Position numbers and translations under genes: made by a program
Notes under the pieces: model-generated
Seen by the model: only the letters and a program-made list of their open reading frames with translations
The model's database searches: none
Told to the model about the DNA's origin: nothing
Part shown: piece by piece, positions 1 through 64,000 of the stretch
How positions within the stretch are numbered: position 1 is the stretch's first letter
Layout: every line of letters begins with the position of its first letter
IMG/VR virus record: IMGVR_UViG_3300008952_000015
Span: 1-64,000 of that record
Source of the DNA: a virus
Strand: one strand, 5' to 3'
DNA: 64,000 nt

Positions 1-1492
1 GCATATAAGCTATTCTACGGCGAAGCTCTGCTCTCTTTCTTAATCTTGACTCATTCATAATATCCTCCATTATTGAATTGATTGAAAAGTCGTCTACATA
101 ATCATTATCTAGATCATTAGCAACCTTAATACTGTGATTTTTCCCATTTGATTCAACCGTCACAGCTTCACCGCCAGACGGATTGTTAAGTGACGCTACT
201 CTAGGCATGCCTAAAATATCATCCTCTGACGAGAGAAAATCAGGACCATTCCCGTTATCCCCACCGCCTAACATATTAACCTGTGAATTAGAGGCTCCGG
301 CACTATATGCAGGAACCTCACCTGAGCCCCGAAGCCCTTCTGAATTTTCAGGAGAAGTAAACGACTCCTGAGAAACTTGTGGCCTGGAACTCATCTTCCC
401 ATCTTCATCTGTATCAACTAACTCTAACAAACTGCTTAAAACTCTTTTTGCGCTATCTGGAACATCAGGATCCCCTAAGGCCTTAGCCGCTTCTGCCGCA
501 GCTCTTAAGCGTTCCGATACACCAGATGGCTCTGCACCGACAGAATTGGCGCTCGAAGCATCCTCAGAATGAGAAGTCTTTAATAATGAATTATTTTGCA
601 AAAAACTTCTGACAATTCTTTTTCGTTCGGCAATCGAGCAGCCCGTATCTCCACAGGCCGTCTTCATTATGCCTTCCAAGTGTTGAGCTTGACCAAATGA
701 AAGCTTGCCCAGCATTTCATCTACGTTATCTACTCCATAATTTGAAAGCTCTTCCCTGTAGTCCTGCAAAGATGCAATGCATTTTAATAATACCGCACCG
801 GGCTCTGCAGGTTGAACTACAAGACTATATTCTATTGGTTTTAAACCGACATTTATTTCGCCATGAGCAAGCCTGTTATTTACGTGCTCACAATACTCTC
901 CCTGAGTCTGTGCTCTATTTCCACAATCCGAGCATATAGATGTTTCAACCGCCGTACCCATTGAGCCATATCTAACAAGTCCTGTTTCGACCTTTCTAGC
1001 TAAGTCAGGGTAGTTAACCTTGTCTAGAGCGCAAAGACCAATGATTTGCTTGAATTTCTCATCGTAATGTGCATCTAAAATAATTCCACGAATTCCGTCT
1101 ACAGAGCTTGACTCGTGATCACGACACAACGGCATGCCTATCCATTTTTTTGCAGCAATCTTCAGTTCTGACTCTGGAAAAATATCATTATTATTGTTTC
1201 TGTGAGGCTTTACATTCCCGTGCCATTTCCAGTTTTCATCAAAAAAGCCCCAAGCGCTATCTCCGCTTGAGGTTTTCTTTATGAGCCCGGACTCGTCTAG
1301 GGTAGCAGATTCTGCTGCTTTTAAAAATATTATAGAAAAATATAAAAAGTCGTCTGACCTAGGAGCAATGGCTTTAATGCCAGTAGCAAGCTTGGTCATT
1401 CTTTCTACCAATTTTGGATTTGCCGAAATCTCTGCAGAGGTATGCGTAGCAACGGCATCACTTTCTGGAGAGAAACATACTTTTTTAAACAT
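1..1492 (-). CDS. Prohead protease-like / head maturation protein, 3' part cut by window edge
   Basis: The reading frame starts at an ATG at 1492 and stays open to base 1, giving about 497 residues with no stop, so the gene continues outside the window. The N-terminal ~250 residues contain a core with RDHES (about residue 125), RGIILDAHYDEKF and RYGSMGTAVE. A probable zinc site follows, with CSDCG and then EYCEH about 10 residues later. I associate this order (a short His-containing strand, a mid strand, an SMG segment and a CxxC...CxxH site) with capsid or prohead protease-like proteins of large phages, but that is recollection, not a search result. The remainder (about 300-497) is low complexity, rich in Ser, Gly, Asp and Asn, and could be a scaffold-like tail. 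It lies downstream of portal and terminase, where T4-like phages keep their protease. The major capsid gene is probably just outside the window. Confidence 0.5.
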   Translation of the reverse strand, partial: MFKKVCFSPESDAVATHTSAEISANPKLVERMTKLATGIKAIAPRSDDFLYFSIIFLKAAESATLDESGLIKKTSSGDSAWGFFDENWKWHGNVKPHRNNNNDIFPESELKIAAKKWIGMPLCRDHESSSVDGIRGIILDAHYDEKFKQIIGLCALDKVNYPDLARKVETGLVRYGSMGTAVETSICSDCGNRAQTQGEYCEHVNNRLAHGEINVGLKPIEYSLVVQPAEPGAVLLKCIASLQDYREELSNYGVDNVDEMLGKLSFGQAQHLEGIMKTACGDTGCSIAERKRIVRSFLQNNSLLKTSHSEDASSANSVGAEPSGVSERLRAAAEAAKALGDPDVPDSAKRVLSSLLELVDTDEDGKMSSRPQVSQESFTSPENSEGLRGSGEVPAYSAGASNSQVNMLGGGDNGNGPDFLSSEDDILGMPRVASLNNPSGGEAVTVESNGKNHSIKVANDLDNDYVDDFSINSIMEDIMNESRLRKRAELRRRIAYM

Positions 1493-1555
1493 TTATTAAA
1501 ACCCTTATACGAAACATCTTATATGAAACTTAGTGACAAACACATAAACTACAAA

Positions 1556-1563
1556 TATTTATA
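1556..1563 (-). promoter_or_regulatory. T4-late-like promoter element (TATAAATA)
   Basis: The minus strand reads TATAAATA here, inside a very AT-rich 120-base gap (1500-1621) between the 58-residue gene and the protease-like gene. It sits about 64 bases upstream of the ATG at 1492. The octamer is identical to the T4 late promoter -10 element. The core is nearly palindromic, so the same octamer also appears on the plus strand. The only sigma-like gene in the window is at 38098-38811. The assignment is inferred from one site. Confidence 0.35.
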
Positions 1564-1621
1564 TAAATATTAGTTTTTGCGTTTTTTGTGTAAAATTTTT
1601 TTGAATTACATAGTTTTTATG

Positions 1622-1798
1622 CTAAGTCTTGTCTTTTGGCTTATTTTTTTCATACTTAGATAATGCCTTGACTCTTCTATCTTTTTCGTCATCACCGTCC
1701 AAAAATAAGCATTCCTCATCAGCATAGCCGTCGACGATCTCTTCGCCGCTCTTTTTAACCATGATATTCTTTGTTTTGTCACTAAACTTTATAAACAT
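1622..1798 (-). CDS. Small acidic/basic hypothetical protein, 58 aa
   Basis: This short frame begins MFIKFSDKTKNIMVKK and ends at a TAG at 1622-1624. Its ATG lies 2 bases after the stop of the 746-residue gene, in the tight spacing seen through this operon. It is charged, with an acidic middle (DGYADEEC, DGDDEKD) and a Lys-rich end, and has no membrane segment. I do not recognise it. The spacing and charged composition suggest a real small head-module protein, possibly scaffold-like as T4 gp67/gp68 are, but nothing in the sequence proves that. Confidence 0.6.
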   Translation of the reverse strand: MFIKFSDKTKNIMVKKSGEEIVDGYADEECLFLDGDDEKDRRVKALSKYEKNKPKDKT

Positions 1799-1800
1799 AC

Positions 1801-4041
1801 CTACTCCGTAAGAACTAATATACCAAGAATATCAGAATTAATATAATCTTTTGCTCGGCCAAGAGTCATCACCGTATCTTCTATTGAAGATTCCGCCTTA
1901 CCTGTAAGCTCCTCTAGCTTGGCTGAAAAGTCATCTGTATCGATCAAGTTTATTAAACCTATGATTTCCTTTATTGATTCTGAAGAAACTTTTGCTGCTT
2001 CTGCCACAGCTCCTATTACCTCTGTTGTAGTTGAAATATCCTTTATTTCATTAAGCAACTGAATACTGCTTTTAATATTTAAAAGCATTCTTTTCGTTAG
2101 TCTGGAGTTCCTCTTACACGATTGATTATACTTTCCCTTGCTGGATGAAATTGCATCTATATTTCCTGAAATCTTATTATAAGCCTCTAAGTTTTTACTA
2201 AAATTATCCGCCAGCTGCTTGCAAAGATCTGATGATCTAGATATATACTTCAAGGCTTGTCTAGCCTTATCTTTTGTGCCATCAGGAACAGGCATCCCGC
2301 CCTCTTTTACAAAAGAATGAGAGTATAGATCCGATTCACCATACCTCTCAATTACGGCATTATATGCACTCCTGGATCCAAAATCTTCGGGGACCCGCAA
2401 CAGAGAAGAAGTGACGCTCACCCTTTTCCCAGATACTTTTTCTATAGCTTTTTCCAAAAATACTTCTATCAAATCTTTTTCCAAGTTTTTTCTCGAAACC
2501 ACTATAATATCAGAAGAGTTTTTTAAACATATCTTATCAAGAATTTTCTTGTGGTCAATGGAAAAGGACTCCGGCATAGATTTCTGGCCCACAAAGGAGT
2601 GGGTCTTATTCAGTTTTTTGTATATACCTTTTTGAAAGAAAGTAGACGCTGGCACGTCTATATAAGAGCTCTCTTTTATAGAAAATGTTTCGTTAAAAAT
2701 GCCACGATGAATTCTTCCATCAACCTCTGGGCTCTTACTAGAATACAGTCTTATCTCGCCTAATGAGCCCAAAAAAGAATCTATATCTATAGCCGTAGAT
2801 CTTTTCTCTAAAGCTATGTTTTTTGATGCAAACTTCTTTATAATATTAGAAGCAGATGGTGCATCGCCTCCCCCTATCCTTACGATGTTTTTTTCTGCAA
2901 CAGAATATGCAGCAGGCCCACTTGAGGCGGCATATTTGAATGCAACCCCGCTTATATCTAGATCAGAGAGAAGTGCTCCAACCTTTTCTATGTCACCAGA
3001 ATAGGTCTCGCCCCTAGTAAGATAGATCTTACCGCCCGTTTTTATATTCAAAAGATTACATAACCCTCCTGAAATTTCAAGAACATTAGAGATACCTGAT
3101 GCTCCAAAGACCTCCAAAGATCCGGGCTGAATGTTATTATAAATTTTCTTTATATTATCGTCTTTATCTATAAAAATGATATCTATAGGGTAGCTCACAC
3201 TTCCCATGTGAAACATAACATCTGTAGGCCGTTTGTAGGGAAAGACTAAACCACATTCTTTTTTTAGTCGAGAATAAACCTGTAAGCCATCCCTCTGCTC
3301 CCTAGGGGTGTCTGCTATATCACATAGAAATGACGCGACCTCGTTGGCGCTATTATCATAGTATCTTGCTATGGCAACCTTATTTATCTTAGCGCTCTTT
3401 ACGAGATATTTATTGTATAGTCCGGAGTGCTTGCCTAGTATATTAAATCCACCTCTTTCAATAATTTTATCTATAGCCACCTTGGGTGAAGACAAAATAA
3501 TTCCAGATCCATTAAAAGCGATCTGCTCAGACAGATTTTTTATAGAAAGCAGAGCCTCTTCTCTTGAGGCCCTAGATGCGTCTAGAACGAATCCATCTAG
3601 CCGAGTTTGAAAGCGATGAAACATTGGGCTCCCAGTATCCTTATGAACCCTTGACTCACCTCCTGTTGCGCCAGATACCTTATGAAGACTCACTATATTT
3701 ACTTCTTTGTCAAAAAAAGCTTTAGAGCATTCCAGCCCAGCGTCACCTAGAGTAGCTATGGTCATGTTGTCTTCAAGTGATGTGCGAACATGCTGAAGCA
3801 TATCTAGCAAAGCAGAAAGCTCTTCATCCTGCATGTCAGAAAACCTAGGCTCCACGATGTTTCGCATACCCTCGGCTCCGCTCTCTGGGCCTGTGCCTTC
3901 ATGAATATGCTTTACTGGAGTAAGCATATCATAGCCCTCATAAGCATCATTGGAAATATCTTTAAAAGAGTCTCCGCTAGGTGCCATTGAGCCCATCTCA
4001 CTCTCTGTTCGCCCTATCCATGGCCATGCTTCTTTTTTCAT
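1801..4041 (-). CDS. Virion-module protein with embedded DUF192-like domain, 746 aa
   Basis: A soluble 746-residue protein in the head gene cluster. Residues about 262-345 resemble the DUF192 (COG1430) fold. They show GLVFPYKRPTDVMFHMG, then YPIDIIFIDKDDNIKKI, then NVLEISGGLCNLLNIKTGGKI. This matches the family pattern: a start like GLMF, a hydrophobic strand with DIIFID, and a late VLE..G....G...G block. DUF192 proteins are normally about 120-150 residues, free-standing and often secreted. Here the domain is buried in a long protein. The C-terminal ~200 residues are predominantly helical. The N-terminal ~100 residues are polar and Met-rich. It starts 42 bases after the stop of the 99-residue gene and is followed 2 bases later by a 58-residue gene. 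Its function is unknown, and a structural or head-associated role is inferred from position. Confidence 0.6.
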   Translation of the reverse strand: MKKEAWPWIGRTESEMGSMAPSGDSFKDISNDAYEGYDMLTPVKHIHEGTGPESGAEGMRNIVEPRFSDMQDEELSALLDMLQHVRTSLEDNMTIATLGDAGLECSKAFFDKEVNIVSLHKVSGATGGESRVHKDTGSPMFHRFQTRLDGFVLDASRASREEALLSIKNLSEQIAFNGSGIILSSPKVAIDKIIERGGFNILGKHSGLYNKYLVKSAKINKVAIARYYDNSANEVASFLCDIADTPREQRDGLQVYSRLKKECGLVFPYKRPTDVMFHMGSVSYPIDIIFIDKDDNIKKIYNNIQPGSLEVFGASGISNVLEISGGLCNLLNIKTGGKIYLTRGETYSGDIEKVGALLSDLDISGVAFKYAASSGPAAYSVAEKNIVRIGGGDAPSASNIIKKFASKNIALEKRSTAIDIDSFLGSLGEIRLYSSKSPEVDGRIHRGIFNETFSIKESSYIDVPASTFFQKGIYKKLNKTHSFVGQKSMPESFSIDHKKILDKICLKNSSDIIVVSRKNLEKDLIEVFLEKAIEKVSGKRVSVTSSLLRVPEDFGSRSAYNAVIERYGESDLYSHSFVKEGGMPVPDGTKDKARQALKYISRSSDLCKQLADNFSKNLEAYNKISGNIDAISSSKGKYNQSCKRNSRLTKRMLLNIKSSIQLLNEIKDISTTTEVIGAVAEAAKVSSESIKEIIGLINLIDTDDFSAKLEELTGKAESSIEDTVMTLGRAKDYINSDILGILVLTE

Positions 4042-4083
4042 CTCATCTCCTGATCTCTATTTGTTTAAAAAATAGCAGAATAA

Positions 4084-4383
4084 TCATAGTCTAATCATAA
4101 GCTCTTTAAGAACCGTGTTTATAAAATATGGATCCCTACCATTTAAAACATTTTTAACCAAACCAAGGCTAACTCCTATTGCGGCACCACCAGGGGCTTT
4201 CTTTGAAGATATCTCCACAACATTAAAATCATCAAGCCTAGATGACACGTTTTGGTAAGACCTCATCCTTGCGTCAGGCGACATTCTTGAGATCATAACC
4301 TTAATCATACCATGAAGCTGCTCAGCAACATATACTGGATTCTGCTCTAATAATTGAGAATATTTTTTTACCTTATCTGACAT
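4084..4383 (-). CDS. Hypothetical protein, 99 aa
   Basis: A 99-residue soluble protein with a helical N-terminal half (KKYSQLLEQNPVYVAEQLHGMIKVM) and a Gly/Ala-rich centre (SSKKAPGGAAIGVSLGLVKNVL). Its ATG overlaps the end of the 181-residue gene by 11 bases, so the two are translationally coupled. No known family is recognised. Its place between the portal-side genes and the protease-like gene suggests a head assembly or virion role. Confidence 0.6.
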   Translation of the reverse strand: MSDKVKKYSQLLEQNPVYVAEQLHGMIKVMISRMSPDARMRSYQNVSSRLDDFNVVEISSKKAPGGAAIGVSLGLVKNVLNGRDPYFINTVLKELMIRL

Positions 4384-4918
4384 AATTCTCTGCCTTTGAC
4401 ACCGCCGCCTGATAAGCGTTTAGCTTAGCATTGCTTAATGCGACTCCACTATTAGCGCTAATAACCAAAACTCTATTAAATGTACTTACCAGCGTCATTA
4501 TCAGTTTGTTCTTATCTGCAACATCTGACTCTACAATCTTTATTAATAAATCTTTGAACAGCATAGAGTAATCAAGCTCTCTTTGCTCCGCAATCTTTTT
4601 TATCATAAAGTCTGCAAAATTAGCCATAACATGCTCACCTTCGCCGTCCATTTCGTCTGCAAGCATAACAAATAAATCTAATAATTTTTCCGAATCAACC
4701 TTCACCCTGGGGGTGAATCTTGGCGGAGGCAAAAGCTCCTTCTCTGGATCCGGATCATAAGCCGCCACGGGCTCTCCAGGCAGCGTAGGACCTCTTCCCA
4801 CTCCAAGGCCGGGCTCTGCACTTAGGCCCTCCTCTCCGGAAGATGTAGAGGGTATCTTCGTACACTTATCTGCTACCCTGCCCTCGGGAGCCCTAGACTG
4901 ATAGGCTATCTTCTTCAT
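4373..4918 (-). CDS. Hypothetical protein, 181 aa
   Basis: The first ~75 residues are polar and low complexity (Gly, Pro, Glu, Ser). From about residue 75 there is a helical domain (VDSEKLLDLFVMLADEMDGEGEH and onward). The start overlaps the stop of the 505-residue gene by 4 bases (ATGA), and the end overlaps the next gene by 11 bases. The family is not recognised. It probably works with its neighbours in the head module. Confidence 0.6.
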   Translation of the reverse strand: MKKIAYQSRAPEGRVADKCTKIPSTSSGEEGLSAEPGLGVGRGPTLPGEPVAAYDPDPEKELLPPPRFTPRVKVDSEKLLDLFVMLADEMDGEGEHVMANFADFMIKKIAEQRELDYSMLFKDLLIKIVESDVADKNKLIMTLVSTFNRVLVISANSGVALSNAKLNAYQAAVSKAENYVR

Positions 4919-6432
4919 TTCTTTCGCCTTACCTTTCCGAACCCTTTCGAGGTAACTCTTTGAGCAAGCGACCTTCCCTTTATATTCTTAGGCCTAAACT
5001 TGTTTCCTTTAGAATCCTTAACCTTTCCTCCCATTATAACCAAATCTGACGGAGTAAAAAATACAGTTTCCCCACTTGGTGACCTTGCCTCATAATAAGG
5101 AGTTGTCTCTGTTGAGGCAGCTTTCTCAAGAGCCTTTAGCTGAGAGGCATTATCTATAAAGATGGGCACATTGCCATGTTTCGCAGAGACCCTCATAATC
5201 TCAACCCGCTCAGGAGTTCGCCCCTTCACTTCTCTTATGCCTTCTGGTCTAAAATAAATAGTTATTTCCGACCCACCAGAAACGCTTTCTCTTGTAACAT
5301 TATAAATAATTTTAGATAACTCTATGCCACTAGGAAGCGTAATCATGCCCTTATCTATAAAATGTCTAAGATAAGCCTCACCTGATCCGGAGGAATTAAC
5401 GTCATCTGCAGCCTCCCCCTTTATATATAACTTCACTACCGGCGTATCTTCACTATTTAATGCATGTTCATTTATATATATACCGTTTGCACCAGTTGGG
5501 TCCCTATGAACATACTGTCCTGGCCTGACTGCATGTATATAAATATTATCAGCAATAACCCTGTCTGCGGAAGCATCTTCGCCCTTGGACCCTTTGTCTG
5601 TGTCCTTGCTTTTTCCCAAATCTGAATTTAGGCCCTTCGTGTTATCAGAACTCTCCCTGAAGGCCTCTAGCACGCTCTTCCACTCTATCACTGCCTTGTA
5701 AAATCTTTTCAGTTCCGCAGCGTCTGCTTCCCGCTCCGCATTAAGGCCTTCATAATCAATCTTTGATCCCGATCCCAAAGATTGGTCAAACGAGGCAACC
5801 GCATCAAACTTCTCTCTTAAAATAGGTATGATTTGTTTGATTATCGTCTTGTAAGGACTCTTTTCGCTAAGGTTTGTAGTAGAAAGATCTTTTCCCTTAA
5901 ACTCAATCGCCATAGCCTCTATGTTCGTTATATCATTAAGTGGCCTTAGCCCTTCGGATAAAGATGGAATCTTGTCTATAATTTTAATAAATGGTTCAAA
6001 ATTTGAAAGATACAGCTGAATCGATGGAGCGATAATAACCTCGTTAAGCTTGTTTTTTGCTCTTAAGTTAATTTGCTCAGAAGCATCACTCCAATGACTA
6101 ACCTCTCTTATGCTCTTCTCTAATTCGCGGCTTGGCCTTATCATATTAATTGGAGCCGTAACTATTTCTGCTATATCATGAAACACTGAAGATGCATCTC
6201 TCTCAGAGGCAAAATCTGATAATGTGCCTTTTCTGATACCTTCTGATGCTGATTTCAGGGCAGACCTTAAAAGCTCAGCCGACTTCTCGTCTACTTCTAT
6301 TTTTTTTTCAGCACCTGATACACCAGGGCCTTCAGAATCTGCCGAGCCCGCGAGAGCAGCCTCTTCCTCCATCTCTCTCATCTCTTCAAGTTCAGCATCT
6401 GTGAACTCATTTGCATTAGATGTTTTTTTCAT
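4915..6432 (-). CDS. Head-module hypothetical protein, 505 aa
   Basis: A soluble 505-residue protein directly downstream of the portal. The N-terminal ~60 residues are strongly acidic (ELEEMREMEEEAAL). The middle is helical. Residues about 300-430 look beta-rich, with VHRDPTGANGIYINEHAL and VVKLYIKGEAADDV. The last ~40 residues are very basic and end in KVRRKK, which could bind nucleic acid or other virion parts. I know no family match. Portal-adjacent proteins with an acidic start and a basic tail are often head-completion or internal virion proteins, so that role is inferred. Confidence 0.6.
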   Translation of the reverse strand: MKKTSNANEFTDAELEEMREMEEEAALAGSADSEGPGVSGAEKKIEVDEKSAELLRSALKSASEGIRKGTLSDFASERDASSVFHDIAEIVTAPINMIRPSRELEKSIREVSHWSDASEQINLRAKNKLNEVIIAPSIQLYLSNFEPFIKIIDKIPSLSEGLRPLNDITNIEAMAIEFKGKDLSTTNLSEKSPYKTIIKQIIPILREKFDAVASFDQSLGSGSKIDYEGLNAEREADAAELKRFYKAVIEWKSVLEAFRESSDNTKGLNSDLGKSKDTDKGSKGEDASADRVIADNIYIHAVRPGQYVHRDPTGANGIYINEHALNSEDTPVVKLYIKGEAADDVNSSGSGEAYLRHFIDKGMITLPSGIELSKIIYNVTRESVSGGSEITIYFRPEGIREVKGRTPERVEIMRVSAKHGNVPIFIDNASQLKALEKAASTETTPYYEARSPSGETVFFTPSDLVIMGGKVKDSKGNKFRPKNIKGRSLAQRVTSKGFGKVRRKK

Positions 6433-6454
6433 ATCAATACTCGCCCCACATTAT

Positions 6455-8125
6455 CTAGCCGCCCCCCTCAGGGCCTCCCATTGAGCCTCCCATTGGGTCT
6501 CCCATGCCGCCGCCTTCCCCACCGGGCTCAACCCCAGGAATGGCAGCTTCGGCCGAAGAGGTCTCTCCAGGCGGCTCTGCTATAGCCTTGGCTGGATCAA
6601 CCCCCAAAAGCTCAGATAGCCGCATATTACCAAGCACCTGTTGCTCTTTTGCAAATACTTGCTCATCTATCATTTCTTCTCTGATTCTTCTTCGCTCTTC
6701 CTCATAGCTCAACCCAAGACTCCTATGGAGAGTCTGCAGAGATACCTGCTTATTTCCTACAAATTGGCCAATTGAGGTTATATAGTCTGCCATATCGTAT
6801 AGATTCATGTGATTAAAATCTATTGATGGAACAAGAAGCCTTTTTTCCCCATCTTTATATTCAAAAAAATCTTGAATCTCACATATTGGAGCAAATACTT
6901 TTCTTTCCAGCCATTTTTTCATCATATTTCTGAAAATATCATATCTTTGCCTAAGAACCTCAAGTCCCACGGAAGAGCTTGCATAAGTTGCGCTCTCCTG
7001 GTCCATCAAAGCCTTTGGGGTCATAAGCCCTGCGTATAAGTTTGTTACAATATGCTCAACGTCAGGCCCAACATCCATTGTGGCTCCAGAAAAGCCTACG
7101 CGCTCTATCTTGACCCCATTGTGTGTTACAATCTTAAAGTCTTTATCATACTGGGCTTCTTCTAGCAAGTTTTTAAAAGCCTCTATATCAGCCTGCGTTG
7201 GCCGGTATTCTCCCTCTCCGCCCATAGTAACCAGGGTAAGAGGGTTTATCATCCCATCTGCCTGAGCAAACTTTGATTCTCTAAGCTTATCGTAGAGCAT
7301 GAGATCCTTATACACGGATACCACAACAGAAGTTCCTCTTACATCATAGGGGGAGCTTAATAGCTTAAGGTGAGAAACATTAAACGCATCAAGCGGTATA
7401 TTTTGGCCCTTTTTTACATAGTCAATTATATGCTTTGGTATATATTTTCTCATAGATAAGTCAGATGGTGATGTCGAACTTATAATTCTCTGAAGATTGG
7501 CATCAGGTCTTAGTGATACCAGAGTGTGATTTCCTATCACAGACTTCTTTACATGTACATAATCTGGATTTAATATAGTAATCCGACTCCAAGTTCCAAG
7601 ACTCTCGTCAAGCTCTGCGTATGGAAAGGCCTCTCCCATCTTCCAGAACTCAAGAGCAGCGCCATACACTATTGAGTATAAATCAATTTTTTCTGCCATC
7701 TCCATAAAAAATTGCTGAACCTGCTTATTCTTGCATGTTATGTTTATCTTGCTAATGGGATAACTAGCGTGTAAGTTTATTGCGTTCCTAACAATCGGAT
7801 GAGTGTCATAAAATACCCTATTCCAGGCATTCATGGTCACCCTATCTCTTGGGAGATTTAAGTTAGCAAGCTGAAATAATGGAGAGTATATTTCTGGAGC
7901 CATCCTGTCCGTTGTCGAAGAAACAGAGGGTCCAGGCATAGGAGAAGCTATAGAGCCTGTTTTCCTAAAACCTGGGCTATGAGCAATTGCTCCATACTGC
8001 CCTGCAGATTCTCGCAAATCGGACTGCTTATTAACAGCGCTGGTTATCTCTGCGCGTCTAACGTCAGATAAAGATCCTGCGGCTTTCTTGGAAATATCTG
8101 TATTCGGCTTACCAGTTCTTTTCAT
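6455..8125 (-). CDS. Portal protein
   Basis: Portal proteins form the dodecameric ring at the packaging vertex and dock the terminase. This 556-residue protein lies 3 bases after the terminase gene, the usual order. Recognisable portal features include an N-terminal segment leading to NAWNRVFYDTHPIVRNAINLHASYPI. After that come a region equivalent to the wing and stem (FWKMGEAFPYAELDE, ILNPDYVHV) and a long helix near DKLRESKFAQADGMINPLTL. A later segment reads ALMDQESATYASSSVGLEVLRQRYDIFRNMM, which I split here as ALMDQESATYASS and VLRQRYDIFRNMM. Length fits T4 gp20-type portals (about 520 residues). The C-terminal ~40 residues are rich in Gly, Met and Pro, an unusual flexible tail. Confidence 0.8.
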   Translation of the reverse strand: MKRTGKPNTDISKKAAGSLSDVRRAEITSAVNKQSDLRESAGQYGAIAHSPGFRKTGSIASPMPGPSVSSTTDRMAPEIYSPLFQLANLNLPRDRVTMNAWNRVFYDTHPIVRNAINLHASYPISKINITCKNKQVQQFFMEMAEKIDLYSIVYGAALEFWKMGEAFPYAELDESLGTWSRITILNPDYVHVKKSVIGNHTLVSLRPDANLQRIISSTSPSDLSMRKYIPKHIIDYVKKGQNIPLDAFNVSHLKLLSSPYDVRGTSVVVSVYKDLMLYDKLRESKFAQADGMINPLTLVTMGGEGEYRPTQADIEAFKNLLEEAQYDKDFKIVTHNGVKIERVGFSGATMDVGPDVEHIVTNLYAGLMTPKALMDQESATYASSSVGLEVLRQRYDIFRNMMKKWLERKVFAPICEIQDFFEYKDGEKRLLVPSIDFNHMNLYDMADYITSIGQFVGNKQVSLQTLHRSLGLSYEEERRRIREEMIDEQVFAKEQQVLGNMRLSELLGVDPAKAIAEPPGETSSAEAAIPGVEPGGEGGGMGDPMGGSMGGPEGGG

Positions 8126-8128
8126 TTT

Positions 8129-9904
8129 CTATATCCTCCGTTTTACCCTAGCCAACGTTGATTGCAAATATTCGCTCTTTCTATCTAAACCAGGTTTAAT
8201 AGTAAATCCTTTAGTTAAATCAAATTTATATGCCATATAAGCATACATCAGGGCCATAAGTCCATCATTTGGAGCCGATCCTTTAACAAATGTCTTGAGC
8301 GGCTGCCCCCCCGATATCCTTACTTTTGACTCCATAGAAGTGCAGTGATCAATTAACCACTCAACATACTCGTAGCTTTTCCATGGAAATCTTATTTTAC
8401 CCTTTCTGAACAAATCAAACAGCTCCTCTATCAAAAGATCTTTATTATAAGAAACGATGAGCTCGTCTTCTCGATATTTTATGGGCTTTATTAAACTACC
8501 ACTTCCTTGTGCTCCCAAGAACTTTTCTCCGTAAATACCCTGCAGGTCATGCACCACATCTTGTCCGAAGAACCAATCGGAAACTCCCCTTTTAACCCCG
8601 AACCTTCTGTACATCTCCTTTATAGTGTCTTTTTTGAATGAAAAATTATTCTTCTTAAGTTTATGAGCATGCTCAACTGTAAGCGTTCCATCTGGCTGCG
8701 CAGAAACTACCACTACGCAAGAGTAGGACTGGCCGCCCTTTGCATTTGGATCATCTTCTTTTCCGCCCCAATCAACGCCAAGGTAAACATCCCTGTCCAT
8801 TGGGTTTATACTTTTTGCGAAACTTCTATCTTGATCCCTACACTTATTGTAGACTTCTGCCTTAGTAAGAGGAGATCCGGCTCCAGAATAAAACTCTCCC
8901 ACTACTTCATTTTGCCAAATCCGCTCTGTTTGAGCCGGATTATTCTCAGGCATAAGCTTATCTATATTCTCTCTAGTAAAGTAAGGAATATATAATTGAT
9001 TTATATGAAAGCCAACAAAGCTGCAGTTATTCGGATTTCCCGTAGAAACCCATCTCCCCATCTCTATAGCCTCAACCTTCTTCTGCTTAGTGCCACATTG
9101 AGGACACTGAACAGTATTTTCATAAAGCCATATAGACTTCCACCTATCATCTCCTGGCAAGTAAAATGGATAGGTTTTTTTACAGTTTATGCAGCCCAAA
9201 TGATAATATCTTTGATCTGACATATCCCAAATCGTAGAAAAATAAGAACCCTTGTTCTTAGGGGTTCCGAAATATACCTGAACGCCCTGGCCAACCGGTC
9301 CATATTTTGCCGCTGTCAATATCTTTGTTGCGTTACCGATTGCATGCCCGAACATATCTTGAACTTCATCGAAGAATACAATATCCGCAGTCATACCACG
9401 AATCCTATCTCCATCTGAACCAAGGCTGTCTATCCACAGGGTTCCTGTTTGAAACTGCTTCATCGTTAGATTATCTACAGAGTTTTGACTAATAAGTTTG
9501 TTTTTATTTATGAAATCTTCTTTAGCAGTTCTTACTAAGGTCTCAAGCTTATCTTGTGAAAACTTTTTAACCTGTCCTAGGGCAGGAAATAGGTGTACAA
9601 CTCTAACGTTTGGATCGCAAAAAAGACCGCTGTTAGTAAAGAATAGGTCCAAGGCTCCGGCCATAACCGTAGCACCAACCTGCCGGCCCTTTTTGATAAC
9701 CACAGGCTTTCCATCTTTTCTTGTAGCCTGAAGGGCTATATGACGATAAATTTCCGCCATAAACTTCCAGCCGTTATCAAGAACCTGAAAGTCAGCTCCA
9801 TCTAGAGTTAAGTTGTTTTGAACGAAATGAGCTGGATCAAAGTCTAGAAAACCAGTTTTGAGCTGCTCAAAAAGCTTTTCGTTTGTTTTCTTTTCTTTTG
9901 ACAT
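8129..9904 (-). CDS. terL: Terminase large subunit (packaging ATPase/nuclease)
   Basis: The motor that pumps phage DNA into the prohead and cuts it. A Walker A-like GRQVGATV lies at about residues 69-76 and the Walker B DIVFFDEVQDM at about 172-182. The C-terminal RNase H-like nuclease starts at YLGVDWGG (about 373-380), whose Asp is the expected metal ligand. A likely zinc ribbon with CINCKK and CPQCGTK (about 241-275) sits between the ATPase and the nuclease, as in GpA-like terminases. The length of 591 residues is typical. It is immediately upstream of the portal. The start ATG at 9904 lies 2 bases after the previous gene's stop. No frameshift, intein or missing motif is seen. Confidence 0.92.
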   Translation of the reverse strand: MSKEKKTNEKLFEQLKTGFLDFDPAHFVQNNLTLDGADFQVLDNGWKFMAEIYRHIALQATRKDGKPVVIKKGRQVGATVMAGALDLFFTNSGLFCDPNVRVVHLFPALGQVKKFSQDKLETLVRTAKEDFINKNKLISQNSVDNLTMKQFQTGTLWIDSLGSDGDRIRGMTADIVFFDEVQDMFGHAIGNATKILTAAKYGPVGQGVQVYFGTPKNKGSYFSTIWDMSDQRYYHLGCINCKKTYPFYLPGDDRWKSIWLYENTVQCPQCGTKQKKVEAIEMGRWVSTGNPNNCSFVGFHINQLYIPYFTRENIDKLMPENNPAQTERIWQNEVVGEFYSGAGSPLTKAEVYNKCRDQDRSFAKSINPMDRDVYLGVDWGGKEDDPNAKGGQSYSCVVVVSAQPDGTLTVEHAHKLKKNNFSFKKDTIKEMYRRFGVKRGVSDWFFGQDVVHDLQGIYGEKFLGAQGSGSLIKPIKYREDELIVSYNKDLLIEELFDLFRKGKIRFPWKSYEYVEWLIDHCTSMESKVRISGGQPLKTFVKGSAPNDGLMALMYAYMAYKFDLTKGFTIKPGLDRKSEYLQSTLARVKRRI

Positions 9905-9906
9905 TC

Positions 9907-10491
9907 TTATCCATTAGCATGAGAATAGTAATCAGCCATATCATCATCATGTGATGAGGTCATATCGGCCCCTGGTATATATTCTACTGCTTCTGGATCT
10001 TTTTTGTGCTTTTTAAGAATGGACAGCACTGCATCTTTAAACTTGTTATTAAGTCTTCTTTCAAGCCTATCAAAGCCTAAGTGGGGATGCTCTCTGCAGT
10101 GCGTCATCACAGCTCCATAGCCAGCTTCAGGTCTATCTTTTGCAAAAGAAGAAATATACGCCATAATCCTCTTAAGGTCCTGGATCAAAGCTTTTTTATC
10201 AGATGCTTTTTCCGAATTAGCCGAACACCCATCACAGGTGCCACATCCGCATCCGGCCTCCTTAACCGCCTCTTTTTCTGACGCATCAATATTCTTTACA
10301 AGATTGAACCCCGCCCGAGATTTTAGGTCCGCCATTTTTTCGTCTATAGTATCAAAGTCATTTCGCTTTTTCATTATAGATCGAAGGTTATCAAGATAAT
10401 CAGCATTTTTGTTCAAACCATTAGAAAAGTCTCTAACCCAACCAGCGGTTGTGCTATACTCCTCTGTTAAATTTTGCCTGTTTACCTTCAT
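9907..10491 (-). CDS. Cys-cluster hypothetical protein, 194 aa
   Basis: A soluble 194-residue protein with a dense cysteine cluster, CGCGTCDGC, at about residues 80-88, flanked by helical charged regions. The cluster could bind zinc or another metal. The rest holds a His-rich stretch (HCREHPHLGFDRLERRLNNKF). The protein ends in an acidic segment with several His. It lies just upstream of TerL and downstream of another Cys-pair protein. I do not recognise the family. A packaging or head-assembly accessory role is inferred from position. Confidence 0.6.
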   Translation of the reverse strand: MKVNRQNLTEEYSTTAGWVRDFSNGLNKNADYLDNLRSIMKKRNDFDTIDEKMADLKSRAGFNLVKNIDASEKEAVKEAGCGCGTCDGCSANSEKASDKKALIQDLKRIMAYISSFAKDRPEAGYGAVMTHCREHPHLGFDRLERRLNNKFKDAVLSILKKHKKDPEAVEYIPGADMTSSHDDDMADYYSHANG

Positions 10492-10500
10492 AATTACCCC

Positions 10501-11106
10501 TTAATATAAGCCCATCTCGCCCATTCGTTCGCGGCGCTCATGATATTCCTCTTCTGCAGCCTCTGCTTGCTCTCTAGCATATTCTTCATATTGCTTTTTT
10601 TGCTCTACGGAAAGTCTTCCTTCGGCTACAACCGGAACCACTCTTTTGCCTTCGCACTGCGCACAAGTAATATCATATGTTCCACCAAAATAATCCTCTT
10701 CAAAGTCTGGGTCATCATAAAAGTCATCGCTAGTCAGACCTCCTGCATCTATATTTGGATCAACTGTTTTGCCCTTTCCTCCACACAGGCTGCAAACCTC
10801 AAGTTCTGCTGGCAAGTTAAGCTCTATCTCTTTTTCTTCCGTCCACTCTCCTGTGTCTGGATCCTGCGTCATATCATCATCATCTAAATACTTGGTCCAC
10901 GATATAGTAATGGTTCCTGATCTCTCATCATATCCTTTCCAAGCGCTTTTTGCGTTAGCCCTTGGGTCCATCATATAATTTCGATCTTCAAGTAAAGCGT
11001 CCCGATAAGAAGCCTCTTTTGCCAAGGCGCTTAGAAGTTTAGCCTCTCTAAGAAGACCTCTTGAGTTTAAAATGCTTGCTAATTCAGTTAATTTATCTAA
11101 CATCAT
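10501..11106 (-). CDS. Zinc-ribbon hypothetical protein, 201 aa
   Basis: The N-terminus reads LTELASILNSRGLLREAKLLSAL, one copy of a helical module that recurs in other genes here (see 15978-16877). The centre carries a pair of zinc-binding motifs, CSLCGGKGK (about residue 106) and CAQCEGK (about 148), similar to DnaJ central-domain knuckles but separated by an acidic insert. The C-terminus is a charged helix (EQKKQYEEYAREQAEAAEEE). The start is a double ATG, and the spacing to the previous gene is 9 bases. Function is unknown. Confidence 0.6.
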   Translation of the reverse strand: MMLDKLTELASILNSRGLLREAKLLSALAKEASYRDALLEDRNYMMDPRANAKSAWKGYDERSGTITISWTKYLDDDDMTQDPDTGEWTEEKEIELNLPAELEVCSLCGGKGKTVDPNIDAGGLTSDDFYDDPDFEEDYFGGTYDITCAQCEGKRVVPVVAEGRLSVEQKKQYEEYAREQAEAAEEEYHERRERMGEMGLY

Positions 11107-11115
11107 AAACCTCTT

Positions 11116-12168
11116 CTAATTAAAGTAACTTCTTACGAAGTCGATTCCGCGCTTATTGCCATCATCTTTAGAGGGCCCCGGAGAGTAAGAGCCTCTATCT
11201 TTAAAGATATGAAAACCACTGTCCATACATAATTGCATAATGGAAAGCTCTTCACGGTCGGTCAAATCATACTTTTTCTTAAGAGAGGCATAAACCTCTT
11301 CCATAGGGTGTCCGGCAGAAATATGTGCGTTAATCATCATCCCGGATATTGCTCTTTCAAAAGGAGAGACGGCGATAACTAAATTATTTGGAGTTGAAGC
11401 CTTCTTCTCTAGCTCTTCCGCCTCTTTGAGTTGCTCATAAGAAAGCTTCCTTCCAGAAGGGCTTTTCCAGTTTGGAACAGAATGCGCTTTAGATTCTTTT
11501 TGACTATGTCCATCTTTAATTTGCTTTTTTAGCTTTGATAGATGATCCTTGAGAACCAATACATCTCTCATGATGTTAACTCTTACATCTTCAAGCTTTG
11601 CTATATCCAAAACACTATCATGATCTTCTCGTATAGCTCTAGAGATATCTCCATTCATTCTATCTAGGAAGCTTATGGCTCTTTCACACCCGACTGTAGA
11701 TGTTCCATCGTGCTTTGGAATCTGTGACGGATACATTTCGCTTACATGAGCCATAAACTTAGACAAATCTTTATCGTTTGCATAATCTGTTTCAGGCTCC
11801 GGCTCATCGTCAGGCTTATAGTCGTCAGCGCCAGGCAGTAAATCAGATAGAGGGATATCACCGTGCTCTTCTGCGAATTGAGTCACGTCCTCATCTAATG
11901 CTTCCAGCTCTTCCCCTAGATCTCCGAGACTACCCTCTCCCTCTGTGAGGGGTTCGAGAAGGTCTCCAAGAGATGCGTCTTCCATTCTTTTTAGATCCTC
12001 TTCGAAGACCGTGACCGAATCAGCTTCTCCTCCAGATTCCTCTGCGAATTCCAATACATCATCTTCTGCAAAATCAAATGCGCCCTCTTCGTAAAGAACT
12101 TCATCCGGAGGTGCGACTTGGGCTGCTTCCTTATAAACTACTGTATTTTTCGTACTATTAGACATCAT
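11116..12168 (-). CDS. Acidic hypothetical protein, 350 aa
   Basis: The first ~140 residues are extremely acidic (EEGAFDFAEDDVLEFAEESGGE, DDYKPDDEPEPETDY). The second half is helical and more balanced. The start is a tandem ATG with GGAG nearby, and the second ATG (12165) has the better spacing. No family is recognised. A very acidic head-cluster protein of this size could be a scaffold, a DNA-mimic domain or an assembly chaperone, and I cannot choose between them. Confidence 0.55.
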   Translation of the reverse strand: MMSNSTKNTVVYKEAAQVAPPDEVLYEEGAFDFAEDDVLEFAEESGGEADSVTVFEEDLKRMEDASLGDLLEPLTEGEGSLGDLGEELEALDEDVTQFAEEHGDIPLSDLLPGADDYKPDDEPEPETDYANDKDLSKFMAHVSEMYPSQIPKHDGTSTVGCERAISFLDRMNGDISRAIREDHDSVLDIAKLEDVRVNIMRDVLVLKDHLSKLKKQIKDGHSQKESKAHSVPNWKSPSGRKLSYEQLKEAEELEKKASTPNNLVIAVSPFERAISGMMINAHISAGHPMEEVYASLKKKYDLTDREELSIMQLCMDSGFHIFKDRGSYSPGPSKDDGNKRGIDFVRSYFN

Positions 12169-12173
12169 TTCTC

Positions 12174-12608
12174 CTATCCTATTAAGCTGTAAATCCCATA
12201 ATAAACATCTGTATTCTCATTATCATCAGAATAATAATTAATAGGATATCCATATTGAGCCTTGGGCATGTTTCCTATCATTATATGCGGGTACATAGGG
12301 CTTCCGTTTAATCCGGCACTTCCCGCCGGAAGAGACTGCTGGTTCTCGTCAAACTTGCAGTCTACAGATTCCTTATCCTCGTAAACCCTGTCGGCAAAGG
12401 GGCATTTCTTTGGCATCTCTGCCAAAAGCATCTCCTCTAAATTGTCTTCTAAGACCGCCTGTCTTTGCTCATCATCTTTGTACAAATAAAGTGGAACCAT
12501 CTTAGATATAACAGCAGACTCATCCTCTTCAGATGGTCCCCCGGCAGACATGCATCCGCCAGGTATCTGTAGCCCAAAGGGGCATGACTGTGTTTTTCCT
12601 CTGATCAT
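12174..12608 (-). CDS. Cys-containing hypothetical protein, 144 aa
   Basis: A 144-residue protein with two possible metal-binding cysteine sets, CPFGLQIPGGC near residue 9 and CPFADRVYEDKESVDC near residue 69. The C-terminal third is Tyr/Asn/Gly-rich. It sits 5 bases before the next gene. No family is recognised. It is one of several small cysteine-rich proteins in this packaging region. Confidence 0.55.
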   Translation of the reverse strand: MIRGKTQSCPFGLQIPGGCMSAGGPSEEDESAVISKMVPLYLYKDDEQRQAVLEDNLEEMLLAEMPKKCPFADRVYEDKESVDCKFDENQQSLPAGSAGLNGSPMYPHIMIGNMPKAQYGYPINYYSDDNENTDVYYGIYSLIG

Positions 12609-12648
12609 TTATAGTTCTTCCTAATAAAAGAATAAAGTATTAGTATTT

Positions 12649-13461
12649 TTAAACATATGTATCCCCTAGGCTTTTATCATTTAAAGTAATAGAGTCATCA
12701 AGATATTTTGCTATCATCCTTCTCTTTATAAGCTCTTCTTTAAAAGACCCTGTGAGAGGAATGAGGGACAATATCCCCATATCCATAAGATATCCTAAAG
12801 TTTTTTCTGCGTCTTCAGATATAGATTCGCCTACTATAGATGTAACAAATGCGTCTCGAAGAGTTCTCCCCATTTCTCTTGAGAATATATTTACATTATT
12901 TTTAGCATAATCGATTATACTTCCGTCAATAGAAAAACCTAGCCTGGCCGCAAAGTTTATTGCCCGAAAAACCCTTCTCAGATCGTCTCCGAAGCATATT
13001 TCTGGAGTAGTAATAGGTCTTATTAGCTTATTATCTAAATCCTTAACTGCTAAATCAGTAACGTCTAATAGATCGTGCTCAAAAAGCTTTTTATGCATAG
13101 TGTTTATTGTAAAATCTCTACTATATACTTCAAAAAGACTTCTATCTTTAACCCCATACTCGGAGCTCGCAAAGTCTACCGCCTTATCTGATATGAAATT
13201 GCCCGAGAAATCAAGAGCTTTATCCTCAAAATATACTGACACATGGCCATCCTCGAACATCTTAAATCCCAACTTTAGCTGAATAGCCGCAGATATACCA
13301 AGCCTGGGGGAGTCTGCGTCGTTAGTTGTTAGGTCGATATCAGTTTTAGTAATATTATTTAGATAAATATCTCGCGGAATGCCTCCGACAACCATTGGTT
13401 CAGATACATAGTTGCTAGACGATATATCTAATATGCTTTTATAAATTTCCTCTAGCCTCAT
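12649..13461 (-). CDS. CCA-adding enzyme / poly(A) polymerase family nucleotidyltransferase
   Basis: A class II nucleotidyltransferase of the CCA-adding enzyme/bacterial poly(A) polymerase family, which adds nucleotides to RNA 3' ends. Visible motifs are VVGGIPRD (about residues 24-31, the G-G-x-x-R-D motif), DIDLTT (about 40-45, the catalytic DxD), RDFTINTMH (about 115), LLDVTDLAVKDL and then DDLRRVFRAINFAARLGF. These are the head and neck motifs in the right order. The protein has only 270 residues against roughly 400 for cellular enzymes, so the C-terminal body/tail RNA-binding part is short or missing. Whether it acts on tRNA, mRNA or something else cannot be told from sequence. Its place inside the packaging cluster is odd. 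Confidence 0.85.
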   Translation of the reverse strand: MRLEEIYKSILDISSSNYVSEPMVVGGIPRDIYLNNITKTDIDLTTNDADSPRLGISAAIQLKLGFKMFEDGHVSVYFEDKALDFSGNFISDKAVDFASSEYGVKDRSLFEVYSRDFTINTMHKKLFEHDLLDVTDLAVKDLDNKLIRPITTPEICFGDDLRRVFRAINFAARLGFSIDGSIIDYAKNNVNIFSREMGRTLRDAFVTSIVGESISEDAEKTLGYLMDMGILSLIPLTGSFKEELIKRRMIAKYLDDSITLNDKSLGDTYV

Positions 13462-13494
13462 GTTTCACCCAAACCGTATTACTTGTATATCAGA

Positions 13495-14982
13495 CTATAT
13501 TTCTGACGCCTGAAGAGATTCCTCTTGAGGGCCTTCCTCGTCAGAAGCCTCTTCTTGAGGCTCAGACCTTCCTGGCAGGTCGCTTCTAGAATCTGCAATA
13601 GACTTTGCGTTGGCAAGCTGTCCCATCATCTTAGTGACCCTAGTTAGAGCATATGAAAAGGAATCAATAAGCTTACTTTGAGACTCTGCAAGCTCAGGAA
13701 ACATTGATGCGATCCCAATTTTATCCAGCATAATATCAAATTCGGCTAACTGCCTTATTATCCGTCTGTCTGCAAGCATGCCAGCTACCTCATCAAGCTT
13801 TTTCGCTGCATCATCTAGAGAAATACTTCCAGCAAGCTCATCGTACTCACCTGGTCTTGCTCCGGGAACAGGTGTTATATCCTTAAGCTCTACGGGGTCG
13901 ACATCATCTCCGGAAGGTATAGCTGACTTTGGATCATTAGGATCTGGAGCAGCAGCCTCCTCTGGAACAGCAGCAGCCTCCTCTGGAACAGCAGCAGCCT
14001 CCTCTGGAACAGCAGCAGCCTCCTCTGGAACCTGCTGAGCTATTTTGACCAACATTTCAGCCACATCTTTTTGCCCATGCTTCTCAAGGGTGTTTGCAGT
14101 CCTGTGCGTTACATCAGAAATTGTACTTGCGAGCTTTAAGCAGTGAACCTGATGGCTTAAGTTAAGAAGATGTTCTGCTAACATCTTATACTTCTCTCCA
14201 TCCATGTGCTTGCTCCTCAAAAGCTTATCTATACGCCTTAAGGCTCCATGCAACTTGCCCTTCCATGAGCTAAATGCATCACTTTCATCAGCATCTCTTA
14301 TGGACCGATTTGCGGTCTCATCGAAGGTCGCCCCATCAAAGCTGTCTCCAGGCATGTTGAATCCACCGCCACTATGAGTATAGTTGCTATTTCCCTGTCC
14401 TAGGTTACTCATGTAAATAGCGCTCTTTTTCATATCTTGCTCCTTGTCGGAAGAGTACTTTAGGTGCTCTCCTTCACTATAATATTTAAACCATTTCTTA
14501 AACCGAGTATCTTCTTCTCTCTCTATATCTAGAAAATTACTATAATACTCTAGGGCCTTTTGCTTTGGCATTTGATTCTTTTGTACTGCATCATAAATTA
14601 AGTGAACAGTTTTTAGCCACTTATTTATATCTACTTCATCTTTTGTATCATAATTTTGCCCAAAAGGATTCGGATAAGCAACCTTCTTTATTCCACGCTC
14701 CTTAATTCGATTTTCCAAAAGAATTAAGTATGCATCATTTTTATTTGTAATACCTGTGGCCACAGCTTCACGGAAAACGCTTTCTGGCACCTTTAGGCCT
14801 AGAGAACGGCCAGCAGCCTTAACCAGTTTATACGATAAGATCTTATCGTCAGAGTCTATACCAAGATCTGTTAGCTCCGCCCCCTTCTTAGTTAAAATAT
14901 GAAATTCTTTTGAAGCATAGGATATATTAATCTTAGATAATTTTCTAAGGAAGTATTCATTAACATTTAAAGAAATAGTCAC
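13495..14982 (-). CDS. Head-module hypothetical protein with PEEAAAV repeats, 495 aa
   Basis: A 495-residue protein. Residues about 1-240 form a charged helical/mixed domain. Near 280-310 there is LASTISDVTHRTANTLEKHGQ, a degenerate copy of the helical module described at 15978-16877. Residues about 316-350 carry a tandem VPEEAAA repeat from a 21-base DNA repeat, ending in an acidic Pro-rich linker. The C-terminal ~120 residues are helical and finish with a Glu/Ser-rich tail. It starts with GTG, overlapping the TGA of the 79-residue gene (GTGA), with a GGAG only 1 base before it. That suggests translation by coupling. No family is recognised. Confidence 0.6.
   Translation of the reverse strand: MTISLNVNEYFLRKLSKINISYASKEFHILTKKGAELTDLGIDSDDKILSYKLVKAAGRSLGLKVPESVFREAVATGITNKNDAYLILLENRIKERGIKKVAYPNPFGQNYDTKDEVDINKWLKTVHLIYDAVQKNQMPKQKALEYYSNFLDIEREEDTRFKKWFKYYSEGEHLKYSSDKEQDMKKSAIYMSNLGQGNSNYTHSGGGFNMPGDSFDGATFDETANRSIRDADESDAFSSWKGKLHGALRRIDKLLRSKHMDGEKYKMLAEHLLNLSHQVHCLKLASTISDVTHRTANTLEKHGQKDVAEMLVKIAQQVPEEAAAVPEEAAAVPEEAAAVPEEAAAPDPNDPKSAIPSGDDVDPVELKDITPVPGARPGEYDELAGSISLDDAAKKLDEVAGMLADRRIIRQLAEFDIMLDKIGIASMFPELAESQSKLIDSFSYALTRVTKMMGQLANAKSIADSRSDLPGRSEPQEEASDEEGPQEESLQASEI
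13951..14031. repeat. Tandem 21-bp repeat, ~3.8 units
   Basis: Units at 13951-13971, 13972-13992, 13993-14013 and a partial unit from 14014 are identical until the last changes to a different ending. It lies inside the 495-residue gene and encodes VPEEAAA repeats. The near-perfect identity points to recent slippage expansion. Confidence 0.9.
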
Positions 14983-15218
14983 TCTCCGGCCCTCTCAATC
15001 AAAGCATCTATTTTATCTAACCATTTTCTTTTATCCTTAACCCTTTGTTCGTACACAGCCTCTCTCAGGTAACCTAACAACGATCTCATATGTGCTTTTG
15101 GAACAGGATTATCTTCAGGATATAGGGTAAGGCTTCTCTTGAGCCACTCCTCAAAAGAAACAAGACTGCTGATGTCCTTAAAATCAAACACCTTATATGT
15201 CTTTCCGTCAATCAACAT
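14979..15218 (-). CDS. Hypothetical protein, 79 aa
   Basis: A 79-residue charged helical protein (MLIDGKTYKVFDFKD, then FEEWLKRSLTLYPEDN). The ATG at 15218 overlaps the end of the TerS candidate by 11 bases, and its TGA overlaps the GTG start of the next gene, so it is embedded in the packaging operon. Family unknown. Confidence 0.6.
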   Translation of the reverse strand: MLIDGKTYKVFDFKDISSLVSFEEWLKRSLTLYPEDNPVPKAHMRSLLGYLREAVYEQRVKDKRKWLDKIDALIERAGE

Positions 15219-15891
15219 CTATAATCTCTCCCTCTAGCTCTCCAAAGGAGCCTGTCAAAACTTTGGTTCTTGCATCAAGTCTTTCTACGAAAACAGTTAT
15301 TAGTTCTGGACTAATTTCGCCAAGCACATCAATTACTGTTTCTTTCAAAATTCTTGCCTGCTCATTTACTACATTAATATTAATATTATGATCAATTCGT
15401 TTATCTGCAACTCCCTCTACATACTTCTTCCAGTCCTGCATTAAGCCTTTCATAGTGTTTATGTATTCTATGAAGATCTTATCCTCTCGAAGAGTGCCTC
15501 CATTTTCCAGCAAATTGTAATAGAATTCTAGCCTAGAGTTTATCAAGGAGTCCATCTCAAGAAGCCTTCTTGATACATCAAGCTTCCCTTCTGCTATCTC
15601 CTCGATCTTCTGCTGATAAGCAGAAGAGTTCTGTATAACCATTTTCGTCTCAGCCTCAACGGCTTCCCTGTCAAGTTCTGTTCTGCGATTCTTTATATCG
15701 CCAAGAACATCTCCTTTTAAATTTAAATGATCTGCTCTAAACTTTTGAAGAGTCATATAAGATACGTGCAATCTTTTTGACCTAGGGTATTTCTCTTTAA
15801 GCCATCTCTCTACTTCCTTTACAGAGTCTCCGCCTAATAATCTTTTGATCATATCCTCTTTATCGGGATGGTTTAATACTTTCTTGCTCAT
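15208..15891 (-). CDS. Probable terminase small subunit
   Basis: Small terminases recognise phage DNA and regulate the large subunit. This 227-residue protein has an N-terminal helix-turn-helix-like region (DMIKRLLGGDSVKEVERWL, then HVSYMTLQKFRADHL) followed by long helices (residues about 70-200) suited to oligomerisation. A short acidic C-terminus follows. The HTH plus long helical body is the usual small-terminase architecture, and the gene begins the packaging operon that contains TerL and portal. It starts 11 bases after the U-tract of an intrinsic terminator, with GGAGAAAAT before the ATG. The call is from architecture and context. A generic HTH DNA-binding protein is the alternative. 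Confidence 0.5.
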   Translation of the reverse strand: MSKKVLNHPDKEDMIKRLLGGDSVKEVERWLKEKYPRSKRLHVSYMTLQKFRADHLNLKGDVLGDIKNRRTELDREAVEAETKMVIQNSSAYQQKIEEIAEGKLDVSRRLLEMDSLINSRLEFYYNLLENGGTLREDKIFIEYINTMKGLMQDWKKYVEGVADKRIDHNININVVNEQARILKETVIDVLGEISPELITVFVERLDARTKVLTGSFGELEGEIIDVD

Positions 15892-15902
15892 ATTTTCTCC
15901 AG

Positions 15903-15946
15903 TTAAAAAAAATGCCCCGGTTATATATTACCTTAACCAGAGCATT
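15903..15946 (-). terminator. Intrinsic terminator after the 299-aa gene
   Basis: The stem arms 15911-15923 and 15934-15946 pair over 13 positions, fully complementary if two G-U pairs are allowed, with a 10-base loop. On the minus strand the hairpin is followed by a T8 run (15912-15905, partly shared with the stem end). It separates the upstream virion genes from the TerS/TerL/portal operon. Confidence 0.85.
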
Positions 15947-15977
15947 AAAATTAGTATAGAGTTTTGAAAGCTGCTTA

Positions 15978-16877
15978 TTATCTATTCTTGCTCATCCATG
16001 TATCCAAAAGGTCGGATACATCGTGAAGGCCACAATCATCTAATGATGAAGCAACACTTACAATGGGGCTAAGATTAAGCTGCGCCTTAATATGGCTTGC
16101 TAAACTTTTTATGGTCAAATCTAATTCGTTAGACTCCTGGTCAAAGCCGACGCTGTCGAGTGTATTTGAAATAGCTACTAAAGAATTCGTCATGTGAGCC
16201 AACGAAGTCTTACCAACTTCGAGAATTTGCCTCTCATCTTCTGTAAGATTTTGCGGAGTTAACTCACGAAGCCTGCCTTCTGATAGCTTATAGCCAGACT
16301 CAGGATCCCTGTGAGCTATTACAAGGTTCTTTATTATAAAACCTATATCCATAACATGATCTTCAGATCTGAGCCTGCCCTCAGGTCCTGCCCAATCCCA
16401 GTCACTTGCCGCAACCTTCTTCAGGACACCGTCTAATCTGTCAGCCTCTTTTGACAAGCCTTTTGCATCTAAAACACTTGCCATCCTTGAAAGACTAGAT
16501 TGTAAGGATGCGCTTCCACCTGGAAAAGATCTTCCATCTTCGGTTTTAAAGCCTTCGTTATAATCATATACCTTGTTCGTATAAGGGTCTTGATAAACCC
16601 CGTCAGACACCCTTTGGGCCTGAACGCCTATTCTATCTGGAGAATATCGAGTAGATAGATGAGGTGCCACGTATTCGGTAGGAACCCTTGAGTCATCACC
16701 CTCGGGCGCTATATTGTAAAGAGATTCCGTATCTCTGCCTATCGGAGCCTCTCCGCCCCTCTGAGAGAGATACCTCTCTCTTGTTGCATAGTCTGTAGTG
16801 TTAGACTGAAAGTGCTGAAAAATACCATGCTGATCTCCTACGGCTACTTTTGATATTCTACGTCTTGTCTTACTCAT
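15978..16877 (-). CDS. Virion-module protein with repeated helical 'LD..GL..EAd.LD' motif, 299 aa
   Basis: The N-terminal ~120 residues are polar, Arg/Tyr/Gly-rich and probably extended. The rest is helical. Three related segments are visible: LSRMASVLDAKGLSKEADRL (about residues 129-148), LVAISNTLDSVGFDQESNEL (about 233) and VSVASSLDDCGLHDVSDLL (about 273). Each has a hydrophobic helix, LDs-x-G-hydrophobic, a short acidic turn and a second helix. Similar single copies appear in the proteins at 10501-11106 and 13495-14982. An intrinsic terminator follows 32 bases downstream. I know no named family. A shared virion-assembly or interaction module is inferred. Confidence 0.6.
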   Translation of the reverse strand: MSKTRRRISKVAVGDQHGIFQHFQSNTTDYATRERYLSQRGGEAPIGRDTESLYNIAPEGDDSRVPTEYVAPHLSTRYSPDRIGVQAQRVSDGVYQDPYTNKVYDYNEGFKTEDGRSFPGGSASLQSSLSRMASVLDAKGLSKEADRLDGVLKKVAASDWDWAGPEGRLRSEDHVMDIGFIIKNLVIAHRDPESGYKLSEGRLRELTPQNLTEDERQILEVGKTSLAHMTNSLVAISNTLDSVGFDQESNELDLTIKSLASHIKAQLNLSPIVSVASSLDDCGLHDVSDLLDTWMSKNR

Positions 16878-16885
16878 GTCGTCTC

Positions 16886-18445
16886 CTATGATAGTACTAT
16901 TTTAGAAGAAGAGATCATTGCTCCGGTCTCCCTAAGCGCCTCTGACTTTAAAGCTCTGGCGGATGGGACCATTCTTCCCTTCTCATCGAAGGCTATCTTG
17001 CTAACTGGAAGCCCAAGCTTAGGACAATAAAGCTGCACAGAGGTTGGAACTCTAATGAGGTCTCCTCTATCAAAAGCGTTCTTAATCTGCTTCTCCCTAT
17101 CTGTATTTCCAGAGGAGTGCTTTAAAAGCTTAGAAAACATATCTAATGCAGATATGTACTTTTGACCACCGAATTTCGACTCTATTGTTGTCAAAGCATC
17201 TTCTGCTCGCTTAAAATCAGCTGTAGCCACACCATCAGTCACCTGATCGACTAACTGGGGATAGGAAAGTCTGCCCATCTCTTCGACATCTCTAGACACA
17301 CTTTGTAGCGAAGAATTAGCCTTAGAGCTTTCGAGAATCTTTCTCAGACCCTTTTCATTAAGAGGCAGAGTCTGTCCTGCAACCTTAAATTTATTTGGAA
17401 TTACAGGGCTTCCGTTTGGCATATCCACAGGAATGCTGATAACAACCCGCCCCTTATCCGTTGGAATATCTGCGCTAAACGTCAGAATTCTATCGTCACT
17501 TGCCGCGACTTTTACCTGAGGATTAGGAATACCAAAGCCTGCCATTTGTGAGGCTATCACATTTCTTGCCATATTTATCTGGTCTTTAGAGAAAGATGTC
17601 GCCGCCTCTACCAAGCTGTCCTCTATATTCGCATAGGCCTCAAGGGAAGACGGAGTCACTGGAGCCTTTGTCTCCAGGGTTCCAAACGACCTTTGATCTG
17701 CATACTTTTTCCTAGAAGATTTTTGCGTAAAATTATTCTTGTCTTTTACAAATACATAAAGATTTTCTTTATTAAGCTTTACAAGCTGGTTGCCCTGAAC
17801 AAAGCTCGTTGGCAGTGTTGGAATTCCATTAGTAACCTGAACGGGAACTGACACCTCTACTTGAGTGAAATCAGATGTATCTATTGATGCTGTACACAAA
17901 ACAAAATGATCGTTGGACCTAACTGCCTTGACCACCTGTGGGGTGCAGTCCATAGACTGCAGCTGCAGCTTTGTAAACTTCTCTGCCTTCCTTAAAGTAT
18001 TATCAGAGAACGCCGAAAAAGATCCCTTTTTGTTTAAAGAAAAGACTCCGGCTAGTTCCTCAGAGAGCTTTGTAGCCTCATACATTGGCTCAAGAGCCTT
18101 TTCAAGCGGGACCCTAGACCCTTCTGCTCCAGAGGTATTTGCAAGAACTGAGGCGTGACTCTCTGGTAAAAGATCTCCGGCCTCTTCTCTAAATCTAGAT
18201 TTGCGACCCGACATCCCGTATAAATGATCGTAGGTTTCCGCTATATCTCTTTGGCTGAAAAACTGATTATCTCCAGCTCTCTTAGAAAGAACATCTCGCA
18301 TAGTACCAATTAAGGTGTCATGAGGATGCTTTTCTAAAGCCGCCTCAAGTCTGGCAACAACATAGGCTGCGGGAAAAGTTTTTCCGTTCTTTATCTTATT
18401 TAACGCCATCTCGGCTTGTCTTGCAATATCTTTTATATGACTCAT
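16886..18445 (-). CDS. Virion-module protein with internal duplication, 519 aa
   Basis: A soluble 519-residue protein. Two related beta-rich blocks can be aligned by eye. Block one, about residues 172-240, has VLCTASIDTSDF, VSVPVQVTNGIPTLP and LVKLNKENL. Block two, about 312-375, has LTFSADIPTDKGR, ISIPVDMPNGSPVIP and TLPLNEKGL. Each runs strand, strand with I/V-P-V, NG.P..P, then LN. The N-terminal region is helical. It lies 8 bases before the 299-residue gene and is transcribed with it up to the terminator at 15903-15946. A structural role is inferred. Confidence 0.6.
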   Translation of the reverse strand: MSHIKDIARQAEMALNKIKNGKTFPAAYVVARLEAALEKHPHDTLIGTMRDVLSKRAGDNQFFSQRDIAETYDHLYGMSGRKSRFREEAGDLLPESHASVLANTSGAEGSRVPLEKALEPMYEATKLSEELAGVFSLNKKGSFSAFSDNTLRKAEKFTKLQLQSMDCTPQVVKAVRSNDHFVLCTASIDTSDFTQVEVSVPVQVTNGIPTLPTSFVQGNQLVKLNKENLYVFVKDKNNFTQKSSRKKYADQRSFGTLETKAPVTPSSLEAYANIEDSLVEAATSFSKDQINMARNVIASQMAGFGIPNPQVKVAASDDRILTFSADIPTDKGRVVISIPVDMPNGSPVIPNKFKVAGQTLPLNEKGLRKILESSKANSSLQSVSRDVEEMGRLSYPQLVDQVTDGVATADFKRAEDALTTIESKFGGQKYISALDMFSKLLKHSSGNTDREKQIKNAFDRGDLIRVPTSVQLYCPKLGLPVSKIAFDEKGRMVPSARALKSEALRETGAMISSSKIVLS

Positions 18446-18454
18446 TATGTACCC

Positions 18455-18925
18455 TTATTTTAATAATTCTGGAAAAAGGCTCTTTATGGCAGCAGCCTTT
18501 GCTTCCGGCTGTTTGCCTATGACCTTCTTCACAAAGCTTCCATCGGACTCTATAACATCTAACAATGCTGACTTAAACGTAAAAATATCATCTTTAGAAA
18601 AACCATATTCATCTGAGGAGAAACTACATATAGGAACCTTTTTATAAGATAGGGTCACATTATCACTATCATAGTTACCAGTAACAACCCACGACCCCTC
18701 TTCTTTTGAGGTATATTCCGGGCTAGAGCTTCTAACGAGAAAGCGCTCTCCCTCAACATCTTCGACTTTCCACAGGTCGTTATATTGATCCTTTAACACA
18801 CGATACATATCGAATGCTACTTTTTTAATCTGTAAATCATCAGTCAGTTTAATGCGGTTTTTCGAGGAAATACTGGCAGTCCGCTTTTTGTGTAGCTCTA
18901 TTAAAATACTATCTAATTCCGACAT
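18455..18925 (-). CDS. Hypothetical protein, 156 aa
   Basis: The start is set at the ATG at 18925 (MSELDSILIEL). It has an AAGGAG (18938-18933) seven bases upstream, whereas an in-frame ATG 54 bases further up lacks a site. The protein is mixed alpha/beta and soluble. It has a beta-rich middle (RFLVRSSSPEYTSKEEGSWVV) and a Lys/Ala-rich helical end. The next gene starts 10 bases later. Family unknown. Confidence 0.6.
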   Translation of the reverse strand: MSELDSILIELHKKRTASISSKNRIKLTDDLQIKKVAFDMYRVLKDQYNDLWKVEDVEGERFLVRSSSPEYTSKEEGSWVVTGNYDSDNVTLSYKKVPICSFSSDEYGFSKDDIFTFKSALLDVIESDGSFVKKVIGKQPEAKAAAIKSLFPELLK

Positions 18926-19009
18926 GCATATGCTCCTTGTGTAATTTTCATCTTTATTAATAGAAAAGAATGTCTCCACCTATCTTAAGATACTTCTTTA
19001 ATTAATAGA

Positions 19010-19450
19010 CTACTCTTCCTCACCTTTATTGATCTTTGCAATTTCAGCCAGAATCTCATTTACTCTTTCATGATTTTTACAAATCTTTTTTATTTTTTTT
19101 ATTATTCCGCCGTATCTTTTCTTTTGATTTTTATAGTCAATATTCCCATGCATAGCCTTGTGTACAGCCGATTGAGTTATCCCTAAATGTTCAGCAATAT
19201 CATTTTGAGTCTTGCCCATTAATCTCATAAAGAGAATCTTTTTTTGATGCTCTGTTAGATATTCTCCATTGACAATATCATATATTTCATCTAAAAGCTC
19301 TTCTTTGAGATCGGTGATTCTTTCATCACAAGAGTTGGCCATTAGGACCTGCCCCATGCCGCGCTCTGTTGAAAAATTATTTAGCTTAAGAGATTCAAAG
19401 GATATTTCAACTATCTTATATTGATACGATTTACTTTTTCTTTTTGCCAC
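19010..19450 (-). CDS. Sigma-region-4-like HTH protein
   Basis: A basic protein of ~146 residues with a helix-turn-helix in the middle. LTEHQKKILFMRLMGKTQND is followed by IAEHLGITQSAVHKAMHGN, the layout of sigma-70 region 4 and related phage regulators. No region 2 is present, so it is not a whole sigma factor. The C-terminus is very basic (KKRYGGIIKKIKKICKNH). It follows the TOPRIM primase gene. The start is uncertain: GTG at 19450 has a short AGGA site, while another in-frame GTG at 19462 overlaps the upstream TAG. It is a probable DNA-binding transcriptional regulator. Confidence 0.65.
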   Translation of the reverse strand: MAKRKSKSYQYKIVEISFESLKLNNFSTERGMGQVLMANSCDERITDLKEELLDEIYDIVNGEYLTEHQKKILFMRLMGKTQNDIAEHLGITQSAVHKAMHGNIDYKNQKKRYGGIIKKIKKICKNHERVNEILAEIAKINKGEEE

Positions 19451-19455
19451 GATTC

Positions 19456-20211
19456 CTACCACATATCTGGAATTATCTGCTTAAAGTCTCTAAAGAAATC
19501 AGCCTTATTGTGACTTCGAAAATACTCGTCTACATCTTTATTTCCATCGGGTACTCTTAAAAACCTTAGCTTTATACCTTTGTTTATATACTTAGAATAT
19601 ATTCTTTCTGCTGACTTTTGGCCAGCATCATCTGAGTCAAGAATAAATGTTATCTTATCTGTATATCTTGCTAATTTAATAAAATGATTTTGAGAAAAAG
19701 ACGTACCGCATATAGCTACAGAATTCTCTAATTCATTTTGACACATAGCTATCTGGTCAAAATAGCCTTCTACGACATAGACGTTTGAATTTCTTAAACA
19801 CGACTCCTTTGCTTTATCCAGTCCATATAAAATATTTCCCTTCTTATAAGAAGAGTTTTTATATTTAGGGATTCCAAGAGCCGCCCTCTCAGAGTCTCCA
19901 ATGAGCGTCCTGCCGCTAACGCCAACTGGGTCGCCATACTCAGAAAATATTGGAAATATCAAATAAAAATAATTTGAAAAGTCACTATCTTTAGAATAAT
20001 TTAATATATTTAACTTATTTAAAATATCTTCAGATACATACTTCGTAAGAACATCTATATTTTGAGGGAAGAACCCAATCTTGTTATCAATAATGGAACT
20101 CTTTGAAAGCTTTCTTTCTTTTATCAAATACTTCAGACAGCCTTTTGAGTTCCTTATATTTGAGTGACATATATTTATTAAAGCACTAAGTTGCTCACGC
20201 TGATTCATCAT
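19456..20211 (-). CDS. DnaG-type primase catalytic (TOPRIM) core, without zinc domain
   Basis: Synthesises RNA primers. The 251-residue protein matches the RNA polymerase core of bacterial DnaG. Visible pieces are YLIFPIFSEYGDPVGVSGR (about 82-101), PKYKNS (115-120), NILYGLDKAKES (126-137), the TOPRIM Glu in VVEGYFDQIAM (Glu148) and the acidic DSDDAG (192-197). The CHC2 zinc domain that normally precedes it is absent. A separate gene with just that domain lies at 43782-44315, about 23 kb away. No C-terminal helicase-binding domain is seen. It overlaps the preceding zinc-protein gene by 17 bases. Confidence 0.85.
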   Translation of the reverse strand: MMNQREQLSALINICHSNIRNSKGCLKYLIKERKLSKSSIIDNKIGFFPQNIDVLTKYVSEDILNKLNILNYSKDSDFSNYFYLIFPIFSEYGDPVGVSGRTLIGDSERAALGIPKYKNSSYKKGNILYGLDKAKESCLRNSNVYVVEGYFDQIAMCQNELENSVAICGTSFSQNHFIKLARYTDKITFILDSDDAGQKSAERIYSKYINKGIKLRFLRVPDGNKDVDEYFRSHNKADFFRDFKQIIPDMW

Positions 20212-20557
20212 GCTCCTCTACCTCAGATAAATATTTTTCGGTTTCTTCCATGGCCTTTATCATATGCTTTGTTATATTTATCTTACACGACAATCCATCT
20301 TGCGGACAGGTTTTCCCTATAAGCTTTGACTCTACAAAGGCCGTCTCCACATGCTCATCATGAGCCTCACAGTAAAACACAAAAGCTTTCTTTTTTATTG
20401 ATCTTAAAATATCACCATTTGTTTTCATTGACAACTTTGAATATTTCGAAACATCGGTCAAAACACTGCCACAGTCTCCACATATAACTTCATCTGTATC
20501 AATATTCAGTGAGGCATCAACGGTCGTTTGGCATTTTACATTACACTGTACTAACAT
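20195..20557 (-). CDS. Small zinc-ribbon hypothetical protein, 120 aa
   Basis: Cys pairs are visible as CNVKC near the N-terminus, CGDCG near residue 27 and later single cysteines (FYCEAHDEH, KTCPQDGLSC). They suggest one or two zinc sites. It lies between RecA (3 bases) and the TOPRIM primase (17-base overlap). Sitting next to the zinc-less primase makes a priming or ssDNA accessory role conceivable, but it does not look like a CHC2 domain. Family unknown. Confidence 0.6.
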   Translation of the reverse strand: MLVQCNVKCQTTVDASLNIDTDEVICGDCGSVLTDVSKYSKLSMKTNGDILRSIKKKAFVFYCEAHDEHVETAFVESKLIGKTCPQDGLSCKINITKHMIKAMEETEKYLSEVEEHDESA

Positions 20558-20560
20558 TCC

Positions 20561-21709
20561 TTACTCCATTCCCTCTATCAGAGAGTTTGTTTCCTCTTCT
20601 GCTGAATCTTCATCATCGCCAGGTCGAACACCGGAAAGATACATGTTTCTTATCTTTAGATCATACTCCGCTAAGGCTGTTTTGTCTTTAGAAAAACAAA
20701 CCAGCGCTGCATCTCTTCCCCGTATCTTCTCTCCATAAACCATATAGCTTTGATTGTTTGGCCTCTCAATTAGACCATACTTTACTGACAAGTCAAAAAG
20801 TTCCTCACTTTGCTCTACAACGCCCTTTTCGTACTCGACCTTATACTCGGCCTGTCTGAATGGCGCTCCTACTTTATTTTTTTGAATTTTTGCGCGAACT
20901 GTGTGTCCAATCTTTTCTCCACTGCTATTCTTAATAACAGAATCTGCAGAAAGTATTGGAGCCATATTAAGCATGAGGCTGCACGCGTGCTTGAGCGCCT
21001 TGCCACCCGGGGATGTGGTTGGATCACCAAACATCTGTCCCAAATTTACCCTTACCTGATTTATGCCTATGAAGGCAACATTAGCCTGAGCTACAACCGG
21101 AGTTAGCTTCTTTAGCTCTGTTGACAAAAACCTTGGAATAGGAGCCATATTAGCCTTGCCAATGTCTGCCCCCATTTCTAACGGAGTGTTTAGTACAGCA
21201 ATTGAATCAAGAACTATTATTCCTAAGTTTTTAAACCTAGGGTCAGTCCCCTCTATTACGTGATCTAAAATGCCTCGCATACTTTTTGTAACTTTTTTAG
21301 TAACAGAATTTACCTTAACCTTGCCTATCAAGCCTTCGAATATTGCCTTGGCCTCATTGGTCTTTATAACCATAACTCTCTCTGTATCAACGCCTTGCTT
21401 GGCAGCCCAAGCCGGGTCATATGTGTACTCTGCATCAATAAATAAAGCCGTATTATCTGGGTTTTTATCCAGATACTGTTTGATACAGGAAAGAGCAAGC
21501 ATTGTCTTTCCAGAGCTTTCCTTCCCCGCTAACTGGGTTATTCTGCCCATAGGTATGCCGCCAATTCCAATTGACTCATCTAAAGACGGACTTCCAGTAC
21601 TTATTGCGTCATACTTTGTGGATATATTTCCATCAAAAAATATTGTGTCCTCTCCAAAAAACTTGGATATCTCTTTCTCTGCATCACTAGCTGTTATTTT
21701 CTTGGCCAT
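20561..21709 (-). CDS. recA: RecA recombinase
   Basis: A strand-exchange ATPase. Walker A GKESSGKT is at residues 62-69, with the typical lead-in GIPMGRITQLAG. Walker B-like LGIIVLDSIAVL follows, then the region IGINQVRVNLGQMFGDPTTSPGGKALKH, seen as INQVR and SPGGKALKH. It aligns with bacterial RecA rather than T4 UvsX by these motifs, and at 382 residues is slightly longer than usual. The C-terminus is acidic and unlike the cellular tail. It sits 9 bases after GroEL and 3 before the zinc-protein gene, in an operon with RuvC-like and primase core. Confidence 0.93.
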   Translation of the reverse strand: MAKKITASDAEKEISKFFGEDTIFFDGNISTKYDAISTGSPSLDESIGIGGIPMGRITQLAGKESSGKTMLALSCIKQYLDKNPDNTALFIDAEYTYDPAWAAKQGVDTERVMVIKTNEAKAIFEGLIGKVKVNSVTKKVTKSMRGILDHVIEGTDPRFKNLGIIVLDSIAVLNTPLEMGADIGKANMAPIPRFLSTELKKLTPVVAQANVAFIGINQVRVNLGQMFGDPTTSPGGKALKHACSLMLNMAPILSADSVIKNSSGEKIGHTVRAKIQKNKVGAPFRQAEYKVEYEKGVVEQSEELFDLSVKYGLIERPNNQSYMVYGEKIRGRDAALVCFSKDKTALAEYDLKIRNMYLSGVRPGDDEDSAEEETNSLIEGME

Positions 21710-21718
21710 TTGTTTCTC

Positions 21719-23377
21719 CTAATGCTTATGCCTTAAAACGCCCTCTTCTGGTGGTCTCCATCCAGGCGGGGGCTGCCAGCTAGATGGATCATCAGGTTGC
21801 TCAGATACTATTGCTTCAGTATTTATTAATAACAATGATATACTTGCCGCATTTTGCAGAGCAACTCTTGTCACTTTCTTTGGGTCTACTACACCGCTCT
21901 CTATAAGCTTTTCAAATGCAGAGGTCGCTGCATTATACCCAAACTCAGGATCATCATTCTCAAGTATAGTGTTAATTATAGGTTCGGGGTCCTCATGACC
22001 GTTCTCAATTATCTGACTAATAGGCCTTCGACAGGCCTGCAAAAGAACATTAGCCGCAGGCCGAAGCCCCTCTTCCAGCTCATCTAAGGACACCATATTT
22101 GATGCTCGCAAGATAGCCGCACCACCGCCGGGCAAAATCCCCTCTTCTATAGCGGCTCTAGTGGCGCAAACTGCATCATCAACTCGGTCTCCTTTTTCTC
22201 TAAGCTCAAGCTCAGTTGAGTAACCCACAGTTATCATCGCAGCTTTGCTCTTAAGGAAAGCCATTCTTCTTCTTACATCCAAAAGAGCTCTTTCTCCAAG
22301 CAGCTTTTTAGAGTCTCTCTCATAAAGCGCCATCTTGTCTGCAACCTTTTCTTCGTTCTTCTCTCCCTCTAAAATCTTCGTTAGAAATCTATTTACAGAA
22401 ACCCTCTCTGCATATCCAAGATCTTCGAAAGTCATTTGAGATAAAGGTATTCCTCTGTCTTTGCCTACAACATTCGCACCACATAATGCAGCCAAGCAGT
22501 CCATCCACTCCTTCTCTCCCTCAACTCCACCAACCCCCATTACAGGCATCTTTACTGCCACGCAATTTAATCTGCCTATCTTATTATTGGCCACCAAGGT
22601 CGCTAAGGCCTCTTTCTTTACATCTTTGGCTATAATGAGCAGTTGAGTATTTTCATCCGAAACCTTGTTCAAAAGTCCCAAGCAGGGTGTTATAGAGGAT
22701 AACTCATCCTCGCACAAGAGAATCCTAGCTTTTATCAGACTTATGTCAGACTGACCTTGGTTCACTAAAAATGACTGAGAAATGTATCCAGACTCTATTT
22801 CGATGCCATCTATAAACCTAACTGATGTATCAGCCCCTGGAGCAGCTTCTGCGGCAACAGTCCCCTCTAAACCAACAGAATGAAAGGCGTCAGCGATCTT
22901 GGATCCAAGATCGGCATCATTATTTGCAGATATTGTCGCTATATCCCTTAAGGTCTCATAGCCATTAACTGGCTTAGTTAGCTCATCAAGATTTGCCAAA
23001 ACAGCCTTAGTTGCCCATTCAAGGCCTCTTCTAAAGAGAAGGGGGCTGTATCCGCTGCTTACAAGTTCGTTCCCTAATTTAAATATTTCGTGTGCTAATA
23101 CCGTAGCGGTGGTTGTTCCGTCTCCAGCTACCGCAGCAGTCCTTCCTGCTGCCTCCTTTATAAGCTGACAGGCAAGCTCCTCAACGGGATCTTCCAAGGA
23201 TACCTCCCTGGCTACCGAGACGCCGTCCTTCGTCAATACCGGAGCACCAACGAACTTGCCCAGGATCACATTTTTCCCCTGAGGGCCCATCGTAACCCCA
23301 ACAGTTTTTGCTAACTTCTCCGCACCTGAGAGAAGAAGCTCTCTTCCTTCCTTTGAATATGTTAACTTTTTAGCCAC
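21719..23377 (-). CDS. groEL: GroEL-type chaperonin
   Basis: A 552-residue group I chaperonin subunit. VTMGPQGKNVIL near residue 28, DGVSVAREVSLEDP near 50, the ATP site AGDGTTTATVLA near 85 and RVDDAVCATRAAIEEG (the catalytic Asp region near 400) are all present. GYNAATSAFEKLI and VTRVALQNAAS are seen near the end. The usual GGM-rich tail is replaced by a Pro/Trp-rich ending (SSWQPPPGWRPPEEG). The start is GTG at 23377 with AGGAG six bases upstream. No GroES-sized partner is seen in the window. GroEL-like proteins are known from some giant phages. It probably folds capsid or fibre proteins, or acts with the host GroES. Confidence 0.93.
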   Translation of the reverse strand: MAKKLTYSKEGRELLLSGAEKLAKTVGVTMGPQGKNVILGKFVGAPVLTKDGVSVAREVSLEDPVEELACQLIKEAAGRTAAVAGDGTTTATVLAHEIFKLGNELVSSGYSPLLFRRGLEWATKAVLANLDELTKPVNGYETLRDIATISANNDADLGSKIADAFHSVGLEGTVAAEAAPGADTSVRFIDGIEIESGYISQSFLVNQGQSDISLIKARILLCEDELSSITPCLGLLNKVSDENTQLLIIAKDVKKEALATLVANNKIGRLNCVAVKMPVMGVGGVEGEKEWMDCLAALCGANVVGKDRGIPLSQMTFEDLGYAERVSVNRFLTKILEGEKNEEKVADKMALYERDSKKLLGERALLDVRRRMAFLKSKAAMITVGYSTELELREKGDRVDDAVCATRAAIEEGILPGGGAAILRASNMVSLDELEEGLRPAANVLLQACRRPISQIIENGHEDPEPIINTILENDDPEFGYNAATSAFEKLIESGVVDPKKVTRVALQNAASISLLLINTEAIVSEQPDDPSSWQPPPGWRPPEEGVLRHKH

Positions 23378-23378
23378 A

Positions 23379-23921
23379 TTACTCTCCTAAGATTTCCTTT
23401 ACATAATATGTTGTCGCCGCAGCTATTGCGTCCGCCTCGTCGAAACATTCTTTTGATATATTATCATTTCTATTCTTTCTCACTGTAAAAGCTGAGAAGT
23501 AATCACATATAAATTCAAAACACTCTTCCTTTGAGGAAATTTTTTTACCCGCAAGTCTCGAAAGTTTTGACCTGATTGTTGTGACGGGATATCTCACAGG
23601 ATCCTTATCTAGGGATCTAAGCGCAGCCATTGACACAACTTCATTAAAAACTGATAAAACAATTATAGTCCTTGCAGTACTTCTTCCTGCAGGGAATTTA
23701 TTCGCATAAGACTCTACGACAACTATTTCTGGACTCTTTTCAGCGATTAATTCTAAAACTTCATCAAAAGCTTTACTTGCCCTAAAGGTAAGGCTTCCAG
23801 CCTTGCTCTTAGGCGGAGATATATGACCATATTCAGAAAGCGACACCTCTCCATCCGCCATACTTAATATGGCCCAACCGATAGTCGCAGAAGATATGTC
23901 TAATCCTAAAACTTTAATCAT
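23379..23921 (-). CDS. RuvC-like Holliday-junction resolvase
   Basis: An RNase H-fold junction endonuclease. Metal ligands are visible at Asp8 in LGLDISSATIGWA, Glu70 in IVVVESYA and the acidic pair in CFDEADAIAAA (about 163-166). At 180 residues it has the normal RuvC size. An in-frame ATG at 23939 would lie inside the hairpin of the preceding terminator, so the start is placed at 23921 (MIKVLG), though no good Shine-Dalgarno precedes either. It is followed 1 base later by GroEL. It likely resolves recombination branches before packaging. Confidence 0.82.
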   Translation of the reverse strand: MIKVLGLDISSATIGWAILSMADGEVSLSEYGHISPPKSKAGSLTFRASKAFDEVLELIAEKSPEIVVVESYANKFPAGRSTARTIIVLSVFNEVVSMAALRSLDKDPVRYPVTTIRSKLSRLAGKKISSKEECFEFICDYFSAFTVRKNRNDNISKECFDEADAIAAATTYYVKEILGE

Positions 23922-23925
23922 AATA

Positions 23926-23962
23926 TAAAAAGGGCGCATAAAGATTTTACTCTATGCGCCCT
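23926..23962 (-). terminator. Intrinsic terminator after the ssDNA-binding protein gene
   Basis: A perfect 10-bp GC-rich stem (arms 23931-23940 and 23953-23962) has a 12-base loop. The minus strand continues with TTTTTATATT. It follows the SSB gene by 18 bases and ends just before the RuvC-like start, so readthrough must supply the RuvC-GroEL-RecA operon unless a promoter overlaps it. Confidence 0.9.
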
Positions 23963-23980
23963 AAATATATTGATTAGATT

Positions 23981-24592
23981 TTATTCAAAATCGAAGTCAA
24001 AATCCTCGTCTGAAGCCACTTCAGTAGCAGCCGCAGGCTCTGAGACTGACCATCCCATAACCTCACAAACTTCAGAAGCAGTTGCAGGAGTAATCACCTT
24101 CTCAACGTCGACTCTATCGTTAAACTCTACGAACTTCGTCTTAAAGTCTCCAGATAAAGCCTCCTTGGGATTAGGGGTGACTCCGTACAAAGGCTGAGTT
24201 CCCTTCGGACCTTTGTTGATCGAAAGGTCGTACTGAGTAACCTTTCCCCATCTAGAATTATTGTAAAGCGACTTAATTCCATTGTAAATCTGAGGACCAA
24301 CCTCTAATACGCGAAACTCATCGTCTGTTCTATCCAGAACCTTTACTAACCATCTAGCTTGGCGCTTGAACCCAGCGTCCTCTAATCTGCGAATTAGCTC
24401 AGGACTATCAACGGGGCTGTTAACCTTCCGACGAGAGCCGTCTGGGGTAACTACCCAATGAATATAAAACTGAACGGGGTTGCCCATAACTCTAACGAGA
24501 TTCTCCCCCTCTTCCAATCGCATAAAATTAGACTTCGTTGTTCCTGAATCTGCAGAATTCCAATCTACCTCACCAAATACCATATTTGACAT
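23981..24592 (-). CDS. Single-stranded DNA-binding protein, gp32-like
   Basis: A 203-residue protein. The central segment (VKVLDRTDDEFRVLEVGPQI, then IYNGIKSLYNNSRWGKVTQYDLSI, read as IYNGIKSL and WGKVTQYDLSI) resembles the OB-fold core of T4 gp32-type proteins from large phages. It ends in a very acidic tail with aromatic residues (DEDFDFDFE), the protein-interaction tail typical of SSBs. The start has AAAGGAG at good spacing. A strong terminator follows. Upstream is a small inverted repeat (24609-24621) that could control its expression. Confidence is moderate because the N-terminal zinc site of gp32 is not evident. Confidence 0.72.
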   Translation of the reverse strand: MSNMVFGEVDWNSADSGTTKSNFMRLEEGENLVRVMGNPVQFYIHWVVTPDGSRRKVNSPVDSPELIRRLEDAGFKRQARWLVKVLDRTDDEFRVLEVGPQIYNGIKSLYNNSRWGKVTQYDLSINKGPKGTQPLYGVTPNPKEALSGDFKTKFVEFNDRVDVEKVITPATASEVCEVMGWSVSEPAAATEVASDEDFDFDFE

Positions 24593-24604
24593 TACTTTTC
24601 TCCT

Positions 24605-24629
24605 TTGTGTGACCTTGTCACGTTGTGTG
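24605..24629. promoter_or_regulatory. Inverted repeat flanked by direct repeats upstream of SSB gene
   Basis: GTGAC-CTT-GTCAC (24609-24621) is a 5-bp inverted repeat with a 3-base centre. The heptamer TTGTGTG occurs at 24605-24611 and again at 24623-24629. It sits 13-37 bases before the SSB ATG, overlapping the region of its ribosome binding site. An operator or an autoregulatory mRNA element is possible. Confidence 0.3.
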
Positions 24630-24679
24630 GACTATTTTTCGCTGCATTGCGATATTTACCACGTATTGTTAAAAAAACA

Positions 24680-25240
24680 TCAACCCCACTCAATATCATC
24701 TCCACCAATGTCCAGATCATCTTGGTCTGACACTGCTGACGACGGAAAGGGCTCGGGGTTAGTCTGCCCTATATTATACCCAACTCCACTAGCACTTTCA
24801 ATGGAATAATCTCTCCGCAGAAAGGTTTTTAGTGCATAATGCCAAGCCAAAAAATAGCTAGCTTTGTTTTCGAGCCACTTCTTACAAGCTTTAGCTAAAA
24901 CAAGATCATTACAAGCCTCTATATAATTATCATCAGCTTGAGCAAACCACTCCTTGTCCTTCACAGTCTTATAGCCAGCCTCTTTAGACTTAGTTAAAGC
25001 TGCTTGAGACCAGGCTTTATTCTTTGAAGAGTCAAGCTGTCCAATCCAGCGATCAACCTGAACAATCTTCTCTTGGCACAAGTTCTGCCCCTCTAAGGTA
25101 TAGAGGAGGCCTTTTTCCGCAATATTGGGGTCAACAACCCCGTTTTTAGGCAGGTGGTTAATAACCTCTTCTATACCAGAAATATCAATATTTTCAATTG
25201 AAAAATTTGAGATAGAAACCTTGTCGTATAAATTGCTCAT
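24680..25240 (-). CDS. Hypothetical recombination-module protein, 186 aa
   Basis: A 186-residue protein with a helical middle (KEWFAQADDNYIEACNDLVL, then WLENKASYFLAWHYALKTF) and an acidic C-terminal tail (DQDDLDIGGDDIEWG) like those of SSB-interacting proteins. It is directly upstream of the SSB. The long helices and location recall T4 UvsY-type recombination mediators, but I see no diagnostic motif, so that is only a suggestion. Confidence 0.6.
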   Translation of the reverse strand: MSNLYDKVSISNFSIENIDISGIEEVINHLPKNGVVDPNIAEKGLLYTLEGQNLCQEKIVQVDRWIGQLDSSKNKAWSQAALTKSKEAGYKTVKDKEWFAQADDNYIEACNDLVLAKACKKWLENKASYFLAWHYALKTFLRRDYSIESASGVGYNIGQTNPEPFPSSAVSDQDDLDIGGDDIEWG

Positions 25241-25584
25241 TATGCCTTTTCTCCTAAAATTGCTTGCAGCTGTTTCTCAACCCGCTCAAGCCTCTCCTGT
25301 ATATTATCCCCAGAACAACTTTCGACAACTTTTTCTTCATTTTTTTCGATTAAAGATCCGAGGGCCCTCAGCCGCTGGTTCATCATTACATTTAGAATGA
25401 AGAAGATAACTCCAAGAGATATCTGCCTATCTATTGGGGGTGTTATGCTTGTTATCTGACCATTTTTATCTGTTGTGAATAACCCCACAAAGTCCTGGTT
25501 GCCAAAGTTTTCAATTAAGCTTAAATAATACTTATATTCCTCTGCGTTTAAATCAAGCCTTTTGTTATCAACAGCTCTAATCAC
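25240..25584 (-). CDS. Hypothetical protein, ~114 aa
   Basis: The start is placed at GTG 25584, which has GGAGG (25596-25592) seven bases upstream. An in-frame TTG six bases earlier is too close to that site. The protein has one hydrophobic stretch (ISLGVIFFILNVMM), perhaps a buried helix or a single membrane segment, and a charged coiled-coil end (QERLERVEKQLQAILGEK). It overlaps the neighbouring zinc protein. Family unknown. Confidence 0.55.
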   Translation of the reverse strand: MIRAVDNKRLDLNAEEYKYYLSLIENFGNQDFVGLFTTDKNGQITSITPPIDRQISLGVIFFILNVMMNQRLRALGSLIEKNEEKVVESCSGDNIQERLERVEKQLQAILGEKA

Positions 25585-26035
25585 TTCCAAGCCTCCGTAC
25601 TGAAGCTCCAGGGCGCTTTATGGCCCCATCTTTGGCCAACCTCTTTAGTCTAGCTATCTTTAAGTCTTCGTCTAAGTCTTCTCCTAAGTCTTCAGGCCTG
25701 CTCAACACCTCTTCTCTTATTTCATTTCTAATTTTCTCATAATCATCCTCAACAACCTCTGCCGTGTCGCCTGTATTCGTATCTTCAGAATCATCATCTT
25801 TTTCAGGCTTTATTGGTGAAAACTCAAGAAGCATAAAGAGAGTTATGTCAAACACAAGATCATCAGATAAGTTCTGAGCAAACTCCTGTTGTAGCAACCT
25901 CTGCTTAAACATACGCATTCTCTGTGTATGAGTTTCTCCAAGAACTGCAGCACCACATGCTGGACAACAATTGTTTATAAGTGCATGGCGCATCGAATTT
26001 TTTATTAAAAAATCACATTGTCTACAATTAATCAT
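25577..26035 (-). CDS. Small zinc-finger hypothetical protein, 152 aa
   Basis: The N-terminus holds a four-cysteine site, CRQC near residue 4 and CPACG near residue 24. The middle is helical and the C-terminal half is acidic, with repeated DLGEDLDEDL. It overlaps the DNA polymerase stop by 4 bases (ATGA). It probably belongs to the replication operon. Function unknown. Confidence 0.6.
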   Translation of the reverse strand: MINCRQCDFLIKNSMRHALINNCCPACGAAVLGETHTQRMRMFKQRLLQQEFAQNLSDDLVFDITLFMLLEFSPIKPEKDDDSEDTNTGDTAEVVEDDYEKIRNEIREEVLSRPEDLGEDLDEDLKIARLKRLAKDGAIKRPGASVRRLGSD

Positions 26036-29000
26036 ATATCTCTCCCATAAATTCTCTCTAAGTTAGATAAGGCTAGGTCCTTTTGGTCTAAATAGCTATT
26101 AACTTTACATATTGCTTTTATTGGCAGTCCATCTCTCAACATTGTTCTGTATCTTTCATAATCATCTGCCCATAAAGTCAGGCCACAAGTATCTCCATTT
26201 ACATCCTCGATGAGGTATTTTGCAAACTTCTTACCTATATTTTTACCATTTTTTATTGAAAATTCCTTTATTTTAGTTTTAATAATAGCCTCAACCTTAA
26301 TTCTTGTATTCTCGTTTAAGCTAGCGACTTGAGACAGAGGCGTTACCATTGAGCCTCCAGTAAAAAAGCTTTTAAAGACTTCGTGTAAATTCCCGCTTAT
26401 AGCCCTCCCAAGAACCTCTCTTTCGGAGAGAAGCATCTCTTTTCTGTCCCATTCTTCGTCAAGAGTGCCGAAATCTATTGCTGAGATAATGTCGCGAAAC
26501 TCATCGGATGAGATATCTATAGCGTGAGTCTTCATAAGCTCTGTCTTTTCGTCTTTAGCCAACTTTTTAAAAGCTGGATTATGAATTGTTGCTATTGCCT
26601 CTGTAGACTTTCTTATAGCGCCCCTTGCCTTAGATCTATACTTTTGATAGTTATCATGCATGTCCTTACGAGTTCTATTAAAGCAGTCTAAAGCCCCAGC
26701 TTTTACTAATGACTGAATTACCGTCTTTCCTACAGTTTTAGATTCATTTCTAGTCAGAAGCTCTGCAAAGTCGTTGTATGGCTGCATGTTTATTATACTA
26801 TAAATGGCCTTTTCTCCAACACCTTTTATTGCCGAAAGACCCGTAGATATCTCTCCATCCTTAAGTACGCCGTATTGCCCTGAGCTATTATTTATATGAG
26901 GAGGAGATACCTTTATTCTCATTTTTTTACATTCAGCCAAATACTCCTGCGCTTTATCACTGTTTGCATCTTCAGAATTAAGAAGGGCACACATGAACTG
27001 TGTCTTATAGTGACATCTCAGCCAAGCTGTATAAAATGATATGTGAGAGTAGGATATAGAGTGAGACTTGTTAAAGGCATATCCTCCAAGTGGTTCAATA
27101 TACTTTTTCCAGATTAAACTAGCTGTCTCATATGTCATCTCAGAGTAAGCCATGCAATCTTTTATAAAAGAAGCTTCCGTTCTCAAGACAAGATTGGGAT
27201 CCTTTCCTTTAAGTTTACTAATCTTTCTAAGGGCATCTGCCTGATTTAAATCCCAACCAGCGCAATCCTGGGCAACAAACAATGCTTGCTCTTCATAAAC
27301 CAAGACTCCATAAGTCTTGCTCAAAGCCCTCTCTAAAGTAGGGTGGTCATAAGCTACAGGCTCTAAACCCAGCCTTCTTTTAGCATAGCGTCTTCTCTCC
27401 GCAGGCAAACAAGACGGTCTGCCTATAGCATTAATTGCGCTTATATCCTCAATAGAAGACGGCTTGAGCTTTTTGCAGAATGGGGTTAGAGATGACTCTA
27501 GCTGAAATATTCCCGAAGTATCTCCCCTTCCGATCATTCTATATACGTCCTTGTCGCCTAAATCTATATCTTCTATAGACAGCTTTTTGCCCAAAGTCTC
27601 CTCTATTAACTTAAAGGTATTGTCGATAACTGTTAACGTCTTTAAGCCTAATAGGTCCATCTTAATAAGGCCATTATCTTCGCATCTTGTTTTCTCCCAC
27701 TGAGTTACAACATGTCCTTCGTCATCTATTCTAAGCGGAATAGAATCACTAAGAGGCTCGCTTCCGATAACAACCCCTGCTGCATGAACCGACCAATTTC
27801 TAGTTAAATTCTGAAGTTTTTCTCCATATTCTAATAACTCTGGATATTTTCTCATATATTCGGAAAACTGAGAACTATCTCTCATAGCCGAAGATAAATT
27901 TTTAGCATCAGGCATTATAGATGTTATCTTATTTGCAATCTTAAATGCAGAAGATTTATCTCCGCCCAACCTAAGGCTTCTTGCTACATCTTTTATTATA
28001 ACCTTTGGAGACAAAGTGCTCCAATTCGAAATGGACGCTACTTTATCTTCTCCATACTTATCTTTAATATATTCCTTGACTAAGCCTGGGTCTGAAAAAT
28101 CTGTGTCTATATCAGGGAAGGACTCCTTCTTGTTATTGTGAAATCTTTCAAAGATTAGCTCATACTTAATCGGGTCAATATCTGTAATCCCAGTTAAGTA
28201 GGCAACAAGAGATCCTGCCGAACTGCCTCTGGCGGGACCTACTGGCATCCTATCCTTTGCCCAATTTACATAATCTGCAACTATCAGCATATATGAGGAA
28301 AAATTCTTATCCTCAAGAACGCCCAACTCCATCTTGACCCTATCCCAATACTCCTCACGCTCATCCTTAGAAAGATGTGAGAGCTTTTTCTTAAACCCCT
28401 CTATACACTTATACCGAAGATACGACTTATCCTCAGAAATAGTAGAGCGACTCTTTTCTTTCCACTCTGAAAATTCATCGTAATCTGACTCCAGCGATGC
28501 TGCAAAAGAAGGAAGCTTTGCTCCCTGTGGCTTTATGTAATGAGGCTCGCTACAAGACTCCGTAATTCGTAAAGAATTTTTCATTCCAACTTCAGCAATC
28601 TCTCTTCCGAAGAAATCCGTAATCTCTTCATGCGTCTTTAGATACATATCTTGTACACCATACCTAAATCTGTCAGGATCATCCACCGCCTTCTTATCTT
28701 TTATAGCCAACATGAAATCATGATATTTTGCATGCTCCTTATCCCTATAATGAGCGTCACAAGTGATGACGTAAGGAATGCCCATATCAGCAGATAATCT
28801 TAATAAAGACTCGTTGAGCCTTTGCTGATTAACTTCTTTGCCACTTTTTGACACATCATACAGAGCATGAGGCTGCAGCTCCAGAAAGAACCTATCTTTG
28901 AAAATAGCATTCATCCTCTTGATATGACACACAGCCCTCTCTTCGTCATTATCTGTTATGAGAGTCTTTGCTATCAAGCCATTTGAACACGCAGTAAGCG

Positions 29001-29403
29001 CGATAACGCCCTCATTATATTTCTCTATATGCTCCCACGATACCCGAGGGGTCTTCTTTCCCATATACCCAGATACTTGGTTTTGAAATGCTGAATAATT
29101 TATATTTAGAAGATTTCTGTAGCCTACTTCATTCTGAGCTAGCAATACTAAATGATAATTTTTTCTCGTACTAAGATCATCTGTAAAATAAGCCTCCATG
29201 CCTGGAATTAATTTAACCCCAGTCTTCTGACTAGCAAGATAAGCGTCATAAAGAGCCGTTAAAGTTCCGTGATCAGTGACCGCTACCGCCGGGTGATCAA
29301 CCTCTTTCGCTCTCTCAAAGAGGTCATAGATGTCGTTCATTCCGTCTAGTGGCGAACCTAACTCCGTATGATTATGCAACGATACGAACATGCCCTTGCT
29401 CAT
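26032..29403 (-). CDS. dnaE: DNA polymerase III alpha subunit (replicative, DnaE-type)
   Basis: A C-family replicative polymerase of 1123 residues. The N-terminal PHP domain (about 1-270) opens SLHNHTELGSPLDG, with VTDHGTL. The palm has PVGPARGSSAGSLVAYLTG, with catalytic Asps in FPDIDTDF (about 425-432) and in KMDLLGLKTL (near 582). A later helix-hairpin-helix region (STGLSAIKGVGEKAI) and a C-terminal OB-fold (about 1030-1115, IKVEAIIKTKIKEFSI and GLTLWADDYERY) are present. No proofreading exonuclease domain is inserted, so this is the DnaE form, and no separate epsilon-like exonuclease is seen in the window. It is close to the length of E. coli alpha. It overlaps the downstream zinc protein by 4 bases. 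Confidence 0.95.
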   Translation of the reverse strand: MSKGMFVSLHNHTELGSPLDGMNDIYDLFERAKEVDHPAVAVTDHGTLTALYDAYLASQKTGVKLIPGMEAYFTDDLSTRKNYHLVLLAQNEVGYRNLLNINYSAFQNQVSGYMGKKTPRVSWEHIEKYNEGVIALTACSNGLIAKTLITDNDEERAVCHIKRMNAIFKDRFFLELQPHALYDVSKSGKEVNQQRLNESLLRLSADMGIPYVITCDAHYRDKEHAKYHDFMLAIKDKKAVDDPDRFRYGVQDMYLKTHEEITDFFGREIAEVGMKNSLRITESCSEPHYIKPQGAKLPSFAASLESDYDEFSEWKEKSRSTISEDKSYLRYKCIEGFKKKLSHLSKDEREEYWDRVKMELGVLEDKNFSSYMLIVADYVNWAKDRMPVGPARGSSAGSLVAYLTGITDIDPIKYELIFERFHNNKKESFPDIDTDFSDPGLVKEYIKDKYGEDKVASISNWSTLSPKVIIKDVARSLRLGGDKSSAFKIANKITSIMPDAKNLSSAMRDSSQFSEYMRKYPELLEYGEKLQNLTRNWSVHAAGVVIGSEPLSDSIPLRIDDEGHVVTQWEKTRCEDNGLIKMDLLGLKTLTVIDNTFKLIEETLGKKLSIEDIDLGDKDVYRMIGRGDTSGIFQLESSLTPFCKKLKPSSIEDISAINAIGRPSCLPAERRRYAKRRLGLEPVAYDHPTLERALSKTYGVLVYEEQALFVAQDCAGWDLNQADALRKISKLKGKDPNLVLRTEASFIKDCMAYSEMTYETASLIWKKYIEPLGGYAFNKSHSISYSHISFYTAWLRCHYKTQFMCALLNSEDANSDKAQEYLAECKKMRIKVSPPHINNSSGQYGVLKDGEISTGLSAIKGVGEKAIYSIINMQPYNDFAELLTRNESKTVGKTVIQSLVKAGALDCFNRTRKDMHDNYQKYRSKARGAIRKSTEAIATIHNPAFKKLAKDEKTELMKTHAIDISSDEFRDIISAIDFGTLDEEWDRKEMLLSEREVLGRAISGNLHEVFKSFFTGGSMVTPLSQVASLNENTRIKVEAIIKTKIKEFSIKNGKNIGKKFAKYLIEDVNGDTCGLTLWADDYERYRTMLRDGLPIKAICKVNSYLDQKDLALSNLERIYGRDI

Positions 29404-29478
29404 TTATTCTCCTAATACAATTTTACTAAATCTATAACTATCTATAAAGGCCGAGCCCGGCGAACTAGCAGCGCCAGC

Positions 29479-29769
29479 TTATTCGGGGCAGCAAATACCT
29501 GATATGTTTTCATATATATCATTTACAACTTCCATATCAAGCTCTTTCTTCGCAGCGGAAAGGGCTTGAGTCAGCTCTTTCTTTGGAAGATTCTTTTGCT
29601 TAATAACATCTGCAGACCACTCTCGCCTAGACTCTTGGAGATCCTTAATCTGCTGGTCGTATACCATATACGTCTTAACGTATTCTTTCACATCATTCAT
29701 GCACCAAGAGGCATCTTGGTTGTCCTGGGATTCTGTTTCACTTTCGTCAAAAATTCTTACGATACTCAT
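29479..29769 (-). CDS. Small hypothetical helical protein, 96 aa
   Basis: An acidic N-terminus is followed by a predicted coiled coil (VYDQQIKDLQESRREWSADV, then KKELTQALSAAKKELDMEVV) and a short end with CC. The alternation resembles small phage or GapR-like (DUF2312) helical proteins, but I cannot confirm a family. It sits 23 bases after the giant gene and 75 bases before the polymerase gene. Confidence 0.6.
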   Translation of the reverse strand: MSIVRIFDESETESQDNQDASWCMNDVKEYVKTYMVYDQQIKDLQESRREWSADVIKQKNLPKKELTQALSAAKKELDMEVVNDIYENISGICCPE

Positions 29770-29792
29770 AGCAACTCCTTTTGTTTCGTCTA

Positions 29793-32700
29793 TTATTTAT
29801 TTATGAGATTCCAAAGGGCAAGCAGCCCCTCGTCGTTGATTATACCCCCATAATACATGTTGGCATTTCTTTTTTCAGAAAATTTCACCAGCCCGAAGCT
29901 TGATACGGCCTCCTTTACAGGCTCCTCTAAGGGCGGTTGCAAATCACGTTTTACAAAGCTTGCAAGGTATTCGCTTATAGCTTCCGCGTATCTAGCAACA
30001 GAAATATGAGAAACCTTTTTTAACGATTTTTTATATTTCTTTAAACCCTTTTCGTCTTCTGGTAACGGAAAGTAATCGGGATCAGGCTCATTTTGAACGC
30101 CAGATATTATCGTATGTGCATAACAATGATCAAGGGAAAGTATGTCTGGACTATTTGGATCTCGCGCCCTATCTAATCCCTCTCTTGGACTGACGCCTTT
30201 GGAGCCAACCTTATTTGAAGGAAAAACGACATTCATGACCCTTATGTAAGCAGACGGATCTTCGGACACAGAGTCCGTTTGAGGGGTAGACCCTACTGGA
30301 TAAAACGAGCCCTGGCCCTTTACCCATAGGGGGAATCTTTTCAGCATTCCTCCTGCAACATTATTCTTCCGCTTCTCTACATCTTTGCCCTCAAGACCTA
30401 CCCATGCCATGCCAGAGGATCCTACCTCTGTCAATGCGGTCTCTATCGTCTGTCCAAATACTTCCCTAATATTCTTTCCGGAAATAACGCCACTCCCGAT
30501 AAGTCTTTTTATCGGATCCAGAAGATCAAGAGGATCTATTGTTGTGGATCCTAGTTGTCGTGAGTTGACATTGTCCAGTCTCAAGCTTATTTGCTCGGCC
30601 AATGTATCTAAATTATGAGTTTTTATTAAAAACTCTTCTACGGCCTCTTTTCTTCTGCTCTTAAGCTCATCGTCTCCCTTGGGCCACAGCTGATGCCCTC
30701 CCCATTCTGGCCCAAAGGCCTCCGAAGATATCATTCTATGCATGGTTACCCAGTCGACAAGCGGCAAATACAAAGAGCTTCTTGGCCTGAGCCTTTCTGC
30801 GCTACCTTCAAGATTGCTATGTATACCAATGCTTCCGCGATCTTTTACTGTAGAGATATTTCCTGACGCAACATTTAGTGGCAAGCCCCTATAAGTAGAG
30901 TGAAGGCTTGATATCACATCTCGGCACTGGGTTTCCATTGCCTTTCGATAACGTAATATGTATTCTAGCCCCTCGCTGCTTTTTGCTTTTCTCGCCCTAG
31001 CCTCATACTCCTCAGTCTCCAAAAGCCTCTTTTTGTAGGCACCGTAAATCTCTTCTATTCTAAGGAGAATCCTCAAAGCTTCCTCTGGAGGATCTCTTTG
31101 TAAAAAGCCTGACATATCCACACTTACCGGAGCATCAGATTCACTAGAGCTTATTTCGACCGGAATTCTAGTTCCCACTATTGGAAAGACTGGTTTTGAT
31201 GACGTTGTGTCAACTCCTTTGAAATCAATTGGAATTGGGACCCCAATATTGCTTTGGCTATATGGATCCGGAGGAAAGGTCATCTCACTTCCTCTTCTAA
31301 CAGATAATGGGCCAAGGAATAGCGTCTCTGACGAGTTTAGTCCAAGCTCATCATTGCTATAGCCAATAATTTTCTCATGTTCTCCTCGAACACTACGTGT
31401 CCCGGGATGATAAGCTATGCTTACACCTTCCGTCCAACCCTTGTTTGAGTTAGAAGACCCCGTTGCCCCGGTAAAGTCAGAGTATTCAGATGGGCCTCGG
31501 CCCATAGTAACAGAAAATACTCTCCAGCCATTCTCTCTATACGCCAAAGGAAGAGCTTCGTTTAGATCAAGAGATTCCGTTGATCCTGGCAAATCTTCTT
31601 TTGAAAGTACATAGCATTCATTAGAAGGCCCCAGATCAGGAAGGGTTATATCTATATCAAAAGAATGATAACCCCCTTTTCCGTCAAGGAGTTTGTAGAT
31701 GGGGTATATCGCGCCCTCTTTATCGGAATTTAGCCTAACTAACACTCCTCCAAAGGATGGGATAATACTCTCTGCGTCTACAGCGCCATGTCCTCCGTGA
31801 TACCTTCTGTACTTTCCGTCGGCATTTAAATTTATTGTAGTAAAGGGACTATTTGTCATAATGTTATCTATAATTAATCCCGCCCTCTTCACATCGTCAG
31901 GGCTTTCATGTTCACTTGCCTTGTGAACTATCTCTGACAGGAACCCTGTTATATATTCTGTTGACTTCTTCATATACTTGGCCGATGTGCAGGCTGTCCT
32001 TAAGGAAAATATTGCAGCCTGAAGGGCTTCAGAACACTCTGTGATAGGCGTTAGGCTCTTCGCATAAAAATCTTCTCTATCTCCTAACTGATCATATTTT
32101 CTGGCATACTCTTCAGAGCTTATTCCTATAACAATTTTATTTAAATCATCATGAGTAAGTTTTAATACCTTTTCAGCAGTTGATAAGTCAAGGCCTATAT
32201 CATATCCTATATATGAAGGAGATTCATTGTCCCTCATATATAAATTGTAAGAGTTAGACACAACGTCTGCTAGATATAAAGCGGAAGCGCCCTCTAGAGT
32301 TCTCCCCATATACTCTTTGCCCTTCATTTTAGCAACCTTGCTTGTAATGCCCTCTTTGGAACCAGTGGGTTTACCCTCTTCGTACCAATCGCCGCCCTTT
32401 CCTGTGGCTAATGGGTCGAGCAAGATTCTTGACCTATCCATCTCACTAAGAGCAGGGGGCTTGAGACTTCCTATTATCTCGTCTATAAGAGAGCCTGCAG
32501 TTGGTCCGCTAGGTCCTTTCTTTCCAAATAAGGATGTGTAATCTACCGCACCACCTTTTGTTAATTCCAATCGGAAAACATCACCCACCTGCTGGCGCTC
32601 AGTCGAACTCAAGTTAGCATAAGCACTTGGAATGGAGCGAAGAATAGACTTTGCTATGCCAACTGCCAAAAACTCCCTTACATTTTCTGGCGAATGATAC

Positions 32701-35700
32701 AGCATTCTTTTGTCAACAGATTGAAATTGACTTAAATATACTTCTGTAAAATAAGAGAAAGACTGTGCGAGAAGAGAATCTGCCTCTGCCGATAACTCGT
32801 CCTCCTCCTCTATCTCAACCTGCCTTATAATGGCCTCTATTGCACGCTTAGACCTGTCTGTTGCCACTGGCCCAAAGGACCCCTCTGTATCATCTTCTAA
32901 ATCTATAGCATCAGGACTACCTATCATAGAGCCATGTATCTCTAATGTTGTAGCGAGCTTTAACCAGCCTTGCATGCTCAGTAAAAATGAACGTAAAAGT
33001 CTTCCGATAACTGTCGTTGTCTGATTAAGACCCTCTTCTCCACGCTCGGCCAAACGCTTTGCGTTAGCGCCCTTGAGATCGCTTTGACCCCTTTCTTCCT
33101 CCCACCGACTCATAGATGCAGAACCTTCTGCGTCATGAGTTACATATTTACCATCTGAATCTTTAGTCCCCATACCTGTGAATGCTTCTGTTGATTCAAG
33201 ATAAGTTCGCGTAGCGCCATCTGCAGACTCTCGCTCCCTAGCCGAGCTAAGTGTATTGCCTTCTTCTGAGCCCCAAATAAAGTCTCTGGGGGCAGCATAA
33301 AATCCATAATGGTCGCCATTTGGCCCCTTAAACATAATTCTTTTTAGCTTTTTACCGGATATTTCACTATTCTTCCGCTTCCACTCATCATACAGATATT
33401 TCCGGCTAGAATCTGACCCTATAAGCTCGCTTTCCCTTGCCGCAGAAATATAGGCTCTATTATTTTTGTCTCTAAGGTTCTTGAAAGTATTTTCAAAATT
33501 TTCCTCACCCTCTGTAAGCAATACTCCAGATGCTATAACGCTATTTCTATCATATGCAAAAGCACTTCGGTTCTTAAAGTTTATTCCAGTATGAGTTCTT
33601 GCGAAATAAACAGAATCTCTCAAAGAAAATACATGACCATGTTGACAAACAAGCTTTATATCTCCAAGGATCTCCATTCGATTCATGTTTGTACCCTTAA
33701 CTCTTTTGGTTAAGTTTGCAGGAGAAGCCATTGCTACAGATAACAGCTGTGATATTTTATTTAGCCTGCCATAATTTTCCAAAATTGCCAACGTATCAGG
33801 CTTAGGCTTGTTCATTTCAGAGTCAATGTCATTCGAAATAGAATCTATAACTGGTGGCAGATTAATATCCGAAGAAGGATTACTAGGATCTTTAATAAAG
33901 GGAAGAATATCACTAAGGTCAACGCCAAGCTCCACAAGAGTGTCTACCAGAGCCTGAAGGGTCTCTGCTGCCTGAGGGCCCCTTTCCTCAGAAAAGAGAA
34001 CGGCGTCATCCATAAGGGTCTTTATAAGGGCCGGCAATGAGCCTTCTCCGTCCCTCAGAAAGGAGGATAAACTAGTCTTTGCCCCACACACTAAGTATGT
34101 CAGAGTACCCTCTACAAGGTTAGCTGGCTGGCCGGCTTCATTCACCGGAGGATATACCCTGGATCTTACTATGTCAATATGTCCATCTTCACCATATGCT
34201 ATTGAGTCTGCAGATATTGGCCCCGATATAGGGCTCGCTAAATAAGAATACTTAGACAAATATCCCTCGCTCTTAATAGCAGCGTTAGCCTTACTGGGAT
34301 CAGCCCGATCCTCGGGTGACATTTCTGGCAAAATATCAATTTTTGCGGGACAATTAAAAAACTTATTAGAAAACTTCCAGCCGCCGCCGGACCTTTTCTT
34401 CAGCTCAGACATAAATCTATCTTTAGCCGACGCATCTAACTCGCCAGACTCTATCGCCGCATCTAGCTTGGCCTCAAAAGTCTTCTTTCCAGAAGATCCA
34501 TCGGCTGGGCCTCTGATTGTTTGCAAAGACTCAGGAGAAACATTTCCTCCGGAAGATATTATGGGACTTGGATCAAGATATAAGCCGCACTCAAAGTCTG
34601 TAATTTTAGGCTTCCACTTTGTGCCGCCCTTCTTGGCATCCTCTATAGACTGAACAAGTTCGACCGGCCTATCCCTTTTATCTGAATAAGGACACTTGTA
34701 TTTCCTTGCTGATACAGGCTTATCTGATTCGCTAACTCTTCTGGCCCCAAGTTGACGAAAAGCTTCCGACCTCCTAACAACTCCCTCTATATGCTCTGCC
34801 TTAGAGCCTGAACTTACCAGAGAGCTTATCTCAGGCCACGTCTTGGCTCCAGCATATTCAGGATGAGATTCTGGAGGCAGAAAGCCTCCTTCTTTTTGGT
34901 TCAATACGTCTTCTGTTATTAGGTCTCCACTCTTTGTAAATAAACTATATGAGGGAACATCATATTCCGAGTAATCTGACTTCTCCACGGAACCACTTCT
35001 GCCGCTACCTTTTGGATTTATAATAGCGGTTCTTGTATAAACGTTCTTGCCGCAAACAGAACATGATGAATAATTCCAATGCTTTGTTTTTACCTGAAAG
35101 GCCTTATTGTAAGCAAGATGACACAGTATTGCTCGCTGAAGCCCTCTTGCTACCCAGCTGCAAAAGGAAGACCTGGCCCAAGCTCCCGATGCGCTTTTTG
35201 AAAAAAATGTTTGTATTTTATTATGCAGCTGATGCATAAAAATATCCATAAAAGTTGCACTTAACTTCTCGTAATTATCTCTAAACTTCGATGGGATACT
35301 AGAGCTCTCCCCTTCCCCCAAATGAAACACCTCTGTCTGTATATCTACGAACACCAATGAGCCGCATATAAGAGCTAAGTCTGAAGCCATTGAGCTTTCT
35401 GCATCTCTAAACTCAGAAGAGAGCTCATACCCCCTACTCCTTAAAGCCTTATGCACCCCAAAGCCTTTTTTCCTATAGTCTCTATATAACAAGTCCGTTA
35501 CATGCTGATCTCTCTTCTTGATTGCAGAAAGCAAGTCATCTGTCCGATTGGCCAGGCGTCTTCTTTTCTCGTTATAAGTAATAAGCGCTGCTCGAAGATC
35601 TCTGCCTTCTTCCTTTTTGGAAACGCCATCAAGCTCCTCCATCATTCTGGAGGCTTGGTCCGAGATTGTATCTAGCTCAAGCCCTACAGCCTGTCTTAGA

Positions 35701-36677
35701 GCGACCATCTTGTCCAGTGAAACCGAAACAACAGGGGGGTCTACTGTCTCATCAACAATCAGCCCTGTAGCCTTATCACCTAATTTCTTAAAAATAGGAT
35801 GAAAGTTTAACGGAGTAATATGATCATCTTCTTCTCTCGCAGCCCTAAGCCTTTGATAGTAATTATTTCCAGAATTTTCCGCTTCAAAAAACTTATCTGT
35901 CGTATCTACGCTCGTATAGACATTGTCTATATTTATTTTATCAGGCTCTGTCGGCCAATCATTTTGCCTTCCTGCGAATTTTCCGCTTACCGCCTCAAAC
36001 ATCTCTTCTGAGACAGCGTCAGAAGAATGTGGTTCATGAAGAGACTCTACGTCTAGAACAGGCTGCCGAATACGTTCGACTCTACTAGGAGCCTTGGGAT
36101 CTTCTGGCTCATCACCTTCACCTGCATAATATAAGCTTGTATTAAATTCATCTTCAAAAAAATCGCGAAGACCATACTCGCGTATAAAGAAGTCAATATT
36201 CTCTGCAGTCTCGCCCGATTCTTTATTAAGATTAATCTCAACGCCTGATGGCTGAAGAGCTATTGCCAAATATTCTGCAGCGTAAAGCACGCCACCTTCG
36301 TTGAAACGTGAATGAAAGTTAGTGTGAAGCTCCTTCATGAAAGCCTCTTCTTCCTTGCCCTGGCCTTCAGAGCCATAATCTTCCTCAGAGCCATAATCTT
36401 CCCGGCCTTCGGATTCATCATCATAATCGTCCTGCGGGTCCCAGCTAGTTAGAGTTCCCCACCCGTCGTCCTCGTCCGAGGGGTATGGATCTTCGTGGTC
36501 GCCGCCGTCGCCACCAAAAGTATCGTCTCTTAAAAGCCCAGGCTGATAGGGAGCTACCTGAAAGGCACTTGCTATTTCTTTGTGAACATCCCCTAGGGCA
36601 ATCACAAATTCACTATGAGCCTCCTCGCCTTCTATAGGTAGTTTTCTCAAGATTGCTTGAATTTTATATTTACTCAT
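29793..36677 (-). CDS. Giant protein of unknown function, 2294 aa
   Basis: The longest gene in the window. No transmembrane segments, no long coiled coil and no collagen or fibre repeats are visible, so it does not look like a tape measure or fibre. The N-terminal ~120 residues are acidic, with a duplicated EDYGSE from an 18-bp tandem repeat. Possible zinc sites are scattered: CSVCGKN near residue 537, CPYSD near 662, CGLYL near 695, CPAK near 775, VCGAK near 863 and VCQHGH near 1008. The rest is mixed alpha/beta. The ATG has AAGGGA upstream, and a 20-codon frame ends 1 base before it. It lies between the 429-residue unknown and the replication operon. I find no recognisable enzyme motif. A virion-internal or nucleic-acid-handling role is possible. 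Confidence 0.75.
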   Translation of the reverse strand: MSKYKIQAILRKLPIEGEEAHSEFVIALGDVHKEIASAFQVAPYQPGLLRDDTFGGDGGDHEDPYPSDEDDGWGTLTSWDPQDDYDDESEGREDYGSEEDYGSEGQGKEEEAFMKELHTNFHSRFNEGGVLYAAEYLAIALQPSGVEINLNKESGETAENIDFFIREYGLRDFFEDEFNTSLYYAGEGDEPEDPKAPSRVERIRQPVLDVESLHEPHSSDAVSEEMFEAVSGKFAGRQNDWPTEPDKINIDNVYTSVDTTDKFFEAENSGNNYYQRLRAAREEDDHITPLNFHPIFKKLGDKATGLIVDETVDPPVVSVSLDKMVALRQAVGLELDTISDQASRMMEELDGVSKKEEGRDLRAALITYNEKRRRLANRTDDLLSAIKKRDQHVTDLLYRDYRKKGFGVHKALRSRGYELSSEFRDAESSMASDLALICGSLVFVDIQTEVFHLGEGESSSIPSKFRDNYEKLSATFMDIFMHQLHNKIQTFFSKSASGAWARSSFCSWVARGLQRAILCHLAYNKAFQVKTKHWNYSSCSVCGKNVYTRTAIINPKGSGRSGSVEKSDYSEYDVPSYSLFTKSGDLITEDVLNQKEGGFLPPESHPEYAGAKTWPEISSLVSSGSKAEHIEGVVRRSEAFRQLGARRVSESDKPVSARKYKCPYSDKRDRPVELVQSIEDAKKGGTKWKPKITDFECGLYLDPSPIISSGGNVSPESLQTIRGPADGSSGKKTFEAKLDAAIESGELDASAKDRFMSELKKRSGGGWKFSNKFFNCPAKIDILPEMSPEDRADPSKANAAIKSEGYLSKYSYLASPISGPISADSIAYGEDGHIDIVRSRVYPPVNEAGQPANLVEGTLTYLVCGAKTSLSSFLRDGEGSLPALIKTLMDDAVLFSEERGPQAAETLQALVDTLVELGVDLSDILPFIKDPSNPSSDINLPPVIDSISNDIDSEMNKPKPDTLAILENYGRLNKISQLLSVAMASPANLTKRVKGTNMNRMEILGDIKLVCQHGHVFSLRDSVYFARTHTGINFKNRSAFAYDRNSVIASGVLLTEGEENFENTFKNLRDKNNRAYISAARESELIGSDSSRKYLYDEWKRKNSEISGKKLKRIMFKGPNGDHYGFYAAPRDFIWGSEEGNTLSSARERESADGATRTYLESTEAFTGMGTKDSDGKYVTHDAEGSASMSRWEEERGQSDLKGANAKRLAERGEEGLNQTTTVIGRLLRSFLLSMQGWLKLATTLEIHGSMIGSPDAIDLEDDTEGSFGPVATDRSKRAIEAIIRQVEIEEEDELSAEADSLLAQSFSYFTEVYLSQFQSVDKRMLYHSPENVREFLAVGIAKSILRSIPSAYANLSSTERQQVGDVFRLELTKGGAVDYTSLFGKKGPSGPTAGSLIDEIIGSLKPPALSEMDRSRILLDPLATGKGGDWYEEGKPTGSKEGITSKVAKMKGKEYMGRTLEGASALYLADVVSNSYNLYMRDNESPSYIGYDIGLDLSTAEKVLKLTHDDLNKIVIGISSEEYARKYDQLGDREDFYAKSLTPITECSEALQAAIFSLRTACTSAKYMKKSTEYITGFLSEIVHKASEHESPDDVKRAGLIIDNIMTNSPFTTINLNADGKYRRYHGGHGAVDAESIIPSFGGVLVRLNSDKEGAIYPIYKLLDGKGGYHSFDIDITLPDLGPSNECYVLSKEDLPGSTESLDLNEALPLAYRENGWRVFSVTMGRGPSEYSDFTGATGSSNSNKGWTEGVSIAYHPGTRSVRGEHEKIIGYSNDELGLNSSETLFLGPLSVRRGSEMTFPPDPYSQSNIGVPIPIDFKGVDTTSSKPVFPIVGTRIPVEISSSESDAPVSVDMSGFLQRDPPEEALRILLRIEEIYGAYKKRLLETEEYEARARKAKSSEGLEYILRYRKAMETQCRDVISSLHSTYRGLPLNVASGNISTVKDRGSIGIHSNLEGSAERLRPRSSLYLPLVDWVTMHRMISSEAFGPEWGGHQLWPKGDDELKSRRKEAVEEFLIKTHNLDTLAEQISLRLDNVNSRQLGSTTIDPLDLLDPIKRLIGSGVISGKNIREVFGQTIETALTEVGSSGMAWVGLEGKDVEKRKNNVAGGMLKRFPLWVKGQGSFYPVGSTPQTDSVSEDPSAYIRVMNVVFPSNKVGSKGVSPREGLDRARDPNSPDILSLDHCYAHTIISGVQNEPDPDYFPLPEDEKGLKKYKKSLKKVSHISVARYAEAISEYLASFVKRDLQPPLEEPVKEAVSSFGLVKFSEKRNANMYYGGIINDEGLLALWNLINK
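36367..36402. repeat. Perfect tandem 18-bp repeat x2
   Basis: Units at 36367-36384 and 36385-36402 are identical and encode the duplicated EDYGSE motif in the acidic N-terminus of the giant protein. Confidence 0.9.
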
Positions 36678-36678
36678 C

Positions 36679-36741
36679 TTATTCCCTTAAATTAAACCAC
36701 ATAGCAAAATAACTGCTCAACAAATATTCTTTTATAATCAT
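36679..36741 (-). CDS. Possible 20-codon leader ORF before the giant gene
   Basis: An ATG at 36741 opens a 20-residue frame (MIIKEYLLSSYFAMWFNLRE) whose TAA ends one base before the giant gene's ATG (TAAGATG). A weak AGAG precedes it. It could couple or regulate translation of the giant gene, but it may be chance in AT-rich sequence. Confidence 0.25.
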   Translation of the reverse strand: MIIKEYLLSSYFAMWFNLRE

Positions 36742-36789
36742 CTCTATTCTTTTTATTAGTAATATAATCCTCTTCTGTAATATTAAAAT

Positions 36790-36795
36790 ATTATA
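36790..36795 (-). promoter_or_regulatory. Possible -10 element upstream of the giant gene
   Basis: The minus strand reads TATAAT here in a 138-base AT-rich gap, about 113 bases before the giant gene's ATG. No matching -35 is seen at the expected spacing, so it is weak evidence for a promoter. Confidence 0.25.
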
Positions 36796-36815
36796 GCGGC
36801 ATAATACTGCGTATA

Positions 36816-38105
36816 TTACCTTATTCCAAAGGTTAGCTCAAATTCCTCTTCTATAGAAGAAACAAGCGTAGAGATATACTCTTTGGCCCTCCCCAGGTGA
36901 GTCGCCTCAGACCTAGTCGCTGCAACCATAGCCCTAGAGAACGAGGGATCTACCCCTACAGAGTTATCTCCTGAATTGTTTATTGCAGAAATAATCTCTT
37001 TGTCACTTATGTCTATATGACCGGCCATAGGGCCTTCGATGCCAAGCATCGTAGATAGTTCTCTTTGCAAATATGGATTATCAATATGTTCTGGCCACTC
37101 CCAAACGGGCTTGGCAGCTATTGCTTTATAATAAACCCCATTATCATTGTAATTAAAAAAATCTTTCTCAAAAACAGGGGTAAGCCTAATTCCCTCGGAG
37201 GACCATAAATCAACGTATAAAAGTTCTATCGACTCATTGCCTACTCTCTTAATGGGGGTCGTTAGGCCGTACCCTCTTTTTACAAAGCGTTTCTTTATGT
37301 ATGTTCCATTTTCATTAAAAAACCTTTTATCTTGAGCCAAAAGCCTTCTTACGCTATAAGCGCCAGGATATCTGCAGAAAATATTGGACAAAGGATAAGT
37401 CGCTGAAATGAAATTATTATGCCCAAGAGTCCCATTGATAAGAAGGGGAACCTGCTCAATTCCGTCGTTATAATACTTAAACAATAAATATGGCATATCA
37501 GAGAAGAAGTCTGAGAGGGTGCTCTTGACACTGTCAAACTCTGCTGGTGTCAGACCCGCATCTATCTTTGCAACCAACCCCTTGGCTTTATCGTGAATAA
37601 ACCTAGCCACACAATATACCAGCACCTGGATTCGTGCCCGAGCCTTTGCTAGGGCCACCCCCTCTACCTCTAACATGTAGTCCATCCCATGAGACTCAAG
37701 GTCTTTATCGCTTACTCCTGACAGACCTCTTATATAGGCGTCCTGAATTAAATTGATCTCCTTTATATCTACATCTAAAAGATCTTTATATCTTTTCACA
37801 AAGAATTGCAGCCGACCCCTTAGCTGCTCTATTTGAACATCTGTAATGATTCTAGTTTTTTCTTCTGCTTTATTTTCATATTGCTCATAAAATAGATGTC
37901 TATTTCCTCGAAATAAACTCATAGCGGTACGCATTTCATCTATTGATTCCGCACCAATTTTTTCAAAGGGATACTCAACAAAATCTTTCTCTATGGCGAG
38001 AAGCCTTATTTTGTATTGCTTTTTAGAGCCTTTGTTGAGCAAAGATATCTTATATCTTGCAATATCTTTTTCTTCAGCAATATGTTTTAAAACAGCATCA
38101 TTCAT
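36816..38105 (-). CDS. Hypothetical protein, 429 aa
   Basis: A soluble mostly helical protein of 429 residues in its N-terminal half (EQLRGRLQFFVKRYKDLLDV). The C-terminal part is richer in aromatics and strands (KRFVKRGYGLTTPIKRV, VFEKDFFNYNDNGVYYKAI). Its start overlaps the end of the sigma-like gene by 8 bases, and the giant gene follows 138 bases later. No family is recognised. Confidence 0.6.
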   Translation of the reverse strand: MNDAVLKHIAEEKDIARYKISLLNKGSKKQYKIRLLAIEKDFVEYPFEKIGAESIDEMRTAMSLFRGNRHLFYEQYENKAEEKTRIITDVQIEQLRGRLQFFVKRYKDLLDVDIKEINLIQDAYIRGLSGVSDKDLESHGMDYMLEVEGVALAKARARIQVLVYCVARFIHDKAKGLVAKIDAGLTPAEFDSVKSTLSDFFSDMPYLLFKYYNDGIEQVPLLINGTLGHNNFISATYPLSNIFCRYPGAYSVRRLLAQDKRFFNENGTYIKKRFVKRGYGLTTPIKRVGNESIELLYVDLWSSEGIRLTPVFEKDFFNYNDNGVYYKAIAAKPVWEWPEHIDNPYLQRELSTMLGIEGPMAGHIDISDKEIISAINNSGDNSVGVDPSFSRAMVAATRSEATHLGRAKEYISTLVSSIEEEFELTFGIR

Positions 38106-38811
38106 CTCTTACTATCAAATCTCCAAGCATATCTGTTATGAGCTTGTACTTAGAAAGCTTCTTCAACCTCATACTTGCGGCCCACCCAGTTAGGCCAACT
38201 TCGCTAGCGGCATCTTTTATGGAGAACCCATCCAAACATACCTTTCTTAAAATAATGTAAGTCTTCTCGTCCACTAGAGAAGCCACTTTTTCTATGGCCA
38301 GCTCTAGATCTATTCTCTCATATACAGTTCCATCTTCAGAATACAAGGAATCAGAATTAGACAAAGTATTTTGAAATTCACAATACTCCTCCCCACTATT
38401 AGGGTCTACCTTTGCCATAGCGCTAAAGCTCAACTCCTCTCTTGATTTTCTATACTTAGGCTTCTCTTCTTCTCCAGGCGCAGAAAGCTCTCTCAAAGAG
38501 CATGCATCATTAGATAGCTTATTTACGCTTTTAATTTTAGATATCAACTTATTTCTAAGATGTGTATGTAAAAAGGTGCTTAATTTAACTTTTTTGTCAG
38601 GATCATAAGCGTTTATGCCCTCTACTATTATAATAGAAAGCTCTTGCTTTATATCCTCATAAGTATATCCAGGGAGATATGTCCTCGATGACCACTTGCA
38701 CAGCAGCGGGTCTATTCGCTCAAGAACCCTTGAGTACCCCTGTTTTGTCTTCATGTCAATATAGACCTTCTCTTCATACATCTCTACATATCCGCTGTAA
38801 GCATTCTTCAT
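38098..38811 (-). CDS. Sigma-70-family-like factor
   Basis: A protein of about 237 residues. A region-2-like segment reads YEDIKQELSIIIVEGINAYD followed by VKLSTFLHTHLRNKLISKIK, matching the helix that binds RNA polymerase and melts DNA. The C-terminal region 4-like HTH is in DGFSIKDAASEVGLTGWAAS and the following LKKLSKYKLI. Start choice: a GTG at 38865 lies deep in the previous gene. ATG 38811 has GGGAG five bases upstream. ATG 38823, one base after the previous stop, is the alternative. It probably directs phage transcription. One T4-late-like element is seen at 1556-1563, but a link is unproven. Confidence 0.72.
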   Translation of the reverse strand: MKNAYSGYVEMYEEKVYIDMKTKQGYSRVLERIDPLLCKWSSRTYLPGYTYEDIKQELSIIIVEGINAYDPDKKVKLSTFLHTHLRNKLISKIKSVNKLSNDACSLRELSAPGEEEKPKYRKSREELSFSAMAKVDPNSGEEYCEFQNTLSNSDSLYSEDGTVYERIDLELAIEKVASLVDEKTYIILRKVCLDGFSIKDAASEVGLTGWAASMRLKKLSKYKLITDMLGDLIVRDE

Positions 38812-38824
38812 ATGATCTCCCATC

Positions 38825-39589
38825 TCATTCCGCCCAGGCTTCTTGGCAGATTGCTTTATAGTCACACCAGTTACATAAAAATGTTGGCTTCTTAATCCAC
38901 GTATTGTCAGTTTCTATGTGTGATGCATTTTTCAACAAAAGCTTGTTACACCTATCTAAGTCAGAAGCTCTAAAGGTAAAGTCTTTAGTTTTACACTTAT
39001 GCTTAAGAAGCAGAAAGGATCCATGTACAACCTTCACATCTCCATACTTGCGGTTTAAAGCCTCAGCATATACCAGGAGCTGAAACTCAGACAAATATTT
39101 TTCATTCTTACTTGTCTTATAATCAACTACCCTATACTCTCCTGGGCCTACTTTGTCAACTCTATCTATATAGCCTCGAACAATAGAATCTCCATCTATC
39201 TTAAATGAGAAAGGCATTTCAACCCCTATAACATTTGGCATTCCGTTTTCTTTGATATTGTCCAAATAATCTTGGATTATCTCCCTCATGTAAATTATGC
39301 CAGGCTGATCCCCATCTGGAGTCCAAGTAGGTTCCTCTAAGATGTTTATGTCAAACTCTTTTACGCCAGCCTGAAAACACTTCTTCATAAGAAGGGGGTA
39401 TTCTTCCTTCTTTACGGGCCTCTTTAGAATCTCTAGGTGAAAAAGCTCTAGAATCCTATGAGCACAAGAGCCGAACTCTGTAAAGTTCCACTTAGACTCC
39501 TCTACCTCCGGCTTTTCTATATACCTGTAATGATATTTCTTCGGACACTTTGTATATGTATCCATTGATGACACTGATAATTTTAACAA
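38825..39589 (-). CDS. RecB/Cas4-like PD-(D/E)XK nuclease
   Basis: A 254-residue exonuclease of the RecB/Cas4 superfamily. It opens with SSMDTYTKCPKKYHYRY, including an early Cys. The catalytic set GYIDRVDK then RVVDYKTSK, with the D-(E/D)xK core, follows at mid-protein. It ends in CNWCDYKAIC, which with the early Cys gives the four-cysteine iron-sulphur pattern of this family. The TTG start at 39589 has GGAG seven bases upstream. It lies beside SbcCD genes and likely trims DNA ends in recombination, replication or packaging. Confidence 0.82.
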   Translation of the reverse strand: MLKLSVSSMDTYTKCPKKYHYRYIEKPEVEESKWNFTEFGSCAHRILELFHLEILKRPVKKEEYPLLMKKCFQAGVKEFDINILEEPTWTPDGDQPGIIYMREIIQDYLDNIKENGMPNVIGVEMPFSFKIDGDSIVRGYIDRVDKVGPGEYRVVDYKTSKNEKYLSEFQLLVYAEALNRKYGDVKVVHGSFLLLKHKCKTKDFTFRASDLDRCNKLLLKNASHIETDNTWIKKPTFLCNWCDYKAICQEAWAE

Positions 39590-39602
39590 AACTTTTCTCC
39601 AT

Positions 39603-40478
39603 TTAAAACAACTGACTTAATGCCCGATCCTGGATCCACCTATAAACAAAGCGCCCCGTTGATCCAGATCCAATTCTCAAGGTTTTCCGATCTATAGTCT
39701 GCTCCGATCTCAACCACCTAGACTCAAGGCTCTCCCAATAATATGATACATATTTCTTTGTCTTTGGGTTGTAAAAGCTTCTTACGAAATTTCCTGTTAT
39801 TATTGGCTCTTTCTCGCCCAGCCTCTCTTTATAAAAATTTGTAGTTGTTCCAAATGTATTATAGGGACGATTAACAATCTTGACAACTTGATTGTCTCTA
39901 GCTTCTTCTGTCGACCCATCTATAATAATAAACTTTGCAGACGGGTCGAAATTTGGGTTATTATTCGGAGAAGATATGGGGTCGGGCTTCATCGCCTGAT
40001 TTTTTAATGGAAAATTTATAAACTCCTTAGAGGTCTTGCCTCCTGCAATAGCTTCTCCGCCAGCATTGGTCTTAGAGCTTTTGATTTCAAGACCCCCTAT
40101 ATCCACAGAGGTCTTTTGAGCCTCCTCTCCATCAGATGTATACCCTAGACTATCGATAGACTCATCTCCGTATCTCATAACAACGATGCCTTCTTCTCCT
40201 AGAATTCTAGGTCCCCCAAGATCTGTAGAGCTATTCTCATATTGAGCAGTTACTATATCAGAAGAATCACTTCCAGAGATAGCTATAGCTTTCACCTTCA
40301 GCGTTCCAGCTAATGTGGGCAGGAATACCTTGCCTATGGCAATAAGAGAAAGCTCTGTAGGCTCTGAGTCATCTAAGGTGTAGTAAACAGTCGAGGGCAC
40401 GTCTGTTTCAAATGATATAGTCTCAGGAAACCCATCTAAAAGCTCTCCCTCTCCCTCTATTATAGTTAAACTAATCAT
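39603..40478 (-). CDS. Structural-looking protein with chitobiase C-terminal-like domain, 291 aa
   Basis: Residues about 1-85 resemble the beta-sandwich domain CHB_HEX_C (PF13290), with the motif VYYTLDDSEPTE and AGTLKVKAIAISGSDSSD, as seen in bacterial surface enzymes. The middle is Gly/Ser/Asn-rich and low complexity. The C-terminal ~90 residues (NFYKERLGEKEPI, YYWESLESRWLRSEQT) appear globular. A virion or decoration protein is plausible, though it sits among DNA-repair genes. AAGGAG precedes the ATG at good distance. Confidence 0.65.
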   Translation of the reverse strand: MISLTIIEGEGELLDGFPETISFETDVPSTVYYTLDDSEPTELSLIAIGKVFLPTLAGTLKVKAIAISGSDSSDIVTAQYENSSTDLGGPRILGEEGIVVMRYGDESIDSLGYTSDGEEAQKTSVDIGGLEIKSSKTNAGGEAIAGGKTSKEFINFPLKNQAMKPDPISSPNNNPNFDPSAKFIIIDGSTEEARDNQVVKIVNRPYNTFGTTTNFYKERLGEKEPIITGNFVRSFYNPKTKKYVSYYWESLESRWLRSEQTIDRKTLRIGSGSTGRFVYRWIQDRALSQLF

Positions 40479-40513
40479 CAGATCTCCTTACCTATATATT
40501 AAAAATTAATATA

Positions 40514-42619
40514 CTATCTCTTTAAAAACTCAAGCTCGCTCTCACCATTTATTTTCGTAACGTCTATAACGTTATCAAATTTCTCCTTTAGTGACTCATC
40601 ATGCGTAATTACCAAAATTTTGTATCTATCTTCTAATGATTTTATAACATTAACAAATAGGGTCTCTACCCCATACCTATCCAAAGGAGAGTTTACTTCA
40701 TCTAAAAGCAAAAACTCTAGAGAGGACCCGCCGTAACGACTCGAAATATCAGAAAGAGCAACTCTTAGTGCCAATGAAATTCTGAACTTCTCCCCGCCAC
40801 TTAATGACTTGAAGTTCTGTAAATGCCCATCCTTTCTAACTTTTAGGTCCAAAGTCTCAATGATAGAGACGCCATCTGCACCCATCCTTTGGGTATCCAG
40901 CACTATAACTGACGGCTCGTTGGATATAGATGACAAAATTCCATTTGAAGTCTCCTCTAGATCCTCTATAACAAAGTCTAATAATATAGTTTGAATGCCG
41001 CCCTTTCCAAACATTTTTCCAAGCTTTTCGAAGAGTGAGGCTCTCTTTAGCTTCTTCATAATCTTCTTCTTATCCTTCTGCATCTTGGCTTCACGTTGAG
41101 CTAAGACAGAATGCCTCTCAGCTAATCTTCCCGCTTCTTTGTCCTGCTCGGACATAAGAGCTTTTGCTTCATCCCTATCATTTTTAAGACTCTTTAATTT
41201 CGCCCTTAGGCTCTGAAAATCATCATTCTTAATAGACTCCAATATATCCATGTTATTTTTTATCTTAAACAAAACCTGTGATAACTTATTCTCGGATATT
41301 TTTGCGGCATCAAGCTCGCGCTTCAGAGAGTCCTCAATAAGATTTAGCTTGTATTGCGCAGAGTCTGTCTTTGACACAATTTTTGCAATCTCTTTGTTAT
41401 CTCTTTCAATAGAGATCGAAGCTTCCAGCTGCTCTTCTATAGTTAGAATTTTATCATTAGCTTCTGAAAACTGCTCAGAATAGCGCTTCTTCCTATCATT
41501 GTGATCGCACTTTAGCTTAGAGTGTATTTCGTCACTAATAGACTGCTCACATGTGTAGCACTCTCCGACCAAGATCTCTCTGTCATCTAAGGTCCTAAGT
41601 ACCTCTTGGGAAGAAGCCTTCCTCGCCTTATAGTGAATAAGCTGAGCTCTTAAGCCCTCTAGCCTACCCTCTTCCAAAGGGTTTATAGATCTTCCTGATA
41701 GCTCCTCGTCAAGGTTAGTCAAGGTCTTTTTCAGGGAAAGTTTATCCTTATCGTATGACTCTATTGTCTGCTTAAGCGTAAGACTCTTTTTTTCTAAAGA
41801 CTCTTTTTCTGAGTTCAATTTCCTTAGATCCTCTATAACTCTATCATAGGTATCTGTATCCAGAGACTTTTTCATAACAATATATTTGCTATCTAATGAT
41901 GCAATTTCATCCACAACGGACTGGTGCCGACTCTTTAAAGACGCAGCATTCTTTTCTGCCTCACCTATCTGCAAAGCTGTCTCTGCCAGCCTTTCCACCA
42001 CATCATCATAATCAGACACTGCCCCTCTTAATACTTTGCACTCTGAGTTAATATCTCGAACCCTTTTTCTTGCCCCCTTTTCGTAGTCATCCCATCTAGA
42101 TATATCTACAATAGACTTCAATATCTCCTTCTTCTTAGAAGGGTCAGACTCTGCAAATTCTGATATATCATTTTGTCTAAAGTAAACAGAGTTTATAAAA
42201 GTTTTATATTCTAACTTTATAAGCTCTTCTATTTTCAAGTTTGTATCACCAGATGTTGAACATGAAATATTTTGCCACTCCCCGTCCTTTCCTAGGATAT
42301 AAAACTCAACCGAAGAGGTGGAGCTCATTCTGTTTCTAACTCTCGTCACTAAATATTTTACATCGTTGTGAGAGAACTCAAGCTCCACCGAGCAAATTTT
42401 TTCTCCCCACCTAATGATATCATCCATCATTGCAGCTCTAGATTTATTAAACAGACACCACAGCACTGCTTCAAACACAGCGCTCTTTCCAGAGCCATTA
42501 GATTTACTGTAGTTCCCCTCTGTGTTTCCTATGAGCAAAGCTGAGTTAAACATAGAGAAATCAATTTCACTATCTTTGTGAGAAAAAAAGTTTTTCATCT
42601 TAAGTCTTGAGGGTATCAT
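40514..42619 (-). CDS. sbcC: SbcC/Rad50-like ATPase (T4 gp46 type)
   Basis: A 701-residue SMC-like ATPase that partners the SbcD nuclease. The N-terminal lobe has NGSGKSAVFEAVLW (Walker A, about residues 41-54). Two long coiled coils flank a zinc hook, CYTCEQSI, near residue 353. The C-terminal lobe has the ABC signature LSGGEKFRISLALRVALSDI and the Walker B LEFLLLDEVNSPLD. Length suits a phage gp46-like protein (cellular SbcC is longer). Its ATG overlaps the SbcD stop by 4 bases. Likely handles DNA ends in recombination-driven replication. Confidence 0.92.
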   Translation of the reverse strand: MIPSRLKMKNFFSHKDSEIDFSMFNSALLIGNTEGNYSKSNGSGKSAVFEAVLWCLFNKSRAAMMDDIIRWGEKICSVELEFSHNDVKYLVTRVRNRMSSTSSVEFYILGKDGEWQNISCSTSGDTNLKIEELIKLEYKTFINSVYFRQNDISEFAESDPSKKKEILKSIVDISRWDDYEKGARKRVRDINSECKVLRGAVSDYDDVVERLAETALQIGEAEKNAASLKSRHQSVVDEIASLDSKYIVMKKSLDTDTYDRVIEDLRKLNSEKESLEKKSLTLKQTIESYDKDKLSLKKTLTNLDEELSGRSINPLEEGRLEGLRAQLIHYKARKASSQEVLRTLDDREILVGECYTCEQSISDEIHSKLKCDHNDRKKRYSEQFSEANDKILTIEEQLEASISIERDNKEIAKIVSKTDSAQYKLNLIEDSLKRELDAAKISENKLSQVLFKIKNNMDILESIKNDDFQSLRAKLKSLKNDRDEAKALMSEQDKEAGRLAERHSVLAQREAKMQKDKKKIMKKLKRASLFEKLGKMFGKGGIQTILLDFVIEDLEETSNGILSSISNEPSVIVLDTQRMGADGVSIIETLDLKVRKDGHLQNFKSLSGGEKFRISLALRVALSDISSRYGGSSLEFLLLDEVNSPLDRYGVETLFVNVIKSLEDRYKILVITHDESLKEKFDNVIDVTKINGESELEFLKR

Positions 42620-43785
42620 GCTTCTCCCATTATAATCTTAGCTTCCTTTAAAAGCTCTTCTCGATACTTCCCTTCTATCTCCTGAGACTCAAGAAACGCT
42701 TTAAGCATGGAGAAGTCATCTTTATGATCTAAAATAGTATTATCTCTAACTATCCTTTTGGACGTAGCCTCTATGATAATTTTAGACACATGAAATGCGC
42801 CTAACCTATAAAGCTCGGTTTGAATATATTGTTTATCTAAGGCTGGCAGGACCTTTTCGTCAACTGTTAGTTTCAGCCTTATTATCTTGCCCTCCATATC
42901 CTCTTCGTCAAGAGCCTTCTTTAAGCGATCCGCTACATTAGAAAAGTCAGAGCCAGACAGGTCTAGGGACTTATCCATAAGGCCTCGCACCTTTGATTTG
43001 CAGAACTTTATCTTCTTGTCGAAGATGCTGTAATCTATGAAGTACTTATCTACATTTGCATCACCAAAATTACTTCTCTCCATAGAACCGGAGTATATGC
43101 AAACAGGGGCTCTCTTCTGCAAGACGCGAAACTGATGAAGATGGCCCATTATCGCTATATCACACCCGTTAAACGATCCGGGGGCCGCCATGACCTCTGA
43201 GCCTCCATAGTCATTATAACTCCCTTCGAAAAAGAAATTATGTCCGACCGCCACAATCGGATTGTTATTATCTACTTTTGCGATAAGCTCTTCTATGTGG
43301 CTGTTGTAACCCGCCGTTCTTTCCCTTATATTTGATCCGGCATACATCCTTCTGTCTCTGTACGGGAAAAGCAACAGATTAACTTTTTCGTTCTTAGCAT
43401 TACAAACCTCTACTACTTCCGGCTCCAGAAGCATCCTTACGTTAGGATATTCAGATGCCGCCAATGAAGTGATGGAACTTGTAAACTCCTCCCCGCTCCG
43501 CTTATAATCGTGATTGCCCATGATTACAAACGTAGCTATATTTGCATTGGAAAGCCTTCTTAGTGCCTTATCCACTATCTTCATATGCTGAGGAGATGGC
43601 TCTCGATGCTCAAATAGATCTCCTGTTTGTACAAATATATCAGCTTTACTTTCAATCGTATAATCTATAATTGAATTTAAAGTAGATTCGTAATCATCAA
43701 TACGAGTATTCCCTCCATGACCGTTAGGTCTTCCAAGGCCAAATACCGCACCTATATGTGTGTCTCCACATATGACTGCTCTCAT
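42616..43785 (-). CDS. sbcD: SbcD/Mre11-like nuclease (T4 gp47 type)
   Basis: A 389-residue metallophosphoesterase that processes DNA ends with the SbcC partner. Motifs in order are ICGDTHIGA (residue 4 on), FVQTGDLFEHRE (near 52), FVIMGNHDYKRSG (near 92), VGHNFFFEG and AIMGHLHQFRV. These are the expected two-metal ligands. The C-terminal ~130 residues are the cap and partner-binding part. Its ATG overlaps the zinc-domain primase stop by 4 bases. Confidence 0.92.
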   Translation of the reverse strand: MRAVICGDTHIGAVFGLGRPNGHGGNTRIDDYESTLNSIIDYTIESKADIFVQTGDLFEHREPSPQHMKIVDKALRRLSNANIATFVIMGNHDYKRSGEEFTSSITSLAASEYPNVRMLLEPEVVEVCNAKNEKVNLLLFPYRDRRMYAGSNIRERTAGYNSHIEELIAKVDNNNPIVAVGHNFFFEGSYNDYGGSEVMAAPGSFNGCDIAIMGHLHQFRVLQKRAPVCIYSGSMERSNFGDANVDKYFIDYSIFDKKIKFCKSKVRGLMDKSLDLSGSDFSNVADRLKKALDEEDMEGKIIRLKLTVDEKVLPALDKQYIQTELYRLGAFHVSKIIIEATSKRIVRDNTILDHKDDFSMLKAFLESQEIEGKYREELLKEAKIIMGEA

Positions 43786-44315
43786 GAAAACCTCCTTTTT
43801 AACATTCCAAAGATCTTAGCCGATAATGCTTTCGATCTTTTTATATCATATCTATCAATTTTGATTATATACTCATCTGTCTTCTGCATAACTGCTTCTA
43901 TCCACCTTATGTCATCTGGATTTGCCTTCTGAGCATCTCTAAACATCTCGGATATATGCAGAAGTATAGTAAAGTTATTTTTTCTTCTTACCGTAGAAAC
44001 ATTTGATATCTTTTCTGGATCCACAAACTCAGACATCTCTGATAATGCTGTAGAAAAATCGCAACCAGTGCGTAAAATATAAAAGTCTATTACATTATTT
44101 GACGCACCACATCCAAAGCAGTAAAAATTATTATCTTCTCCGGCTATATAGAGCGATCCGGTTCGTTCCAAACCACTCTTATGTTCAGAAGAAGGACACT
44201 TGCACCTATGGGTAAAGTTTCCGCTGCACACCCGTTCCAAAGATATCGAAAACTTCTTCGCTAAATCCAGAATGGATACAGAATTTAAAATTTCTTCTTT
44301 AGAATATCTCTTCAT
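43782..44315 (-). CDS. DnaG CHC2 zinc-binding domain as a separate protein
   Basis: A 177-residue protein carrying only the primase zinc-ribbon domain. Probable ligands are Cys40, His45, Cys66 and Cys69, in KCPSSEHKSGLERTGSLYI and FYCFGCGASNNVIDF, the hallmark CHC2 layout YxCFGCGxxxxVIDF. The N-terminal NSVSILDLAKKFSISLERV also matches DnaG. Beyond residue ~95 it is helical and shows no TOPRIM motifs. The catalytic TOPRIM core is a separate gene at 19456-20211. The ATG overlaps nothing upstream, and its stop overlaps the SbcD start. Confidence 0.85.
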   Translation of the reverse strand: MKRYSKEEILNSVSILDLAKKFSISLERVCSGNFTHRCKCPSSEHKSGLERTGSLYIAGEDNNFYCFGCGASNNVIDFYILRTGCDFSTALSEMSEFVDPEKISNVSTVRRKNNFTILLHISEMFRDAQKANPDDIRWIEAVMQKTDEYIIKIDRYDIKRSKALSAKIFGMLKRRFS

Positions 44316-44387
44316 CTTCCCCTACTTCAGTGCTGCTCTTTGGCTGTTCTAAACTTTAATCACCGCCCCGTTACTGGCAATATTTAA

Positions 44388-45482
44388 TTAAAAAGAAAGC
44401 TTCTGCCAAAATGTTCGCCTAGGCTTCTCAAGAGGGTTGATTAACTCCAGTTCCGCCGAAACGTCACTTATATAGGGAGCCCTAAAGAGCGCTGGCTTCG
44501 ATATACTTCCATCAACATATAACCCTGTTCCTACGTCTGATATTTTTTCCGCGCCGTTTGAATCAAGAATAACCCTGCTATCTATAGCTGATGCAACCTT
44601 TAGAGCTATTCTTCCAGGGAAGTTTGCTTTAATTAAACCAGATATTACTCGGCAGGAAGGTCTTTGCGTTGCTAGAATTATAGAAATGCCAGCAGCCCTG
44701 CCTTTCTGGGCCACCAAGCACAATGGTTTCTGAATATCTTTGTCTTGTAAAACTAAGTCTGCCCACTCATCTACCACTATTACTACCGGCCTCATTCGCT
44801 TTTCCGGAGAAACTCTCTCATTATATTCTGACGCACTTCTAACCTTGGCTTTGGAAAGATATGTAAATCGAGTTTCCATCAGACCTCTTACATCCTCTAT
44901 CAGAAGATGAGCATCTTCCACGGTATGAACTAAAGACTTTACTGAATCTAAATCAGAATACATACTGAACTCTACTGTCTTAGGGTCAATCAGATACAAG
45001 CAAGCGTCACACTTCAGCAAAGAAAGTATAAAGCTGTGTAATAACACGCTTTTGCCAGAGCCAGTTGTTCCTCCTACCAATAAATTTGGTATTCGATTTA
45101 GATCTACAAATAAAGGTTCGCCATGATGATCGGACCCTAATGCGATGGGAGAGTAAGAAGAGGCATCAAATGACCGCGCAACACTCTGAAAGGTAGGCGA
45201 CTCTAGCTCTGCCTTTTGCACTTCGATCCTATAAACCCCGTCCCTTAAGACGGGATAGCCGACAGGGTGTGCGTGACTCTCTATTGCCATACCAAGGTCA
45301 ACAAGCATTCTATCTAGTTTTGACGACCTCACCCCTGGCGATAACTTTATGTCATATACATCAAAAAACTTTTTATTTTCAAGCTTAACGTATTCAGCTT
45401 TTACTCCGAATGAATTCAGGAGGGAAAAGAATCTTTCCTCTTTATTCGGAGTAAATATATCAATCGTTTGTGGTCCTATCAT
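44388..45482 (-). CDS. FtsK/SpoIIIE-like ATPase, soluble
   Basis: A 364-residue protein with the FtsK motor core. It has Walker A GTTGSGKSVLLH (about 138-149), LYLIDPKTVEFSMY (a motif after it), Walker B VVIVVDEWADL (about 235) and the downstream GISIILATQRPS. The FtsK-type LLVGG lead-in is present. It has no membrane segments and no C-terminal gamma winged helix, so it is a stripped-down translocase core. Cellular FtsK segregates chromosomes. In a phage it may move, condense or segregate phage DNA, or assist conjugation-like transfer. A tailed-phage terminase already exists here, so it is not the packaging motor by default. Confidence 0.88.
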   Translation of the reverse strand: MIGPQTIDIFTPNKEERFFSLLNSFGVKAEYVKLENKKFFDVYDIKLSPGVRSSKLDRMLVDLGMAIESHAHPVGYPVLRDGVYRIEVQKAELESPTFQSVARSFDASSYSPIALGSDHHGEPLFVDLNRIPNLLVGGTTGSGKSVLLHSFILSLLKCDACLYLIDPKTVEFSMYSDLDSVKSLVHTVEDAHLLIEDVRGLMETRFTYLSKAKVRSASEYNERVSPEKRMRPVVIVVDEWADLVLQDKDIQKPLCLVAQKGRAAGISIILATQRPSCRVISGLIKANFPGRIALKVASAIDSRVILDSNGAEKISDVGTGLYVDGSISKPALFRAPYISDVSAELELINPLEKPRRTFWQKLSF

Positions 45483-45666
45483 TTATGCTCCTTAGGTCTT
45501 CAAGGGACTCCTGCAGCCCCTTCCTGTATCCTACAAGAGCAGTATATACACCGTTCGCCTCTGGTGCAACAGAAAATTTTCTGCAATCATCCTCAATGGC
45601 CCTGATTCTTTTAGATGCGCTAGAAATCTTGCTTAAAAGCATCTGAGTGACATCTTCTTTAAGCAT
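45460..45666 (-). CDS. Small hypothetical helical protein, 68 aa
   Basis: A charged helical 68-residue protein (SSASKRIRAIEDDCRKF; GYRKGLQESLEDLRSI). It starts on the last base of the 117-residue gene's stop and overlaps the FtsK-like gene by 23 bases. Family unknown. Confidence 0.55.
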   Translation of the reverse strand: MLKEDVTQMLLSKISSASKRIRAIEDDCRKFSVAPEANGVYTALVGYRKGLQESLEDLRSINDRTTND

Positions 45667-46019
45667 TATCTCTTGCCTTGATTCTTCTTAAGTCTGCCTA
45701 TCTCTCTCTTAAGCTCACGAATCTCAACCTCCATCTTAATAGCCTCATCCTTAAGTTTTAATGTAGATCTCAAAGATAGAACTATCAGACCAAAAATACC
45801 CTCTCCTGGGTTTACCTCATCCAGCTGATCTGCTGCTACTAGCAATCTGTTTAAAATCGAAACCACATTATTGTGGTAAGCCGGAGACTGATTATCCGGA
45901 TGAATTTTATCTGAAAGAAGCTTCTTAAAATCGTTAAAAGCATTCTCAACAGATCCTTGGGCTTCTGTCTTCTTAGAATCCATATAACGATTATTCTTAG
46001 GAACCTTTACATCCGTCAT
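45666..46019 (-). CDS. Hypothetical coiled-coil protein, 117 aa
   Basis: A 117-residue helical protein whose C-terminal ~35 residues form a coiled coil (EAIKMEVEIRELKREIGRL). It overlaps its neighbours by 1 base and 23 bases. Function unknown, and no motif is seen. Confidence 0.6.
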   Translation of the reverse strand: MTDVKVPKNNRYMDSKKTEAQGSVENAFNDFKKLLSDKIHPDNQSPAYHNNVVSILNRLLVAADQLDEVNPGEGIFGLIVLSLRSTLKLKDEAIKMEVEIRELKREIGRLKKNQGKR

Positions 46020-46341
46020 AATAATCCTCCTTTAACATTATTATTATATATAAGCCACATCTTTTATGCATTTTTAAAAAACTCTGTATTTTATGAAGCA
46101 TATCATCATCTATGATACCAAATTGTCTGTATAAAAAATTAACTATATTTATGCATTTATTGTAATCGTAACAAGCAGAGTCAAATAACCCGCAGGCTTG
46201 GTCTAAAAAATTCTCAAGCTTTTCCCTGGATTCTGCTGGAGCCTTAGACAGGTCGACAATCGGATTTATGATTGAGCTGCAATATGCAAATCTTGCTGGA
46301 TCGGTTAGTCCATTGCACCCTAAGAGAATAAAGGCATCCAT
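45997..46341 (-). CDS. Hypothetical protein, 114 aa
   Basis: A helical protein with several cysteines (LLGCNGLTD; AYCSS; ACGLF; ACYDYNKCINI; HKRCGLYIII). AAAAGGAG precedes the ATG. It overlaps the next gene by 23 bases. It lies just after the fibre genes. Family unknown. Confidence 0.55.
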   Translation of the reverse strand: MDAFILLGCNGLTDPARFAYCSSIINPIVDLSKAPAESREKLENFLDQACGLFDSACYDYNKCINIVNFLYRQFGIIDDDMLHKIQSFLKMHKRCGLYIIIMLKEDYYDGCKGS

Positions 46342-46405
46342 TAGCTCTCCTTTTAATCAGTAGTTTGAGATATGACAACAGTTTCTTTAAAAAAGCTTAA
46401 GGGAG

Positions 46406-49400
46406 TCATCCCGATTCATCGCCGGCAACATTTGAGATTATGATATTAGGCACCGCAGTATTCTGGTTGCCCATTACAATCTGCGATCCGGTGCCTGATG
46501 TATTATAAAGCTCAGGTTCATATAAATTTCCAAGAATATCATTAGCGACAAACTGATACGTCTGACTAACATCAAAAATCAAACTCTCTGATGCATCATA
46601 GTATTTGAAAAATAAAGTATCACCCTCGCTGTTACTACGCAACTGCATCTCATAAATAATGCTCCCCGCATACGGTCCAAAAGGAGCTATGAGCTGTGTT
46701 GCAACCCCCCTTACCTTGCCATCCTCATCAAATGCTGCAAACAGATCTCCTTCTTCGGCAAAGCCAGAACCCTCGTTCATTGAAGGATTCACTACCCCCA
46801 CCGCTATAGTTGCCGTAAGTTCATAAGCGCCTGGATCATCTTCCCAATTAGGAGTGCTATCAGGCGGTGTGCCATTTATTGTGAGGGTGACAGTAGCCAT
46901 ACTGCTATCTGACTCTCCATCATTAACCACAAGCCCATACTCATGAACTCCTGCGCCAAGCGACTCTCCTGATCCGATGCCTAAAAGAGGAGTGCTCAAA
47001 GAGCCGGGATTTAACAGCGTAGGGGTTCCGCTATCCGCTGGCACGCTATAAAAAGAATACGACACTATCTGATCTCCATCGGGGTCGCTTCCAAGTCCAT
47101 TTAAATAATATACAATACTGTCTGGATCCCCCGACATGACGGGCTCTCCGCCAGGTGCTCCTGCGCTAATATACAAAGAAGCAGTAGGCGTCTGATTGGC
47201 TTCAATTACTGTAACTTCCCTTTTCCCCTCATCTGCAGAGCCTCCCTGGGGGTCTTCGACATTATATGTAACTATATAAACCCCTGGGGTAGAAGTGTCT
47301 ACGTTATTGGTCGTAACAATGCGTTCAGTTATATCGTTACCTTCTCCGTCATCGGCTGTTGCTCCTTCATCCATATACGAATCATGTTGTGAAACCGAGA
47401 CAGAAGAGGCCCCTGTTATAGTTATAATTGGCCTCTCATTTATAGCTAACTCAGAAAATGCAGTAAATAACTTGTCGAAGGTTCCGCTTCCTGTTTCAAT
47501 ATCGGGAACCACCGTATATTCCACCTGCTCACTCGTCTTCCAAACCTTAAGTACCATTAGGTTGCCCTCGACAGCCCCTGCTGATATTGGGCCGCTAAAA
47601 TCTGAAAAGTCGTAAGACATAATTCCTACCACCTCAAGTTGATTTCCGGTCCAGACGCCAGACCCAACTAAGACCTCTCCATACTCTGGATTTGTATCAG
47701 TTGGGTACAGAACACCATTCCGATCAAAAAGTCCGACTTCATCTCCGGGCTCTAATAACGTTATTGAGTCCAAAAGTATTGCTAGCGAAGATACTCCTGT
47801 GTCGGCTATACTTACTACAAAGTGACTCGGCTGAGGTCTGGCTACAGCAATTGTCTTCACAGCAACTGCTCCTGTATTTATCCCATCACTAGCTGTCAGC
47901 TTAACCGTATAGTCCCCCTCGGCATCTGGAGTCAAAAAAGCCTCAACAGTACCTGAGGTGCCCGTCATCTCCTGCGCACCGACCGGCGTAAGCTCTGCTA
48001 AAGAGCCAGCGGGCTGGTCCGTCATAAGCCACTCATAAGTAATTGTATCATCATAATCTTGGTCCCATACAAATGCTGTAAAATGAATCTGATCTGATAT
48101 CACAGGACTGTCCGGATAAGACTGTATGTCTGCAATATTTACAGCGACATTCGCAGGCACCACAGTGACCTCTCTAGTTACTTCATCTGCTGCCTGTCCA
48201 TGACTGTCCGTTACATTGTATCTGACAGTATAGGTGCCAGGAGTGGTCGTATCAACTGGATTTAGCGTATCAATACTAGGGGTCAAATCACCGTCCTCAG
48301 AGTCTATGGCTGTAGCTCCAGCGTCAACGTAACTCACATCAGCACCTGCTATAATATCCGGAACATCTAAGGGGGGATTAGGCGTTATTACAGGCTTGTT
48401 ATTTGCCAAGCATCTAACGGTTCTAGAGGCAGTTGTTACGTTTCCAAAGCTGTCCGTAACGCTATATATAACTTGACTCTCACCTTCGGTCGATGTGTTA
48501 ACTGGCAGCCCCTCTATCATAATTTGATCAGAGGTGTATACCCCATCAACATCATCAACAGCATAAGCGCCCTTATCGTAATAAGGTGACTCGCCAGGTC
48601 CATGAAGAGCATCCTCTGCCGCTCCATATGTATCTCCCACCGTAATCTCAACTATTTGATCTCCGTATACAGTTATTATAGCAGGATCGTCAGGAATCAC
48701 ATCAACTATTCTAATTCCAATTTCTGAGTTTCCAACAGAGTCTGTTGCCGTATATATAACCTCGTTGCCTAAGCTTGAAGTTGATGTATCAATAGGCAAT
48801 CCGCTAATCATAATGTCAACGGAGCCGCCCTCTGGGTCAACAGCATAAGCGCCCATATCATAATCAGGGAGACCATTAAGGGCATCCTCCGCCTCTCCGT
48901 ACTCACCATAGCTAGGAGTTTGCCTAATAATCTTTGGATTATCACCCAAGACAACCACCTCTGGAGGCTGATTAGGCATACAGTATGTAGTATTTATTGC
49001 AGCAACACTATCTAGTTGACCATCATTTACTACCAAGCTTATCTCGTAAGTACCCTCTGCATCTGGAATAAAAACTCCTGTTGATGAGGAAAGATCATCT
49101 AAGCTTATGTAGGATCCTTGTGGCTGACTAACAAAACTCCATACATATTCTATGCTATCTCCATCTGGATCTGAAGAGCCGGTAGCATCAAGGGATACCT
49201 CGGTCCCAACAACTGTGTATGGATCAACAGTAAAAGATGCTATCGGGGCACTATTTGTATTTTCTATATAACAACTAAAATCTGCAGGAACGCTATATGC
49301 GTTATTAGCTCTAACTACTAATGAGACATCTAGATCTATATTTAGCATCTTTGCAAATATCCGATCGCTGGTATCTATTGTAAAGACCGGCTTGCTCATT

Positions 49401-52099
49401 ACTCCAAGCTCTTCTCCATTTATAAATAAAGTCCACATATATTCGTCTATGACATCACCATCGTGATCATAAGAGCCTCTTCCATCAAATGTAAGGACGG
49501 CTCCCATCTCAACAATCTCGCCATTATAAACGGGCGTATCTCCATTAAATACTTTAATATCGGCAATTGGAGGCATATCCATATTATCACAGGGACAATA
49601 ATTAGACATTATAAACCAATGATTGACTCTCGTCTTCATCTTATCGTTCTTATCCGTTATGCAGCAAACTTGAACTGTATTCTTTGGTGGCAAGATATAG
49701 CCTCGAAACAACGGCTCACCATCCAATGTATCCATGCTGTTATCGCTAACTATAGGAATCGGAACATAAAGCTGCCGATTATGAGTCACTTCCGGCAACG
49801 GCCTATATTGCGCATCTATATGCCCGCCTCCTGTCGTATAACTAGTATTAGTTGTAGCATAAAGGGCTCCATTCGTATCGAGTGAATCAGCTGATGCGTT
49901 AAGTCCAAACGAGTCAACTGATGCGCTCACATTAGAAATATAGGTGTTGGTCGAAGCATAAAACATTCTATTTGAGCCAAGAGAATCTACTGATACATTT
50001 ACTGAGTCGAGAGTCGCAACCTTATATATCCCCTCCGAATCAAACGCGTCAGTTGCATCACTAAACACCCTGATATCGCCGGTTGTTCGAAAGAATGTAT
50101 CTTTAATATTAAGCGAATCAACCGATGCTTCCATAAGTTCAAAAGTATACTCATCTTCGCTATAGACCGCCATAGCAGGCGTCACATGATGGTAGGCATT
50201 CGTGCTATAACTCGCAGCCGTACTACGGGTCTTTATGCCTGCATTTGAAACCTTGCCCAAATAAATAGACATATTTTTTATCCAAAAATTATCTCCAGTT
50301 TCAAACTCACCGAGCTGCGGATTCCCTTCCGGCGTATCTAATGTTGCGTTGGTCGTTGCTCCATCTGATGTTGCGTTGGTCGTTGCTCCATCTGACGTAT
50401 AATAAGGGCCTGGATCAGGAGGAACGGGAGGTGTCGGTTCCTCTCCTAAGGTCGGATCACGCCAGTCAGGTAATGGGGGGAAGTGAGGAATCACTACTCT
50501 GCTGCGACCATCCCAAACTCCTGCAACAATTATCATCGCCCCTATGTCTTCTGTATCAAGAACAATATCTCCACCATCTTGGGGCCAGGTTTTTATCCTT
50601 GGCTCCACAGGGTGCTTTCTTGGAGGCTCATGAAATAAATCTCCAGTCTTTTCGTCCCAAACAACATTTGCTCCAGTACCGCGAGGCAAATCATTTATTC
50701 TTACCGGCGGAACTCCCGAAGTATCCTTTACATGTAACTTTCTCTTGGGCTCTCCGGCATTACTTGAAACTCCGATACCAAGATTTAATTTAGAATCTAT
50801 TCTTATTGAGTCATCACCAGAAAACTGCCCGCCCTTATTATATTGAATAGACCCAGGAGGTTGGGAGGGCTCGCCTCCCTTTCCAAGCTTTACTATCTTT
50901 CCATCTTTATCCTTATAGTATAGCTTATTTTCCTCTAAGGCAGCACCATTCTCATCTACACTTCCTGCTATGGCTACAAATATAGCTCCCTTGCCTGGGC
51001 CAGTAGGCACCCCTGGCTGATGCTGGTCGGCATCGCCATTGGGGTTAACCTCTGAAAAAATAATTCCGATAGGATCTATACAGCCCGTTACGTCAATGTC
51101 TCCATCAAAAAAGGCAACCATATCATTAACCGGACATCCACTTGGCGATGCAAGTTGTGGCTCTCCATATAGCTTTACTTTGCCTCCACAGAAGCTACTG
51201 TCTCCTCCTACAACCTCGAACCTGTTAGTTGGAGTCTCTGTTCCTATACCAACGTTACCATCACTTTTTATAATAACTCTTGTGTGAGTGCTCCAGTTTA
51301 TACCACCGGGTCCAGAAGGCCTTGTTACGAGTCTCAACTCAGATGATACATCACCATCCGAAGGAATCCCGTCTACTCTAAACTGAATGCCCCCAGCTTT
51401 CCCATAACTATCTCCATCCCAGCCTCTCGCAACTATTGTCCCTAAATAGTCACCGTCCTGTACGGTGTCTCCTGATCTTGACTTATCAAAGTATGCGTCT
51501 GGGCCGTAAATCGATTCATCAGACTCTCTTAGTATCAGAGTATCAGTGTTATCATAAGAGCCGATGGCCAGCTTTGCGTCTGGAGAAGAAACCCCTATGC
51601 CTACTCTATGCTGATTGTAATCAAAGACAAAAGTTGGGCTCCCTCCGAGATGCCCTCCCTCGTTGTATTGAACATGGGTATCATCCCCACCAATCATCGT
51701 TGAGAGGTCTAAGTAATAACACTTCTCTCCTGTATCAGGATCAACGTCATACACGGGAATAGCAAACCCCTCCCCATGGGGTCCATATTGATCTTCAGGG
51801 TAACATTGTATATTATCTTTATTTACAGCCGGTGTAGTTCCACCGGTTCCGCCTAAATTAGCATGAGAAAGCGTTCCTCTAACATGCGCACCTTGTGTTA
51901 AAAGTACCTTAGACGCATGACCGTCTGCATGATCACCATCATGAATGTGGCCTGCCACAAGTGGGTGGTATTGATCTTCCGCATAAAGAGATAAGTTATG
52001 GGCATACTCTCCCCCATAGAGAGCATTCATAACATCAGCTGTAACAACAGTTACGGCCGATGTATATCTGGTAAGCTTTTTGTTGCTATCAGTTGCCAT
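46406..52099 (-). CDS. Giant fibre/adhesin A with PKD and Ig-like domains, 1897 aa
   Basis: Residues about 1-130 are a module shared with the next upstream gene (VTVVTAD, GHIHDGDHADGHA, then YYLDL). A beta-rich fibre body then carries VGIG.. segments (VGIGVSSPDAKLAIG, VGIGTETPTNRFEV). From about 840 onward come PKD-type domains (SAPIASFTVDP, GSSDPDGDSIEYVWSF), bacterial Ig-like DUF5011-type domains (TPGTYTVRYNVTDSHGQ) and two modules with GDEVGLFD and GDLFAAFDEDGKVRGVA. The last two types resemble surface-protein domains found in Bacteroidota-like genomes, from memory. It probably binds host surface receptors. The ATG lies one base after the stop of fibre B. Confidence 0.8.
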   Translation of the reverse strand: MATDSNKKLTRYTSAVTVVTADVMNALYGGEYAHNLSLYAEDQYHPLVAGHIHDGDHADGHASKVLLTQGAHVRGTLSHANLGGTGGTTPAVNKDNIQCYPEDQYGPHGEGFAIPVYDVDPDTGEKCYYLDLSTMIGGDDTHVQYNEGGHLGGSPTFVFDYNQHRVGIGVSSPDAKLAIGSYDNTDTLILRESDESIYGPDAYFDKSRSGDTVQDGDYLGTIVARGWDGDSYGKAGGIQFRVDGIPSDGDVSSELRLVTRPSGPGGINWSTHTRVIIKSDGNVGIGTETPTNRFEVVGGDSSFCGGKVKLYGEPQLASPSGCPVNDMVAFFDGDIDVTGCIDPIGIIFSEVNPNGDADQHQPGVPTGPGKGAIFVAIAGSVDENGAALEENKLYYKDKDGKIVKLGKGGEPSQPPGSIQYNKGGQFSGDDSIRIDSKLNLGIGVSSNAGEPKRKLHVKDTSGVPPVRINDLPRGTGANVVWDEKTGDLFHEPPRKHPVEPRIKTWPQDGGDIVLDTEDIGAMIIVAGVWDGRSRVVIPHFPPLPDWRDPTLGEEPTPPVPPDPGPYYTSDGATTNATSDGATTNATLDTPEGNPQLGEFETGDNFWIKNMSIYLGKVSNAGIKTRSTAASYSTNAYHHVTPAMAVYSEDEYTFELMEASVDSLNIKDTFFRTTGDIRVFSDATDAFDSEGIYKVATLDSVNVSVDSLGSNRMFYASTNTYISNVSASVDSFGLNASADSLDTNGALYATTNTSYTTGGGHIDAQYRPLPEVTHNRQLYVPIPIVSDNSMDTLDGEPLFRGYILPPKNTVQVCCITDKNDKMKTRVNHWFIMSNYCPCDNMDMPPIADIKVFNGDTPVYNGEIVEMGAVLTFDGRGSYDHDGDVIDEYMWTLFINGEELGVMSKPVFTIDTSDRIFAKMLNIDLDVSLVVRANNAYSVPADFSCYIENTNSAPIASFTVDPYTVVGTEVSLDATGSSDPDGDSIEYVWSFVSQPQGSYISLDDLSSSTGVFIPDAEGTYEISLVVNDGQLDSVAAINTTYCMPNQPPEVVVLGDNPKIIRQTPSYGEYGEAEDALNGLPDYDMGAYAVDPEGGSVDIMISGLPIDTSTSSLGNEVIYTATDSVGNSEIGIRIVDVIPDDPAIITVYGDQIVEITVGDTYGAAEDALHGPGESPYYDKGAYAVDDVDGVYTSDQIMIEGLPVNTSTEGESQVIYSVTDSFGNVTTASRTVRCLANNKPVITPNPPLDVPDIIAGADVSYVDAGATAIDSEDGDLTPSIDTLNPVDTTTPGTYTVRYNVTDSHGQAADEVTREVTVVPANVAVNIADIQSYPDSPVISDQIHFTAFVWDQDYDDTITYEWLMTDQPAGSLAELTPVGAQEMTGTSGTVEAFLTPDAEGDYTVKLTASDGINTGAVAVKTIAVARPQPSHFVVSIADTGVSSLAILLDSITLLEPGDEVGLFDRNGVLYPTDTNPEYGEVLVGSGVWTGNQLEVVGIMSYDFSDFSGPISAGAVEGNLMVLKVWKTSEQVEYTVVPDIETGSGTFDKLFTAFSELAINERPIITITGASSVSVSQHDSYMDEGATADDGEGNDITERIVTTNNVDTSTPGVYIVTYNVEDPQGGSADEGKREVTVIEANQTPTASLYISAGAPGGEPVMSGDPDSIVYYLNGLGSDPDGDQIVSYSFYSVPADSGTPTLLNPGSLSTPLLGIGSGESLGAGVHEYGLVVNDGESDSSMATVTLTINGTPPDSTPNWEDDPGAYELTATIAVGVVNPSMNEGSGFAEEGDLFAAFDEDGKVRGVATQLIAPFGPYAGSIIYEMQLRSNSEGDTLFFKYYDASESLIFDVSQTYQFVANDILGNLYEPELYNTSGTGSQIVMGNQNTAVPNIIISNVAGDESG
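50341..50394. repeat. Perfect 27-bp tandem duplication
   Basis: Two identical 27-base units (50341-50367 and 50368-50394) lie inside fibre A and encode a repeated SDGATTNAT segment near residue 570. Recent slippage or tandem duplication is likely, and copy number could vary between isolates. Confidence 0.9.
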
Positions 52100-52100
52100 C

Positions 52101-55100
52101 TTACCCTATAACCTCTTGTGCATATTTCCCTAAAAATAAGAGGTTCTCCACCACGTCTGCTCTAGCCATAAGACTCTCGCCTATAAGCTCTCTCCCTGTT
52201 CCATTTGCATTCGCATACATATTAGCATGAGTAGAGAGAGGGACGACAGTAGAATTCCCCGTATTATTGACAACATATAAACTAAACTGCGGCGGCCACG
52301 CCTTAGGGCCGGTTGCGTTACCCCAGGGAGCATGTGGCTGCGGCCAACGACCATCTGCCTTAAAGCCAGGATCTCCCAAGTTATCCTTATAAGCATTTAA
52401 AGGAGTTGTTGGAATACCATTTTCTATGTTCCATTCAGGGCAAAAGGCTATACTAAAGTCTGAGCCTGTTAGTCCCGCAGGTGATGGCGGGCCTGCAAGG
52501 TGGCCGGGATCAAATAACTCAAGGGGGCGATAAGTACCCATGTTATGCTCCGGATCAGTACTCATAACATCCGTTAATATTCCACCATATTTGCCCGACC
52601 CATCAGGCTGAACCGATATATAACCCTTATACGTAAAAGAGATTACCTCATGCCACCCAATTCCATATGGGCCTCCATCGGTAGGGGCGTGTTGTGGATC
52701 TCTGGTTGTATAACTTATCGTGCCATTTATAACAAACTGATAACTGGCAGGATACCTTGGAATAAAACACCTATCCCCTTCATGCGGCCCACCAGATGGT
52801 TCATCATGACCTCCATCTAAATATGCTTTAAACTCAAACCACGGAGGCCCAGAATTCACCGGATACCAGTCTTCTGTTCCATCCGCATTCACATCATCAG
52901 TAATTTCGCTTTTATTATAGCTCCAACTACCATAGAAGGTCAAAGAAGAGGCCTGTGCTGTACCGGGCTGATCCCATGTAGTCTTCTTTATATCATTCCA
53001 AGGAGAGCCAAGCAAGACCATGTGATCGGGCTGAGCAGGCGGTGGGGAGGTCGGGTATGATGCGGGATATATCGGTGGGCGATGTTGATAAGACGCTGGA
53101 CCAAACCCTTGTCCTACAAACTTTTTATGTAAATGTCCTCCAGACGCATACACACGCTGTCCGTATAAGTAAGAGTAACTCTCCTTGCCTTGTGCTATAC
53201 AAAAAAGAGGCTCGGACAGGCCCGTCAATGTCCACTTTGTGTTAGGGTTTCCATTCGGGTATAGCCCCCAGATTGGTCCCATATGATCCATGGGGAAGAA
53301 GTATTTTTTTACGAGATTTGAAGTCCCATTAAGTATGGAGGAATGATGCCCCCCCTCTATAATATTTGAATAATGATAAGGAAGAAGCTCATAAGGAGGA
53401 TGCTTGGTTCCGGCTCTATGATCAATAAAAGCTCCGCCGCCAAGTATGCTAGACCCATAGCTAGAAGAAATGTGATTCCTTTGGCCGCCCAAGATAGATG
53501 AGTAAAGGCTGTTGTCTAAAAATGTACCAGCAACTGCTGAAGAATGTTCTGGGGAGCTTGTTATAACGTTACTAACACCTCCGACAATATAGGATGTTTG
53601 GACTCCGAACCCTGACGATCCCCAATGTCGTGGATTCGAAGCGCCAAAGTGAGGCCACCTTGGACCAGCACTAGGTTCAGCCCACGGAGCTAAGCATCCC
53701 CAAAACGCATTGTGACTTGGATCTGGATCTCCTTTATGTGGCGTATGATTTATGCCGTTACCAATTCCTCCGAAAATCCCTGAATAGAGCACATCTGTAG
53801 AGTATTGGTCCTGAAGTATAACGTTGTTTCCGCCGCCAACAATGATGTCGTTAAACATCATCTTATAGGGACCTACTGAGCCAAAGGCGGTCAGCTCATT
53901 GTTTACTCCTCCGAAAATTTGAGAATGCGAATTGCCCGACTCCACTCCGCCCATTCGACAGTTATCACTACCAATTATAAAATTAAAAGAAGGCTTTACA
54001 GGCCCCCCAGTAATATGATTACCTGACCCCCCAATCACTCCGGAGAAATGTGACGGAGTCCCTTTTATAATCCTGGTATTAAAAGATGTATACCCCTCTC
54101 CTATCGTAAGTGGCTCGGCATTAGATCCGTGTCCAAAGAGAATACTGTTACTAGACTCTCTTATCGAACCAAACGATCCGCCTATACTTATTGATTTGTT
54201 TCCAGAGATACGAACATTATCTCCGCCTATGATAGTAGAGTTATAGCCATAAATAGTGTTGACCTTACCCCCGATGATAGTACCGAAATCAGGCTTTGGC
54301 CAGGGGGAAGCTGGATCAAACTTGAGAATATTTCTTTCCCCCCCAGCAACTATAGAGGCGTCCGAAAAGATCTCGTTCTTCACCCCTCCAGAAATAATAG
54401 AAGCGGCCCCACTTACTACATTTTCAGTACCGCCAGAGATGGTGGAGAAATCGCCTGCTACTCGCTGCGATATACCTCCGCCGATAGAAGAGGCTTCTCC
54501 TACTACCAGATTCTTGTATCCGCCTAAAATAGAAGAGGAATCTCCGTCTACAGTATTATTAGACCCCCCTCCTATTACCTGCCCCCTTGGGCTCGCAGGA
54601 GGCACTGTTGTCTTTGTCTTATTGTTACGGCCTCCTGAAATTGCAGAGAAATCTCCTTCTGCAACGTTGTTATGCCCGCCGCCCACAGCGGTATGAAGCC
54701 CAACAGTAACATTGCGATTACCTCCGGAGACTACGGATTCAAAGCCATACGCCTTATTCTCCCGCCCTCCGCCAATACACGCGCCTTCCTCTTGAATAAT
54801 GTTTCCATGACCACCTGCAATATTTGAATGTATTGCAGAAATAGTTGCTTTATTTCCCTCTCCTCCAGAGACCACAGAATACTGCCCACTAGCAAGGTTG
54901 TCTTTGCCTCCGCCAACAGCGGCCCCTCTCTCTGTCGCAGAAGTGTTAAATCCTAAGGCAACAGAGAAATCGCCTCGATTACTAACGTCCCATGCATCTC
55001 CAGTAACAGCTCCCGCTCTAAAGGCTCCCTTTGATTTGTCAAATTGGAAGCGACTATCTCCCTCCCCTCCGGCTAAATCAAGATCGTCCAACGATGATGA

Positions 55101-55616
55101 TCCAAACACAAAGTCAAACCCCGTAGACGTGTCCCAAACATCCGGAATGGGGATGTAATTAGTTCCATCAAAGGTTGTACTCCTTTGTCTTATTAGCTTG
55201 GGCTGTGTACCATCTCCCGCAGGATCTTCATCTTCTTGAAAAACAAGGTCTGCACGTATATGTCTTAGATCTAAATAGTAATAAGTCTTTAGATCGACAG
55301 GATCTACCCTATACTCTGGTATAGCATTTTCTACATGTACGCCGTCCCGAACATTTCTCTTCGTAACTGCGTCATCACCAAGGTTTGGATTTGTTAACTG
55401 GTCTGTTACATGGTCAACTAAATGTACCCGAGGAGCGTGACCGTCACCCCTTAATCCAGAGTGTACGTGTCCACGCACACGCGGATCTTCGTCGTCCATA
55501 GAGTCTGCGTCAGCCGAACCATACAGTCCTCCAAAAATAGAGTTTGCAAAATCTGCTGTTACAACAGTAACGGTAGATTTAAACTTCGTTAGTTTTATGT
55601 CACTGTCCGTAGCCAT
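52101..55616 (-). CDS. Giant fibre/adhesin B with YadA-head-like repeats, 1171 aa
   Basis: It starts with the same module as fibre A (VTVVTAD, GHVHSGLRGDGHA, YYLDL, ~130 residues). From about residue 200 to 520 it is a run of short left-handed beta-roll repeats of the YadA/Hia head type, such as YSVVSGGEGNKA, ACIGGGRENKAYG, TAVGGGHNNVAEGDFSAISGG (seen as TAVGGGHNNVA and DFSAISGG). The C-terminal ~500 residues are Pro/Gly/Tyr-rich, with no recognised family. These repeats usually trimerise and contact host cells. It precedes fibre A, and the HU gene lies upstream by 21 bases. Confidence 0.82.
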   Translation of the reverse strand: MATDSDIKLTKFKSTVTVVTADFANSIFGGLYGSADADSMDDEDPRVRGHVHSGLRGDGHAPRVHLVDHVTDQLTNPNLGDDAVTKRNVRDGVHVENAIPEYRVDPVDLKTYYYLDLRHIRADLVFQEDEDPAGDGTQPKLIRQRSTTFDGTNYIPIPDVWDTSTGFDFVFGSSSLDDLDLAGGEGDSRFQFDKSKGAFRAGAVTGDAWDVSNRGDFSVALGFNTSATERGAAVGGGKDNLASGQYSVVSGGEGNKATISAIHSNIAGGHGNIIQEEGACIGGGRENKAYGFESVVSGGNRNVTVGLHTAVGGGHNNVAEGDFSAISGGRNNKTKTTVPPASPRGQVIGGGSNNTVDGDSSSILGGYKNLVVGEASSIGGGISQRVAGDFSTISGGTENVVSGAASIISGGVKNEIFSDASIVAGGERNILKFDPASPWPKPDFGTIIGGKVNTIYGYNSTIIGGDNVRISGNKSISIGGSFGSIRESSNSILFGHGSNAEPLTIGEGYTSFNTRIIKGTPSHFSGVIGGSGNHITGGPVKPSFNFIIGSDNCRMGGVESGNSHSQIFGGVNNELTAFGSVGPYKMMFNDIIVGGGNNVILQDQYSTDVLYSGIFGGIGNGINHTPHKGDPDPSHNAFWGCLAPWAEPSAGPRWPHFGASNPRHWGSSGFGVQTSYIVGGVSNVITSSPEHSSAVAGTFLDNSLYSSILGGQRNHISSSYGSSILGGGAFIDHRAGTKHPPYELLPYHYSNIIEGGHHSSILNGTSNLVKKYFFPMDHMGPIWGLYPNGNPNTKWTLTGLSEPLFCIAQGKESYSYLYGQRVYASGGHLHKKFVGQGFGPASYQHRPPIYPASYPTSPPPAQPDHMVLLGSPWNDIKKTTWDQPGTAQASSLTFYGSWSYNKSEITDDVNADGTEDWYPVNSGPPWFEFKAYLDGGHDEPSGGPHEGDRCFIPRYPASYQFVINGTISYTTRDPQHAPTDGGPYGIGWHEVISFTYKGYISVQPDGSGKYGGILTDVMSTDPEHNMGTYRPLELFDPGHLAGPPSPAGLTGSDFSIAFCPEWNIENGIPTTPLNAYKDNLGDPGFKADGRWPQPHAPWGNATGPKAWPPQFSLYVVNNTGNSTVVPLSTHANMYANANGTGRELIGESLMARADVVENLLFLGKYAQEVIG

Positions 55617-55637
55617 AACGCCTCTTGCCCAGTCTTT

Positions 55638-55922
55638 TTACTCAGACTCTTTAAAATGCTTCTTAACCTTATCACTTACTTTAAACTTCACTGACTTATA
55701 TGGCTTTAGCATCATTTTCTCTTGAGTTTTCGGGTTTCTAACAGGTCTTGCGGAATGCTCATATAAAAAGAACTTTCCAAAGCCTACGATGGAAACTTCT
55801 CCATCCTCTTCTAGCCCACTAATAATAGACTTGATCATCTCGTCTATCACCTGCAGGGCTTCCTTTTGAGAAAGGAGTGTTTTATCTGAAATATTTTTAG
55901 CCAATTCTCTTTTGTTTATCAT
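55638..55922 (-). CDS. HU/IHF-family DNA-bending protein
   Basis: A 94-residue histone-like protein. MINKRELAKNISDKTLLSQK starts the helical dimer core. VSIVGFGKFFLYEHSARPVRNPKT contains the beta arm with RPVRNP, the proline-tipped DNA-contacting arm. KSVKFKVSDKVKKHF ends it. Length and motifs are standard for HU. Probably compacts phage DNA or modulates transcription. A tandem 10-bp repeat lies just upstream (55933-55952). Confidence 0.92.
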   Translation of the reverse strand: MINKRELAKNISDKTLLSQKEALQVIDEMIKSIISGLEEDGEVSIVGFGKFFLYEHSARPVRNPKTQEKMMLKPYKSVKFKVSDKVKKHFKESE

Positions 55923-55932
55923 ACCTAACCCT

Positions 55933-55954
55933 ATATGCGTGCATATGCGTGCAT
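55933..55954. repeat. Tandem 10-bp repeat (ATATGCGTGC x2) upstream of HU
   Basis: Two exact copies (55933-55942 and 55943-55952) lie 11 bases before the HU ATG, in a 66-base gap. They contain nested palindromic TGCA/GCGTGC elements. A regulatory binding site is possible. Confidence 0.5.
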
Positions 55955-55988
55955 TACTGATACAAACATTATTATTAATAGTAAGAGG

Positions 55989-56204
55989 CTAAAGAGTTTC
56001 CTCGTCAGAGAATTGGTCGGCGTGCTGTTTTGATTTCTGGTAATCTTCTTCTAATTGCCCAGGGTTTTCTCTATAGTGTCCATAAACTCTAGATAAATCA
56101 CCGTCGTCTGATACAGGGTCTATCCCGTAGTTCTCATACATCTGGTCGACCTTCTTCTTTAAAGCCTCATTCTCTAGCTCGATCTTTGTTTTCTTTGGTG
56201 ACAC
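55989..56204 (-). CDS. Small charged hypothetical protein, 71 aa
   Basis: A GTG start at 56204 is preceded by GGAG at fitting distance. The N-terminal half is a charged helix (ELENEALKKKVDQMYENYG) and the end is acidic. No family is recognised. It is read between the HNH gene and the HU gene. Confidence 0.55.
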   Translation of the reverse strand: MSPKKTKIELENEALKKKVDQMYENYGIDPVSDDGDLSRVYGHYRENPGQLEEDYQKSKQHADQFSDEETL

Positions 56205-56221
56205 CGCTACTCCGATAATCC

Positions 56222-56602
56222 TTAATGCAAATCTGCCTTCTTAACAACAGCTCTGCATACCTCTATCATAGACTCCTTTGACATCTTTAGCTTTAAAGCA
56301 TTAACACAATAGGCGCACCAGACAACGTTCCCTTTAACGTAGCCTAGTAGGGGGTCTACACAGTCGAGCGACATCTTAAATGGGTCATGAGTTCTGGAGG
56401 CATCTGACTTTACAACATTCAGCTTTATACCCGAATAAAAGCACTTTCCACCTTGCTCCTCAAACATGGTCATTACATCATCCCTCGTTAGGTCAAATGG
56501 TATGTTTTTCTTAGAAGCCCTAGAGCGGGCATTAGTTACTGCTCTTCCAAACATTATGTTGGGGTAATTCAAGCACTTCTGTCTCCATCCAATCTCAGTC
56601 AT
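56222..56602 (-). CDS. HNH-type endonuclease-like protein
   Basis: A 126-residue protein in the family of small phage HNH proteins. EEQGGKCFYSGIKLNVV supplies a zinc-type cysteine area. SLDCVDPLLGYVKGNVVWCAY then carries the N-containing alpha/beta-Me-like ending, with NALK. The pattern (SLD..D...GY...NV) is common to such genes. The catalytic His is not certain from sequence alone. It could be a homing-type nuclease or a packaging-associated HNH nuclease. Confidence 0.65.
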   Translation of the reverse strand: MTEIGWRQKCLNYPNIMFGRAVTNARSRASKKNIPFDLTRDDVMTMFEEQGGKCFYSGIKLNVVKSDASRTHDPFKMSLDCVDPLLGYVKGNVVWCAYCVNALKLKMSKESMIEVCRAVVKKADLH

Positions 56603-56604
56603 GT

Positions 56605-56859
56605 TTACTCCATCGGCTTATTAAAAACATTCACCATAATTCTCTCACCATGTTTTGCGCCAGAGGCCTTCGCAACAGTTCTAATCGCATTAGCAATTCT
56701 TCCCTGCTTTCCAATAACCTTCCCCACATCTTCTTTGCCAACCTTTATTTCATATAAAGTACCCTCTTTGTCTGTCTCTGCCTGAGCGACACTTACCGAA
56801 GCTTCATCATCAACAATTGCTACAACCATAGTCTTAATAAGATCTTCTATTCCACTCAT
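56605..56859 (-). CDS. KhpA-like KH-domain RNA-binding protein
   Basis: An 84-residue protein that is one KH domain. The GxxG loop is in GKVIGKQGRIANAIRT (residues 46-61, GKQG at 50-53), and the preceding strand LYEIKVGKEDV and the later KHGERIMVNVF fit the YlqC/KhpA family. Cellular KhpA binds RNA with KhpB and is broadly distributed in bacteria, typically in an ffh-rimM region. I know of no established phage role. The sHSP gene ends 1 base before it. A phage-encoded post-transcriptional regulator is inferred. Confidence 0.88.
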   Translation of the reverse strand: MSGIEDLIKTMVVAIVDDEASVSVAQAETDKEGTLYEIKVGKEDVGKVIGKQGRIANAIRTVAKASGAKHGERIMVNVFNKPME

Positions 56860-56860
56860 T

Positions 56861-57370
56861 TTATTTCTCCTTTACATTAATTTTGATAGGCTCAACGGCC
56901 TCGCTTCTCGGCACAAATACCTCTAACATTCCGTCTTTCATTGAGGCGGCTGAAAGCTTTAGGTTGAAACTAGGATGTATAAAATACTTAGTCCTAAAGT
57001 TTCTCCTGGCAATACCTCTGACAATCATCCCTTGTTGTACTCCAGTCTTAGGAGCCTTAGGAGGATATTCATCAGCCATCTCTGCCTTGCCTTCATCAAG
57101 AGCGCCTCTTGGTCTATCAGCCTTGTTCCCAATGCCTCCAATGCACAACAGATTGCCCTCGACCGTTATAGATACATCAGACGGAGAATATCCGGCCAAC
57201 GCAAAGGCCATATGAAAGCCCTCTTCATCGCACCACTGATCACATCTTGGAAACTTTCCAGCCGATGTCACCTTCTTGTTGCCACCGACCTCTCTATAAA
57301 ACTCATCATCAGCCCAAAGAAGATCAAAAATCCTTCCCGGCACCGAAACTCTGCTCAACATTTCTTTCAT
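56861..57370 (-). CDS. Small heat-shock protein (Hsp20/alpha-crystallin type)
   Basis: A protein of about 169 residues. The alpha-crystallin core runs GFHMAFALAGYSPSDVSITV, then LLCIGGIGNKADR, and later IVRGIARRNFRTKYFIHPSF (read as GIARRNFRTKYFIHP), AASMKDGMLEVFVPR. The loop between is longer than usual, with a Pro/Lys/Ala-rich segment. The start is set at ATG 57370, one base after the stop of the membrane-protein gene and 9 bases after GGAG, rather than an in-frame ATG 15 bases earlier. It prevents aggregation of unfolded protein, possibly for phage structural proteins. Hsp20-like genes are also known in cyanophages. Confidence 0.85.
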   Translation of the reverse strand: MKEMLSRVSVPGRIFDLLWADDEFYREVGGNKKVTSAGKFPRCDQWCDEEGFHMAFALAGYSPSDVSITVEGNLLCIGGIGNKADRPRGALDEGKAEMADEYPPKAPKTGVQQGMIVRGIARRNFRTKYFIHPSFNLKLSAASMKDGMLEVFVPRSEAVEPIKINVKEK

Positions 57371-57371
57371 A

Positions 57372-57689
57372 TTATTCTTCTCCATCTTCTAATTCTAGAT
57401 GAGCATCCAGATAAAGGCTGACTGTATTAAATGACTCTACGATGCTTGAAATTGACCAGCCAAGCAAAGCTGATATCGCTCCAGCAAACACCGGGTTTAT
57501 TTCAAACCAAAAAGAGCAAGCTACTCCAACCCAAAACCCCGTACACATCGTGCAATTAATTAACTTATTTAAAAAATTAGATTTGCTTGATATAAATTCC
57601 CTTATTGGCTCAAGTAAAGAGCTTAAGACGACTATAACTGTGATTCCAGTACAGCCTAATGTAAAAATTAAAAATTCAACCAAACTCAT
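57372..57689 (-). CDS. DUF1360-like small membrane protein
   Basis: A 105-residue protein with about three membrane segments (LIFTLGCTGITVIVVLSSLL; FWVGVACSFWFEI; FAGAISALLGWSISSI). The signature CTMCTGFWVG is characteristic of DUF1360. Its acidic C-terminus is probably cytoplasmic. Function of the family is unknown, though related genes occur in many phages, perhaps linked to the cell envelope. Confidence 0.75.
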   Translation of the reverse strand: MSLVEFLIFTLGCTGITVIVVLSSLLEPIREFISSKSNFLNKLINCTMCTGFWVGVACSFWFEINPVFAGAISALLGWSISSIVESFNTVSLYLDAHLELEDGEE

Positions 57690-57792
57690 TATAACTCCGA
57701 CTATCTTATATATACTGTAAAATCATATAACTATCAACAATTTTTGGTTTAAAGTATTTGGAACTGTAAACCTTTTGCCCGAAACTTTCTAT

Positions 57793-58362
57793 TTAAACGA
57801 TCTCGTCTATGACACCAAGCTCTAAAGCACTTTCTGCCGTCATAAACCAATCAACTTTATTTTTTAATACTTCTGTTAATTTCTTTTTGGAAATCTTAGT
57901 AAGCCTAAGGGTCATCTCCTCTATCTTTTTCTGAAGACGCTTTGTCTCTTCAAGCTTCTCTTCTAAATCTTTTACTTTTCCAAAAAACCCAGAAGAGACT
58001 TGGTGGTAAAGGGGTGTTGCATGTCTATAGGCAAATCTTCGATGTCCATTTATCAGGATTACAAACCCACAGGACATGGCAGCTCCTGTCACAACTGTAT
58101 GAATAGGTGTTTCGCTATTTTCCATAACACCAATTAACCCAAAGCATTGATACACTTTTCCTCCATAAGAATCTATATATATCCTTATAGGGTTCGGACT
58201 GTACTCAAGTCCATAAACACAATAAAGCTTGCGCAAGTGCTCATCGTTCTCATTTATTTCTATAATACTTTTAGTGAGTTCGTTTATGGAAGCCTGATCC
58301 ACCTGTTTCGATAGATATAAACTTCTATCCTTTGGAATAGGCAACGTATTTGCCGTAGCCAT
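57793..58362 (-). CDS. clpP: ClpP-family serine protease
   Basis: A 189-residue protease subunit. The catalytic Ser97 is in TGAAMSCGFVIL, His120 in ATPLYHQ, Asp171 in KVDWFM, all at the normal ClpP spacing. IYIDSYGGKVYQCFGLIGVM is the typical core. A strong Shine-Dalgarno (AAGGAGG, 58373-58367) lies four bases before the ATG. An extended 164-base gap with a promoter-like pair is upstream. No ClpX or ClpA is visible in the window, so it would need a host ATPase or work as a peptidase. Likely roles are capsid maturation, clearance of host proteins or fibre turnover. Confidence 0.9.
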   Translation of the reverse strand: MATANTLPIPKDRSLYLSKQVDQASINELTKSIIEINENDEHLRKLYCVYGLEYSPNPIRIYIDSYGGKVYQCFGLIGVMENSETPIHTVVTGAAMSCGFVILINGHRRFAYRHATPLYHQVSSGFFGKVKDLEEKLEETKRLQKKIEEMTLRLTKISKKKLTEVLKNKVDWFMTAESALELGVIDEIV

Positions 58363-58387
58363 CTAACCTCCTTTTTGCATAATATGT

Positions 58388-58417
58388 TATATAAATTTTT
58401 CTATAAATCTGTGTAAA
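58388..58417 (-). promoter_or_regulatory. Sigma-70-like promoter candidate before clpP
   Basis: On the minus strand TTTACA (58417-58412) is followed after 18 bases by TATATA (58393-58388), ~26 bases upstream of the clpP ATG. The -35 matches 5/6 of TTGACA and the -10 matches 4/6. It overlaps one DnaA-box-like site. Confidence 0.4.
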
Positions 58418-58520
58418 AGATCTTCTTGGTCAAAGTATATACACGGCCAAACTTTTGTCCACATCGAAAAGGTGCTGCTGCACACATACACGCATGTACC
58501 CTCAGGTCTTCTGTGGATAA
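58410..58520. other. Cluster of DnaA-box-like sites; origin candidate
   Basis: Three sites fall in one 164-base gap (58363-58526). 58512-58520 is TGTGGATAA, the exact complement of the consensus TTATCCACA. 58455-58463 is TTGTCCACA, one mismatch and opposite orientation. 58410-58418 is TGTGTAAAA, complement of TTTTACACA, which fits TTWTNCACA. An AT-rich stretch lies at 58379-58410. Together these resemble the layout of a small initiator-bound origin, but no such function is proven. Confidence 0.35.
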
Positions 58521-58526
58521 ACCATG

Positions 58527-59255
58527 CTAATCTCTATTATCTTTTGCCTTCAGATAAGACTCAACTGTTACTGGAAAAAGATTCTTTGCAAAATCAAGGC
58601 ACGCCTCTGCAACAACTTGAATCTCCTGCTGCGCTCCTTCATGTATCCTTAGGTCTATAAACTTTAGAAGATTAGATAGGTTGCAGGTTCCGTAGTATTC
58701 GGTATACAAGTTTTGAGGAAGAACACCCCTAGCCTGCTCTCTGCATATATCGTTTTCAATTAGCTCATTATATAGCTCCAGAGACTTTGCATGTAGCTCT
58801 TTTACTCTCTCTCTAGCAGTTCGAGTAACGCTATACTCTCTTACTAAGTCGGGATTAATAAGCTTGTCTACGTTTGAGGCCTGTCTATTGCTCTTGTGCT
58901 GTGTTCTAAACCATTCAGGCTCATAGAACCGAAGGTCGCAATCTGTGTATCTTCTGCTAATTTCATTATAAGACCAGGTTCTATGCCTATGATGCTGCGA
59001 TCTTATGAACAATGGAACAACGAACTTAAAGGTTATTCCACAATGTTCCAATGTAGATGTATGCTTATTTTTAATAAGATATTCCACAAGCCTAACATCC
59101 CTTTCAGAAAGCTCTTCTCCGACTGAATCCTTCCCGAAGGAAACTCTTGCAGATCTTACTACCGTGGCATCTGACCCCCAATGCTGTACAAGCTGTACTC
59201 TTCCTATATCATCTCCGTAAAGATACTTAGTAAGGCCAAACTCCTCGTCATTCAT
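58527..59255 (-). CDS. thyX: Flavin-dependent thymidylate synthase ThyX
   Basis: Makes dTMP from dUMP using FAD and NADPH. The ThyX signature is present as RHRTWSYNEISRRYTD (about 88-103, motif RHRxxSxNExSxRY). The surroundings TSTLEHCGITFKFVVP and EIQVVAEACLDFAKNLFP also fit. The length of 242 residues is normal. The ATG overlaps the end of the M16 gene by 8 bases. It supplies thymidine nucleotides for phage replication and is common in large phages. Confidence 0.95.
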   Translation of the reverse strand: MNDEEFGLTKYLYGDDIGRVQLVQHWGSDATVVRSARVSFGKDSVGEELSERDVRLVEYLIKNKHTSTLEHCGITFKFVVPLFIRSQHHRHRTWSYNEISRRYTDCDLRFYEPEWFRTQHKSNRQASNVDKLINPDLVREYSVTRTARERVKELHAKSLELYNELIENDICREQARGVLPQNLYTEYYGTCNLSNLLKFIDLRIHEGAQQEIQVVAEACLDFAKNLFPVTVESYLKAKDNRD

Positions 59256-60450
59256 CAGGATTTCCTCTGCAAACCATTGTTAGTCTCCGGTCCTCGTCTA
59301 ACAATATATTCGCAACACTTCTAACATCCTCTCTAGTAACCAGATCAATCTTATCTATATACTCCTCGATAGTTGGACATTTAAAAAGCTTTTGCTTAAC
59401 GCCCCAATAAGCGATGCTATAACTATCTTCTATGGCTGAATAAAAAGATGATCTCATTTTGTTCTTTGCCCTCTGCAACTCTTCTTCTGAAACCAGGCTC
59501 TCCCTCATCTTTTGAAGCTCGCTGTCAACTATATTAAGAGCCTCTTCGACATTTGCATCTCTTGTAGAGAAGTCCACCATGCTCACAGCTCCATGCTCCC
59601 AATCATTGTAACTAGACGAAACTCCATAGACCAAGCCCTTCTTTTCTCTAACTTCAGCAAAAAGCCTTGAGTCCATACCTCTACCAAGGATTGTTGTCAT
59701 CAGTTGCGTAGAGTAAATGTGTTCAGAAGGGGTATTAAATCCGGGCGTACCCATCCATACATACGTGTGCTCTATCCCCGCTCGCTCTGCCTCTAAGACC
59801 CTACTCTCTTCATATTTAGAATCAGAAAAAGTTTTACTACCTCGGATCTTGCCAGTCTGCTTACCAAAGTATTTGTTAAGCATATCTCTCATCTTTGTCT
59901 TACTGAGGTTGCTGCAAATAGAGACTATAGCGTCCTTTCTGTTGCAAAACTCGGAGTGAAATCTTGATATTTCAGATCTACTAAACCCAGAAATAGACTC
60001 CGCAGTACCCAAGACAGGAGTTGTGAGATAGTTATCAAAAAAGTTTTCTGAAAACCCCCTCCAGATAAACGCCCCTACATCGTCTAAAGAAGATGCCTCC
60101 TCTTCTTTTACAACCTCTATCTCTCTAAGAATCTCCTCCTCAGGAAAGATAGGATTAAAAACCATATCTGAAAGTATCTCTACACACTTTTCAAGATTTT
60201 CATATGGGACTGATATATAATAGGCGACTGACTCATGCGAAGTAAAGGCATTAGAGTGTCCTCCGAGAAAGGCTATCTCTCTTTGGATTTCAGTTCCAGT
60301 TCTAGTGTGCGTTCCCTTGAATAAAGAGTGCTCTAACATATGAGAGATTCCAGAGCTATAACCCCCCTTCTCCTCGACTCTTGATCCAGCATTAAAAGAT
60401 ATTATTATAGTAGCTAACCTACTATGTGTTTTTGAAACTACATGAATCAC
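59248..60450 (-). CDS. M16-family zinc peptidase (insulinase/processing-peptidase type)
   Basis: A 400-residue single-unit M16 peptidase. The zinc motif HMLEH (about 37-41, HxxEH) is followed by the Glu-rich EEEILREIEVVKEEEASSLD ~75 residues later, as in the family. Later segments (FNTPSEHIYSTQLMTTILGRGMDSR; read as STQLMTTILGRGMDSR) and KKGLVYGVSSSYN are typical M16 signatures. It is about half of a full two-domain pitrilysin, like the processing peptidase units. The start is GTG at 60450 with AGGAG six bases upstream. Its role in a phage is unclear. Candidates are processing of virion proteins or host peptides. Confidence 0.9.
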   Translation of the reverse strand: MIHVVSKTHSRLATIIISFNAGSRVEEKGGYSSGISHMLEHSLFKGTHTRTGTEIQREIAFLGGHSNAFTSHESVAYYISVPYENLEKCVEILSDMVFNPIFPEEEILREIEVVKEEEASSLDDVGAFIWRGFSENFFDNYLTTPVLGTAESISGFSRSEISRFHSEFCNRKDAIVSICSNLSKTKMRDMLNKYFGKQTGKIRGSKTFSDSKYEESRVLEAERAGIEHTYVWMGTPGFNTPSEHIYSTQLMTTILGRGMDSRLFAEVREKKGLVYGVSSSYNDWEHGAVSMVDFSTRDANVEEALNIVDSELQKMRESLVSEEELQRAKNKMRSSFYSAIEDSYSIAYWGVKQKLFKCPTIEEYIDKIDLVTREDVRSVANILLDEDRRLTMVCRGNPDE

Positions 60451-60480
60451 TAACTACTCCTATAAATTGTAAAACTATTG

Positions 60481-60500
60481 CCCGAAATCTTCATTCGGGA
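60481..60500 (-). terminator. Second possible hairpin downstream of the VWA gene
   Basis: Arms 60481-60486 (CCCGAA) and 60494-60499 (TTCGGG) form a 6-bp stem with a 7-base loop, about 10 bases beyond the main terminator. The minus strand then reads CAATAGTTTT, so the U-run is poor. It may be a backup. Confidence 0.4.
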
Positions 60501-60504
60501 AAAC

Positions 60505-60540
60505 GAAAAATGGGGAGGGAGATATTTTCCCCCTCCCCAT
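60505..60540 (-). terminator. Intrinsic terminator after the VWA/metallopeptidase gene
   Basis: The stem arms are 60510-60519 and 60531-60540 (10 bp, GC-rich). The minus strand continues TTTTTCGTTTT. It lies about 6 bases after the VWA-gene stop (60547) and separates the MoxR/VWA pair from the M16 operon. Confidence 0.88.
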
Positions 60541-60546
60541 CCAATG

Positions 60547-61689
60547 TTACCGATTCTTGCTTTCAATAACTACTTTCTTTCCATACGGGAATTGAACCCC
60601 AGCATCCTGCTCACATACAGCCCATAACATTCGAGTCTTAGGCTTAGATGGGAATGGGGCATAACCATCTGTGAATACCACTAAGCCATCATACTTGCGT
60701 TCATCTGCAAGATGAATTACCGGCTCAAAGCATGTTCCACCTCGACCAACTATATCAACCTTTGCCGCCTTTTTGCTAAAGGGCTTAGGGTCGCCATGTA
60801 GCCTTGTATCAAATTGAATAAAGTCAACCTCTACATGGTCTATCATTCCATTTAATTCTGTAACAAAGTATTCTAGCTGAGAGTCCGAAACAGACCCAGA
60901 GGTATCAAACGCCACAAGCAATCGACTTGTGTAGTTTCTCTTAGAGCCAGGAGAGGTGAAACCATATCGTCTATTTGGCCTCATTCGGGTGCTCTTTCGC
61001 CCCATAAGAACAAGCTTATTAATAAACCACCTTACTTCCTTCTTCCAATTAACAACTGGCTTATTGGCGGCTATAATCTGGGAAGCTATATTTCCGCTAA
61101 TAGAACCCCAGCCCTTTTTCTCCTGCTCTTTAATAGCTTTCTCTGCGATGTTTCTGACCTTCTCTTCGACAATATCATCGTCAAAGTCATCCCACATAGA
61201 GTGGTCATCAACGGTATCTCCTTTTCCTTCAATGAGTTCATCAAAGTCCTTTCCTTGGCCTTCGCACTCCTTCTTTAGCTTCTCGTAATACCACTCTGAA
61301 GACTGATTATCTTCCAGACCAAACTGATTAGGGTACAAAGCACCCTGCGGCAGACCCTCGATATGACAGTTAATTGCACAATCAGCAGCTATATTGTAGC
61401 CTCTAGGGTTATAAGCAAAGTGCTTAGCTCTAGTAAGATGGTGCAACAAAACGTGCAGAGCCTCATGCTTAAGAACACTTCTAAGCTCAGTCGTGCTAAG
61501 GCCATCTACAAAATCTGGATTATAGTAAAGTGCTAAGTCAACTCGTCTAATAACACCTACGGCAAGCGTTGGAATATCCTTTCTCTCCTTCTTATTAAGG
61601 TGAAGAAAGACCTCTCCGTATAGAGGCTGGAACGTAACAAGCTTTGAGATTGCCGACTCAAGTTTGTTCTTAACATTTGTGTTAGCCAT
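60547..61689 (-). CDS. VWA-domain / metallopeptidase-like protein paired with MoxR
   Basis: A 380-residue protein of the DUF2201/VWA-like type (COG3864). The N-terminal metallopeptidase-like HEALHVLLHH is at residues 75-84, with the HExxH-like pair and a further His. The C-terminal von Willebrand A domain starts LLVAFDTSGSVSDSQ (about 262-276), with the MIDAS DxSxS in full. A polar acidic linker of ~60 residues lies between. The pair of such a gene with a MoxR AAA+ ATPase is a known bacterial arrangement, usually assigned to chaperone- or insertase-like metal-site assembly. It is next to a MoxR gene here (70 bases apart). Confidence 0.88.
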   Translation of the reverse strand: MANTNVKNKLESAISKLVTFQPLYGEVFLHLNKKERKDIPTLAVGVIRRVDLALYYNPDFVDGLSTTELRSVLKHEALHVLLHHLTRAKHFAYNPRGYNIAADCAINCHIEGLPQGALYPNQFGLEDNQSSEWYYEKLKKECEGQGKDFDELIEGKGDTVDDHSMWDDFDDDIVEEKVRNIAEKAIKEQEKKGWGSISGNIASQIIAANKPVVNWKKEVRWFINKLVLMGRKSTRMRPNRRYGFTSPGSKRNYTSRLLVAFDTSGSVSDSQLEYFVTELNGMIDHVEVDFIQFDTRLHGDPKPFSKKAAKVDIVGRGGTCFEPVIHLADERKYDGLVVFTDGYAPFPSKPKTRMLWAVCEQDAGVQFPYGKKVVIESKNR

Positions 61690-61758
61690 AATTATAGTCT
61701 CCTGTGAAAGTTAAGACACCTTTTAACCCTGTGCCTTCCCGTGGGTAGAAATAAGGGC

Positions 61759-62835
61759 TTACGAAGAGAGATAAATCTGCTTCAAATGCTCCCTAAAATC
61801 TTCATCACTCTGCCATTCCATAACAATCTTCTTGCTCTTCTGACCACCGAGAAGGGCGACCCAAGCTTGCGAAGCAACATCATTTGGAAGCATCATAAAG
61901 AAGTCTCTCAAATTAGCTCGTTCCTTAGTCTTAGTCTTAGTCAAGCTTCTTTCATTAACCTCTGCAACAACCGAGCGAGAAAGGGCTGCGATAACTTCAA
62001 TGTCATTACAGGCAGACTCTACCTTACTCTTAACCTTCTCAAAGTTGTCCAAGACATCACTTGGCCGAAGCTGAGAGAATTCATTGGTCAGAAACTTCTG
62101 AAACATTACAGCAATCTCTCGACCGACCCAACCCTTAGTAACCTGAGTAAGCATACCATCATCTGTGCGCTTATCTAGACCCATAAGCTGCAAGGTATCA
62201 GAAAAGGCAACCCAGCTTCTTCGGGAAGGATAAACTCTACCAGCCTCAAGGTTTCCTACTGGTGGGTCAAGGAGGTTTTGATTACGATTAATAAACTCTA
62301 CTACAGCCTCATGGACACTATTTTGTCTGGCCCAATCTAGCCACTCTTGAGTAGATGGATCAAAGTCGATGTGGAACCATCTATCATGCAAAGCAGGATC
62401 AAGCTCCACTACATCGTAGTCTTCATCAGAGTTTACCGCAGAGACAACTCGCCATCCATCTGGAAGCTTCTCTCCATCCAAGCGCCTATCTAAGCAAATC
62501 TCAAAGACTGCTTGAAGAACATCCTTTGAAGCTCGATTAAGCTCATCAAAGAATAGAATACCCTTTGAGTCCTGTGCTTTAGGCCACCATTCTTGCTTCA
62601 AGAAACGAAGCACATCCTTCTCAGTATCTTTGTGAGGCATACCTTTAATGTCACCCACTTCACACTGAGAGAGTCTTACATCATAAAAGCCGTATGACTC
62701 ACCTGTTTCTTCTGTTAACTCATCAGCAACCTGCTTGACGACTGAGGACTTCCCCACGCCATGCTTTGCGTGAAGCATCACAGATTTATCTTTCGGCATC
62801 CTCTTTAGGATTTCCTTCGTTTGTTCAATGTTCAT
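61759..62835 (-). CDS. MoxR-type AAA+ ATPase
   Basis: A 358-residue AAA+ protein of the MoxR family. Walker A is HGVGKSSVVKQ (about 25-35), Walker B ILFFDELNRAS (about 94-104), and the sensor-like VVSAVNSDEDYDV lies near 130. WVGREIAVMFQKFLTN lies in the C-terminal lid. It precedes the VWA gene by about 70 bases, a typical MoxR-VWA pair. Probably remodels a partner or inserts metal. The ATG has GGAG at usual distance. Confidence 0.9.
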   Translation of the reverse strand: MNIEQTKEILKRMPKDKSVMLHAKHGVGKSSVVKQVADELTEETGESYGFYDVRLSQCEVGDIKGMPHKDTEKDVLRFLKQEWWPKAQDSKGILFFDELNRASKDVLQAVFEICLDRRLDGEKLPDGWRVVSAVNSDEDYDVVELDPALHDRWFHIDFDPSTQEWLDWARQNSVHEAVVEFINRNQNLLDPPVGNLEAGRVYPSRRSWVAFSDTLQLMGLDKRTDDGMLTQVTKGWVGREIAVMFQKFLTNEFSQLRPSDVLDNFEKVKSKVESACNDIEVIAALSRSVVAEVNERSLTKTKTKERANLRDFFMMLPNDVASQAWVALLGGQKSKKIVMEWQSDEDFREHLKQIYLSS

Positions 62836-62917
62836 GCTTTCTCCTTTTCAGCAAGATTCGATAATGGGACACTTCCCACGGAGCTATATAACTGATGTAG
62901 AAAATATTTCTACTTTT

Positions 62918-63277
62918 TTATTCTCCCTCTTCACCTGAGGGAGTATCTTCTTTTGGAAGGTCTGCTACGGCATCCCTGACCGAAGCCAGTCTTCCCTGAA
63001 ATGTCTTCAAAGAAGCTACCAAATCCCCTATAGACTCCGGTGAGTCTTGACCAAAAGCACCTCCATCAAATGCCTGTGAATCATAAGCTTGAGGATTAAG
63101 CAAAGATGAAAAGGTGCTTTTGATCGCCTCTAATCCATCCGAAGGCATAACCCCGTCCTCTCCTAATACAGAACCAGCAAAGCTTGTAGCGTCATTCAAT
63201 GTCTCTTCTATTGAAGAGAGCCTTGAACTAATATCCTCTAACTTGGATATAACCATTGTTTCAAAATCACTTGACAT
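62918..63277 (-). CDS. Hypothetical protein, 119 aa
   Basis: A helical, Ser/Asp-rich protein with an N-terminal coiled-coil-like region (MVISKLEDISSRLSSIEETL) and a low-complexity middle. GGAG precedes the ATG. It lies 8 bases after the IMPDH-family gene. Not recognised. Confidence 0.55.
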   Translation of the reverse strand: MSSDFETMVISKLEDISSRLSSIEETLNDATSFAGSVLGEDGVMPSDGLEAIKSTFSSLLNPQAYDSQAFDGGAFGQDSPESIGDLVASLKTFQGRLASVRDAVADLPKEDTPSGEEGE

Positions 63278-63285
63278 GTTTTCTC

Positions 63286-64000
63286 CTATTTTTTTGTTCC
63301 AAAAGCGTGAGACTCATCCAACGCAGATGGCGTTAACCTTATAAACCTAGAGTTATTTCTTAGGTCATTTAAATTGTAAGAGTTAGTATAAGTCATAGCT
63401 GACCTTAACCCCCCACAAAACTCATCTAAAATATAGTAAGCCTTTCCCTTTAAAGGGATATGTGTCGAAACACCTTCTGCACAAGTTCCAGGCTTAAGCC
63501 CCTCTCTCCTCTCCTCTTGAACCTCTTTTGATGCCATTCCTCTATAAACCTTAACTCTTCTGCCATCTAAAGAAATAACTTCCCCAGGAGACTCTATTGT
63601 TCCTGCAAATATTCGTCCGGCAATAATAGCATCTGCACCAGCAGCTAAGCTCTTAACAAAATCTGCTGGATACCTTATTCCCCCATCTGCTATAATAGAC
63701 ACCTTCCCAAATGTAGCACTACTTTCTCTGGCTGAGAAGCAGTCTGCAACAGAAGCAAGAGTTGGAACTCCTATCCCTGTCATTATCCTTGTCTTACAAA
63801 TTGATCCACCACCTATGCCAACTCTAATGGCACTTGCACCGGCTTCAGCAAGCCTAAGGAATCCTTTGCCTGTAGCTACATTTCCGGCTATAATAGGAAT
63901 ATTCCCAGATGTTTCTCTTTCCACCCACCTTATCATGTCTAGCATGTAACTTGAGTCGCCATTAGCAACGTCAATAGCAACAGCAGAAAGAGAGTCTTTA
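63286..64000 (-). CDS. IMP dehydrogenase / GMP reductase family protein, 5' part cut by window edge
   Basis: A purine-nucleotide enzyme of the IMPDH/GMPR TIM-barrel family. The frame stays open to base 64000, starting inside LSAVAIDVANGDSSYMLDM. The catalytic Cys loop GIGGGSICKTRIMTGIGVP, then IIADGGIRYPADFVKSL, then GRIFAGTIESPGE and RVKVYRGMASKE give the typical order. The C-terminal GGLRSAMTYTNSYNLNDLR is the known end. GuaB and GuaC share most of these motifs and the visible part is incomplete, so the exact reaction (IMP to XMP or GMP to IMP) is not certain. It probably adjusts the phage's purine supply. Confidence 0.88.
   Translation of the reverse strand, partial: KDSLSAVAIDVANGDSSYMLDMIRWVERETSGNIPIIAGNVATGKGFLRLAEAGASAIRVGIGGGSICKTRIMTGIGVPTLASVADCFSARESSATFGKVSIIADGGIRYPADFVKSLAAGADAIIAGRIFAGTIESPGEVISLDGRRVKVYRGMASKEVQEERREGLKPGTCAEGVSTHIPLKGKAYYILDEFCGGLRSAMTYTNSYNLNDLRNNSRFIRLTPSALDESHAFGTKK

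Follow-up and report, generated by a model that had tools for sequence, protein, structure and literature searches.

A giant orphan protein with two putative long-range zinc sites, encoded just upstream of DnaE in a group of large uncultured phages

An open reading frame for a protein of 2294 residues (hereafter the giant) occupies positions 29793–36677 on the minus strand of the 64,000-nucleotide stretch of DNA analyzed here (hereafter the window), which belongs to an IMG/VR virus contig of 128,565 bases. These limits are exactly those claimed in an earlier reading made without database searches (the sequence-only reading), to which the strand is now added. The frame starts with ATG and its product, which founds a protein family, has a computed mass of 254 kDa and a pI of 5.2. 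The same reading had described a soluble protein devoid of membrane segments, and the sequence agrees, since no membrane-like segment is present and the maximum Kyte-Doolittle mean over 19 residues is 1.53. Residues 46–240 (35958–36542, minus strand) form an acidic, poorly conserved stretch in which 53 of 195 residues are Asp or Glu, and residues 1191–2294 (29796–33107, minus strand) constitute a C-terminal part with helical and beta segments. Profile self-comparison with hhalign detected no significant internal repeats.

The giant belongs to an operon with the gene order CHC2 primase, SbcD, SbcC, p291, Cas4-like nuclease, sigma factor, p429, giant, p96, DnaE, SSB, RuvC, GroEL and RecA. The names Cas4-like, sigma and DnaE and the CHB_HEX domain of p291 are supported by profiles, and the other neighbors were named by eye from their sequences. 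Directly downstream of the giant is p96, a conserved small gene of 96 codons (29479–29769), followed by the gene of DnaE, the alpha subunit of DNA polymerase III (26032–29403). Upstream, a gap of 138 nt (36678–36815) separates the giant from p429 (36816–38105), whose product of 429 residues belongs to no known family. p429 is overlapped by 8 nt by the gene of a sigma-70-family factor (38098–38865; PF04542, 6.6e-08), and a PD-(D/E)XK or Cas4-like nuclease is encoded in the same operon (38825–39589; PF12705, 1.2e-28), all of them on the minus strand. Between SbcC and this nuclease, p291 (39603–40478) encodes 291 residues with a CHB_HEX_C_1 domain and is conserved with the operon.

Loci were gathered by anchoring on the neighboring DnaE, and 44 were obtained. 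By a profile of the giant, and counting as relatives proteins of 2010–2675 aa, or the part of them present on a contig, 37 of the 44 loci have one immediately upstream of DnaE. Four loci had too little upstream DNA to be informative, leaving 37 of 40, and in the other three the flanking genes were kept and the giant was absent. Full-length homologues were also found on other IMG/VR contigs. Relatives were found at one place only, between p429 and p96 just upstream of DnaE, and a single such site was present in every one of the seven larger contigs that were examined; two stretches matched by the giant in contig G013 proved to be one frame of 2675 aa. Contigs of the lineage reach 395 kb, and extra scans with divergent members returned the same lineage only, as far as examined and with one new contig (L084) left out. 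The giant lineage is a group of large uncultured phages. At two of the loci (L013, positions 4889–9865, and L047) DnaE is split into three overlapping reading frames with intein-like ends, an arrangement reminiscent of an intein that is fractured or split, with its endonuclease free-standing.

Identity among relatives of the giant falls to about 15% (14–25% overall) with collinearity preserved, whereas DnaE stays above 50%. The dN/dS ratio was about 0.14 overall against a relative 77% identical and, between two close sequences, about 0.07; it was at most about 0.25 in every region examined against the 77% identical relative, the N-terminal 240 residues being the most relaxed part. The giant is under purifying selection across its whole length. 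Its low dN/dS and its full-length collinear homologues of 2010–2675 aa indicate that it is a real gene and not a chance reading frame. A 1897-aa fibre-like protein of the window (46406–52099) differs from the collinear giant in that its matches in relatives are mosaic, with a conserved N terminus and a patchy remainder.

The distance between p429 and the giant was −11 to +16 nt in most relatives, 31–71 nt in a few, and 132–138 nt in the window and in locus L001, and that between the giant and p96 varied from −52 to +105 nt. Within the gap before the giant, a block of 39 nt (36732–36770) is nearly identical in L001. A recurrent promoter block upstream of the giant was considered and rejected, since the block occurs once in the window and all other loci with it belong to the window's own contig or to its nearest relative. 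In comparisons with four relatives, identity was 32–38% for the giant, 41–45% for p429 and 74–78% for DnaE. p152 was likewise low (42–50% against these four, 40–50% in several comparisons) and the other compared operon genes showed 51% or more, making the giant, p429 and p152 the fastest-evolving of the set; because the pace of p152 is similar to that of p429, the giant and p429 cannot be recognized as a pair from rate alone. p429 is the probable partner of the giant. The portal is 79–95% identical across the lineage. In another contig (G012, positions 84268–86451) two pieces matching the portal lie in one frame of 745 aa, some 180 aa longer than in relatives, possibly because of an intein.

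In the three loci devoid of the giant (L039, L048 and L055), p429 adjoins p96 with gaps of −4, 30 and 20 nt, respectively, and no giant between them. No giant was found elsewhere in these contigs, and the L055 contig, of 128 kb, yields no giant by profile and has reading frames of at most 1200 aa. In a DnaE tree in which identical rows were entered once, L039 and L055 are nested among carriers of the giant; L048 is absent from the tree and has the gene order of L033, which is sister to carriers L030 and L031. Loss of the giant in the three lineages is the simplest reading, and relocation to an unsequenced part is possible because the contigs are fragments. Retention of p429 in all three implies that p429 does not need the giant. 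The sequence-only reading had suggested that such a large coding investment reflects a main function; presence at 37 of 40 informative loci and purifying selection speak in its favor, although three contigs keep the operon without the giant.

The giant matched no family in Pfam, PHROGs, NCBIfam, PADLOC or PDB sequences, and tblastn against 50,697 phage records gave no match, so that the claimed absence of recognizable domains held against every library searched. Two scans of genome contigs with degenerate peptide patterns, by which distant copies could be missed, revealed no host or provirus copies. Structures were predicted with AlphaFold2 in two halves from 28-sequence alignments, with a pLDDT of 72.9 and a pTM of 0.60 for residues 1–1190 and a pLDDT of 74.9 and a pTM of 0.74 for residues 1160–2294. 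Both models are a mixture of helix and strand, and parts of the acidic stretch (residues 50–105 and 185–240), with pLDDT below 50, are probably disordered. Foldseek gave no match at E 0.001 or better for either half against the PDB, or for the N-terminal half against BFVD. A search for RNA polymerase, helicase or protease folds had been proposed earlier; neither Foldseek nor profiles lent support to any of them and these candidates were rejected. Concerning RNA polymerase in particular, there is no polymerase fold match and a single invariant Asp, in models of moderate confidence. A role in defense was rejected, given the lack of a PADLOC match, and recognizable effector domains, several of which would be expected in a polyvalent or co-injected protein, were not detected in the libraries searched. 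No profile or fold match to known tail or baseplate families was obtained (in BFVD, for the N-terminal half); such a match would have counted against the earlier reading. As judged from sequence comparisons, the giant is the founder of an orphan family, real and long-conserved, with no match in the reference collections searched.

An alignment of 29 family sequences contains 20 invariant columns, made up of seven Cys, one His and otherwise Gly, Ser, Pro, Trp, Leu, Phe and a single Asp, with no Lys, Arg or Glu. Seven of the 15 cysteines of the giant fall in these columns (hypergeometric p 7e-12, taking columns as independent). Putative zinc site 1 (34587–35063, minus strand) comprises C539-x2-C542 (codons 35061–35063 and 35052–35054), C662 (34692–34694) and C697 (34587–34589), and putative site 2 (33633–34352, minus strand) comprises C776 (34350–34352), C864 (34086–34088) and C1011-x3-H1015 (33645–33647 and 33633–33635). 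The family thus carries a zinc-binding signature of invariant ligand sets, CCCC in 28 of 28 sequences and CCCH in 29 of 29. Scattered Cys pairs had been noted earlier at positions that proved right within 3 residues; only C539/C542, however, is a CxxC pair, the others being single cysteines. Motifs around the invariant residues are CxxC, KxKCP, CG, FxCP, CGAxTSxSxF and CxxGHxF. In the AlphaFold2 models C539 and C542 sit between two predicted strands, several of the motifs lie between short strands, and the 10-residue blocks of site 2 have a pLDDT of about 91–92. This pattern of ligands suggests that the giant binds metal, probably through two long-range zinc sites, CCCC and CCCH. An origin of the two by internal duplication was rejected, as hhalign detected none. 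The composition of the invariant columns, with Gly, Ser, Pro, Trp, Leu, Phe and one Asp beside the Cys and His, argues against an active site, and none of the invariant residues looks catalytic.

The tail genes were located in fuller relatives. In a relative of 232 kb, one contiguous module accounts for the sheath (PHROG, 6e-15) and the sheath initiator, a virion structural protein, a frame weakly matching a tape measure, and baseplate J, whose gene is about 93 kb from the giant; in contig G010 the giant lies at about 111–118 kb and the tail module at about 180–210 kb. The relative's module already encodes very large proteins, 1624, 2614 and 3245 aa long, and includes a separate 639-aa frame whose weak similarity to TMP_3 (E 0.0054) falls short of the curated cut-off. 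The giant itself lacks the marks of a tape measure: it is not beside tube or sheath genes, has no significant repeats and mixes helix with strand. The Pfam sheath model PF04984 gave no match, which means little because the relative has a PHROG sheath match. Baseplate J is present in seven of eight contigs searched, the exception being the window's own, which therefore appears incomplete. With the tail module elsewhere in the relative and no family match, the giant as a tail or baseplate part was rejected. The window's contig also encodes at least 11 otherwise dissimilar proteins that have in common a ~29-residue motif resembling LAxxLDxxGLxKEAxxLDxLI, in most cases close to the N terminus; the set consists of nine seed proteins and two found by profile, and includes those encoded at window positions 10501–11106 and 15978–16877 and by L058, L059 and L060. 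This motif, possibly a common tag for targeting or packaging, is absent from the giant.

Our best guess, held tentatively, is that the giant is a non-enzymatic, zinc-stabilized scaffold acting with p429 inside the infected cell. Its architecture would consist of a segment close to the N terminus, acidic and partly disordered, a central region (residues ~530–1045) held by the two putative zinc sites, and a C-terminal part of 1100 residues. The giant and p429 would be made as a pair from an operon that also encodes the Cas4-like nuclease and the sigma factor, would form a complex, and, judging by guilt by association, might tether or organize the phage DNA-metabolism or transcription machinery. 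In favor of a scaffold are the single genomic position, the p429 gap mostly of 16 nt or less and the similarly fast evolution of giant and p429; the lack of a known domain or fold, with an invariant set that argues against an active site; and the location of the contractile-tail module elsewhere in the fuller relative, together with a portal, a core virion protein, far more conserved than the giant. Against it, phage proteins above 2000 aa are usually virion parts, which favors a virion-associated or ejected protein, and a separate promoter could lie within the 132–138 nt gap, with its conserved block, of the window and L001. The persistence of p429 in three contigs devoid of the giant and the comparable rate of p152 also weigh against it. 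Nearly as likely is a protein packaged in the head, delivered with the DNA and acting early on the host, like N4 vRNAP or P1 DarB; a virion-internal or ejected role had been surmised in the sequence-only reading. The size of the giant and its rapid collinear divergence would suit such a protein, as would its acidic, partly disordered N-terminal segment, losses in some lineages fitting an accessory early-infection factor, and the placement of the window's operon between head genes and fibre genes. On the other side, in most relatives the giant nearly abuts the p429, sigma and Cas4 operon and not late genes, it lacks the ~29-residue motif, a putative tag, that at least 11 other proteins carry, and it has no polyvalent-protein, ART, protease or RNA polymerase domain. 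The choice between scaffold and ejected protein weighs gene context against the general tendency of very large phage proteins to be parts of the virion.

Two further explanations appear improbable. That the giant is a tail, baseplate or neck protein whose gene moved out of the tail module would suit its large, soluble, multidomain nature, and CHB_HEX domains, such as that of p291 in the same operon, occur in extracellular and fibre proteins. This is hard to reconcile, however, with a contiguous tail module already endowed with proteins of 1624, 2614 and 3245 aa, with the absence of the giant from the locus in three contigs (at least the L055 contig shows no tail module), with the much stronger conservation of the portal, or with the lack of any PHROG or Pfam tail match. 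Even less probable is a very divergent enzyme, such as a single-chain polymerase or helicase, with a fold poorly resolved by AlphaFold2. In its favor, multisubunit RNA polymerases contain zinc sites. A Zn-ribbon in phage nvRNAPs (PMC7824862), the sigma factor in the operon and the moderate model confidence (pTM 0.60 for the N-terminal half) would also be in keeping with an enzyme, against which stand the lack of a catalytic set in the 20 invariant columns, the lack of Foldseek matches for enzymes well covered in the PDB, and a family identity of 14–25% overall versus more than 50% for DnaE. Returning to the scaffold, a fuller proposal, itself rather doubtful, would be that the giant represents an undescribed class of giant non-enzymatic phage proteins with two long-range zinc sites, forming with p429 an intracellular scaffold for DNA replication or transcription and lost by some members.

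The giant defines a new protein family, without a relative among the cultured-phage records that were searched, and the invariant CCCC and CCCH ligand set provides a testable signature for it. The maintenance by purifying selection of nearly 7 kb of coding DNA whose product has no detectable fold match implies an as yet undescribed function, and the giant-less contigs that keep the neighboring genes provide natural deletions for comparing function. A polyvalent protein unites 2 to 15 domains with disparate activities (PMC5512222). Like these and other co-injected giants such as P1 DarB and N4 vRNAP, to which an early role in infection is ascribed, the protein described here is large and phage-encoded and may act early; unlike the polyvalent proteins, it has no such domains that could be found. 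With zinc-ribbon and zinc-knuckle proteins the giant shares CxxC, CP, CG and CxxGH motifs beside predicted strands, and it differs from them, with no Pfam family match, in ligand sets that span 159 and 240 residues.
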